A stretch of DNA of 64,000 nt, from NCBI GenBank assembly GCA_946699065.1, contig CAMPDV010000266.1, positions 1 through 64,000 of the forward strand, given 5' to 3'. Below the pieces are notes generated by a model, which did not search any database, was not told the DNA's origin, and saw nothing but the letters and a program-made list of their open reading frames with translations. The stretch comes from Loxodes magnus (Eukaryota; Ciliophora; Karyorelictea; Loxodida; Loxodidae). The translations under genes and the position numbers were made by a program. Below are positions 1-64,000 of this stretch, piece after piece (the first letter of the stretch is position 1; each line of letters begins with the position of its first letter).

Positions 1-1199
1 GAAGGAATATATTAAAGACTTTAAACTAGAAATTTAAAAACTTAAATCTATTTCATACCAATAAAACTTAAAATTCATTATTTTATTTTTCTTATTTTAT
101 TTACATATATTAAATATTTTTATGGTTAAAGCAAAACTTAAAAAAGTGTATAAGTATTAGAGATATTTTTCATTGACTGATTTAGTGATAATAGGGTTAT
201 TAAGGATAATTGTTTAAAGATAAGTCTAAAAAATTTACTAATAAATTTAAATTAAATTATTTAATTTTTTTCTACTTATAACAAAGAAAAAATCTAGAGA
301 ACTGAAAAAAAATTTTAAATACAATTTATTAAGAAACTTATTATTCTAATTTAGTGCAATTGAAATACCTTTGCTGTTTTATTTTTTGGAAATCCATTTT
401 GAAGAATGTTAAAGCATTTCTCACTAAAAATAAACTTACTATATTATATATCCACAACATTTTAAGAATTTACTATCGACAGTTTAAGGTCACGAACATT
501 ATAAAGCACGCAAATCTGATAATAATTTTCGCTTTTTTTAATTAAAATCTCTTTCATATTTCATAGTTTCTAACTATAATCATTTCTTATTTTCCTCTAA
601 TTCAAACACTTTTTTCTTTTACTGAATGTTAGGCTATTTATGATTCTGTAACTTAGATCAAGGAAAATTTAAGCTGAATTTCCTTTTAGATTAAAAGCTT
701 TTATATAATTTTAAAGCTAATATCACATTAGCTTTAATATAGATCTTACTCTCTCAATTAGTTGATACCAAAAGTGAATTTACAATAAATTGCAAAATTG
801 ATTAAAATTAGTTATCCTCTATTCTGAAGTGCTATATCTTAAATCATTAAAATTATTAATTCAAAAACTCTTAAGCAATAAATTCTGTCGCTCTTTCACT
901 TTCTGAGCCTTATTTTATTAAACGAAATTATAAATTTTTAAGATTTAAATGAATGGGTTGAGAAAGTAACTAATATATACCTAATTTTTTATAGATGAAG
1001 ACTAAAAGGCAACTAAAAAACTAGTTATCAAGCAAAGTTTTTACTAAAGTGTTGATGATTTTAAATTTATTTTACTATTGAATCATTTCTCACTGACTTC
1101 AACATCTAGTAATAAATTAATTTCCATTAAAATAATTTAAAGAAACATATCTAATGGAGAGTGACTTAAAGAGGAATAATTAGAACTCCACTTTTTAAA

Positions 1200-2700
1200 T
1201 AAGAAATAGAAAGGTGCTAGTCCTATATATAAATAAAGTGTTAAGATAAATATTAAAGATGTAAATTATTATATGAAATCATCCTTTTATTTCAAGTAAC
1301 TATATTTAAAAAGAAAACTTTTTAACATCATTTAAGTATCTTTCAAATAATGATAAAGTTATAAATCAATTAAGTGTAAAAAAATAACTTTAGTATCAAA
1401 TAGTTAAAGCTCAGCTAAACTATTAATATATTAGATTTGAGAAAAGATAAAAGGCTTTAGAGGATAGAACTTTAGAATAATAAAGGTAAATAACAATTTA
1501 TTCTACATATTTAAAATCCTATGATGGTAAGGATATTTTACTTTAATATGAATAAGAATTGTTAGAACATATATAGGAAAAAATTTAATAACTTAAATAG
1601 AAAGTAAAACCTTATATTAAAGAAAATGAAATTTTATATAAGAATAACTATAAAAAATTTAATAATTGAAGCTATTAAAAGATTAATTATTTAGATAATA
1701 TTAAAAGGAAATAGACTCAGAATAAATAATCAAATAACCTCTAAGTCAAAATGTTTACTCATAGATTTTAATTTCAATAAACAGGTAAGCAAATCCAAAT
1801 TATAGATGAGTTAAATTATTCATTCAATCTAAAATATATTAAGGATATTGAATTTAATAGGATGCTTCAACTGGAAACTCTATGACCATTTTATCAATAA
1901 AGTAAAAGAATTTCATTTTAAAAGTAGTTAAATTTAAAGATGAAAGAGATCATATAACTACATTTGTTTTATTTTACTAAACTAATATAAAAATATTAAC
2001 TTAGCTATTCTTTAAAATTTATTATATTCATATAATTTGATAATTTTCAGTTATATATAATCTCAAGTCACCTATCTAAGTTTGAAAAAAGAACAGTCAA
2101 AATAATTTCTAAGCATTCTAGAAAAGTATAAATAATTTAAATAAGATATTATTAACCTTTCTTAATCAAGCAAAGCAAGCTTTACATCATATATTCTTAA
2201 AAATGTATTTAAATCTATTTAATGGATAGTCCTACTAATATTGATCAAAAATTTAATATATCTATTTTTTATAATTTATTAGACTTTCATTAAAGGTTAA
2301 GCTATAAAGTTATTTTAACGATTTTAAATATATGAAGCAAGTTAAGACCAAAAGGGTAACTTTATTATATTTCGAAGCTTTAAAAGATCTATCAAACTCT
2401 TTTAGGTAAAATTACTATTTAATATATAAACTTAAGTAATTCATTTATTTAAAGATTTTATGATTTAGACTTTCATATATTATTAGTAATATCTACTTGT
2501 AAAAGGAATATATTAGCTCATACAAATACTTACAAAGGAAAATTAAGGTAATTAAATAGACTTTATAATTATTTTAGGATGAATTAAATAAATTAGCGAA
2601 GTCTATAAATAGGAGTTTAGAAATGAGCTAGCTATTTATAAAAGAAATATATTGGATAAGAATTTTGTATAATTTTAACTATCATATAACTTATTTTAAT
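1200..2700 (+). CDS. Uncertain protein-coding locus X, unit 1
   Basis: I do not recognise a family. The translation with TAR as Gln is Lys/Asn/Gln/Ile-rich. Between about 1350 and 1900 one frame, the frame of the ATG at 1350, collects mostly silent changes against the inverted copy. These include TAA to CAA (both Gln), AAC to AAT, TTT to TTC and AAA to AAG. After about 1915 the silent-change pattern moves to another frame, in a segment containing Lys-Asp-Glu-Arg-Asp-His. Either a short intron or a frameshift separates the two parts, so this may be a gene with introns or a recent pseudogene. Start and end are not determined. It lies upstream of the tRNA-like gene and actin. Confidence 0.35.
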
Positions 2701-3161
2701 TTAATAAGCTTTAAATACATTTAAGAATCAGAATACCCATAAAGATAAAAGTTATTAATACTTTTATATTTATCTATTATTTAAATATCTAGTAAAGTTA
2801 ACGCCAAAAATAGAAAATGATAAATGCTAATTTTGCATAAATGAATATACTTAGATATAAAAAAAATGGTATCTTTGAATTATAGTCTAAATAATAGGTA
2901 AGTTATTAAGAAGCATAATTGAACATAAATTAAAGTTGATTAATTCTAATGTATTTAATTTATTAGATAAAGAGTAATTTAATGATTATTAATAATGAAA
3001 TAGCTATATTAAGCAAAGTTTTATATTTATCATGTTTAGATTGTTCTATATTATTAAAGCTTAGTTTACATTAAAGTAGAGATAATTAGTATAGAGTCAA
3101 CTTATTATTATAAGCTAGGCTTGTTTTATTTACATTTTTATTTCATCTTTTCTTTAAAAAA
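2700..3161. other. AT-rich intergenic, no feature seen
   Basis: Very AT-rich sequence between locus X and the tRNA-like gene. No frame stands out. The equivalent stretches are about 19520-19984 and 52130-52600. Confidence 0.6.
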
Positions 3162-3234
3162 TGTCGGTGCAGAGACTTGAACTCCGGTTTCGACGGCCAC
3201 AACGTGGTGCCCTAAGCAGCTAGACTACAGCGAC
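3162..3234 (-). tRNA. tRNA-His-like gene (GTG), unit 1
   Basis: On the minus strand 73 nt fold as a tRNA cloverleaf: acceptor stem of 7 pairs with discriminator A, D arm, anticodon loop TTGTGGC giving anticodon GTG (His) with G37, a 4-nt variable loop, and a T arm with loop TTCAAGT. A run of six T directly follows the 3' end, as expected for RNA polymerase III termination. Three deviations stand out: a C-C mismatch at acceptor pair 5:68, a C-C mismatch at anticodon-stem pair 28:42, and no adjacent G18-G19 pair in the D loop. It may be a functional odd tRNA or a decayed one. All three copies are identical. Confidence 0.75.
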
Positions 3235-3239
3235 TTACT

Positions 3240-4309
3240 ATATATAAAATAAAATAAAAAGATAATATTACTATAGATATATTTCCTATAATTGTAATTC
3301 TAGCTATTCATTACTATTTTAAAATATTAAATGTAAAACATTCAGAAGGTTAACCATTAAAGATATCAAATAGGCAATAGTACAAGCAGAAAGTAAAGAA
3401 GTGAGTATCTGAAAAACTAAAAGATAATAGCAATATAAAATTTAAAGATAAGTATGTTAAAAAAGAAAGGCTTTTTACTATATAAATGCTTTAGTTAACT
3501 ATAGCAAACTTTTAAATACTATATATATTAATGATAATAATGAAACTTAAAGAAATTATAGTAATAAACAATTTATATATATAGTTTTGATAATTATCAA
3601 TATTATGATATATATCACTAAGTTAACATTATGCTTCATGTTTAGATAAGATACTCTTGTAATTTTAGTTAATAGAAAATCTAATTTTTAGTATTTAAAT
3701 ATCATAAAACTTAGTCTACATTTGTAAGTTTAAGCTTTAGAATATAAAAGGAGGAAAAATAAATACATTTATATGAAAGTTTGATAGATTTAAGACATTG
3801 CTTGAAGACTTTAATTTTCATTGTCTAGCATTAAAGTTTATAATGGTAAAATAATTAGTACTAAGCTCTTTAAGTTTAAGAAAAAGCTTTATAAAATTTT
3901 TTAAATCTAAAATTTAAAATCTTTATTAAAATAGCTGAAAAAGAATAAGAATATAAAAAATAAGAGATATAAAGAAAGAAAAAATGATTAAATTATAGAT
4001 TTAAATTAGAAGCTATTTATGCAGAATATTTCTGAGAAAAAATGAAAATAAATTGTAATTTAAAAATAATATTTTTTAAATAAAATAACTATAGAAAAGC
4101 AGCTAAAATTTGTATATTTTTTATTAAAATAATTTAAGTTATTTTTGGTTTAAAATTAACATTTGATCCCATATTTATGTTCGTTTCTGCTAAATCTTAT
4201 ATAGCTCCATCTACTCTTTTATCTCTAATTTAACTATTATGAAAATTTTAAAAGGGATAAACGGGGCTAGAAATGATTTAAAAAGATGGTTTTGTAACAC
4301 TTTTATAAA
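3240..4309. promoter_or_regulatory. Upstream region of actin, unit 1
   Basis: About 1 kb without a convincing gene between the tRNA-like gene and actin. Near the start codon a GC-rich patch, ACGGGGCTAG at 4261-4270, stands out in otherwise A/T sequence. It is kept in all three copies, with GCGGGGCTAG in the inverted one. I infer a promoter element; no TATA box can be told from background at this AT content. Confidence 0.35.
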
Positions 4310-5443
<1,134 letters not shown>

Positions 5444-5478
5444 GTGAGTGAAGGAGAATTAGAGGGAAGTCTTTCAAG

Positions 5479-5504
5479 AGGAAATAAACTTTGAGTTTAT
5501 TCCT
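5479..5504 (+). promoter_or_regulatory. Hairpin 35 nt after actin stop
   Basis: An 11-bp stem with one bulged A and a 3-nt loop (AGGAAATAAACT, TTG, AGTTTATTCCT). The same stem occurs in unit 2. In the inverted copy (about 49782-49807) one base change weakens it, so pairing is not clearly under selection. It could mark the mRNA 3' end; this is inference. Confidence 0.4.
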
Positions 5505-8500
5505 GAATTAAGCTTCTTTCTAAACATTTAATTTATTACTTCCCAAAATATTTTAAATCTATATAATAAAAAAGTTATCTTTCTCTGTTCTTTTGCATAA
5601 TCTTCGAATACACTAATTTTTATAAAATATCTTAATAATATAAAATCTTAATAGATTAGAGTAATTTTAATTCTAATCATTTCAAGCTAGAATTTCTTCA
5701 TATACAAATAAAAAAAATTATCTTATTAATTAATTTAATTTATAAGAACCTTCTTTATCTTTAATTTGCTAAGCTTTTAACGAAAGTAATTTATTATTCA
5801 TACTCTCTTCGCAAAAGCACTTATGATTTTCTGAAATTCTCTTATAATTACCTAATATTTTAGCTTTCAACTTGTGTAATATATTTTAGCTTATAATCCA
5901 ATAATTTTTAATTTGTAAGTATGTGTAATTAAAATGGTGATATATTGGAAACTTTTTGATTATTGAATAAGAGAAGTAAATGTTTAAATTTTAAAAGGTT
6001 TATAGATTAAGTAAATTTTTGAATGTTTAGCATTAAAATAATGATGTTTGTACTGTTAATTAGAGGTAATAAATGTTTAATGTTTTGATTTATTTTCTAA
6101 ATGTGATTTCTATGAGTATTTGAAATATATCTTTCTCTTTTTTCTTAATTAATTATTGTAGGATTATATCTCTAATCTATTTTTAAAGATATATGCTTTT
6201 AAGCTATCTAATACTGTTTCCAATAAATAGTATAGCTAAATTTCTAAAATATTAGTTTAGCTTCTAATAAAGGTGATATTATAATTAAAGTTTACTACTA
6301 TTATACCTAAATACTTATTTAAGCTTATTTATTATTTGGATTTTAGATTCTAATAATTAATTACTAAGCTTATCATTTTATCTTCTATAGAACTCTTCTA
6401 TTCCTTTCAAAACTATCAGAAATTTATCTCGTTTCAAATACCTAGTACTGTTTTTATCTTAAATAAAGAGTATTTGAAAGCTACTTCTTTAGTTGCTGTT
6501 TAATTTTTTTTAAAGAATTACAAAATTAGAATAATATATTCCATCTATGTCATAATCTATTATTCAGAAATCTTAATTTATTTCAATAAAAATTAATCAT
6601 CCATAGATAAAGATACTTTTTATCAAAGATATCCTTTGATAGATTTTTATTAACTTAATTTGATGATTCTTTTCTGAAGGTTTCTCTAGTTAATAGAAGT
6701 AAATTTTCATTAAATCATTAAATTTTAATGTCTTAAGCATCTTAAATAATTTAGCCTTAGATATGTTCTATATTCGGCAATTTTTTAATAAAAACCTCTT
6801 TCTTTCTTCTAATATTTAGCGTCATTTTCTTTCTAAACTTTTTATTTTTTATATCTGTCTGTTAATTTATTTAGTTATAGTTCCCATTTACTCGGTCTTT
6901 TATTTACTCATTTTAAATGAAATAAATCCTACCAATAATAATCAAGATAAATCTGGAAACTCCATTCATCACTTTAACTTGGAAAGCAATCAAGCATATT
7001 CCTTGAGATAAACAGAGTGGATTACCTTATTTATTTTATTTTTCCCAGATATTCTGCTAAATTTTTTCAGTGCGAAATATATAAATTTTTACTCCCATCT
7101 AGGATTTAGCACCTTCTAAAAATATTTTTAAGATTATTCTTTATGAAAAATTTTAACTGAATGACAATATGAAACTTCTTAAAGGACTTGTAGAATTATA
7201 TTTTTGATTTCTATTCTTTTAAATAATTTTTGCTGATGATCTTAAATAGATTTGTCTCTCTTTTAAAAAAATTAACAAGTAGATTGATTTTAATCTTCAA
7301 AGATTGCATAAAGTTTCAATAAGTTAGGGGATTCTAGAATAAAAGATCAAGCAAATTTCAGTATTTAGGATTCAGTCTGATCTTATTTGCGGTTTTTTAA
7401 GGATTCATCATTTTAACTGCAAGCTTAATTATTTTAAGTTAAACAAAACTTTCGTAGTTACTTTTCCTATTTGAGTAATTACTTCATAGTTAATTTAAAA
7501 TATTACTATTAATAGTATTAAAGCAAGAACTTTTAATGTGAGTTCTAGAACTAAACGCATTTCAATGCTTCCCTATCTTCCTTTTATAAGGAGAATTAGG
7601 ATTTAAATTTTATACAACATTAGAAAATTCCATTTATTGGACTATTTCTTTATTTTCTAATGTTTAAACGAAGATTTTACTTTATTAACTTATTGTTCTA
7701 TCTTCTATATACTATTATACAGTTTTATCCTTTTTGAGTTTGAGTTGCTGCTATATGAAATTAATTACTTTATCCAAAAGCTACAAAACTTCCCTATAAA
7801 TCTAAACTTTATTTTCCAACTGATTTATTCTTTACTTAAACTATCTGATACTAATATTAGAACTGCTACGCCTTAGAATAACTCATCAATTTATTTAACT
7901 TTATGACTTTAAGTTGAACATTTTCTTGACTCATTTAAGTGACAACTTCAATTGTAAGTTTTTTTAGTTTTTAATCCCTTTTAGTATCTAATTATAAAGC
8001 CAGATTAACTTAATTAATACCACTATTTGCTTTGATAATGAAATCCTCAGTCTAATTTATTTCATTTAGCATTCTTTTTTTTGATAAATCTTAGTTATAT
8101 TAAATAAAAAGTTTTATTAATTGATGCTTCAGTTTTATTTTTTGTAGTCCTAAATCTTTCTTAGTTGCAATTTTGATTATAGAAGGAAAACTAAGTTGCT
8201 TTGCTTTTTATATGATGTTAAATAATTTTCTATATTATCTTCAAGTTTATTCACAATTAGATGTTCTACTTTTAATATAATATTTAAGTTATTATGACAT
8301 GTAATAGGTATATTGCAGTATAAAGATACTATAACTTGATAAACTGATAAAGAATCAAATATTTATCCTTTATGTATTTTAAGCTAATTTAAGTTTACTT
8401 TTTTTAATATATTATAAAGATATTTTTTTGGCTATCTTCTTGCTGTTTAATGAAATTGAATCCTCTTTTAAATCCAATTTTCTTACTCATTTAAAAGAAA

Positions 8501-8510
8501 GAAAATTGAA
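5505..8510. other. AT-rich stretch between actin and ORF Y, unassigned
   Basis: Protein-like translations can be found on both strands, for example coiled-coil-like Lys/Gln/Asn-rich text on the minus strand at about 7.3-7.9 kb and a membrane-like segment on the plus strand at about 6.8-7.0 kb. Units 1 and 2 differ here by indels of 1, 4 and 5 nt (about 7.0-7.1 kb), which break any single frame. I therefore call no gene. It may hold a decayed gene. Confidence 0.5.
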
Positions 8511-9158
8511 TCATTTATTCGTGAGGCTATATAGATACATAAAAAGTCCCTTATAAATATATAAGTATTAGATATTTTACTTAGTAGCTTTAATTAATTA
8601 ACAGTTCAAATTAAAATTATGTCCTTTGTCCTTAGCATTCTACTATTTTCCTTTATCTCTACCTTCTTCAGGTTTCATATTTTAAAGGTTTTCGAGCAGC
8701 TCATAAATTCTTAACTTCTTCTTATAGATATTTCGTTCGATGCTGGATAAATGGAAGTTATCTCCTTTCAGATATTGTCCTTTAGTTTGTTTTCTTACTT
8801 TTTAACTTATATAGATTTAAGATTAGTTTATTTCTGAATATTTTTAGATAAGTTTAAAATATTCTGAGCTACTCAGATTTTCTATAACTTAAATAATAGA
8901 ATTTTGTTACTTGTCTATTAGGATTTTCGTATATTAAGAAATAACTAAAATAATGATAATTTATTGAAATTCATATATATCTAATATTTCCTTCACTTTT
9001 TAATTAGTTAGCTTTTCTATAGCCTACTGTTCAAAATAGTAGAATATTCAAATTAATTAAAAACTTTAAAAATATATGTAAACTTAATAAGAAGCTAGAA
9101 GTTATAGAATAACCATGATAATTAGATAGTTAAAGTAAAGCATTAAACATATAGCCAT
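8511..9158 (-). CDS. ORF Y, unknown basic protein, unit 1 (215 aa)
   Basis: Unrecognised. Read with TAR as Gln and internal TGA as Trp, the frame opens at ATG-GCT (9156-9158) and runs to TGA at 8511-8513. The N-terminus is hydrophobic. The middle is charged and helical, including the motif Lys-Val-Lys-Glu-Ile-Leu-Asp-Ile-Tyr-Glu-Phe, and a hydrophilic tail follows with Met-Lys-Pro-Glu-Glu-Gly-Arg-Asp-Lys. The inverted copy at 46126-46773 keeps exactly the same length and frame; unit 2 carries a +1/-1 frameshift pair. One codon is CGA, TAA and TGA in the three copies (Arg, Gln, Trp). It is transcribed away from the neighbouring F-box gene. It may be part of a longer gene. Confidence 0.42.
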
Positions 9159-9472
9159 AAAAGATAAGTAATATAAACATATAAATGATTACTATAATTT
9201 GTTCTCTCTATTTCTTATTTTATAACTTTTAGTAATTTTTATCTTCTTAAGAGGTTATTATCCTTAATTCCTTTAAATAATAAGCTTTATTTATTTATTT
9301 TTGTAATTTTCTTATTTTTATTTATTTCTCTCAATCAAACAAATAATTAAAGGATGATTGATAAAAGGGTATTAATATTATCCATATAAATAAGTAATGC
9401 ATAACATTAATTTTAAAACAATTATTTTACTATATGCTTCACTTAACCCTATTATAATAAATTATTATAAAT

Positions 9473-9510
9473 AGCTGTAAATCAATGAGGTGCAATGCGC
9501 TCAATAATAA
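9473..9510 (+). repeat. Short hairpin-forming repeat, copy 1
   Basis: Degenerate member of a GC-rich motif found six times in the window (core AATGAGGTGC then a GCGCTC end). The best copies fold as a two-part hairpin with outer AGAGCG/CGCTCT and inner GCAC/GTGC stems. It sits about 240-275 bp before the F-box start. Confidence 0.6.
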
Positions 9511-9639
9511 AAGTTTTTTTAATATGCATTTAAACTTTTTGTTAAAACTATTAATAAACAGTTATAATGTAAAAGTATTTATTTCTAACTTATAATGTAA
9601 TATATTTTATTATATTACAGCTACTAATCAATTAGGGGT

Positions 9640-9662
9640 AAGTATCATAATTTATGATGCTT
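9640..9662. promoter_or_regulatory. Palindrome about 90 bp before F-box start
   Basis: Near-perfect 23-bp palindrome (arms AAGTATCATAA and TTATGATGCTT). The same site occurs at about 26457, 45630 and 62240, always upstream of an F-box gene. It could bind a dimeric regulator; only the symmetry and position are observed. Confidence 0.45.
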
Positions 9663-9748
9663 CATTATTTATTTTATAATTCTAACTTTTTCTTTCGCTT
9701 ATATCATAATTTACCTTTATTAACTACCTTTTAAACAATTATTATAAA

Positions 9749-11893
9749 ATGGCTGAAAATACTAGAACGTCAAGTATTTAGCCCAGCGAACCTATACTCT
9801 TTTAGAAATAAAAACAGAAAGAGTAATCTAAATAAGATATTTCAAGTCAGTAAGGCTAAACTGTTAAAAGCGAAGTCTTGCAAGAGGAACAACTAGGGAT
9901 GAAAAATAATAAGGAAGAATAAAAATAAAATATAGAGAAGCATGAGAGAAAATAATAGTAAAAATAGTCTATGTTTTGGAATAGCAAATATATCTTGGAT
10001 TTGCTTACATAATTTCTAAATATAAATGATATAACTTAGTTATAGTAAGTAAATAGATAATTCTATTATTTTAGTTATCTATTTAAGGAACTAGATACTT
10101 AAAGAGTAAAAAACGAAGCATTATAAACGAAGAATAAGATAGAATGAATTTTGAGATAGATAAGTAAATCTGATGTAGAAACTGTTCATCTATAAGGAAA
10201 ATTATTGTCTTAAAATGTGTGCCTATAAATTAGGAATAATTTAGAGAAATCTATAAATCTCAGAATTTAAAAACTGAAAAATTCCTCTCTAATGAAACTA
10301 AAGGAAATTGTAATAAAAAATTGATCCAATAATAATTTTGATTCTTTACCTAATCTATAAAATATAAAAAGTTTAACCAGCTTAAAAATTTGAAGATACT
10401 ATAATTAGAGATTAAAATTTATACTTTATGCAAGAGCTAACAAATTTAAAATCAGTATATCTAAACAAAGTCGAATAGATATCAGGTTAGTTTTTAGTTG
10501 ATTACTGCTAAAGTCTAAAAATAGAAAATCTAGAAATAGATTGTGAAATGATAAATTACCAAAAGATAAAAGATTATTTAAAAATAAAGGGATAATACAT
10601 TCATAACATTAATATAAACTCTAATAAAAAATTAGACGAGTTTATTGATTTTTTGCCCTAACTTAAAAGAAATTTTAAATAAGTTCAACATATAAAGAGC
10701 CTGATTAGTTTTTAGATAAAGTTAAAAGGTTAAACCTTTAAAGTTTTATCCTTAGAAATACTTAATTCTCAGATTAGACTTTAAGAAATTTATTTAGTTA
10801 TCAGAATTAAAATCTTGAAGCAATTGAAATGTTACATAAGAATCCTTTTAATTACGAATTTTTCTAATTTATTCTGTAAAGCTCTCCTAATATAAAGAAT
10901 CTAAAATGAATTTAAGAAAATAGTAATAAATAAGTTAATAACTAGCAATAGAGTTAATAATAATAAGATATAAAATTTGTAAGGTAGGAATTACTTTAAT
11001 ATCTAGAGAAAGCTTTTATTAGCAATATTTAACAATAAAGTGATTGGGATTTTAAGAGTTCTGCTATATAAAGCTCCTAATATTAAATCATTAATTTTTG
11101 ATAATTTATTTACTTAAGTTAGTAATACATAATAAGTAAATATCCAATTGGAAGAAAATATCTTAGTTTAGATATCACATTAATTTTGCAGATTAGAGAT
11201 TATTTACTTTTGATAATGCGTTTTTGTTAGAGATGAAACTATCTTGCTTATAATATAAAATGCTCCTAATCTTAAAAAATTAGATGTTTGAAAAATGAAT
11301 CAAATTAAAAATGAAACGATTCAATAGCTTGGTATTTATTCATCTAAACTAGAGTATATTTGGTTATGGGAAATGGATCATTTGGCAGATGAAAACTCTT
11401 AGCTTTATCTTTTAAAACTGCACTAAATTATAATATATCTCTTTAAAACATAGTAAATAAGGAAGTCAAATAAAATAAAATCTATAATCCTTAGAGATAA
11501 CTAATATTTCTCTTGGAGAGAACATTTCCGCATGTAAAATGTGAATAAAATAAATGGTTTAAAATATAAAAACTAGAAGTATTATTACTATAGGGACTAA
11601 GTTTAGTAAATGGAGATGTAGTTTAAATAATAAAAAATTGTTCTAAGTTAAAAGATTTAAATCTTGAAAGTAATGAAGAAATAACGGAAGCAGCATTCCC
11701 TATAAGAGATGAATTTGGGTCTTAATATCCAATTTGGAGCAGCTTGAGAACATTAAACTTAACATAATGTTCTAAAGTAAATATTTAATGAATCAATTTA
11801 ATGGTTCTACAGTTCACGAAAATAGAAATATAGTGTGAAAGATTGACAAGATTTAAAGAACAAGAAATGGATTTTGGATTGAGAAGTATTTGA
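9749..11893 (+). pseudogene. F-box/LRR protein, copy 1, frameshifted
   Basis: Same gene as the intact copy at 26576. The N-terminal half including the F-box (Trp-Asn-Ser-Lys-Tyr-Ile-Leu-Asp-Leu-Leu, then Val-Asn-Arg-Gln-Phe-Tyr) reads through. Six single-base insertions relative to intact copies then disturb the frame, at about 10390, 10655, 10675, 11045, 11398 and 11560, all in homopolymer runs. They sum to a multiple of three, so the conserved C-terminus (Gly-Leu-Arg-Ser-Ile then TGA) is again in frame. It is either a young pseudogene or an intact gene with homopolymer sequencing errors. At one Trp site it has TGG (11367-11369) where copy 2 has TGA. Confidence 0.8.
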
Positions 11894-12224
11894 CTTTGAA
11901 CTAGAAATAAATTAAACTATTATTTAAAATTATTAAATCTCTTTGTAATTATATAAATTTATTTTATTGCCAAATTAGTTAAAGTAATCTTTAAATAAAG
12001 TTTATGAACAAATTGAAAAAGCAAGTTGATGTCTTATAATCTAAGTTAAAAGACTTAAAGGCTTAAAAATGATATAAAATGCTAAAAAGTATCTATCCAA
12101 TAAATATAAATGATTTATTTTAAGAAGGTAATATTATAAAAAATAATTAAGCTAATTTTAAATGAATCCTTAAAAGATGCCAGGTTTTAATTTGCTAAGT
12201 ATAAAGATATTTAAATAATTCATT
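11894..12224. other. AT-rich spacer after F-box copy 1
   Basis: After the TGA stop a second in-frame TGA follows two codons later (TGA-CTT-TGA), as in other copies. The rest is AT-rich and conserved with 28.7-28.9 kb and 59.7-60.0 kb. No gene seen. Confidence 0.5.
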
Positions 12225-12480
12225 TTAAATAGGAATCTCCAACTGATATTGAATTAAACTCTGGTACCAGGAAATACCCATAGTGAAGAATCGAACAAGA
12301 ATTATAACAGTAGTCAATAGGGATAAGAATGGAGAGATATCAACTAGCTTTAATGTTAATTGATACCATATACTAAGGTCTCTTAGGTTAGCATTCCGAT
12401 CACTGCCCTTCAGAAGAAAAGATTCACAAGAGAATGCTAGCACTGAGGAAGATTTCAGTAAAGAATTTTTTAATAAATAA
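12225..12480 (+). other. GC-richer conserved patch, coding-like on both strands
   Basis: Clearly less AT-rich than its surroundings and repeated at about 59420-59680. The minus strand has an uninterrupted 72-codon ORF (12225-12443) and the plus strand a frame ending Asp-Phe-Ser-Lys-Glu-Phe-Phe-Asn-Lys then TAA (Gln here). Both frames carry amino-acid changes between the two copies, so I cannot tell which, if either, is real. It lies between the F-box 3' end and the LINE 3' end and could be the LINE 3' tail or a gene remnant. Confidence 0.4.
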
Positions 12481-12587
12481 ATTTAAACTAAAAGAGTTTT
12501 TTGAGGTCTTTTAATTGCAAGAATTGCTTCTTTCAATTATAGATGTTAGTAAATGTTTTTAAATTGTTTTTTAATCTTGTTTACATC

Positions 12588-14494
12588 TCATCATTTTTCT
12601 TTAATTAGTTCTTCTTTCTATTCTTCCTTTTTTGCTTTCTCCATTTCTAGAATCTCAAGTCTCCTTGTCATTAGCTTCTTATGAAATATTTTGATCTATA
12701 AGTCTAAATACTCCAATTTAGACCTTGAAAATGAGTTTAGATATTCTTGATCGAATAGTATAAGGCGTCTTGAGTCATAATTTCCGATCTTTTCCGATAA
12801 TCAATTCATTACATTAGAATAGTACACACATTTAAAGATATGCTCGAAAGTTTCATACTCTCCACACATACAATAGTGATTATCAATGGGGTAATGACGA
12901 TCTTAAAGATCCTTACAGAAATTATAAGTTTAGGTTCTAAGTTTATATATACTGATAATTTCTCGTCTATACTATTTGTTTAATTTCGTATAAGTAATTT
13001 GTGGAAACTGTTTGAGATTACCAAATTATTCAGTATATACTTTAGCTGTTTTCATTCCTATAAATTTTTTTAGTAGCTACTTTGTGGAAATATTGTTGTA
13101 TTTTTTCTCTTATATGATTAGTAAAAGTTTTAAGATTGGTATTATTCTATTAATTCTGCAGATCGATATTATAAAGGTCTGATAATTGTTACACTTAATC
13201 GTAGTATTGAAATCCTTTTTTCCATATATTAATGAAAAGAGAGCCTATTGTTGATCTTGGAAAATCAATATTTTCTTATTTAATTTTATGGTAGAATCTG
13301 AAGAATTTTATAGCTATAATGTGCTTAAAGGGTAATCAATTCAGGTTTATATAACATGATTCATTAGATGTTGAAGTTGCTACTTAAAAAGCTTTTCTTG
13401 AAATTAATCTCATGCTTGATTCTATTCTGTTCAGAACTCCAGTTACTCCGTTTTGAGTACTTCATGGTACTAAGTCTCCTCCATATTCTGCTTTAGGTAA
13501 TGTAAAAAGTCTACATAAAGTTTTAAAATGTCAAGGAGTTACACTCTTATATCTCATCAGTTAAAAAACAGCTTTCTTCATTGCAGCTATATATTTGAAT
13601 GCAACTTCTTTGCAATGGAGATTCAAGTTCTTCTTCTGATGTAGAATAACTCCTAAATATGTTACTTGTTCTTTTTAATTGGTTAATTTCCTAATTATAA
13701 ATTTAAAATTTATTATTTCTGATTCTTCTTTAGAAATTAGATGCATTCAGATTTGGTAACATTGATCTTTAAATATGTTCATGCAAAAACTTTATTTGCT
13801 TCATTTATTAAATTCTACATCTACTTTGCAGATTTGGAAAGAAGAATAAGATCATCTACCCATCCTCTACAAGCGAAGTTAATACTTGAATCCTGCATTT
13901 AAATCCCAATTAGTTACTTTTACTTTCCAGTTATCTAATTACTATGTCATAATACAATAATGCTAAAACTGGTCCATGAGAACTTCCTTACAAAACTCCA
14001 TTGTTGAGATATAAAGTTCTAGTGCTCTTTCCATCTATGATAAATGAAGAATTTAGGTTTTTATAAAATGATTCTAAGGCTATTATTATTCCAAGTGGTA
14101 GTTTAACTCTCTTAAGTTAATCAAACAAGAGTCTTCTTTCTATTGAGTCAAAAATTTTTTCAACGTCTATCAGTGTTGCTATCAATTTAGTCTTACCTTT
14201 AGCACATTTCCGATAGTTATCAATTATTTGTTATATTATTCAAATTTATTAAGTTGTTTATCTGTTTTTCATAAATCCCATTTATGAAGGGTGAATCAAA
14301 TTTCTCTAATAAATAAGATTGTATAGTCTTTTTGTTAAAGCTTTATCATATAGTTTTAGAATAGTATTAATAAGAGAAATAGGTAGTCAGCTTAGTTATA
14401 TCTAAATAATTTAAGCTTATGAGATTTAGGGATTTGGCAGGTTAAATTTAATTTTCCTTGGATATAAATAAATTTTAAATATTTCAAGTATCAT
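12588..14494 (-). pseudogene. LINE-type reverse transcriptase, copy in unit 1
   Basis: Mirror copy of the element at 57395-59312, described there. It has the same reverse transcriptase motifs, the same internal TGA codons at tryptophan positions, the same two -1 frameshifts (before the Asp-Asp catalytic motif and after the Lys-Ser-Glu motif) and the same double TGA end (12588-12593). Because both copies share the frameshifts, the element was already broken, or is expressed by frameshifting, before the unit was inverted and copied. Confidence 0.88.
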
Positions 14495-16825
14495 TTATAA
14501 GAAAGTAGTTTAATAATCTATTTTAAGGAAAAATAATAAAATTATATGAATATTTGGATTGCATTTAAGATGATTAGAGGTCTAAATATTACTTTCTAAA
14601 GAAACAGCAGGAAAAAAAATCCAAATAAGAACCTAGACATAGCAATATTAGAGCAATAGATTAATTTTATAAGTGATGCATACTTTTTTTAATATACTCT
14701 TAAGCAATAGAAGGCATTCCTTAGAAAAGTTAAATATTAAGACTATATAAAACTTAAGAATATCTAAAACATTTTCGTTAGATTAAAGTAAACTAAAACA
14801 TCACTATTTATTTCTTTTAGCTATATATTCCTTTAAAAAAGAAAATTAAATCTAAATTTCCAATATTTTTAGGCTTAGCTAGACTCTCAATAAATAAGTT
14901 AGTTTAATTTATTCTCTGATATTAAATAATTGAATGCATAATCAATAGGTGTTCTGCTATCAAATTATGGAATTGGCTACTTTAGTCTTTATTTGATTTA
15001 TACTATATCTCTCAACTAAGATTCCTTATTAAAGTTAAGAAAATAACAAGGAATAAAGAAATAAAAGATAAATATTTCCTTTTTAAACAATCCTAAAAGA
15101 TAAGATTCTGACTTTAAATACAAAGTTATTTAAATTCCTTAAAGCTTAAAAAGGAGAAAATAAGATTTTCTATAAATTAAGTCCTTGAATATTATTCATA
15201 ATATCTAAGATAAAGATGAAAGATGGAAGATTAGACAGGATAAATATAAGAATTATACTAAGACTCTTTAATTCCTTCAATGAATAAATGAGGAATGTTT
15301 AACTAAAGATATAAGATCAGGATTATAATACCAATATTTATAATAAAATCAAGTTTTATAATATAATGATTATACTTTTAGTGAGAAAGTATTAAAGAAT
15401 AATAAAAACGGTGATTATATATTTTCTACTTATTTAGACTAAAAAATAAAGCATAATAAAGATTTAGGATTTTGTCTATTAATCTAAATAGATGAAGATT
15501 TTAGTTATTATATTAGAATTTAATAAATCCAAATTTAGCAGGACAGTAAATATCTTTCCATTCCAACCAAATATTCAAAATTCTACATACAAAGGTTAAT
15601 TTTTTTAAAGCTTATCTACCTCTTCTAATCTAAAAATAGCTTTATCAAATCTTAAAATAAATTTGGTTTATTAATTATGAATTTTCTTCCTCTAATTAAA
15701 TCCTATAGAATATGAAATAAAATGATGGATAAACTAAACTACTAAATAGAATGTGATCATCAAATAGCTTAACTTAAAAACATCCAAATTACAAATTTCC
15801 TTAATAATATCTTACTCTTATCAATTCTGTTTAATGTTTCTATAATAACTTTTAGTTTATCCTTTTATTCATATACCTCTTTACTTAGTAACTTGATTCT
15901 ATCTTTTTAATATTATAAGGATATAATATTAAACAGTCAACTATCACAATAAATTAAAAGTTTTTCGTATTTAGTAATAAGTTTTTTAAAGTTTAAGGAA
16001 TTTCTATTTTCTCTAAGTTATAATATTGTTTCATATTAAGCAATAATTCAAACTATCTGATACATAATAGTTAGCCTTCTATGATTTAAATGTATACAAG
16101 CTTTAACAAATAAATAGGCTACCTTTATTACTAAAGTAAGAAAATATAGGAAAACAACTTTATTTAATAAAAGAACTACATCTTTAAAAGAATATCCTAA
16201 TTCTATATTAAAGTAAAGTCTATTTAGACGCTCAATATGAAATTTTATTTTGATATGATTCGTTAATTCAAGCATCTTATTCTTATTCCACATTGAAGAT
16301 AAAAGAATATTTAGTGTAAATTTATAGAAAACTAAAGGAAAATTATAATTAGCATCATATGCTTATAAAACTAAACATGCAAACAGTTAAAATTGAAAAT
16401 ATCAATACTCTTTATGCTACTTTCATAGTTACTTCAAACTCTATTTATTCACTTTAGAGAATAGAATCTAATTCCTCTTATTCAATAATAGTAAAAAAAA
16501 ATTTGGCTCTTTTAATCTTTACGAACGTATTTTTCTAGATGGTAGCATGGGAATATTTATTTTTAGTGAAAATAAGTATAGTAAGTTAAGCTAGTTATTG
16601 CTTAAAACTAACATTAATTAGATTTCAAGTTTAAGAATACTTTCCTTAGAGTATTATATCTTTTTAAAGCTGATAAAAGTTTTTTAGAAGAAGGTTTATA
16701 TATCTAAAGCTTATTTGGATATTCTAAAAAAAATAGTTAATACTTTTGGAAATAATCTTCTATCTTTTATATAGAATAAGACTATTTTGTGAAACTTAAT
16801 GTATATGAAATAAATTTTAAATAAA
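14495..16825 (-). mobile_element. Probable 5' part of the LINE and flank, unit 1
   Basis: AT-rich, repeated in reverse at 55299-57394. An 81-codon ORF without any TAA, TAG or TGA lies at 16048-16293 (starts Met-Trp-Asn-Lys-Asn-Lys) and is kept in the other copy with one or two changes. LINEs usually carry an endonuclease domain and sometimes ORF1 here, but I could not find endonuclease motifs with confidence. The insertion boundary of the element is not identified. Confidence 0.35.
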
Positions 16826-18024
16826 GAAGGAATATATTAAAGACTTTAAACTAGAAATTTAAAAACTTAAATCTATTTCATACCAATAAAACTTAAAATT
16901 CATTATTTTATTTTTCTTATTTTATTTACATATATTAAATATTTTTATGGTTAAAGCAAAACTTAAAAAAGTGTATAAGTATTAGAGATATTTTTCATTG
17001 ACTGATTTAGTGATAATAGGGTTATTAAGGATAATTGTTTAAAGATAAGTCTAAAAAATTTACTAATAAATTTAAATTAAATTATTTAATTTTTTTCTAC
17101 TTATAACAAAGAAAAAATCTAGAGAACTGAAAAAAAATTTTAAATACAATTTATTAAGAAACTTATTATTCTAATTTAGTGCAATTGAAATACCTTTGCT
17201 GTTTTATTTTTTGGAAATCCATTTTGAAGAATGTTAAAGCATTTCTCACTAAAAATAAACTTACTATATTATATATCCACAACATTTTAAGAATTTACTA
17301 TCGACAGTTTAAGGTCACGAACATTATAAAGCACGCAAATCTGATAATAATTTTCGCTTTTTTTAATTAAAATCTCTTTCATATTTCATAGTTTCTAACT
17401 ATAATCATTTCTTATTTTCCTCTAATTCAAACACTTTTTTCTTTTACTGAATGTTAGGCTATTTATGATTCTGTAACTTAGATCAAGGAAAATTTAAGCT
17501 GAATTTCCTTTTAGATTAAAAGCTTTTATATAATTTTAAAGCTAATATCACATTAGCTTTAATATAGATCTTACTCTCTCAATTAGTTGATACCAAAAGT
17601 GAATTTACAATAAATTGCAAAATTGATTAAAATTAGTTATCCTCTATTCTGAAGTGCTATATCTTAAATCATTAAAATTATTAATTCAAAAACTCTTAAG
17701 CAATAAATTCTGTCGCTCTTTCACTTTCTGAGCCTTATTTTATTAAACGAAATTATAAATTTTTAAGATTTAAATGAATGGGTTGAGAAAGTAACTAATA
17801 TATACCTAATTTTTTATAGATGAAGACTAAAAGGCAACTAAAAAACTAGTTATCAAGCAAAGTTTTTACTAAAGTGTTGATGATTTTAAATTTATTTTAC
17901 TATTGAATCATTTCTCACTGACTTCAACATCTAGTAATAAATTAATTTCCATTAAAATAATTTAAAGAAACATATCTAATGGAGAGTGACTTAAAGAGGA
18001 ATAATTAGAACTCCACTTTTTAAA

Positions 18025-19520
18025 TAAGAAATAGAAAGGTGCTAGTCCTATATATAAATAAAGTGTTAAGATAAATATTAAAGATGTAAATTATTATATG
18101 AAATCATCCTTTTATTTCAAGTAACTATATTTAAAAAGAAAACTTTTTAACATCATTTAAGTATCTTTCAAATAATGATAAAGTTATAAATCAATTAAGT
18201 GTAAAAAAATAACTTTAGTATCAAATAGTTAAAGCTCAGCTAAACTATTAATATATTAGATTTGAGAAAAGATAAAAGGCTTTAGAGGATAGAACTTTAG
18301 AATAATAAAGGTAAATAACAATTTATTCTACATATTTAAAATCCTATGATGGTAAGGATATTTTACTTTAATATGAATAAGAATTGTTAGAACATATATA
18401 GGAAAAAATTTAATAACTTAAATAGAAAGTAAAACCTTATATTAAAGAAAATGAAATTTTATATAAGAATAACTATAAAAAATTTAATAATTGAAGCTAT
18501 TAAAAGATTAATTATTTAGATAATATTAAAAGGAAATAGACTCAGAATAAATAATCAAATAACCTCTAAGTCAAAATGTTTACTCATAGATTTTAATTTC
18601 AATAAACAGGTAAGCAAATCCAAATTATAGATGAGTTAAATTATTCATTCAATCTAAAATATATTAAGGATATTGAATTTAATAGGATGCTTCAACTGGA
18701 AACTCTATGACCATTTTATCAATAAAGTAAAAGAATTTCATTTTAAAAGTAGTTAAATTTAAAGATGAAAGAGATCATATAACTACATTTGTTTTATTTT
18801 ACTAAACTAATATAAAAATATTAACTTAGCTATTCTTTAAAATTTATTATATTCATATAATTTGATAATTTTCAGTTATATATAATCTCAAGTCACCTAT
18901 CTAAGTTTGAAAAAAGAACAGTCAAAATAATTTCTAAGCATTCTAGAAAAGTATAAATAATTTAAATAAGATATTATTAACCTTTCTTAATCAAGCAAAG
19001 CAAGCTTTACATCATATATTCTTAAAAATGTATTTAAATCTATTTAATGGATAGTCCTACTAATATTGATCAAAAATTTAATATATCTATTTTTTATAAT
19101 TTATTAGACTTTCATTAAAGGTTAAGCTATAAAGTTATTTTAACGATTTTAAATATATGAAGCAAGTTAAGACCAAAAGGGTAACTTTATTATATTTCGA
19201 AGCTTTAAAAGATCTATCAAACTCTTTTAGGTAAAATTACTATTTAATATATAAACTTAAGTAATTCATTTATTTAAAGATTTTATGATTTAGACTTTCA
19301 TATATTATTAGTAATATCTACTTGTAAAAGGAATATATTAGCTCATACAAATACTTACAAAGGAAAATTAAGGTAATTAAATAGACTTTATAATTATTTT
19401 AGGATGAATTAAATAAATTAGCGAAGTCTATAAATAGGAGTTTAGAAATGAGCTAGCTATTTATAAAAGAAATATATTGGATAAGAATTTTGTATAATTT
19501 AACTATCATATAACTTATTT
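18025..19520 (+). CDS. Uncertain protein-coding locus X, unit 2
   Basis: Nearly identical to the copy at 1200-2700, with the first single-base indel only near its 3' end (about 19498). The same frame ambiguity applies, so reading frame, introns and integrity are not settled. Confidence 0.33.
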
Positions 19521-19984
19521 TAATTTAATAAGCTTTAAATACATTTAAGAATCAGAATACCCATAAAGATAAAAGTTATTAATACTTTTATATTTATCTA
19601 TTATTTAAATATCTAGTAAAGTTAACGCCAAAAATAGAAAATGATAAATGCTAATTTTGCATAAATGAATATACTTAGATATAAAAAAATGGTATCTTTG
19701 AATTATAGTCTAAATAATAGGTAAGTTATTAAGAAGCATAATTGAACATAAATTAAAGTTGATTAATTCTAATGTATTTAATTTATTAGATAAAGAGTAA
19801 TTTAATGATTATTAATAATGAAATAGCTATATTAAGCAAAGTTTTATATTTATCATGTTTAGATTGTTCTATATTATTAAAGCTTAGTTTACATTAAAGT
19901 AGAGATAATTAGTATAGAGTCAACTTATTATTATAAGCTAGGCTTGTTTTATTTACATTTTTATTTCATCTTTTCTTTAAAAAA

Positions 19985-20057
19985 TGTCGGTGCAGAGACT
20001 TGAACTCCGGTTTCGACGGCCACAACGTGGTGCCCTAAGCAGCTAGACTACAGCGAC
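19985..20057 (-). tRNA. tRNA-His-like gene (GTG), unit 2
   Basis: Identical to the 73-nt gene at 3162-3234, including the two C-C mismatches, the missing G18-G19 and the T-run terminator on the minus strand. Confidence 0.75.
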
Positions 20058-20059
20058 TT

Positions 20060-21139
20060 ACTATATATAAAATAAAATAAAAAGATAATATTACTATAGA
20101 TATATTTCCTATAATTGTAATTCTAGCTATTCATTACTATTTTAAAATATTAAATGTAAACATTCAGAAGGTTAACCATTAAAGATATCAAATAGGCAAT
20201 AGTACAAGCAGAAAGTAAAGAAGTGAGTATCTGAAAAACTAAAAGATAATAGCAATATAAAATTTAAAGATAAGTATGTTAAAAAAGAAAGGCTTTTTAC
20301 TATATAAATGCTTTAGTTAACTATAGCAAACTTTTAAATACTATATATATTAATGATAATAATGAAACTTAAAGAAATTATAGTAATAAACAATTTATAT
20401 ATATAGTTTGATAATTATCAATATTATGATATATATCACTAAAGTTAACATTATGCTTCATGTTTAGATAAGATACTCTTGTAATTTTAGTTAATAGAAA
20501 ATCTAATTTTTAGTATTTAAATATCATAAAACTTAGTCTACATTTGTAAGTTTAAGCTTTAGAATATAAAAGGAGGAAAAATAAATACATTTATATGAAA
20601 TTTTGATTAATTTAAGACATTGTTTGAAGACTTTAATTTTCATTGTCTAGCATTAAAGTTTATAATGGTAAAATAATTAGTATTAAGCTCTTTAAGTTTA
20701 AGAAAAAAGTTTAAAAATTTCAAAATCTAAAATTTAAAATCTTTACTAAAATAGCTGAAAAAGAATAAGAATATAAAAAATAAGAGATATAAAGAAAGAA
20801 AAAATGATTAAATTATAGATTTAAATTAGAAGCTATTTATGCAGAATATTTCTGAGAAAAAATGAAAATAAATTGTAATTTAAAAATAATATTTTTTAAA
20901 TAAAATAACTATAGAAAAGCAGCTAAAATTTGTATATTTTTTATTAAAATAATTTAAATTATTTTTAGTTTAAAATTAACATTTGATTCCATATTTATGT
21001 TCGTTTCTGCTAAATCTTATCAAATCTTATATAGCTCCATCTACTCTTTTATCTCTAATTTAACTATTATGAAAATTTTAAAAGGGATAAACGGGGCTAG
21101 AAATGATTTAAAAAGATGGTTTTGTAACACTTTTATAAA
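20060..21139. promoter_or_regulatory. Upstream region of actin, unit 2
   Basis: Copy of 3240-4309 with small indels, including a 10-bp duplication (CAAATCTTAT) near 21020. The GC-rich ACGGGGCTAG patch upstream of the actin start is retained at 21091-21100. No gene seen. Confidence 0.35.
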
Positions 21140-22273
<1,134 letters not shown>

Positions 22274-22334
22274 GCGAGTGAAGGAGAATTAGAGGGAAGT
22301 CTTTCAAGAGGAAATAAACTTTGAGTTTATTCCT

Positions 22335-25332
22335 GAATTAAGCTTCTTTCTAAACATTTATTTTATTACTTCCCAAAATATTTTAAATCTATATAATAAA
22401 AAAGTTATCTTTCTCTGTTCTTTTGCATAATCTTCGAATACACTAATTTTTATAAAATATCTTAATAATATAAAATCTTAATAGATTAGAGTAATTTTAA
22501 TTCTAATCATTTCAAGCTAGAATTTCTTCATATACAAATAAAAAAAATTATCTTATTAATTAATTTAATTTATAAGAACCTTCTTTATCTTTAATTTGTT
22601 AAACTTTTAACGAAAGTAATTTATTATTCATACTCTCTTCACAAAAGCACTTATGATTTTCTGAAATTCTCTTATAATTACCTAATATTTTAGCTTTCAA
22701 CTTGTGTAATATATTTTAGTTCATAATCCAATAATTTTTAATTTGTAAGTATGTGTAATTAAAATGGTGATATATTGGAAACTTTTTGATTATTGAATAA
22801 GAGAAGTAAATGTTTAAATTTTAAAAGGTTTATAGATTAAGTAAATTTTTGAATGTTTAGCATTAAAATAATGATGTTTGTACTGTTAATTAGAGGTAAT
22901 AAATGTTTAATGTTTTGATTTATTTTCTAAATGTGATTTCTATGAGTATTTGAAATATATCTTTCTCTTTTTTCTTAATTAATTATTGTAGGATTATATC
23001 TCTAATCTATTTTTAAAGATATATGCTTTTAAGCTATCTAATACTGTTTCCAATAAATAGTATAGCTAAATTTCTAAAATATTAGTTTAGCTTCTAATAA
23101 AGGTGATATTATAATTAAAGTTTACTACTATTATACCTAAATACTTATTTAAGCTTATTTATTATTTGGATTTTAGATTCTAATAATTAATTACTAAGCT
23201 TATCATTTTATCTTCTATAGAACTCTTCTATTCCTTTCAAAACTATCAGAAATTTATATCGTTTCAAATACCTAGTACTGTTTTTATCTTAAATAAAGAG
23301 TATTTGAAAGCTACTTCTTTAGTTGCTGTTTAATTTTTTTAAAGAATTACAAAATTAGAATAATATATTCCATATATGTCATAATCTATTATTCAGAAAT
23401 CTTAATTTATTCCAATAAAAATTAATCATCCATAGATAAAGATACTTTTTATCAAAGATATCTTTTGATAGATTTTTATTAACTTAATTTGATGATTCTT
23501 TTCTGAAGGTTTCTCTAGTTAATAGAGGTAAATTTTCATTAAATCATTAAATTTTAATGTTTTAAGCATCTTAAATAGTTTAGCCTTAGATATGTTCTAT
23601 ATTCGGCAATTTTTTAATAAAAAACCTCTTTCTTTCTTCTAATATTTAGCGTCATTTTCTTTCTAAACTTTTTATTTTTTATATCTGTCTGTTAATTTAT
23701 TTAGTTATAGTCCTTATTTACTCGGTCTTCTATTTACTCATTTTAAAAGAAATAAATCCTACCAATAATAATAAAGATAAATCTGGAAACTCCATTCATC
23801 ACTTTAACTTGGAAAGTAATCAAACATATTCCTTGAGATAAATAGAGTGGATTACCTTATTTATTTTTCCCAGGTATTCTGCTAAATTTTTTTCAGTGTG
23901 AAGTATATAATTTTTACTCCCATCTATCTAGGATTTAGCACCTTCTAAAAATATTTTAAAGATTATTCTTTATGAAAAATTTTAACTGAATGACAATATG
24001 AAACTTCTTAAAGGACTTGTAGAATTATATTTTTGATTTCTATTCTTTTAAATAATTTTTGCTGATGATGCTAAATAGATTTGTCTCGCTTTAAAAAAAT
24101 TAACAAGTAGATTGATTTTAATCTTCAAAGATTTCATAAAGTTTCAATAAGTTAGGGGATTCTAGAATAAAAGATCATGTAAATTTCAGTATTTAGAACT
24201 CAGTCTTATCTTTTTTGCGGTTTTTTAAGGATTCATCATTTTAACTGCAAGCTTAAATGTTTTAAGTTAAATAAAACTTTCGTAGTTACTTTTCCTATTT
24301 GAGTAATTATTTCATAGTTAATTTAAAATATTATTATCAATAGTATTAAAGGAAGAACTTGTAATGTGAGTTCTAGAACTAAATGCATTTCAATGCTTTC
24401 CTATCTTCCTTTTATAAGGAGAATTATGATTAAGTTTTATACAAACCTAGGAAGTTCCATTTATTGGACTATTTCTTTATTTTCTAATGTTTAAACGAAG
24501 ATTTACTTTATTAACTTATTGTTCTGTCTTCTATATACTATTATACAGTTTTATCCTATTTGAGTTTGAGTTGCTGCTATAAGAAATTAATTACTTTATC
24601 CAAAAGCTACAAAACTTCCCTATAAATCTAAACTTTATTTTCCAACTGATTTATTCTTTACTTAACTATCTGATACTAATATTAGAACTGCTACGCCTTA
24701 GAATAGCTCATCAATTTATTTAACTTTATGACTTTAAGTTGAACATTTTCTAGACTCATTTAAGTGACAACTTCAATTGTAAGTTTTTTAGTTTTTAATC
24801 CCTTTTAGTATCTAATTATAAAGCCAGATTAACTTAATTAATACCACTATTTGCTTTGATAATGAAATCCTCAGTCTAATTTATTTCATTTAGCATTCTT
24901 TTTTTGATAAATCTTAGTTATATTAAATAAAAAGTTTTATTAATTGATGCTTCAGTTTTATTTTTTGTAGTCCTAAATCTTTCTTAGTTGTAATTTTGAT
25001 TATAGAAGGAAAACTAAGTTGCTTTGCTTTTTATATGATGCTAAATAATTTTCTATATTATCTTCAAGTTTATTCACAATTAGATGTTCTACTTTTAATA
25101 TAATATTTAAGTTATTATGACATGTAATAGGTATATTGCAGTATAAAGATACTATAACTTGATAAACTGATAAAGAATCAAATATTTATCCTTTATGTAT
25201 TTTAAGCTAATTTAAGTTTACTTTTTTAATATATTATAAAGATATTTTTTTGGCTATCTTCTTGCTGTTTAATGAAATTGAATTCTCCTTTAAATCCAAT
25301 TTTCTTACTCATTTGAAAGAAAGAAAATTGAA
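22335..25332. other. AT-rich stretch between actin and ORF Y, unit 2
   Basis: Direct copy of 5505-8510 with many small indels, e.g. a 5-nt loss and a 4-nt gain near 23.87-23.93 kb. The lack of a preserved frame argues against an intact gene. No other feature seen. Confidence 0.5.
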
Positions 25333-25974
25333 TCATTTATTTGTGAGGCTATACATAAAAAGTCCCTTATAAATATATAAGTATTAGATATTTTACTTAG
25401 TAGCTTTAATTAATTAACAGTTCAAATTAAAATTATGTCTCTTTGTCCTTAGCATTCTACTATTTTCCTTTATCTCTACCTTCTTCAGGTTTCATATTTT
25501 AAAGGTTTTCGAGCAGATCATAAATTCTTAACTTCTTCTTATAGATATTTTATTCGATGCTGGATAAATGGAAGTTATTTCCTTTCAGATATTGTCCTTT
25601 AGTTTGTTTTCTTACTTTTTAACTTATATAGATTTAAGATTAGTTTATTTCTGAATATTTTTAGATAAGTTTAAAATATTCTGAGCTACTCAGATTTTCT
25701 ATAACTTAAATAATAGAATTTTGTTACTTGTCTATTAGGATTTTCGTATATTAAGAAATAACTAAATAATGATAATTTATTGAAATTCATATATATCTAA
25801 TATTTCCTTCACTTTTTAATTAGTTAGCTTTTCTATAGCCTACTGTTCAAAATAGTAGAATATTAAAATTAATTAAAAACTTTAAAAATATATGTAAACT
25901 TAATAAGAAGCTAGAAGTTATAGAATAACCATGATAATTAGATAGTTAAAGTAAAGCATTAAACATATAGCCAT
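25333..25974 (-). pseudogene. ORF Y, unit 2, frameshifted
   Basis: Copy of the 215-codon ORF at 8511-9158. Relative to units 1 and 3 it has a 1-nt deletion near 25763, a 1-nt insertion near 25440 and a 6-nt deletion near 25352, so the central part is out of frame. The pattern fits decay or sequencing error. Confidence 0.4.
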
Positions 25975-26575
25975 AAAAGATAAGTAATATAAACATATAA
26001 ATGATTACTATAATTTGTTCTCTCTATTTCTTATTTTATAGCTTTTAGTAATTTTTATCTTCTTAAGAGGTTATTATCCTTAATTCCTTTAAATAATAAG
26101 CTTTATTTATTTATTTTTGTAATTTTCTTTCTTTTTATTTATTTCTCTCAATCAAACAAATAATTAAAGGATGATTGATAAAAGGGTATTAATATTATCC
26201 ATATAAATAAGTAATGCATAACATTAATTTTAAACAATTATTTTACTATATGCTTCACTTAACCCTATTATAATAAATTATTATAAATAGCTGTGCATCA
26301 ATGAGGTGCTACGCACTCAATAATACAAGTTTTTTTAATATGTATTTAAACTTTTTGTTAAAACTATTAATAAACAGTTATAATGTAAAAGTATTTATTT
26401 CTAACTTATAATATAATATATTTTATTATAATATAGCTACTAATCAATTAGGGATAAGTATCATAATTTATGATGCTTCATTATTTATTTTATAATTCTA
26501 ACTTTTTCTTTTCTTTTTCTTTCGCTTATATCATAATTTATCTTTATTAACTACCTTTTAAACATTTATTATAAA
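25975..26575. promoter_or_regulatory. Intergenic region upstream of F-box copy 2
   Basis: Same arrangement as 9159-9748: hairpin motif at about 26289-26325, AT inverted repeat, 23-bp palindrome at about 26457 and a conserved block just before the ATG. Confidence 0.5.
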
Positions 26576-28705
26576 ATGGCTGAAAATACTAGAACTTCAA
26601 GTATTTAGCCCAGCGAACCTATACTCTTATAGAAATAAAAACAGAAAGAGTAATCTAAATAAGATATTTCAAGTCAGTAAGGCTAAACTGCTAAAAGCGA
26701 AGTCTTGCAAGAGGAACAACTAGGGATGAAAAATAATAAGGAAGAATAAAAATAAAATATAGAGAAGTATGAGAGGAAATATTAGTTAAAATAGTCTATG
26801 TTTTGGAAGAGCAAATATATCTTGGATTTGCTTACATAATTTCTAAATCTAAATGATATAACTTAGTTACAGTAAGTAAATAGACACTTCTATAATTTTA
26901 GTTATCTATTTAAGTAACTAGATAATTATAGAGTAAAAAACGAAATATTATAAACGAAGAATAAGATAGAATGAATTTTGAGATAGATAAGTAAATCTGA
27001 TGTAGAAACAATAGTTCTAGATGGAAACTTTTTGTCTTAAAATGTGTGCCTATAAATTAGGATTAATTTGGAGAAATCTATAAACCTCAGAATTTAAAAA
27101 CTGAAAAATTCCTCTCTAATAAAACTAAAGGAAGTTGTAATACAAAACTGATTCAATAATAATTTTGATTCCTTACCTGATCTATAAAATTTAAAAAGTT
27201 TAACCAGCTTAAAAATTGAAGATACTATAATTATAGATTAAAATTTATACTTTATGCAAGAGCTAACAAATTTAAAATCAGTATATCTCAACAAAGTTGA
27301 ATAGATATCAGGTTAGTTTTTGGTTGACTACTGTCTAAATTTAAATATAAAAGAGTTAGATATAGAGAGTGAAGTAATAAATTATCAAAAGATAATTTAT
27401 TATTTAAAAATAAAGGGATAATACATTCATAACATTAATATAAACTCTAATACTAACTTAGACGAACTTATTGACTTTTGCCCTAACTTAAAAGAAATTT
27501 AAATAAGTTCAACATATAAAGAACCTGATTAGTTTTTAGATAAAGTTAAAAGGTTAAACCTTTAAAGTTTTATCCTTAGAAATACTTAATTCTCAGATTA
27601 GACTTTAAGAGATTTATTTAGTTATCAGAATTAAAATCTTGAAGCAATTGAAATGTTACATAAGAATCCTTTTAATTACGAATTTTTCTAATTTATTCTC
27701 TAAAGCTCTCCTAATATAAAGAATCTATGATGAACTTAAGATAATTTTATAAATTATGTTTATAACTAGTAATAGAATGAAGATTAATAAGATATTAACT
27801 TTGCTTAGTAAAAGTTACTTTCTAGACTCGAAAATATTAATTTTAGAAATTTTCGCATATAAAGTGATTAAATTCTAAGATTTCTTCTTTAAATATCTCC
27901 TAATATTAGAACTATACATTTTTATAACTATGAATAAAATAGTTAATAAGCAAATATGCCTCTGAAAGGAAGTACTTAAGCTCAGATATCACACTAATAT
28001 TTATATTTACAAAATATAATATTTTGGCATTGTAAATATATTAGAGATGAAACTATCAAATTTATAATTTAAAATTCACCTAATTTAACTAGTTTAACGC
28101 TTGTTGGTATGACTCAAATCAGAAACGAAACATTTCATTAATTAGGTATTAACACACCTAAATTAAAGATGATTTGGTTATGAGAATTAGATCAGATAAC
28201 AGATGAAACTCTTAGCTTCATATTTTAAAATTGCACTAAATTAAAATAAATATATATCAAACATAGTAAATAAGGAAGTTAAATAAAATAAAATCTATAA
28301 TCCTAAGGGATAATTAATATTTCTCTTGGAGAGAACATTTCCACGTGTAAAATGTGAATAAAATAGATGGTTTAAATATAAAAGCTAGAATTATTATGAC
28401 TATAGGGAGTAAGTTTAATAAACGAAGATGTAGTTTAAATAATAAAAAATTGTTCTAATTTAAAAGATTTAAATCTTGAAAGTAATGAAGAAATAACGGA
28501 AGCAGCATTCCCTATAAGAGATGAATTTGGATCTTAATATCCAATTTGGAGCAGCTTGAGAAAATTAAACTTAAAAAAATGTTCTAAAGTAAATGTTTAA
28601 TGAATCAATTTAATGGTTCTACAGTTCAAGAAAATAGAAATATAGTGTGAAAGATTGACAAGCTTTAAAGAACAAGAAATGGATTTTGGATTGAGAAGTA
28701 TTTGA
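26576..28705 (+). CDS. F-box/LRR protein, copy 2, intact (709 aa)
   Basis: Likely substrate receptor of a Skp1-cullin-F-box ubiquitin ligase. The frame is continuous from ATG to TGA if TAR is Gln and internal TGA is Trp. Residues 1-72 are Gln/Lys/Glu-rich and disordered-looking. An F-box-like helix set spans about 77-115 (Tyr-Ile-Leu-Asp-Leu-Leu-Thr-Gln-Phe-Leu, Asp-Ile-Thr-Gln-Leu, Val-Asn-Arg-His-Phe-Tyr). From about 170 to 690 there are degenerate leucine-rich repeats of the cysteine-containing type, e.g. Leu-x-x-Leu-x-Leu then Gln-Ile-Thr-Asp-Glu-Thr-Leu near 541. Eight in-frame TGA codons (133, 192, 385, 386, 536, 594, 608, 676) sit with four TGG codons (77, 484, 534, 658). The F-box and LRR assignment is by motif reading only. 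Confidence 0.85.
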
Positions 28706-28914
28706 CTTTGAACTAGAAATAAATTAAACTATTATTTAAAATTATTAAATCTCTTTGTAATTATATAAATTTATTTTATTGCCAAATTAGTTAAAGTAAT
28801 CTTTAAATAAAGTTTATTAAGAAATTGATAAAACAAGTTGTAATCTTATAATCTAATTTGAGAGACTTAAAAAGCTTAATAATGACATAAAATGCTAAAT
28901 AAAGTGTCTATCCC

Positions 28915-29650
28915 TAGAACCAAAATTAAAAGCAGAAAGATATGGACAAAAAATAGAAGAAAATCAGCAAAATTGTAGTATTAAATGGAATTAAGAGAAC
29001 AAGGAATTGATTCAATAATAATTAAAAGAAAAAATTAAGGCTTAAAGCTAAGTAGGAAGAAAAAAGATGATACTACTGCAATTTCAATATAATCTATGGA
29101 AAAGACACAGAAATTTTACAACTTTAAATAAGAACACTGAAAGTAGTAAAAGAAATTGGAGAAAAAAGAAATTAAAATAATAACTAAAACTATTAAGAGA
29201 AAGAGAAGATTACATTGTAAAAAATTTGAGCAATTTACAAGAAAAAAGATATAAAACATTATCTAGGCGAAAGAAGAATTCAAGGACCACATATATGGCA
29301 AGGAGTAGAATTTTAGAGATTTTGAAACTTTTATATTTAGCCTTTAGAGCAATCTGGAGGTTGGCGGGAAAGAGATTGAAATAACTCCATGAACGCCAAG
29401 CATTTAATTATGTCTTATCTGGTGTATTATAAGAGATGCTATATAGGAGTTGGTAAAATCTGTTTTGGCAATTTTAGAATTTTTAAATCTATTAATTGCT
29501 ATATATGAATATTATTTGCATCTTTTTAAGTAATTTTTAGTTTCTAATTTGATTACTAGTTATTATATAAAAAAACAAGTATTTAAATTAAGCTTATATC
29601 AATAGCAAGCTTGTATAATCAAGCGTTCCAAGATGCTAGATTTAAATTAA
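28915..29650 (+). pseudogene. Coiled-coil protein gene, truncated 5' copy
   Basis: Homologous in opposite orientation to the gene at 41930-42836; the shared stretch starts near Lys-Ala-Glu-Arg. The N-terminal third is missing because the repeat-unit junction cuts in at about 28915. The remainder is Lys/Glu/Gln-rich with a long predicted coiled coil, then a more hydrophobic C-terminal part (Leu-Val-Lys-Ser-Val-Leu-Ala-Ile-Leu). Frame changes relative to the other copy are visible, so it is probably dead. Function unknown. Confidence 0.55.
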
Positions 29651-29929
29651 AATGAGAGAATTTCCACAGGATTTAAAGTTTGATTTTTATATTAATAAAG
29701 TTGATAATATGCTTATTAATAGATACTAATTTATATTGCTAATTAATAATTTTTATCTCAGAGCTAATGTAAATTCTTCCTTCTAACTTTTAGATTGCTT
29801 TAGTAGTAATATTAGCAAAGGATTTATTTGATAATATGTAAATAGTACATTAACCATCTTAAATATTCCATTCTAATTAAAAATAAGATAACTCATCAAT
29901 GTTCATAGATATTTCATGCTTTCTTCACT

Positions 29930-30080
29930 TTTCAATTAGTTAATTATTGATAACCTTTTTATTCAATATTGCAGAATTAATTATTAAAGTCAAAATAATT
30001 TAAAGAGAAAGTTAAGTTATGTAGATGCAGGAAATAATAGAATAAATCTAGATAATTTAGAAGATTAAATTAAAACATTC
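29930..30080. repeat. Diverged copy of the region upstream of F-box genes
   Basis: Resembles 8990-9160, the start of ORF Y and adjacent spacer, at low identity. Together with 30740-31395 it shows that an older, more diverged unit remnant lies here. Confidence 0.45.
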
Positions 30081-30600
30081 ATTTTACTTTTTTATAAGAT
30101 AATTAGTAATCAGAAAGTAAAAAAAGAAAGAATCAGCGATAGAAAAATAATTCAATGATTCCCTAAATAACTTTACTAAAGAAAATTACTAGGAAACAGC
30201 TAGAAAAAAATGTCCAAAAACATTTTCTGATTAATAAGAATTTTCGTTTACTTGAAGATATAGTTAGATCAACTCTGTATGACGTGGAATTTAAACTATG
30301 GATAAATATATACACTCCACCTACTTTAACTCCAAAGAAATATATGAAACAGATAGAAGAGCTAGATAATGATTAATGTTACAGATTTAAATAATATAAG
30401 AGAATACAAGAAATTAAACATTGGAAGAAACTTGCAAATCTCAGGCTGAAAAATTCATAAAATGGCTTAAATATAACGGAACTTTATGAAGAAAATACTG
30501 AGTTTAAATTAATTTCACTCAGTCAAAAGTTTGAAACAAATTAATATGAACAAATATTCTTTCTAATCATACCAATATAAAATATTTACCATTTTAGCAA
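30080..30600 (+). CDS. Unknown basic ORF fragment
   Basis: One frame reads as convincing protein with TAR as Gln: a Lys/Arg-rich segment (Ser-Lys-Lys-Arg-Lys), then helical text, then Tyr-Thr-Pro-Pro-Thr-Leu-Thr-Pro-Lys-Lys-Tyr and further charged helices with TGG tryptophans. GC is above background. No family recognised; start and stop are unclear. The stretch is absent from the corresponding place in units 1 and 2, so it is an insertion or was lost there. Confidence 0.38.
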
Positions 30601-30926
30601 ATAAACTTTTTCTTTTCAATGCTTCACATATACTATATTTATAGCATTTCTTTTTACTTTTTCTTTAGTCTATTAATAAAAAAATATGCTTAATTTCAGT
30701 TAATTTTAACTTATATCAGAATTTCTGAATAACAACAGTATAATGAAAAATAAGTAGTATAAGCGATAAAGGTTATTAATAGATGAATATAAAAGATTAG
30801 ATAGTTAAGTAATAAATTAAAGGTAAATATAATAATTCGTATGCTAATTTATTCATTTCATTATTTTTTCTTTCATTTATAGTATAATTTTCCTTTATTA
30901 ACTACCAACTTACTTTTTTTATAAAA

Positions 30927-31395
30927 TACCTTTTAATATTTTAAGTTCAAGCATTTAATCCAATGCTTTCATATTTATACAGAAAAGACTTAAGTGTTGA
31001 TAAAATGAATCAAAGTAAAAATGAAACGATTTATTAGCTTAGTATTTACTCACCTAAACTAGAGAGTATTAATTTAAGAAATGAACCATATAACAGATGA
31101 AACTCTCTGCCTTATTTTTTTAATTGCACGTATTTAAAGAAAATTTCCATCAAATAAATTAAAAATCCTAAAAGGAAAGTTAAATAATATAAAATATATG
31201 AAACTAAGAGTTAATTAATATATCTCTTAAAATGTAAATAAAATAAATGATTCTATATTTAAAATCATTAGAAATAGAGTGGGTCAAGATTCTAGAATAA
31301 TCTTTAATAGGTAGATTTCCCATTTGGAGCTGACGTGACTTATTGGACAAATAGAACGAACAACAAGAAGTATTAAAACACTTTGTTTAATATTA
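30927..31395 (+). pseudogene. F-box/LRR fragment with internal deletion
   Basis: The sequence before 30927 matches the F-box gene upstream block, but the ATG has become ATA. After about 50 bp the fragment jumps to the C-terminal LRR region (Lys-Met-Asn-Gln, Asn-Glu-Thr-Ile, Ser-Pro-Lys-Leu-Glu) and then decays. The F-box and most repeats are deleted. It cannot encode the protein. Confidence 0.75.
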
Positions 31396-31409
31396 AATAT
31401 TAATATAGA

Positions 31410-31447
31410 AAGAACTCGCGCCAATGAGGTGCTACGCGCTCTATAAT
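31410..31447 (+). repeat. Short hairpin-forming repeat
   Basis: The copy CTCGCGCCAATGAGGTGC then TACGCGCTC lies just after the F-box fragment rather than upstream of a gene. Same family as 9473-9510. Confidence 0.6.
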
Positions 31448-31611
31448 CATATTTATTTATCAAATACTTTACTATTTTAGAATTTTAATACTTATACAAG
31501 AATTTTAGAAAGATAATTTATTTAAATTAGAGAATATTAATGATATTTCTAAATTAGTTTAAATATGGAATCGTTAAATTTTAAATAATATTTTATTTAT
31601 TTGTTTATAAT

Positions 31612-33754
31612 TCAAAATTCAATATTTCTCAAATCAAAATCCATTTCTTTATTTTCTTGTGCTTTTTTCACGACTTCAGGTAATATTTTAATTTTTGTTT
31701 ATTACTATCACATTTAAATGATTCATTACATATTTACTTTTGAACATTTCTTTAAGCTTAACTCTTTCGAGTTTATCCAAACTGAATATTAAGACCTAGA
31801 TTCATCTCAAATAGGAAAAGCTTCTTCCGTTATTTCGTCATTGTCTTCAAGATTTAAAGTTCGTAACTTAGAACAATTTTTTATTATTTAAGCTACGTCT
31901 TTGTTTACTAACTATAGGTCTATTAGTTATAATGTTTCTAAATTTTATATTTAGACCATTTATTTAATAAAATTATTACATTCAAGATTGTATACTCCTT
32001 TAGTTATTTCTTAGGATTATAAATTTAACGTTATTTAGCTTTTCTTTAAACCTTATTTTCTTTGTTTGATGGAGATTTTTTTTAAATTTATACAGTTTTT
32101 GAAGATGAAACAGAGAGTTTCATTTGTTATATGATTCATTTCTCCCAAATCAAATCTCTCTAATTTTGTTAGGTAAGTACCTATCTAGTGAAATGTTTCG
32201 TTTGTAATTTGATTCATTTTCTCAATTCCTAAGCTTCTTAGATTAGGTGAGTTTTAGATTATGTATAAAATAGTTTCATCTCTAACAAATTCGCATTATC
32301 AAAAGTAAATAATCTCTAACTTACAAAATTAGTGCTATATCTAAGCTAAGATGTATTCTTTCAGTTGCATATTTGCTTATTAGAAACTAACTTAATTTTA
32401 AACATTTTTGAACATTAATGATCTAGTATTTGGAGCCTTTTAGAGTAGAAGTCTTAAAATTAGATCACTTTATTAATAAACATTTTTGAGAGAAACTTCT
32501 TACAGATTAGCAAGTAACTTCTGCTCTACAAAGTTAATACCTTAATAATGTTCACTCTATTGGTAGTTTTCAGCCTAATTATTTTAATTATCTTCAGTTA
32601 ATATTAGATTCTTTATATTAGGAGAGCTTTAAAGAATTAGTTGAAAAAGCTCTTATTTAAAAGGATTTTTATGTAGCATTTCGATAGTTTCAAGATTTTA
32701 ATGCTGAATAGCAAATAGATTTCTTAAAGCTTAGTCTGAGAATTCACAATTTCAAATGGATAAAATTTTAAAATCTAAATTTTTAATTTTTTCTAAAAGT
32801 TAATCAGATTCTTTATAAACTGATCTTATATCAATTTTCATTAAGTTAGGACAAAAATCAATAAATTATGTTATTTTTTTATTAAAGTTTATATTAATGT
32901 TATGAATATATTATCCCTTTAATTTAAAATAATCTTTCATCTTTTAATAATCTATCATTTCACTCCTTATAATTAACTCTTATATATAGAGATTTAGACA
33001 ATAGTCAACCAAAAACTAACCTGTTATCTCATTAACTTAAGAAAGCTATACTGATTTTAAATTTACTAACTCTTACATAAAGTATAAATTTTAATCTCTA
33101 ATTATAGTAACTTCAATTTTTAAGTTGGTTAAACTTTTTAAATTTTATAGATTAGGTAAAGAATCAAAATTATTATTAAATCAGTTTTTTATTATAACTT
33201 CCTTTAGTTTTATTAGAGAGGAATTTTTCAGTTTTTAAATTCTGAGATTTATGGATTATTCTAAATTATTCCTAATTATAGGAACTCATTTTAAGACAAA
33301 AGATTTCTATCTAGAACTATTGTTTCTACATAAGATTTAATTATCTATCTCAAAATTCATTCTATCTTATTCTTCGTTTATAATGTTTCGTTTTTACTCT
33401 ATAATTATCTAGTTCCTTAAATAGATATCTAAAATTATAGAAATATTTATTTACTTACTGTAACTAAGCTATATCACTAACATTTAGAAATTGCGTAATT
33501 TAATAAAGTATATATTTATTATTCCATAACATCTACTAATTTTACTAATATTTTCTCTCATACTTCTCTATATTTTATTTTTATTCTTTCTTATTATTTT
33601 TCATCCCTAGTTGTTCCTCTTGCAAGACTTCATTCTAAAGATTTTAATATTACTGACTTGAAATATCTTATTCAGATTACTCTTTCTGTTTTTATTTCTT
33701 TAAGAGTATAGATTCACTGGGTTAAATACTCGACGTTCTAGTATTTTCAGCCAT
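31612..33754 (-). pseudogene. F-box/LRR protein, copy 3, degenerate
   Basis: Starts at the conserved Met-Ala-Glu-Asn (33754) and keeps the F-box region, the conserved TGA-as-Trp site after Lys-Ile-Glu and the second TGA-Trp site. Frameshifts follow, for example a lost base near 33273 in the segment equivalent to Val-Cys-Leu-Gln-Ile-Arg and another near the C-terminus (about 31740). The ending differs (Leu-Arg-Asn-Ile-Glu-Phe then TGA) from the usual Arg-Ser-Ile TGA. It is more diverged than the arm copies and oriented away from copy 4. Confidence 0.75.
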
Positions 33755-33979
33755 TTTATAATAAATGCTTAAAGGGTAGTTAATAAAGGTAAATTATGAT
33801 ATAAATGAAAGAAAAAGTTATAGTTATGAAATAAATAATTTAGCAACTTAGATTATGATATTTACCTCTAATTTATTACTTAACTATTTATCTGTTATAT
33901 TCACTTATTTATAAACTTTATCATATATACTGCTTATTTTCCATTATACTATTATTATATACTTTATTAATAAAAATAG

Positions 33980-34354
33980 ATGTCACCCACGGTTGGAAGT
34001 ACTAGTATGTATCTGGTTCAGTTTATACTGTATTGTGAGTAATCTCGAATTTTTTCCACCACGAATAAGATGGACAGTTATAGAAGTGAAATGCCTAACT
34101 TGCCTACAGATTCTAGCAAGCGATACGAAGGTTTGACTGATGGGCCATTTAATATCCTTAATCTCTAATTCTTATTTATATTTTATTTAAGAAGATTGAT
34201 ATTTACATCAATGCTCAGAAATAAATTTTTAATAAGAAAATTCCCAATTTAGAAATTTACACGTCTCAATAGTGGCCAGACTAAGACTGAAAAAATTAGT
34301 GAGAGCATTTGCATTGATATAAATGATTAAGTCGTGACATACCTAGTAACATGA
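33980..34354 (+). CDS. Possible small ORF in GC-richer patch (124 aa)
   Basis: ATG at 33980 to TGA at 34352 with no internal TGA. The first 60 codons lie in sequence far less AT-rich than its surroundings (33980-34160). The translation is Ser/Thr/Asn-containing (Met-Ser-Pro-Thr-Val-Gly-Ser-Thr) with no recognised domain. A non-coding RNA gene is an alternative for this patch. It lies in the spacer between the divergent F-box copies 3 and 4 and occurs once in the window. Confidence 0.3.
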
Positions 34355-36287
34355 CATCACTTTGATTAATTAATTAATTTTTTTATTTAGACTATGTTCT
34401 TTTACTATCTAAATATCTATATTTATACTATAATTTCTTGTATCTTGTTAAGTTTAGCTACATTTTCCTATTTTTGACGAAAATAATTTATTCTATATTT
34501 TGAAGAGAAAACTTTTAAAATTACTAGCCATTAAAAAAATATTGAATGTATATGAAGCTAAACAGATGATAAAGAATAGGTTCATAAGATAAATAATAGA
34601 TTTATTAGTTTTTTTTAATTATAAGTTAAATCTAAAAGTAGGTAATAAGGCATAAAGACTAGATTGATTTAATAAAAGTATTTAGATGAATTAAAAGGGT
34701 AATTATTGATTTAAATATATTACTTATTATTTACTCTATTTATCATTATAATATTTTATTCTCTTTTTTTAAGTAATTTGATTATGAAACTCTTATGGCA
34801 GTAATTTTAAATTTTTAATATAATTTAGTTAGGAAAATGCTAATATTTACTATTATTCCCTTTTAATTATACTGTAGATGAGAATTCTTTCTATATAGTA
34901 TTATAAATGATGCTTATATTTTTAATTTCTATTATATCTCAAATTTATTGTATTTTAGATGTAAGTTATAAAGTATTATTTATATCCTTTTTAGTTATTT
35001 GGTAATAAAATATAAAAATGAAGACTAAGATAATAACATTTGATGCATAGAAAAATAAAAGCATGTAGATATAAATTAAACTAGAGTAATTTAAATTATA
35101 ACTAAATATTTAAAAATAAAAGTAAATTAAAAATAAGTAGAAGTAATAAAAGATTCCTAGCATCTAATTAATTAAATCAAATAAAAACTTCTAATCAAAC
35201 TAAAAGTTTAATTGAAAGTAACTAAGATACAAATTTATTATAGAGATAAATAATTTAATTATTTAATATTTCCTATCATTTTAATTGTAATTGTAATACT
35301 ATTATTTATTTCACTTCTTATCAACATCTAGTTACTTATTCTCAATATTGCATTATATTTTTAAATACCAAGAAAAATATACCCTTATACTTATTATCAA
35401 TAGTCTACATTATTTTTCCACATTAATTTTAAACTAAAATAATTTATTTATGTACGTATCATAGCAATTCTGCCTCATTAATGAAATGGTTAAAATTAAA
35501 CAACTTTATGCAAATAAAAAAATAACTTTTCAAGTTTTTTTATCTATAAAAATTAGATTCCATTCCAATATCTTTTGAAAAATATTGCAATAAAAATGCA
35601 AAAGAAGAAGGAAATAACATTCTTCAATGAATCCTTATTAAAAGAGTACTAGTTACCTTGCTCAATTTTGATTAATAAATTAAATAAAAAATTTCTGTAA
35701 GTTAAATTAAAAATTACTAGTTTATTAATTAGTATTTTGATTTCTATTATTTAGCAAAGTTTGAAGATATAAATTTCTAGTAATTGTAAAAAGATTATTA
35801 TTTCATACATTAAAAGGAAATAAAAATATATTTGTATTAGTTTAAAGAAGTTAATATTGGAAATTAAATAATACCAAGAAAAGCTGGAAAAAAGTTATGC
35901 AAAACCGAAGTAAGTAAAATGCTTTTTACTTTAAGCTTCTTTTCTTGTATGAAAAGCCAAATAAGGGAAATTTGAATTTAATTTAATAAAATTAATTGCA
36001 TAATAAAAATATAAAATATATTTTCAATAAATTATATAAGTATTTTTTCATTTTTTTGCATTTAGTTATCTATTTTACATCAATTTAATAAAAAGCTAAT
36101 TAAAAAATTTTAAAGTAAAAAAGTATAAATTAGATAAAATAATAAATGAAAATATAAATAAATTAACTAATTAATTAAATTTATGTGACGTCTCTTTTAA
36201 TTGGTTTTAAACAAGTTAATTAAAAATAACTTTAAATGTTATCTTGATTATATCTTACTTCTTGCATTGACATCGAGACATCATATT
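34355..36287. other. AT-rich spacer, nothing seen
   Basis: Extremely AT-rich with long A and T runs, no conserved copy elsewhere in the window and no convincing frame. It covers the approximate centre (about 36.1 kb) of the giant inverted repeat. Confidence 0.55.
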
Positions 36288-36434
36288 TCATCAAACTGGA
36301 ATTATTTTTCTTTTAATATCTTGAATCTGGTTTAGATAAAACAATCTCTAAGATAGATGCAATAAAATAAAAATTGACTAGACTTCTCTATTCATTTCCT
36401 CTTCATCTTGTTTTATTACCTTGTTTGCCGACAT
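36288..36434 (-). CDS. Possible 47-aa ORF with double TGA end
   Basis: ATG-TCG at 36434 with AT-rich leader. The translation starts Met-Ser-Ala-Asn-Lys-Val-Ile-Lys-Gln-Asp-Glu-Glu-Glu-Met and ends at tandem TGA TGA, the same arrangement as the LINE ORF end. If TGA is Trp here it would run further. No family recognised. Confidence 0.25.
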
Positions 36435-36876
36435 TTAAAATAAGAGATATTAGACTTCTTTATAAATCTTAGCCACCCTTATCTGTAGTGGCATCCAGAA
36501 AGAAACCCTAATGATTACATAGTAATCCGTATTTAAAATGTAAATATCTAAAGAAACTAAAGCACTTTTAAATATTTGATATAAAATAAATATAATAATT
36601 ATTATCTTAATATTAGTCCTTTTAATACCTAATTATCTATAAACAAATATATCTAATAATTAAAATTAATCTAAATAATATCAGATAAATTAAAAGTAAG
36701 TAGTATATATGATAAAGGTTACTAATAAGCTAATACATAAAATTAAAACGTTAAGTAATAGATTAGGCTAAATATTATTATTTATATGCTTAATTATTTA
36801 TTTTATAATTCTAACTTTTCTTTTTCTTATATCATAATTTACCTTTATTAACTACCTTTTAAACATTTATTATAAA

Positions 36877-39020
36877 ATGGCTGAAAATACTAGAACTTCA
36901 AGTATTAAGCCTAGCGAACCTATACTCTTATAGAAATAAAAACAGGAAGAGTAATCTAAATAAGATATTTCACTTCAGTAAGGCTAAACTGTTAAAAATA
37001 AAACCTTATAAGAGGAACAACTAGGGATTAAAAATAATAAGGAAGAATAAAAATAAAATATAGAGAAGCATGAGAGGAAATAATAGCTAAAATAGTCTAT
37101 GTTTTGGAATAGCAAATATATCTTGGATTTGCTTACTAAATTTCTAAATCTAAATGATATAGCTTAGTTATAGTAAGTAAATAGATATTTCTATAATTTT
37201 AGTTATCTATTTAAGGAATTGGACACTTAAATAATATAAAATGATATTTAAATTACAAAGAATAAGATAGAATGAATTTTAAAATAAATAAGCTATTCTG
37301 ATGTAGAAAAAATAGTTCTAGATGGAGATTTTTTATCTTAAAATGTGTGTGTATAAATTAGGAATAATTTAGAAAATTCCATTAATCATAGAATTTCAAA
37401 ACTGAAAAATTCCTCTCTAATGAAGTTAAAAGAAGCTGTAATACAAAGCTGGCGTAATGATAACTTTGAATCTCTGCCTAACCTTTCAAATTTTAAAAGC
37501 TTAACAATTTTATAAATTTATGATACTAAAGTTAGAGATTAACATTTATATTTCATTGAATGCTTAGAAAATTTAAAATAAATATGCCTCTCATAAGTTA
37601 ATGAGATAACAGGTTAGTTTTTGGTAGACTACTGTCTAAATTTAAATATAAAAGAGTTAGATATAGAGAGTGAAGCAATAAATTACTAAACAGTGAAAGA
37701 TTATCTAAAAATAAAGGGATAATACATTCATAGCATTAATATAAACTCTAATGAAAAAGTAGATAAACTTATTGATTTTTGCCCTAACTTAAGGATAGTT
37801 GAATTAGAATCATCTTATAAATAACCTGATAAACTTTTAGAGAAAATTAGAAAATTAGACCTTCAAAGCATAAGCATTTGCACGTAATTTTCAGATAAGA
37901 CTCTAAATTATTTGATCGTAAGTATGAAAATCTTGAAAGTATTTAAATGTTTTATGAAAATCCATTTAAATACAAACTATTCTGACTAATTCTCTAAAGC
38001 TCTCCTAATATTAAGAATCTAAGATGAATTTAAGGTAATTACCATATCTAAGTTGATAACTAGTAATAGAGTGAAGACTAATCAGATATTAACTTTGCAC
38101 AGTTTAAATTATTTTCTAGTCTTGAGAAGCTTTTTGTTAATAATGTTTGATAATAAAGTGATTGAATTTTAAGGTTTCTACTTTAAAAAAGTCCTAATAT
38201 TAGATAAATATAGTTTAACAATATGTACAGCTAAGCAAGTAACATATAATAAGTAAATATGCAATAGAAAGAAATTATCTTAGCTTAGATTCCTCACTAA
38301 TTTTGCTAGTTAGAGCATATTTGCTTTTGATAATGTGACTCAATTAAAGATGAAACTTTCTTATTCATTATTTAAAATTCACCTAATCTAAGAAGTTTAG
38401 GCTTGGATAAAATGAATCAAATTAGAGATGAAACATTTCAATAGCTAGGTATTTATTCCTCTAAATTAGAGAGTATTAATTTAAGAGAAATTAATCATAT
38501 AACAGATTAAACTCTAAGCTTTATCTTTAAAAACTGCACTAATTTCTAGAAAATTTTCATAAGCCAAAGTTAATAAATTTAAAAATAAAATACATCAACA
38601 TAAAAACTATAGCTATAGGAGTTAACTAATACTTCTTATGGAAAGAGCAGGTTTACATGTAAAACGTGAATAAAATAAATGAATCAATTACAAAATTTAA
38701 AATAATTAGAACTAGAGGGGCTATGTTTAGTAAATGAAGATGTAGTTTACATAATAAAAAATTGTTATAAGTTAAAAATTTTAAATTTGCAAAATAATAA
38801 AGAAATAACGGAAGAAGCGTTTTCTATTAGAGATGAATCTGGATCTTATTATCCAATTTGGAAAAACTTGAGAACATTAAACTTAAGATAGTGTTCTAAA
38901 GTAAATATTTAATGGATAAATTTAATGACTCAACAGTTTACGAAAATAGAATTCGTATGTGACAGAATGAAAGTATCACACGAAGATAAAATAATGGATT
39001 TTGATTTGAGAAGTATTTGA
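36877..39020 (+). pseudogene. F-box/LRR protein, copy 4, one frameshift
   Basis: Full-length relative of the 709-aa gene, the most diverged of the near-complete copies. It reads from Met-Ala-Glu-Asn through the F-box to about 37905, where one base is missing before Lys-Tyr-Glu-Asn-Leu-Glu, then continues in the other frame to Asp-Leu-Arg-Ser-Ile TGA. It is informative for the code: at two sites where other copies have TGA it has TGG (37450-37452 after Gln-Ser; 38913-38915 after Ile-Gln). Conversely it has TGA at 38328-38330 where copy 2 has TGG. The single frameshift could be real or an assembly error. Confidence 0.8.
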
Positions 39021-39189
39021 CTTTGAATAAGAAAAATAATTTAAGTATTCATTAAAAGTAAATTTATTTAATAATTCTATTCTTTCACAATATCTATTAA
39101 ATAAAACTTTAGTAATTCAAAAATTAAGTTTATAATTATTCAGTTGTTTCAAATATAAAAATAAATATTTTTAATATATTAAATAAATA

Positions 39190-39510
39190 ATGGAGTTCAC
39201 CTGGAAATTGACTTTGGACTCTTTTAGTTAGCATTCAAGCAAGTGGAGATTTCAATTAATACTGAAAACTAATACTGTTTGGAAGCTTTCAGCTATGAGG
39301 ACAAAATAATTTCATTCTGATCTCATCCTTTCTAGCCATTCTAGAGGAAAGGAAAGTATAATATAAGTGGTATCATAGAAAAAGCAAGAAATTGAGCGTT
39401 TATGTGGGTTCGATAAAGCTAAAAGGCGAACCTTTCTCTCCCTAACTAAAAGACTGTGTAGGACTTTGTTAGTCCGCCATCTTATCTTCCTCCTACAATC
39501 CAATTTTCCT
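39190..39510. other. GC-richer unique patch with stem-loop potential
   Basis: Less AT-rich than its neighbourhood. On the minus strand GGACT-AACAA-AGTCC (about 39453-39468) can pair, with GTAGGA and TCCTAC around it. A GGTTCGA string (39408-39414) resembles a tRNA B box, but no cloverleaf could be drawn. A 63-codon basic ORF (39312-39503, minus) is present. It could be an RNA gene, a SINE or a coding remnant. Confidence 0.3.
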
Positions 39511-40703
39511 TCTGATTTCTACTTAAATTAATATTTTATTCTTATATTAATGAGTAATAAAATTTATTCTTATTCTTACTTTTATTAAAATTATTTTATT
39601 TTATATTAAAATTAAGAAAATGCGGATTAAAACATTTGAGGAACTTCATTATATTATTTATCAATTTATTCTAATTTAATTATTATTGAGATTTAATTTT
39701 ATCTTGAGTGTTTCTTCTATGAATTTAAATTATAAATCTAGTTTCTCAATCAATTTTTCTATTTTTTCTATCCTTTATCTTTTTAATTTAATTCATATTG
39801 TAGATTAGTTATTCGTTGCTACATTGATTATGCATATGCCTCCTAAGATTATTTTTTTAAGCTTATTAAGGAACTTATTCTGATAGGTTAGAATATTCTT
39901 TTTTAATAAACGAGACAAAAGAGGACTTTCTTAGGTACCATTTTATATTAATATAATAATAATCTCTAATTAAGGTGTGCAAGAATCTAGTTAATTAAAT
40001 GTTTCGATTCTGATTTGAGTTATCCATTTAAACCATAAGTTTCATTTATGGAAGTGAGTTTGCACCTTGGAATATAATGAAAGGAATATATAGAGTTAAA
40101 GAAAAATGAACAAGAGTATTCACACAATGACAAGAAAAACTTTACTGCCATTTACATTTGTTATAAATGTCTTAACTTAAACACTTTTACTATATTAAAT
40201 AAAACAAAATTGTTTTAGAATTAGCAGCCTCTAATCTTAAATAGTCTCCTTAGCATTAAATATTAAACAACTTTAAAAAATAAAGTCTTAATTTTTAATC
40301 TTTAGCAACTACTTTAATATTATATCACAAATCTATTGCATCAGTAAACCACAAAATCCATGCTAAAGTTTATATAATAATGAAAAAAAGGAGAGATAAA
40401 CTACCTTTCTATCACTGTTCCTTCTTTTAATTTTCATAGTATAATCATTTCTCTAAAGTTCCTTAAGAAATATTTAAATCTCTAGTTACACTCTTCATAG
40501 TTAGCAATACCTTAGCACATAATCTTTCTATTCCTTGTTAAGTTTAATCATTTACTTCTTTATTTCTAACTTCTAAAACTATCTCCAATTTCTTTATTTT
40601 ACACTTATTCTTTTACTAATTATACTTAAATTCTTCTTTAGAGCTTTAAAATACATAGTAACTTATTTATATAATTAAATATTTTTAAATTATATAAATT
40701 AAA
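39511..40703. other. AT-rich spacer, nothing firm
   Basis: No gene, RNA or repeat recognised between the patch at 39.2-39.5 kb and the zinc-knuckle gene. Confidence 0.5.
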
Positions 40704-41440
40704 ATGGCTAGCTTCAAGAAAGGTTTCTTTAACACCTCATCAAAACAAGAGAGAAGATAGAAATATTTTCTCTTACCACGTCTTAATTTCAAAAAGTTCA
40801 ACCTTATGTAGACCAAAATTAACCAGCAAAGAAGATACTAAAAAAATTCAGAACAGAATATTATCAATACAATCAATACTTCCATTGAAAACTGAAAAAG
40901 AGACCACTCAACGTAATCACTAAAAGTAATAATTAAAAAATAAAAATAAATGAAGAAGGTGAAGTACGTTTATTCATTATAGACTATGATACCTTTGATT
41001 TAGATAACATTGAAATAGAATAAATGGACTTTTAATAGATAAACCAGCTAATTTATACGTTTATAAAAAAAATTCGTAGAAGATTTAAACTCATAGAAGG
41101 AAGAAATATACGAAATAAGTAAAAACCTAATAAATCATGAAGATGATGATGAAGTCCATATGATAGACTGAAGAGCTAAAGCTGGAGTTTATGAACGAAT
41201 AGCAGGTTAGAGAATGATATTTGAATAATGAGAGAGCAAAATTAAAAAATTGAGTTTAATTAGATTTAAGACTCCGATGAATCGAAGAAAATTGCAGAAG
41301 ACTTCAAAATAAACCCATGAAAATAGAAAAACAAGAAAGAAAAATCCATAGACCAAAAAAGATGCCACTTATGCAACAGTACGCTTCATTTGTGATGCAA
41401 ATGTCCAAAACAAGGAGAAATAGAAGAATAAATTATTATA
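40704..41440 (+). pseudogene. CCHC zinc-knuckle protein gene, frameshifted
   Basis: Starts Met-Ala-Ser-Phe-Lys-Lys-Gly-Phe-Phe, similar to the start of the coiled-coil gene at 42836. The middle includes an acidic stretch (Glu-Asp-Asp-Asp-Glu-Val). Near the end Cys-His-Leu-Cys-Asn-Ser-Thr-Leu-His-Leu-Trp-Cys-Lys-Cys matches a C-X2-C-X4-H-X4-C zinc knuckle, with the Trp encoded by TGA. Zinc knuckles bind nucleic acid and are typical of retroelement ORF1/Gag-like proteins. At least two frame changes are needed to join the parts, so it is probably a pseudogene. Retroelement origin is inferred. Confidence 0.5.
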
Positions 41441-41929
41441 CTAATAAATCAATTTTTACTTTTAAGCTAAAGGGAAAACTATATTAATTAACGATTAATA
41501 AAAGATAGTTAATGTACTATTTACATATTATCAAATAAAATTTTAGCTAATATTACTTTATAAAATGTCTAAAAGTTAAAAGGAAGAAATTACATTAGCT
41601 TTAGATATAAAAGTTGCAAATAACAATATAAATAGTATTTATAAATAAATATATACTTAAACTTAATAAATTTACAAATTTATAGAATATATTAAAGTTT
41701 TAAAATCTCTTAAAGAAAAATCATTATTGTTAGTTATTTCTAAATTTGCTTGATTACATAAACTTGCTATTAATATAAGGTGTATTTTAAATACTTATAT
41801 TTTTTATATATTGATTAGTAATCAAAGTAAAAAATAAAAATTTCTTAAAAAGATACAAAAATATTCAGATACATAACAAATATCGAACATAAAAAATCTA
41901 AAATAGCCAAAACAGATTTTACTAATTCT

Positions 41930-42836
41930 TATATATTATCTATTACTAATTTACTAGACAAGACATAATTAAATGTTTGGCTTCTTCGCGGTATTTCAAC
42001 TTCTTTCTAACCAACCTCTAGATTGCTCTTGAGGTTTAATATAAAAGTTTCAAAATCTCTACAATTTTTCTCCTTGTCATATATGTGATTCTTGAGTTCT
42101 CTTTTCGCCTTGATATATTTTTTCTTGCAAATGTTTCCAAATTTTTTACAATATACTCTTTCTCTTGATAGTTTTAGTTGATTTTTTATTTATTTTAATT
42201 CTCCAAACTTCTTTTAATAGTTTCAGTATTCTTATTTAAAGTTGGAAAATTTCTAACATCTTTTCCACAGTTTTGTTTGAAGTTGCAGTGTTAGTATCTT
42301 TTCTCCTCTCTTTTAGGTTTAAATCTTGATTTTTTATTTCCTTTAATTATATTGGCTCGCTTCTTGTTCTCTTAGTTCAATTTAATAATACAATATTTGT
42401 TGATTTTCTTCTTTTATTTTGTCCGTCTCTTTCTGCTTTTAATGCTAGTTCTATGAATGGCTGTTTTGATCTTGTAAAATGTTTCAAAATGTGTTAAGGT
42501 TTCTTTCTTAGGTCATGAGTCTTGATTCTATTTCCTTTGTAATTTCAAGATTTTTCATCAGTATCCTTTTATCTTTCTTCAGCTTTTTTATCTCTTTCTG
42601 GAGGTTCAGCACTACTTTTATCAGCTAATCATAGTTTATTTACTGTTATGTAATTTAATTTGATACTTCTGATTGTATAATTTGTTTTCTATTTCCTAGG
42701 TTTCTCTTCATAGGTGGGAAACTCGCTTGAACTCAACGACTTTAATAATGGCCTCTTCCAAGTCCTAGTTTCTATAGGTCGTTACTAACTCCTGGTTTCT
42801 TGAAGCCGCGAAAAATCCTGGCTTAAATAATGACAT
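41930..42836 (-). pseudogene. Coiled-coil protein gene (ORF1-like?), one frameshift
   Basis: Starts Met-Ser-Leu-Phe-Lys-Pro-Gly-Phe-Phe at 42836. With TAR as Gln and TGA as Trp (e.g. Ser-His-Leu-Trp-Arg-Glu, Thr-Phe-Trp-Asn-Ile-Leu, Glu-Tyr-Trp-Asn-Tyr) it reads as a Glu/Lys/Gln-rich coiled coil (Leu-Gln-Lys-Glu-Ile-Lys-Lys-Leu-Lys-Lys) of about 280 residues. The C-terminus may continue with a hydrophobic helix beyond 41930. One frame change at about 42620 interrupts it. An inverted truncated copy lies at 28915-29650. The N-terminus resembles the zinc-knuckle gene, so both may be ORF1-type proteins of retroelements; this is inference. Confidence 0.5.
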
Positions 42837-42839
42837 TTT

Positions 42840-43376
42840 TTTTCTTTTTATATTATTAATATACTATATTTTTAAATTAGATATATAATTTTTTATATGC
42901 AACGATGTTGGTTTCACTTAAATAATATTTTCTCAATAAATTTAATATATATTAAAATATTTATTTTTATATTAATACCTTTTATAAACAACAACTTTTA
43001 TCAATAATGTTAAGCTTATTTAATTACTAATTTACTATTTAATAACTCTAGCATTTTTTTAATATTTAAAAGATTTATCAAAATTTAAGAATATTAATTG
43101 TTTTTATACTTTTTCCTTATTAAATTACACTATTAGCATTTTATTACATTCATTTTACTTAAGCTTTTATACTTTTTTATTAAATCTTTATCAAACTTAG
43201 TTTAATTAATATAAATACTAATCTTATTTTTAATTAATTTAAATATCAAATCTATTTTAATTAGAATTATTATTTAGCACTTAGATTTATGAAATGTATA
43301 GAGTTTATGAAATAATGGAATTATTTTATAATTTTAATTTTTTAAATACTTTAATTTATTTATTTCTAGTTCGAAG
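42840..43376. other. AT-rich spacer at inner edge of right arm
   Basis: Almost pure A/T sequence. No feature seen. The right arm homology begins at about 43290-43370. Confidence 0.5.
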
Positions 43377-45524
43377 TCAAATACTTCTCACATCAAAATC
43401 CATTTCTTGCTCTTTCAGTCTTGTCAGTCTTTCACAAAATATTTCTATTTTTGTGAACTGTAGAGTCATTAAATTGATTCATTAAACATTTACTTTAGTA
43501 CATTATGTTAAGTTTAATTTTCTCAAGCTGCTCCAAATTGGATATTAAGACCCAGTCTCATCTCTTATAGGAAATGCTGCTTCCGTTATTTCTTCATTAC
43601 TTTCAAGATTTAAATTTTTTAACTTAGAACAATTTTTAATTATTTAAACTACATCTTCATTTACTAAACTTAGCCCTTTTAATTCTAATTATATTAAATT
43701 TTTAATTTAAATAATTTATTTAATTCAAATTTTACATTCGATATTGCTCTCACCAAAAGAACTATTAATTATCTCTTAGGATTATAATTTTTAAGTTGCT
43801 AAACTTCCTTTCAAAGTTTGTTCACTTTTTTGAATGGAAATAAGCTTTAAATTCGTGCAGTTTTTAAAAATTAAGTAAAGAGTTTCATCTGTTATATGAT
43901 TAATTTCTCTTAATTAAATATACTCTAGTTTAGATGAATAAATACCAAGCTATTGAATTGTTTCATTTTTAATTTTATTCATTTTATAAACATTTAAGTT
44001 TTTTAGATTAGGAGCATTTTAAATTATGAATAAGATAGTTTCATCTCTAACAAAATCGCATTATCAAAAGTAAATAAACTCTAACTTTATAAATTAGTGT
44101 GATATCTAAACTAAGATATTTTCTCCCAATTGCATATTTACTTATTATGTATTACTAACTTAAGTAAATAAATTATCAAAAATTAATTATTTAATATTAG
44201 GAGCTTTATATAGCAGAACTCTTAAAATCTAATCACTTTATTGTTAAGCATCCTTTATAAAAACTTTCTCTAGATTATAAAGAAATTTCTAATTTCCAAA
44301 GTTAATATCCTATTAATCTTTACTCTATTGCTAGTTATCAATTTAATTATTATCCTTATCTTAAATTCATCATAGATTCTTTATATTAGGAGAGCTTTAC
44401 AGAATAAATTAGAAAAATTCGTAATTAAAAGGATTCTTATGTAACATTTCAATTGCTTCAAGATTTTAATTCTGACAACTAAATAAATCTCTTAAAGCCT
44501 AATCTGAGAATTAAGTATTTCTAAGGCTAAACCTTTAAAGGTTTAACCTTTTAACTTTATCTAAAAACTAATCAGGTTCTTTATATGTTTCTATTATTTA
44601 AATTTTATTTAAGTTAGGGCAAAAATCAATAAACTCGTCTAATTTTTTATTATAGTTTATATTAATGTTATGAATGTATTATCCCTTTATTTTTAAATAA
44701 TCTTTTATCTTTTGGTAATTTATCATTTCACAATCTATTTCTAGATTTTCTATTTTTAGACTTTAACAATAATCAACCAAAAACTAACCTGATATCTATT
44801 TGACTTTGTTGAGATATACTGATTTTAAATTTGTTAACTCTTATATAAAGTATAAATTTTAATCTCTAATTATAGTATCTTCAATTTTTAAGTTGGTTAA
44901 ACTTTTTAAATTTTATAAATTAGGTAAGGAATCAAAATTATTATTGGATCAATTTTATATTATAATTTCCTTTAGTTTCATTAGAGAGGGATTTTTCAGT
45001 TTTTAAATTCTGAGGTTTATAGATTTCTCCAAATTATTCCTAATTTATAGGCACACATTTTAAGACAAAAAGTTTCCATCTATATCTATTGTTTCTACAT
45101 CAGATTTACTTATCTATCTCAAAATTCATTCTATCTTATTCTTCGTTTATAATTTTTCGTTTTTTACTCTATAAATGTATAGTTCCTTAAATAGATAACT
45201 AAAATTATAGAAATATCTATTTACTTACTGTAACTAAGCTATATCATTTAGATTTAGAAATTATGTAAGCAAATCCAAGATATATTTGCTATTCCAAAGC
45301 ATAGACTATTTTAGCTAATATTTCCTCTCATGCTTCTCTATATTTTATTTTTATTCTTCCTTATTATTTTTCATCTCTAGTTGTTCCTCTTGCAAGACTT
45401 CGCTTTTAACAGTTTAGCATTACTGACTTGAAATATCTTATTTAGATTACTCTTCCTGTTTTTATTTCTATAAGAGTATAGGTTCGCTGGGCTAAATACT
45501 TGAAGTTCTAGTATTTTCAGCCAT
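43377..45524 (-). CDS. F-box/LRR protein, copy 5, intact (715 aa)
   Basis: Same architecture as copy 2: Gln/Lys-rich N-terminus, F-box around Ile-Leu-Asp-Leu-Leu and Val-Asn-Arg-Tyr-Phe-Tyr, then LRRs to the end at Val-Arg-Ser-Ile TGA. The full frame is open with TAR=Gln and TGA=Trp. Start chosen at the conserved Met-Ala-Glu-Asn-Thr-Arg-Thr. It is the mirror partner of copy 2 by position, and the N-terminal region agrees with copy 2. The central LRR block instead resembles copy 1 (Asn-Glu-Thr-Ile-Gln-Gln-Leu-Gly-Ile-Tyr-Ser-Ser-Lys). Upstream elements (palindrome, hairpin) are kept at about 45630 and 45778-45812. Confidence 0.83.
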
Positions 45525-45777
45525 TTTATAATAAATGTTTAAAAGGTAGTTAATAAAGGTAAATTATGATATAAGCGAAAGAAAAAGAAAAGAAAAAGTT
45601 AGAATTATAAAATAAATAATGAAGCATCATAAATTATGATACTTACCCCTAATTGATTAGTAGCTATATTATAATAAAATATATTATATTATAAGTTAGA
45701 AATAAATACTTTTACATTATAACTGTTTATTAATAGTTTTAACAAAAAGTTTAAATGCATATAAAAAAAGACTTGTA

Positions 45778-45812
45778 TTATTGAGCGCGTAGCACCTTAT
45801 TGATGCACAGCT
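45778..45812 (-). repeat. Short hairpin-forming repeat upstream of copy 5
   Basis: Contains GAGCGCGTAGCACCT, inverse orientation of the motif at 26289-26325, at the matching distance from the F-box start. Confidence 0.6.
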
Positions 45813-46125
45813 ATTTATAATAATTTATTATAATAGGGTTAAGTGAAGCATATAGTAAAATAATTGTTTAAAATTAATGTTATGCATTACTTATTTATAT
45901 GGATAATATTAATACCCTTTTATCAATCATCCTTTAATTATTTGTTTGATTGAGAGAAATAAATAAAAATAAGAAAATTACAAAAATAAATAAGTAAAGC
46001 TTATTATTTAAAGGAATTAAGGATAATAACCTCTTAAGAAGATAAAAATTACTAAAAGTTATAAAATAAGAAATAGAGAGAACAAATTATAGTAATCATT
46101 TATATGTTTATATTACTTATCTTTT

Positions 46126-46773
46126 ATGGCTATATGTTTAATGCTTTACTTTAACTATCTAATTATCATGGTTATTCTATAACTTCTAGCTTCTTATTAA
46201 GTTTACATATATTTTTAAAGTTTTTAATTAATTTGAATATTCTACTATTTTGAACAGTAGACTATAGAAAAGCTAACTAATTAAAAAGTGAAGGAAATAT
46301 TAGATATATATGAATTTCAATAAATTATCATTATTTTAGTTATTTCTTAATATACGAAAATCCTAATAGACAAGTAACAAAATTCTATTATTTAAGTTAT
46401 AGAAAATCTGAGTAGCTCAGAATATTTTAAACTTATCTAAAAATATTCAGAAATAAACTAATCTTAAATCTATATAAGTTAAAAAGTAAGAAAACAAACT
46501 AAAAGACAATATCTGAAAGGAAATAACTTCCATTTATCCAGCATCGAATGAAATATCTATAAGAAGAAGTTAAGAATTTATGATCTGCTCGAAAACCTTT
46601 AAAATATGAAACCTGAAGAAGGTAGAGATAAAGGAAAATAGTAGAATGCTAAGGACAAAGGACATACTATTATTTTGAACTGTTAATTAATTAAAGCTAC
46701 TAAGTAAAATATCTAATACTTATATATTTATAAGGGACTTTTTATGTATTTATATAGCCTCACAAATAAATGA
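46126..46773 (+). CDS. ORF Y, unknown basic protein, right arm (215 aa)
   Basis: Mirror copy of the ORF at 8511-9158, equal in length and without indels against it. It has two internal TGA codons read as Trp, one of them in Ile-Glu-Trp-Asn-Ile-Tyr-Lys-Lys-Lys, where unit 1 has Arg and unit 2 has Gln. Charged central helix and hydrophilic tail; no domain recognised. Preservation of length between the two most distant copies is the main support. Confidence 0.42.
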
Positions 46774-49700
46774 TTCAATTTTCTTTCTTTCAAATGAGTA
46801 AGAAAATTGGATTTAAAAGAGGATTGAATTTCATTAAACAGCAAGAAGATAGCCAAAAAAATATCTTTATAATATATTAAAAAAGTAAACTTAAATTAGC
46901 TTAAAATACATAAAGGATAAATATTTGATTCTTTATCAGTTTATCAAGTTATAGTATCTTTATACTGCAATATACCTATTACATGTCATAATAACTTAAA
47001 TATTATATTAAAAGTAGAACATCTAATTGTGAATAAACTTGAAGATAATATAGAAAATTATTTAACATCATATAAAAAGCAAAGCAACTTAGTTTTCCTT
47101 CTATAATCAAAATTACAACTAAGAAAGATTTAGGACTACAAAAAATAAAACTGAAGCATCAATTAATAAAACTTTTTATTTAATATAACTAAGATTTATC
47201 AAAAAAAGAATGCTAAATGAAATAAATTAGACTGAGGATTTCATTATCAAAGCAAATAGTGGTATAAATTAAGTTAATCTGGCTTTATAATTAGATACTA
47301 AAAGGGATTAAAAACTAAAAAACTTACAATTGAAGTTGTCACTTAAATGAGTCAAGAAAATGTTCAACTTAAAGTCATAAAGTTAAATAAATTGATGAGT
47401 TATTTTAAGGCGTAGCAGTTCTAATATTAGTATCAGATAGTTTAAGTAAAGAATAAATCAGTTGGAAAATAAAGTTTAGATTTATAGGGAAGTTTTGTAG
47501 CTTTGGGATAAAGTAATTAATTTCATATAGCAGCAACTCAAACTCAAAAAGGATAAAACTGTATAATAGTATATAGAAGACAGAGCAATTAGTTAATAAA
47601 GTAAAATCTTCGTTTAAACATTAGAAAATAAAGAAATAGTCCAATAAATGGAATTTTCTAATGTTGTATAAAATTTAAATCCTAATTCTCCTTTTAAAAG
47701 AAAGATAGGGAAGCATTGAACTGCATTTAGTTCTAGAACTCACATTAAAAGTTCTTGCTTTAATACTATTAATAATAATATTTTAAATTAACTATGAAGT
47801 AATTACTCAAATAGGAAAAGTAGCTACGAAAGTTTTGTTTAGCTTAAAACAATTAAGCTTGCAGTTAAATGATGAATCCTTAAAAAACCGCAAATAAGAT
47901 AAGACTGAATCCTAAATACTGAAATTTGCTTGATCTTTTATTCTAGAATCCCCTAACTTATTGAAACTTTATGCAATCTTTGAAGATTAAAATCAAACTA
48001 CTTGTTAATTTTTTAAAAGAGAGACAAATCTATTTAAGATCATCAGCAAAAATTATTTAAAAGAATAGAAATCAAAAATATAATTCTACAAGTCCTTTAA
48101 GAAGTTTTTTATTGTCATTCAGTTAAAATTTTTCATAAAGAATAATCTTTAAAATATTTTTAGAAGGTGCTAAATTCTAGATAGATGGGAGTAAAAATTA
48201 TATTTCACACTGAAAAAATTTAGCAGAATATCTGGGAAAACCAAAATAAATAAGGTATCCACTCTATTTATCTCAAGGAATATGTTTGATTACTTTCCAA
48301 ATTAAAGTGATGAATGGAGTTTCCAGATTTATCTTGATTATTATTGGTAGGATTCATTTCTTTTAAAATGAGTAAATAGAAGACCGAGTAAATAAGGACT
48401 ATAACTAAATAAATTAACAGACAGATATAAAAAATAAAGATAAAATCTAGATAAGAAAATGACACTAAATATTAGAAGAAAGAAAGAGGTTTTATATTAA
48501 AAAATTGCCGAATATAGAACATATCTAAGGCTAAACTATTTAAGATGCTTAAGGCATTAAAATTTAATGATTTAATGAAAATTTACCTCTATTAACTAGA
48601 GAAACCTTCAGAAAAGAATCATCAAAATAAGTTAATAAAAATCTATCAAAGGATATCTTTGATAAAAAGTATCTTTATCTATGGATGATTAATTTTTATT
48701 GGAATAAATTAAGATTTCTGAATAATAGATTATGACATAGATGGAATATATTATTCTAATTTTGTAATTCTTTAAAAAAAATTAAAGAGCAACTAAAGAA
48801 GTAGCTTTCAAATACTCTTTATTTAAGATAAAAACAGTACTAGGTATTTGAAACGAGATAAATTTCTGATAGTTTTGAAAGGAATAGAAGAGTTCTATAG
48901 AAGATAAAATGATAAGCTTAGTAATTAATTATTAGAATCTAAAATCCAAATAATAAATAAGCTTAAATAAGTATTTAGGTATAATAGTAGTAAACTTTAA
49001 TTATAATATCACCTTTATTAGAAGCTAAACTAATATTTTAGAAATTTAGCTATACTATTTATTGGAAACAGTATTAGATAGCTTAAAAGCATATATCTTT
49101 AAAAATAGATTAGAGATATAATCCTACAATAATTAATTAAGAAAAAAGAGAAAGATATATTTCAAATACTCATAGAAATCACATTTAGAAAATAAATCAA
49201 AACATTAAACATTTATTACCTCTAATTAACAGTACAAACATCATTATTTTAATGCTAAACATTCAAAAATTTACTTAATCTATAAACCTTTTAAAATTTA
49301 AACATTTACTTCTCTTATTCAATAATCAAAAAGTTTCCAATATATCACCATTTTAATTACACATACTTACAAATTAAAAATTATTGGATTATAAACTAAA
49401 ATATATTACACAAGTTGAAAGCTAAAATATTAGGTAATTATAAGAGAATTTCAGAAAATCATAAGTGCTTTTGTGAAGAGAGTATGAATAATAAATTACT
49501 TTCGTTAAAAGTTTAACAAATTAAAGATAAAGAAGGTTCTTATAAATTAAATTAATTAATAAGATAATTTTTTTTATTTGTATATGAAGAAATTCTAGCT
49601 TGAAATGATTAGAATTAAAATTACTCTAATCTATTAAGATTTTATTTTATTAAGATATTTTATAAAAATTAGTGTATATAAAAATTATGCAAAGGAACAG

Positions 49701-49775
49701 AGAAAGATAACTTTTTTATTATATAGATTTAAAATATTTTGGGAAGTAATAAAATAAATGTTTAGAAAGAAGCTT
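46774..49775. other. AT-rich stretch, mirror of 5505-8510
   Basis: Inverse copy of the region between actin and ORF Y. A Lys/Gln-rich coiled-coil-like translation is visible at about 47.4-47.75 kb on the plus strand (Asn-Gln-Leu-Glu-Asn-Lys-Val-Gln-Ile-Tyr), and a 65-codon ORF at 48268-48465 on the minus strand has a membrane-like start. Indels between copies break longer frames, so no gene is called. Confidence 0.45.
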
Positions 49776-49841
49776 AATTCAGGATTAAACTCAAAGTTTA
49801 TTTCCTCTTGAAAGACTTCCCTCTAATTCTCCTTCACTCAC

Positions 49842-50975
<1,134 letters not shown>

Positions 50976-52056
50976 TTTATAAAAGTGTTACGAAACCATC
51001 TTTTTAAATCATTTCTAGCCCCGCTTATCCCTTTTAAAATTTTCATAATAGTTAAATTAGAGATAAAAGAGTAGATGGAGCTATATAAGATTTGATAAGA
51101 TTTAGCAGAAACGAACATAAATATGGAATCAAATGTTAATTTTAAACTAAAAATAATTTAAATTATTTTAATAAAAAATATACAAATTTTAGCTGCTTTT
51201 CTATAATTATTTTATTTAAAAAATATTATTTTTAAATTACAATTTATTTTCATTTTTTCTCAAAAATATTCTGCATAAATAGCTTCTAATTTAAATCTAT
51301 AATTTAATCATTTTTTCTTTCTTTATATCTCTTATTTTTTATATTCTTATTCTTTTTCAGCTATTTTAGTAAAGATTTTAAATTTTAGATTTTGAAATTT
51401 TTAAACTTTTTTCTTAAACTTAAAGAGCTTAACACTAATTAGTTTGCCATTATAACTTTAATGTTAGACAATGAAAATTAAAGTCTTCAAACAATGTCTT
51501 AAATTAATCAAAATTTCATATAAATGTATTTATTTTTCCTCCTTTTATATTCTAAAGCTTAAACTTACAAATGTATACTAAGTTTTATGATATTTAAATA
51601 CTAAAAATTAGATTTTCTATTAACTAAAATTACAAGAGTATCTTATCTAAACATGAAGCATAATGTTAACTTTAGTGATATATATCATAATATTGATAAT
51701 TATCAAACTATATATATAAATTGTTTATTACTATAATTTCTTTAAGTTTCATTATTATCATTAATATATATAGTATTTAAAAGTTTGCTATAGTTAACTA
51801 AAGCATTTATATAGTAAAAAGCCTTTCTTTTTTAACATACTTATCTTTAAATTTTATATTGCTATTATCTTTTAGTTTTTCAGATACTCACTTCTTTACT
51901 TTCTGCTTGTACTATTGCCTATTTGATATCTTTAATGGTTAACCTTCTGAATGTTTACATTTAATATTTTAAAATAGTAATGAATAGCTAGAATTACAAT
52001 TATAGGAAATATATCTATAGTAATATTATCTTTTTATTTTATTTTATATATAGTAA
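50976..52056. promoter_or_regulatory. Upstream region of actin, right arm
   Basis: Mirror of 3240-4309. Conserved but without a visible gene; contains the GC-rich patch just upstream of the actin start. Confidence 0.35.
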
Positions 52057-52129
52057 GTCGCTGTAGTCTAGCTGCTTAGGGCACCACGTTGTGGCCGTCG
52101 AAACCGGAGTTCAAGTCTCTGCACCGACA
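52057..52129 (+). tRNA. tRNA-His-like gene (GTG), right arm
   Basis: Same 73 nt as in units 1 and 2, here on the plus strand, followed by TTTTTT. The identical mismatches show that the oddities predate the duplications or are maintained by conversion. Confidence 0.75.
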
Positions 52130-52599
52130 TTTTTTAAAGAAAAGATGAAATAAAAATGTAAATAAAACAAGCCTAGCTTATAATAATAAGTTGACTCTAT
52201 ACTAATTATCTCTACTTTAATGTAAACTAAGCTTTAATAATATAGAACAATCTAAACATGATAAATATAAAACTTTGCTTAATATAGCTATTTCATTATT
52301 AATAATCATTAAATTACTCTTTATCTAATAAATTAAATACATTAGAATTAATCAACTTTAATTTATGTTCAATTATGCTTCTTAATAACTTACCTATTAT
52401 TTAGACTATAATTCAAAGATACCATTTTTTTATATCTAAGTATATTCATTTATGCAAAATTAGCATTTATCATTTTCTATTTTTGGCGTTAACTTTACTA
52501 GATATTTAAATAATAGATAAATATAAAAGTATTAATAACTTTTATCTTTATGGGTATTCTGATTCTTAAATGTATTTAAAGCTTATTAAATTAAAATAA

Positions 52600-54100
52600 G
52601 TTATATGATAGTTAAATTATACAAAATTCTTACCTAATATATTTCTTTTATAAATAGCTAGCTCATTTCTAAACTCCTATTTATAGACTTCGCTAATTTA
52701 TTTAATTGTTCCTAAAATAATTCTAAAGTCTGCTTAATTACCTTAATTTTCCTTTGTAAGTTAGAAGTACTTTAATAAGTGAATATATTCCTTTTACAAG
52801 TAGATATTACTAATAATATATGAAAGTCTAAATCATAAAATCTTTAAATAAATTAATTGCTTAAGTTTATATATTAAATAGTAATTTTACCTAAAAGAGT
52901 TTGATAGATCTTTTAAAGCTTCGAAATATAATATAGTTATCCTTTTGGTTTTAATTTGCTTCATATATTTAAAATTATTAAAATAATTTTATAGCTTAAC
53001 CTTTAAGTAAAGTCTAATAAATTATAAAAATAGATATATTAAATTTTTGATTAATATTAGTAGGACTATACATTAAATAAATATAAATACATTTTTAAGA
53101 ATATATGATGTAAAGCTTGCTTTGCTTGATAAAGAAAGATTAATAATATCTTATTTAAATTATTTATACTTTTCTAGAATGCTTAGAAATTATTTTGACT
53201 GTTCTTTTTTTCAAACTTAGATAGGTGACTTGAGATTATATATAACTGAAGATTATCAAACTATATGAATATAATAAATTTTAAAGAATAGTTAAGTTAA
53301 TATTTTTTATATTAGTTTACTTAAATAAAACAAATGTAGTTATATGGTCTCTTTCATCCTTAAATTTAACTACTTTTAATATGAAATTCTTTTACTTTAT
53401 TGATAAATTGGTCATAGAGTTTCCAGTTGAAGCATCATATTAAATTCAATATCCTTAATATATTTTAGATTTAATGAATAATTTAACTCATCTATAATTT
53501 GGATTTGCTTACTTGCTTATTGAAATTAAAATATATGAGTAAATATTTTGACTTAGAAGCTATTTGATTATTTATTCTGAGTCTATTTCCTTTTAATATT
53601 ATCTAAATAATTAATTTTTTAATAGCTTCAATTATTAAATTTTTTATAGTTATTCTTATATAGAACTTCATTTTCTTTAATATAAGATTTTGCTTTCTAT
53701 TTAAGCTATTAAATTTTTTCCTATATATGTTCTAACAATTCTTATTCATATTAAAGTAAAATATCCTTACCATCATAGGATTTTAAATATGTAGAATAAA
53801 TTGTTATTTACCTTTATTATTCTAAAGTTCTATCCTCTAAAGCCTTTTATCTTTTCTCAAATCTAATATATTAATAGTTTAGCTGAGCTTTAACTATTTG
53901 ATACTAAAGTTATTTTTTTACACTTAATTGATTTATAACTTTATCATTATTTGAAAGATGCTTAAATGATGTTAAAAAGTTTTCTTTTTAAATATAGTTA
54001 CTTGAAATAAAAGGATGATTTCATATAATAATTTACATCTTTAATATTTATCTTAACACTTTATTTATATATAGGACTAGCACCTTTCTATTTCTTATTT
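52600..54100 (-). CDS. Uncertain protein-coding locus X, right arm
   Basis: Mirror of 1200-2700 and more diverged, so useful for judging frames. Changes relative to unit 1 are mainly silent in one frame over the 5' two-thirds and in another frame further on. Several single-base indels near the 3' part suggest loss of function in at least one copy. Confidence 0.33.
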
Positions 54101-55298
54101 AAAAAGTGGAGTTCTAATTATTCCTCTTTAAGTCACTCTCCATTAGATATGTTTCTTTAAATTATTTTAATGGAAATTAATTTAGTACTAGATGGTGAAG
54201 TCAGTGAGAAATGATTCAATAGCAAAATAAATTTAAAATCATCAACACTTTAGTAAAAACATTGCTTGATAATTAGATTTTTTAGTTGCATTTTAGTCTT
54301 CATCCATAAAAAATTAGGTATATATTAGTTACTTTCTCAACCCATTCATTTAAATCTTAAAAATTAATAATTTCGTTTAATAAAATAAGGCTCAGAAAAT
54401 GAAAGAGCGACAGAATTTATTGCTTAAGCGTTTTTGAATTAATAATTTTAATGATTTAAGATATAGCACTTCAGAATAGAGAATACCTAATTTTAATCAA
54501 TTTGCAAGTTATTATAAATTCACTTTTGGTATCAACTAATTGAGAGAGTAAGATCTATATTAAAGCTAATGTAATATTAGCTTTAAAATTATATAAAAGC
54601 TTTTAATCTAAAAGGAAATTCAGCTTAAATTTTCCTTGATCTAAGTTACAGAATCATAAATAGCCTAACATTCAGTAAAATAAAAAAGTATTTGAATTAG
54701 AGGAAAATAAGAAATGATTATAACTAGAAAGTATGAAATATGAAAGAGATTTTAATTAAAAAAAACTAAAATTATTATCAGATTTGCGTGCTTTATAATG
54801 CTTGTGACCTTAAACTGTCGATAGTAAATTCTTAAAATGTTGTGGATATATAGTATAGTAAGTTTATTTTTAGTGAGAAATGCTTAAACATTCTTCAAAA
54901 TGGATTTACAAAAAATAAAACAGCAAAGGTATTTCATTTGCACTAAATTAGAATAATAAGTTTCTTAATAAATTGTATTTAAAAAATTGTTTCAGTTCTC
55001 TAGATTTTTTCTTTGTTATAAGTAGAAAAAATTAAATAATCTAATTTTATTTTATTAGTAAATTTCTTAGACTTATCTTTAAACAATTATCCTTAATAAC
55101 CCTATTATCACTAAATCAGTCAATGAAAAATATCTCTAATACTTATACACTTTTTTAAGTTTTGCTTTAACCATAAAAATATTTAATATATGTAAATAAA
55201 ATAAAAAAGATAATAAAATAATGAATTTTAAGTTTTATTGGTATGAAATAGATTTAAGTTTTTAAATTTCTAGTTTAAAGTCTTTAATATATTCCTTC

Positions 55299-57394
55299 TT
55301 TATTTAAAATTTATTTCATATACATTAAGTTTCACAAAATAGTCTTATTCTATATAAAAGATAGAAGATTATTTCCAAAAGTATTAACTATTTTTTTCAG
55401 AATATTCAAATAAGCTTTAGATATATAAACCTTCTTCTAAAGTGACTAAATAGAGTTTGAAGTAACTATGAAAGTAGCATAAAGAGTATTGATATTTTCT
55501 ATTTTAACTGTTTGCATGCCTAGCTTTATAAGCATATGATGCTAATTATAATTTTCCTTTAATTTTCTATAAATTTACACTAAATATTCTTTTATCTTCA
55601 ATGTGGAATAAGAATAAGATGCTTGAATTAACGAATCATATCAAAATAAAATTTCATATTGAGCGTCTAAATAGACTTTACTTTAATATAGAATTAGGAT
55701 ATTCTTTCAAAGATGTAGTTCTTTTATTAAATAAAGTTGTTTTCCTATATTTTCTTACTTTAGTAATAAAGGTAGCATATTTATTTGCTAAAGCTTGTAT
55801 ACATTTAAATCATAGAAGGCTAACTATTATGTATCAGATAGTTTGAATTATTGCTTAATATGAAACAATATTATAACTTAGAGAAAATAGAAATTCCTTA
55901 AACTTTAAAAAACTTATTACTAAATACGAAAAACTTTTAATTTATTGTGATAGTTGACTGTTTAATATTATATCCTTATAATATTAAAAAGATAGAATCA
56001 AGTTACTAAGTAAAGAGGTATATGAATAAAAGGATAAACTAAAAGTTATTATAGAAACATTAAACAGAATTGATAAGAGTAAGATATTATTAAGGAAATT
56101 TGTAATTTGGATGTTTTTAAGTTAAGTTATTTGATGATCACATTCTATTTAGTAGCTTAGTTTATCCATCATTTTATTTCATATTCTATAGGATTTAATT
56201 AGAGGAAGAAAATTCATAATTAATAAACCAAATTTATTTTAAGATTTGATAAAGCTATTTTTAGATTAGAAGAGGTAGATGTGGTTTAAAAAATTAACTT
56301 TTGTATGTAGAATTTTGAATATTTGGTTGGAATGGAAAGATATTTACTGTCCTGCTAAATTTGGATTTATTAAATTCTAATATAATAACTAAAATCTTCA
56401 TTTGTTTAAATTAATAGACAAAATCCTAAATCTTTATTATGCTTTATTTTTTAGTCTAAATAAGTAGAAAATATATAATCACCGTTTTTATTATTCTTTA
56501 ATACTTTCTCACTAAAAGTATAATCTATGATATTATAAAACTTGATTTTATTATATATTGGTATTATAATCCTGATCTTATATCTTTAGTTAAACATTCC
56601 TCATTTATTCATTGAAGGAATTAAAGAGTCTTAGTATAATTCTTATATTTATCCTATCTAATCTTCCATCTTTATATTAGATATTATGAATAATATTCAA
56701 GGACTTAATTTATAGAAAATCTTATTTCCTCCTTTTTTAAGCTTTAAGGAGTTTAAATAACTTTGTATTTAGAGTCAGAATCTTATCTTTTAGGATTGTT
56801 TAAAAAGGAAATATTTATCTTTTATTTCTTTATTCCTTATTATTTTCTTAACTTTAATAAGGAATCTTAGTTGAGAGATATAGTATAAATCAAATAAAGA
56901 CTAAAGTAGCCAATTCCATAATTTGATAGCAGAACACCTATTCTTATGCATTCAATTATTTATTTAATATCAGAGAATAAATTAAACTAACTTATTTATT
57001 GAGAGTCTAGCTAAGCCTAAAAATATTGGAAATTTAGATTTATTTATCTTTTTTAAAGGAATATATAGCTAAAAGAAATAAATAGTGATGTTTTAGTTTA
57101 CTTTAATCTAACGAAAATGTTTTAGATATTCTTAAGTTTTATATAGTCTTAATATTTAACTTGTCTAAGGAATGCCTTCTATTGCTTAAGAGTATATTAA
57201 AAAAAGTATGCATCACTTATAAAATTAATCTATTGCTCTAATATTGCTATGTCTAGATTCTTATTTGGATTTTTTTTCCTGCTGTTTCTTTAGAAAGTAA
57301 TATTTAGACCTTTAATCATCTTAAATGGAATCCAAATATTAATATAATTTTATTATTTTTCCTTAAAATAGATTATTAAACTACTTTCTTATAA
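55299..57394 (+). mobile_element. Probable 5' part of the LINE and flank, right arm
   Basis: Mirror of 14495-16825. Contains the 81-codon ORF at 55601-55846, which could continue downstream with TGA as Trp (Gln-Ile-Val-Trp-Ile-Ile). Because all 64 codons can be sense, openness alone is weak evidence. No endonuclease catalytic motifs were identified. The unit boundary lies at about 55298. Confidence 0.35.
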
Positions 57395-59312
57395 ATGATA
57401 CTTGAAATATTTAAAATTTATTTATATCCAAGGAAAATTAAATTTAACCTGCCAAATCCCTAAATCTCATAAGCTTAAATTATTTAGATATAACTAAGCT
57501 GACTACCTATTTCTCTTATTAATACTATTCTAAAACTATATGATAAAGCTTTAACAAAAAGACTATACAATCTTATTTATTAGAGAAATTTGATTCACCC
57601 TTCATAAATGGGATTTATGAAAAACAGATAAACAACTTAATAAATTTGAATAATATAACAAATAATTGATAACTATCGGAAATGTGCTAAAGGTAAGACT
57701 AAATTGATAGCAACACTGATAGACGTTGAAAAAATGTTTGACTCAATAGAAAGAAGACTCTTGTTTGATTAACTTAAGAGAGTTAAACTACCACTTGGAA
57801 TAATAATAGCCTTAGAATCATTTTATAAAAACCTAAATTCTTCATTTATCATAGATGGAAAGAGCACCAGAACTTTATAATTCAACAATGGAGTTATGTA
57901 AGGAAGTTCTCATGGACCAGTTTTAGCATTATTGTATTATGACATAGTAATTAGATATCTGGAAAGTAAAAGTAACTAATTGGGATTTAAATGCAGGATT
58001 CAAGTATTAACTTCGCTTGTAGAGGATGGGTAGATGATCTTATTCTTCTTTCCAAATCTGCAAAGTAGATGTAGAATTTAATAAATGAAGCAAATAAAGT
58101 TTTTGCATGAACATATTTAAAGATCAATGTTACCAAATCTGAATGCATCTAATTTCTAAAGAAGAATCAGAAATAATAAATTTTAAATTTATAATTAGGA
58201 AATTAACCAATTAAAAAGAACAAGTAACATATTTAGGAGTTATTCTACATCAGAAGAAGAACTTGAATCTCCATTGCAAAGAAGTTGCATTCAAATATAT
58301 AGCTGCAATGAAGAAAGTTGTTTTTTAACTGATGAGATATAAGAGTGTAACTCCTTGACATTTTAAAACTTTATGTAGACTTTTTACATTACCTAAAGCA
58401 GAATATGGAGGAGACTTAGTACCATGAAGTACTCAAAACGGAGTAACTGGAGTTCTGAACAGAATAGAATCAAGCATGAGATTAATTTCAAGAAAAGCTT
58501 TTTAAGTAGCAACTTCAACATCTAATGAATCATGTTATATAGACCTGAATTGATTACCCTTTAAGCACATTATAGCTATAAAATTCTTCAGATTCTACCA
58601 TAAAATTAAATAAGAAAGTACTGATTTTCCAAGATCAACAATAGGCTCTCTTTTCATTAATATATGGAAAAAAGGATTTCAATACTACGATTAAGTGTAA
58701 CAATTATCAGACCTTTATAATATCGATCTGCAGAATTAATAGAATAATACCAATCTTAAAACTTTTACTAAACATGTAAGAGAAAAAATACAACAATATT
58801 TCTACAAAGTAGCTACTAAAAAATTTATGAGAATGAAAACAGCTAAAGTATATACTGAATAATTTGGTAATCTCAAACAGTTTCCACAAATTACTTATAC
58901 GAAATTAAACAAATAGTATAGACGAGAAATTATCAGTATATATAAACTTAGAACCTAAACTTATAATTTCTGTAAGGATCTTTAAGATCGTCATTACCCC
59001 ATTGATAATCCCTATTGTATGTGTGGAGAGTATGAAACTTTCGAGCATATCTTTAAATGTGTGTACTATTCTAATGTAATGAATTGGTTATCGGAAAAGA
59101 TCGGAAATTATGACTTAAGACGCCTTATACTATACGATCAAGAATATCTAAACTCATTTTCAAGGTTTAAATTGGAGTACTTAGACTTATAGATCAAAAT
59201 ATTTCATAAGAAGCTAATGACAAGGAGACTTGAGATTCTAGAAATGGAGAAAGCAAAAAAGGAAGAAGCTAAAGATGAATAGAAAGAAGAACTATTTAAA
59301 GAAAAATGATGA
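57395..59312 (+). pseudogene. LINE-type reverse transcriptase (non-LTR retrotransposon)
   Basis: Copies element RNA into DNA at the target site. Motifs in order: Ser-Trp-Leu-Pro-Ile-Ser-Leu-Ile-Asn, Gly-Phe-Met-Lys-Asn-Arg-Gln-Thr-Thr, Ile-Asp-Val-Glu-Lys-Met-Phe-Asp-Ser-Ile, Gly-Val-Met-Gln-Gly-Ser-Ser, the catalytic Trp-Val-Asp-Asp-Leu (58027-58041), Lys-Ile-Asn-Val-Thr-Lys-Ser, Val-Thr-Tyr-Leu-Gly-Val, Leu-Asn-Trp-Leu-Pro, and a C-terminal Cys-Met-Cys-Gly ... His-Ile-Phe-Lys-Cys zinc motif typical of LINE ORF2. Six internal TGA codons (57500, 57647, 58108, 58356, 58425, 58551) lie at or near places where LINEs carry Trp or another aromatic. Two -1 frameshifts lie near 57990 and 58150. The ORF ends in tandem TGA TGA. 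No RNase H or LTR seen. Confidence 0.88.
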
Positions 59313-59419
59313 GATGTAAACAAGATTAAAAAACAATTTAAAAACATTTACTAGCGTCTATAATTGAAAGAAGCAATTCTTGCAATTAAAGCCCTCAAAA
59401 AACTATTTTAGTTTAAATT

Positions 59420-59680
59420 TATTTATTAAAAAATTCTTTACTGAAATCTTCCTCAGTGCTAGCATTCTCTTGTGAATCTTTTCTTCTGAAGGGCAGTGAT
59501 CGGAATGCTAACCTAAGAAACCTTAGTATATGGTATAAATCAACATTAACGCTAGTTGATATCTCTCCTTTCTTATCCATATTGACTACTGCTATAATTC
59601 TTGTTCAGTTCTTCACTATGGGTATTTCCTGGTTCCAGAGTTTTAGTAAATATCATTTGGAGATTCCTATTTAAAATAAA
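59420..59680 (-). other. GC-richer conserved patch, mirror of 12225-12480
   Basis: Second copy of the bidirectionally open patch, with several amino-acid changes in either frame. One codon is CGA in one copy and TGA in the other when read on the minus strand. Identity unknown. Confidence 0.4.
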
Positions 59681-60003
59681 TTATTTAAATATCTTTATAC
59701 TTAGCAAATTAAAACAGAGACATCTTTTAAGGATTAATTTAAAATTAGCTTAATTATTTTTTATAATATAACCTTCTTAAAATAAACCATTTATATTTAT
59801 TGGATAGATTTTTAGCATTTTATAACATTTTTAAGCTTTTAAGTCTTTTAACTTAGATTATAAGATTACAACTTGTTTTATCAATTTCTTAATAAACTTT
59901 AATTAAAGATTACTTTAACTAATTTAGCAATAAAATAAATTTATATAATTACAAAGAGATTTAATAATTTTAAATAATAGTTTAATTTATTTCTAGTTCA
60001 AAG

Positions 60004-62133
60004 TCAAATACTTCTCAATCCAAAATCCATTTCTTGATCTTTAAATCTTGTCAATCTTTCACACTATATTTCTATTTTCGTGAACTGTAGAACCATTAAA
60101 TTGATTCATTAAATATTTACTTTAGAACATTATTTTAAGTTTAATGTTCTCAAGTTACTCCAAATTGGATATTAAGACCCAGTCTCATCTCTAATTGGAA
60201 ATCCTCTTTCCGTTATTTCTTCATTACTTTCAAGATTTAAATCTTTTAAATTAGAACAATTTTTTATTATTTAAACTACATCTTCATTTACTAAACTTAG
60301 TCCCTATAGTAATAATACTTCTAGTTTTTATATTTAAACCATTTATTTTATTCACATTTTACATGCGGAAATGTTCTCTCCAAGAGAAATATTAGTTATC
60401 TCTAAGGATTTTGGATTTTATTTTATTTAGCTTCCTTATTTACTATGTCTTAAAGAGATTTATTATAATTTAGTGCAGTTTTAAAAGATAAAGCTAAGAG
60501 TTTCATCTGTTATTTGATCTAATTCTCATATAAGAATCATCTCTAATTTAGGTGTGTAGATACCTATATAATTAAATGTTTCGTTTCTGATTTGAGTCAT
60601 CCCAGCAAGCATTAAACTAGTTAAATTAGGTGAATTTTAAATTATAAATTTGATAGTTTCATCTCTAATATATTTACAATTCAAAAATTTGATATTTTGT
60701 AAATATAAATATTAGTGTGATATCTGAGCTTAAATATTTTCTTTCAGAGGCATATTTACTTATTAACTACTACTCATTAAATTTTAAAAATGTAAAGTTC
60801 TAATATTAGGAGATATTTAAAGCAGAAATCTTAGAATTTAATCACTTTATAAGCGAAAATTTATAATACTAATATTTTAGAGTCTAGAAAGTAACTTTTA
60901 CTAATCAAAGTTAATATCTTATTAATCTTCATTCTATTACTAGTTATCAACCTAATTCATAAAAGTATCTTAAGCTCAACTTAGACATTTTATATTAGGA
61001 GTGCTTTAGAGAATTAGTTAGAAAAAATTATTTTAAAATGGATTATTATTTAAAATTTTAATAGTTTCAAGATTTTAATTCTGACAATTAAATAAATTTC
61101 TTAAAGCCTAATCTGAGAATTAAGTATTTCTAAGGATAAAACTTTAAAGGTTTAACCTTTTAACTTTATCTAAAAACTAATCAGGCTCTTTATATGTTTC
61201 TATTATTTAAATTTCTTTTAAGTTAGGGCAAAAGTCAATAAGTTCGTCTAATTTAGTATTAGAGTTTATATTAATGTTATGAATGTATTATCCCTTTATT
61301 TTTAAATAATCTTTTATCTTTTGGTAATTTATCATTTCACAATCTATTTCTAAATTTTCTATTTTTAGACTTTAACAATAATCAAACAAAAACTAACCTG
61401 ATATCTATTCGACATTGCTGAGATATACTGATTTTAAATTTTTTAGCTCTTGCATAAAGTATAAATTTTAATCTCTAATTATAGTATTTTAAATTTTTAA
61501 GTAGGATAGATTCCTTAAATTTTATAGGTTAGGTAAGGAATCAAAATTATTATTGGATCAGTTTTGTATTACAATTACCTTTAGTTTCATTAGAGAGGAA
61601 TTTTTCAGTTTTTAAATTCTGAGATTTATAGATTTCTCCAAATTATTCCTAATTTATAGGCACACATTTTAAGACAATAATTTTCCTTATAGATGAACGG
61701 CTTCAACATCAGATTTACTTATCTATCTCAAAATTCATTCTATCTTATTCTTTGTAATTTAAATATCATTTTATATTATTTAAGTGTCCAGTTCCTTAAA
61801 TAGATATCTAAAATTATAGAAGTGTCTATTTACTTACTATAACTAAGTTATATCACTTAGATTTAGAAATTGCGTAAGCAAATCCAAGATATATTTGCTA
61901 TTCCAAAACATAGACTATTTTGGCTATTATTTTCTCTCATGCTTCTCTATATTTTATTTTTATTCTTCCTTATTATTTTTAATCCCTAGTTGTTCCTCTT
62001 GCAAGACTTCGCTTTTAACAGTTTAGCATTACTGACTTGAAATATCTTATTTAGATTACTCTTCCTATTTTTATTTCTATAAGAGTATAGGTTCGCTGGG
62101 CTTAATACTTGACGTTCTAGTATTTTCAGCCAT
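60004..62133 (-). CDS. F-box/LRR protein, copy 6, intact (709 aa)
   Basis: Complete frame from Met-Ala-Glu-Asn to Gly-Leu-Arg-Ser-Ile TGA with TAR=Gln and TGA=Trp, the same length as copy 2. F-box at about 77-115 with Val-Asn-Arg-His-Phe-Tyr, then LRRs. At the N-terminal LRR start it matches copy 1 (Val-His-Leu-Gln-Gly-Lys-Leu-Leu-Ser), its positional mirror. In the middle it matches copy 2 (Asn-Met-Pro-Leu-Lys, Gln-Ile-Arg-Asn-Glu-Thr-Phe). It lies next to the LINE, as copy 1 does. It is predicted to be functional and the target protein is unknown. Confidence 0.84.
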
Positions 62134-62380
62134 TTTATAATAAATATTTAAAAGGTAGTTAATAAAGGTAAATTATGATATAAGCGAAAGAAAAAGAAAA
62201 GAAAAAGTTAGAATTATAAAATAAATAATGAAGCATCATAAATTATGATACTTACCCCTAATTGATTAGTAGCTATAATAATTAAAATATATTATATTAT
62301 AAGTTAGAAATAAATACTTTTATTAACATTTTATCTTTTATTAATAGTTTAAATGATAAATTAATATAAATAAATTGAGA

Positions 62381-62419
62381 TTATAGAGCGTGTAGCACTC
62401 TCGTTGGTGCGCGCTCTTA
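62381..62419 (+). repeat. Hairpin-forming repeat, best example 1
   Basis: AGAGCG, loop TGTA, GCAC, loop TCTCGTTG, GTGC, G, CGCTCT: an imperfect hairpin flanked by TA-rich sequence. The reverse-oriented partner is at 63876-63914. It sits at the usual place upstream of copy 6 and at the edge of the insert that follows. Confidence 0.65.
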
Positions 62420-62735
62420 AAATTAATTTTATTTAATGTCGAAAAATAAAATTTTATGTGTCTCTTTATCCTTTTTTTCTCTTCCTGCAGTATGTCCCTA
62501 CAATTTTTCCTACCAAAGAATAGAATGCAATATGCGATTACGGGTACATCTTTCCCCGACCTATGATGAAGAAGGTTTTCTTCTGGCATTCAGAGTTCTC
62601 CAGCTTGATGAATCTTCCTTCTCTTGTTATTGGTTTCTCTTTCTTCGATTTATCCTCCTTCCACTCTCGCTTTTAGTTGCCTAGCTGGGCCTCCAAGCAG
62701 CATCCGAAGGAAAGGGCTTTCCACCCTTATTAAAA
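62420..62735 (-). other. GC-richer insert, coding-like, with kelch-like module
   Basis: Absent from the equivalent place in units 1 and 2. The best minus-strand frame reads as a charged protein (Lys-Arg-Glu-Trp-Lys-Glu-Asp-Lys-Ser) followed by Phe-Phe-Ile-Ile-Gly-Arg-Gly-Lys-Met-Tyr-Pro-Gln-Ser. The latter is related to the two modules at 63470-63690. A beta-propeller (kelch-like) repeat is one possible reading, unproven. The plus-strand frame is also open for 82 codons (62436-62684). Confidence 0.35.
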
Positions 62736-63039
62736 TATAATATATAATAATTTATTATAGTAGAGTTAAGTGAAACATATAGTAAAATAATTTCTGAAAT
62801 TAATGTTATGCATTACTTATTTATATGATCAATATTAATACTTTTTCATCAATCATCCTTTTAACTATTTGCTTGATTGAGGGAAATAAAAGAAAGAAAA
62901 TTACAAAAATAAATAAATAAAGCATATTATTTAAAGAAGCTAAGGAAAATAGTATCTTAAGAAGATAAAAAGTACAAAATATATAAAATAAGAAGTATAA
63001 TGAACAAATTATAGTAATCATTTATATGTTTATATTACT

Positions 63040-63365
63040 TATCTTTCAAAGGCTATATATTTATTGCTTTACTTTAGTATCTAATTATCATGGTTATTCT
63101 ATAACTTCTAGCTTCTTATTAAGTTTACATATATTTTTAAAGTTTTTAATGAATTTGAATATTCTACTATTTTGAACAGTAGACTATAGAAAAGCTAACT
63201 AATTAAAAAGTGAAGGAAATATTAGATAAATATAAATTTCAATAAATTATCATTATTTTAGTTATTTCTTAATATATGTAAATCCTAATAGACAAGTAAC
63301 AAAATTCTATTATTTAAGTTATAGAAAATCTGAGTAGCTCAGAATATTTTAAACTTATCTAAAAA
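63040..63365 (+). pseudogene. ORF Y, 5' fragment at the arm end
   Basis: Matches the first part of the ORF at 46126, but the Met-Ala start is changed, a base is missing near 63077, and homology stops at about 63365 within the gene. This marks the outer boundary of the inverted arm. Confidence 0.5.
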
Positions 63366-63469
63366 TTATTCCGAAGTTAGTTAATAATAACTTAAAAAGA
63401 TTGAATCTTTTATTATATATTATTTTTTAAAACCGCCATAGTTGTTCGAAGGTGAGCAGCAAGGTCATC

Positions 63470-63690
63470 TTCATCAGAGGTTGGGGAAGTTAAGTACCCA
63501 TAATCGACTTTATGTCTTCCTCTGCTTTGGTTTGGCCTCGAGACATAAGATTCTTAGACCTTCGGCACTGGCTTAATTTGGATTGCATTTTGGAACAAAA
63601 AAGAAATAATATTGCGAGCTTCATCAGAGGTGGGGAATTTAAGTACCCACAATTGACACATGCCGTCCTCTGCTTTGGTGATGCAATGAG
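63470..63690 (+). repeat. Two direct copies of a coding-like module
   Basis: TCATCAGAGG, a G-rich stretch, AAGTACCCA and, further on, TCCTCTGCTTTGG occur at 63471-63530 and again at 63621-63678. In one plus-strand frame the second reads Phe-Ile-Arg-Gly-Gly-Glu-Phe-Lys-Tyr-Pro-Gln; the first gives Gly-Glu-Val-Lys-Tyr-Pro-Gln after a one-base shift. On the minus strand both read Pro-Thr-Ser-Asp-Glu. A third, inverted copy lies at about 62520-62575. The coding strand is undecided. Confidence 0.5.
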
Positions 63691-63753
63691 ACACAATCCT
63701 GCCATGTCCTTGGACCTCCAGCAAGTATTAAAGATTACGAGTATTCTTAAATT

Positions 63754-63850
63754 ATATCAGTATTGAACATTTTTATCAGTACTGAATAATTATACCAGTA
63801 TTGAACAAGGTTTATCAGTATCTGATAATTTTATTAGTAAGAAACATTCT
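63754..63850 (+). repeat. Short degenerate tandem repeat (about 18-20 bp)
   Basis: About five to six units of the type TATCAGTATTGAACATTT in a row, with substitutions. No other copy in the window was noticed. Confidence 0.7.
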
Positions 63851-63875
63851 TGTCAGTATGAAACATTTTTTTTTA

Positions 63876-63914
63876 AAGAGCTGCGCACCAACGAGAGTGC
63901 TACGCGCTCTATTA
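63876..63914 (-). repeat. Hairpin-forming repeat, best example 2
   Basis: Reverse orientation of the motif at 62381-62419 (AGAGCTGCGCACC ... GTGCTACGCGCTCT), flanked by TA-rich DNA. The two could be terminal inverted repeats of an element, or independent copies of a short palindromic repeat. Confidence 0.65.
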
Positions 63915-64000
63915 TCAAATTTATTTATTTATAAAATTTTTGCATAAATTGACTGAAATTAAAAATATTAACGATCTAGTTAAATAAATACATAGCATAG

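Follow-up and report, generated by a model that had tools for sequence, protein, structure and literature searches.

The 64,000 nucleotides analysed here (the window, which forms the start of contig C266) are almost certainly Loxodes nuclear DNA read with the karyorelict code, NCBI table 27, in which TAA and TAG encode glutamine and TGA encodes tryptophan within genes and stop at the gene end. Most likely they come from the macronuclear assembly published for L. magnus. PMC11441545 assigns karyorelicts, including Loxodes, to this table, with UGA as the sole stop and also as a tryptophan codon. A Loxodes code with TGA as both Trp and stop is already published, apparently for the very assembly used here, and the finding is not new. 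Still, the use of one codon for both purposes is remarkable, and a blind look at the raw sequence retrieved half of this code. That sequence-only reading held that TGA is a tryptophan codon in a family of F-box/LRR genes. The assignment is right and extends beyond the family, to Trp positions 81, 88 and 342 of actin relatives and, in 10 of 20 TGA-holding kinases, to the conserved Trp of the DxWSxG motif. The accompanying description of TGA as sense is sound for Trp and incomplete as a whole, as it omits the stop role: TGA follows all 18 complete actin alignments, so its use as a sense codon is context-dependent.

Under table 11, no open reading frame of at least 100 codons occurs in the window. 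The window contains six copies of the F-box/LRR gene, along with actin and tRNA-His genes. Genome searches covered 705,730,643 bases in 7843 contigs, and the 21 full-length F-box/LRR copies cited below are 18 that were hand-picked and fetched plus three from the window.

26576..28702, + strand: F-box/LRR copy 2, 709 codons with 8 internal TGA (Trp)
26972..26974, + strand: TGA codon 133 of copy 2; TGA in 6/6 window copies, 18 TGA and 3 TGG in the 21 full-length copies
28355..28357, + strand: TGA codon 594; TGA in 21/21 full-length copies
28601..28603, + strand: TGA codon 676; 19 TGA and 2 TGG in the 21 full-length copies; the nearest coding TGA, 34 codons from the end
28703..28711, + strand: TGA CTT TGA, codons 710 and 712, probable terminator
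9749..11893, + strand: F-box/LRR copy 1, six extra single bases compared with copy 2; the end includes codon position 710
31612..33754, - strand: F-box/LRR copy 3, two single-base deletions; the end includes codon position 712
36877..39020, + strand: F-box/LRR copy 4, lacking 4 bases near codon 345; TGG at 37450 and 38913
43380..45524, - strand: F-box/LRR copy 5, full length, 7 internal TGA
60007..62133, - strand: F-box/LRR copy 6, full length, 6 internal TGA
4310..5443, + strand: actin; Trp codons 4x TGG, no internal TGA, TGA at the end
21140..22273, + strand: actin, second copy, features as in the first
49842..50975, - strand: actin, third copy, features as in the first
3162..3234, - strand; 19985-20057, - strand; 52057-52129, + strand: tRNA-His(GUG)

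Copy 2 holds in-frame TGA at codons 133, 192, 385, 386, 536, 594, 608 and 676, exactly the eight originally counted, and again at 710 and 712, beyond the coding frame. Every one of the six window copies has TGA at 710, at 712 or at both; the deviating codons are GAA (710, copy 3) and CGA (712, copy 5). The TGG codons reported opposite TGA of copy 2 (copy 4 at 37450 and 38913, copy 1 at 11367) were located correctly, as was the reverse exchange at codon 484, which is TGG in copy 2 and TGA in copies 1 and 4. As far as codon 709, every indel that separates copies 2, 5 and 6 has a length divisible by three. The claim that these three are open if TGA is sense holds in that the frame is kept to codon 709, but openness proves nothing alone because every frame is open once three stops are read as sense, and we dropped it as evidence. 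Copies 1, 3 and 4, with their frame-breaking indels, may be pseudogenes or assembly errors, which are indistinguishable without reads.

The LRR part of copy 2 matches FBXL2 and FBXL17 chains (E 4.8e-11 to 3.1e-10), and an LRR solenoid is what it shares with these F-box/LRR proteins. The matches cover codons 478-645 and 483-643, spanning the TGA codons at 536, 594 and 608, which indicates that the frame runs on through TGA. FBXL proteins carry an F-box, whereas residues 1-132 of copy 2 gave no Pfam F-box match at E up to 5; the "F-box" label reflects what we take to be an F-box-like motif at about residues 80-112, together with the LRR matches. A structure model of copy 2 (mean pLDDT 50), used for the strand-helix pattern only, has strand-helix units repeated from about residue 285. 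No database relative of copy 2 appeared at E <= 0.01 among the 7997 candidates scored, which were those with the most words in common with it. Pfam scans in six frames of positions 1-4990, 5400-9700, 11800-16780, 28700-31700 and 38900-43880 returned nothing but actin, and a Pfam scan of six other candidate stretches of the window gave no match.

The differences among the six window copies partly exceed chance. In-frame dN/dS ranges from 0.43 to 0.65, compared with shuffled means of 0.72-0.89, and lies under the shuffled mean in 15 of 15 pairs. Eleven of these pairs fall under all 500 shuffles; the other four were matched by 1, 1, 19 and 21 shuffles. We also redistributed the substitutions observed in the six window copies among sites of the same base (300 shuffles), a null in which pair counts are not independent, one change being counted against several copies. 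TGA-TAA pairs were rare (7 observed, 39.4 expected), and TGA-TGT plus TGA-TGC pairs were absent (0 versus 12.9). TGA-TGG pairs numbered 16 where 8.5 were expected, a value reached by 7 of 300 shuffles. The same test gave no depletion of TGA-AGA pairs in the six copies (15 versus 14.2) and no TGA-TGG excess when confined to the intact copies 2, 5 and 6 (1 versus 1.4). From the low dN/dS and the substitution shuffle together, we conclude that the F-box/LRR frame is under constraint and that TGA acts in it as a constrained sense codon.

The sequence-only reading had relied on TGA/TGG exchange at conserved sites. The sites are as cited; the argument by itself is weak, and we rejected it as decisive alone: among the six window copies, TGG accompanies TGA in 4 of 15 in-frame TGA columns, and the two remaining frames give 4 of 19 and 3 of 52. 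Aligning the family by codon, a check proposed at the same time, gave a mixed result. The 21 full-length copies have 15 columns with TGA; three of them, at codons 133, 594 and 676, hold TGA and TGG only, and the others, for example 385, 536 and 608, are mixed. TGA makes up 146 of 213 Trp codons in these copies (0.69), beside 0.62-0.87 for six other A/G-ending pairs, and a share of about 70% is expected of an AT-rich genome. The suggested codon-reassignment inference, run on the F-box family as a column vote, put Trp just ahead of Gln for TGA, but its TGG control picked Gln; we set the TGA result aside as uninformative. Across the genome, the best 63 of 3148 candidate copies were scored; each matches over a long stretch and contains 4-9 internal TGA.

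The three window actins each share 376 of 377 residues with Q76IH7, an actin of Loxodes striatus. In each, all 10 TAA/TAG codons fall on Gln of that record, a comparison limited by the record itself having been translated under somebody's chosen code; in the F-box family, the column vote likewise gave Gln the highest score for both codons. The earlier assignment of TAA and TAG to Gln is borne out by both results.

To follow TGA outside the F-box/LRR family, we aligned 28 actin loci with TGA as X, comprising the 8 top matches and 20 picked from 96, mostly for holding TGA. The codons at the four reference Trp positions were 17 TGG, 5 TGA and 4 others (Trp81), 17 TGG, 4 TGA and 5 others (Trp88), 15 TGG, 1 TGA and 7 others (Trp342), and 15 TGG, no TGA and 7 others (Trp358). 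A scatter of TGA over no particular amino acid had been named as evidence against Trp, and here the outcome was mixed: of the 29 internal TGA in the 22 non-redundant rows, 10 coincide with a reference Trp, 5 with Phe339 and 14 with assorted residues, some of these 14 in copies that are frameshifted, fragmentary or distant. In L010, L016 and L017 all five TGA codons lie on Trp and the genes also end with TGA. With L009 added, these relatives provide a direct example of TGA at conserved Trp in genes with a terminal TGA. Eighteen actin alignments extend to residue 377, 8 of them near-identical copies, and in every one TGA stands directly after that residue. As a separate observation, paralogues L011-L015 have TGA at Phe339 and TTT at Trp342, which looks like swapped aromatic residues.

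For kinases, we took the first 20 TGA-holding rows of 136 scored (5592 candidates) and again aligned TGA as X. The DxWSxG Trp column contains 10 TGA, 10 TGG and nothing else, a proportion that is not a genome-wide ratio, as the rows were chosen for holding TGA. That leaves 19 of the 29 TGA codons: 3 are in a column where Trp occurs 10 times and Phe and Gln once each, 7 in one where Pro occurs 11 times and Trp twice, and 9 are scattered outside Trp columns.

In the last 20 codons of 19 F-box copies (the 21 minus two with different ends), we counted 0 of 133 TGA, 2 of 980 TAA and 13 of 311 TAG, figures that depend on our placement of the gene end at codon 709. The coding TGA nearest to this end is 34 codons away in the 19 copies. 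The depletion matches that reported for L. magnus in PMC11441545, where UGA and UAA become scarce before the stop and UAG does not. Termination driven by eRF1 close to transcript ends is the model of PMC4967479, and under it eRF1 would win solely near the mRNA 3' end.

It had been proposed that a tRNA-Trp with anticodon UCA be sought. A tRNA-Trp pattern search found 153 places (52 with a reversed control pattern), of which 100 were listed; contigs C67 and C148 account for 84 of these 100, almost all of them arranged as tandem arrays. Twelve UCA-type places occur among the 100 listed of 153, and ARAGORN calls none of them a tRNA. ARAGORN did report tRNA-Trp(CCA) at the five array loci and two C110 loci submitted. 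In the array genes inspected by eye, positions 27 and 43 are unpaired (A27.C43 or U27.C43), so that four base pairs of the anticodon stem are left, and the two genes on C110 retain the fifth stem pair. RNA folding returned a cloverleaf for none of the three tRNAs tried. According to PMC13092985, Loxodes tRNA-Trp(CCA) has a 4-bp anticodon stem, and the Blastocrithidia and Condylostoma forms increase UGA read-through in reporters. Because the literature names tRNA-Trp(CCA) with a 4-bp stem, and such genes are found here, tRNA-Trp(UCA) is probably not the UGA decoder. Going by that literature, the short-stemmed tRNA-Trp(CCA) would read UGA as a near-cognate by default. The arrays themselves occupy C67:482323-491201 (at least 48 places, roughly 190 bases apart) and C148:155464-165520 (at least 36 places, roughly 240 bases apart).

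Three other accounts of TGA have to be weighed against these data. One makes TGA a stop only, as in the Tetrahymena-type code (NCBI table 6), and the F-box/LRR copies decaying pseudogenes. The window actins, which end at TGA and lack it internally, fit this, as do the broken frames of copies 1, 3 and 4 and a dN/dS that is just moderately low (0.43-0.65). Yet codon 133 is TGA in six copies among which the frame is constrained, each of the best 63 of 3148 candidates combines 4-9 internal TGA with long matches, and TGA-TAA exchange is strongly depleted. TGA on conserved Trp in actins and kinases is strongly contrary, and we regard the stop-only account as extremely improbable. A second possibility, that TGA stands for a different residue, for example Cys (Euplotes-like) or Arg, draws on the undepleted TGA-AGA pairs of the F-box family and on those actin and kinase TGA codons that sit at other residues. 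The total lack of TGA-TGT/TGC pairs against 12.9 expected, and a kinase DxWSxG column made up of TGA and TGG only, leave it with a probability close to nil.

The third is a code of the Condylostoma type (NCBI table 28), with UAA and UAG also acting as stops near transcript ends. In PMC4967479, Condylostoma magnum has all three stops as sense codons and terminates by context, the same mechanism as proposed here. Genes there also end with UAA and UAG, whereas the 18 complete actin alignments, a single family sampled at actin ends only, are all followed by TGA. In addition, TAG is undepleted before the F-box end, whereas TGA and TAA are depleted, and UGA is named as the sole stop of Loxodes in PMC11441545. 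A table 28 code is therefore very unlikely. The nonstop code of Blastocrithidia likewise reassigns all three stops and has UGA=Trp; unlike here, UAR is Glu there and UAA doubles as stop. Table 27, used by Loxodes and Parduczia, has in common with the window TAA/TAG as Gln and TGA as Trp plus stop. In both, coding TGA and TAA are almost absent right before the stop, and the tRNA-Trp(CCA) with 4-bp anticodon stem reported for Loxodes has genes of its kind here; we saw no difference among the features tested.

More unusual than the code may be the co-amplification of actin and F-box/LRR genes, in which F-box/LRR diverges far beyond its flanks. The window includes segmental copies at 1-12098, 16826-28913 and 43333-55298 (reverse). 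The three differ by 13-24 substitutions/kb outside actin and F-box/LRR and by 93-141/kb inside F-box/LRR. At least 43 full-length actin matches score 450-460 bits, on contigs C266, C707, C711, C437, C524, C1162, C1812, C405 and others. Among the 43 listed, at least 23 have a scored F-box/LRR gene 4.0-4.9 kb downstream on the same strand, a partner count that rests on the best 63 of 3148 candidates. The L. magnus paper (PMC11441545) does not use the term "F-box" in its main text, and a limited literature search found no Loxodes paper on such an F-box/LRR family; the co-amplified genes may merit separate study.

The F-box/LRR genes look like mosaics of each other: which copy is closest shifts from one part of the gene to the next, a pattern typical of gene conversion. 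When the gene is cut into six segments (21 copies), none has a dN/dS of 1 or more, and the maximum is 0.82 at codons 285-384. Conceivably, although we think it rather unlikely, the family is a recognition repertoire driven by gene conversion, serving as a variable adaptor of an SCF ubiquitin ligase; actin and tRNA-His would then be passengers. At the other extreme of divergence, positions 1-3600 and 16826-20425 of the window show zero substitutions over about 3.6 kb, an identity that reflects very recent duplication, conversion or an assembly effect.
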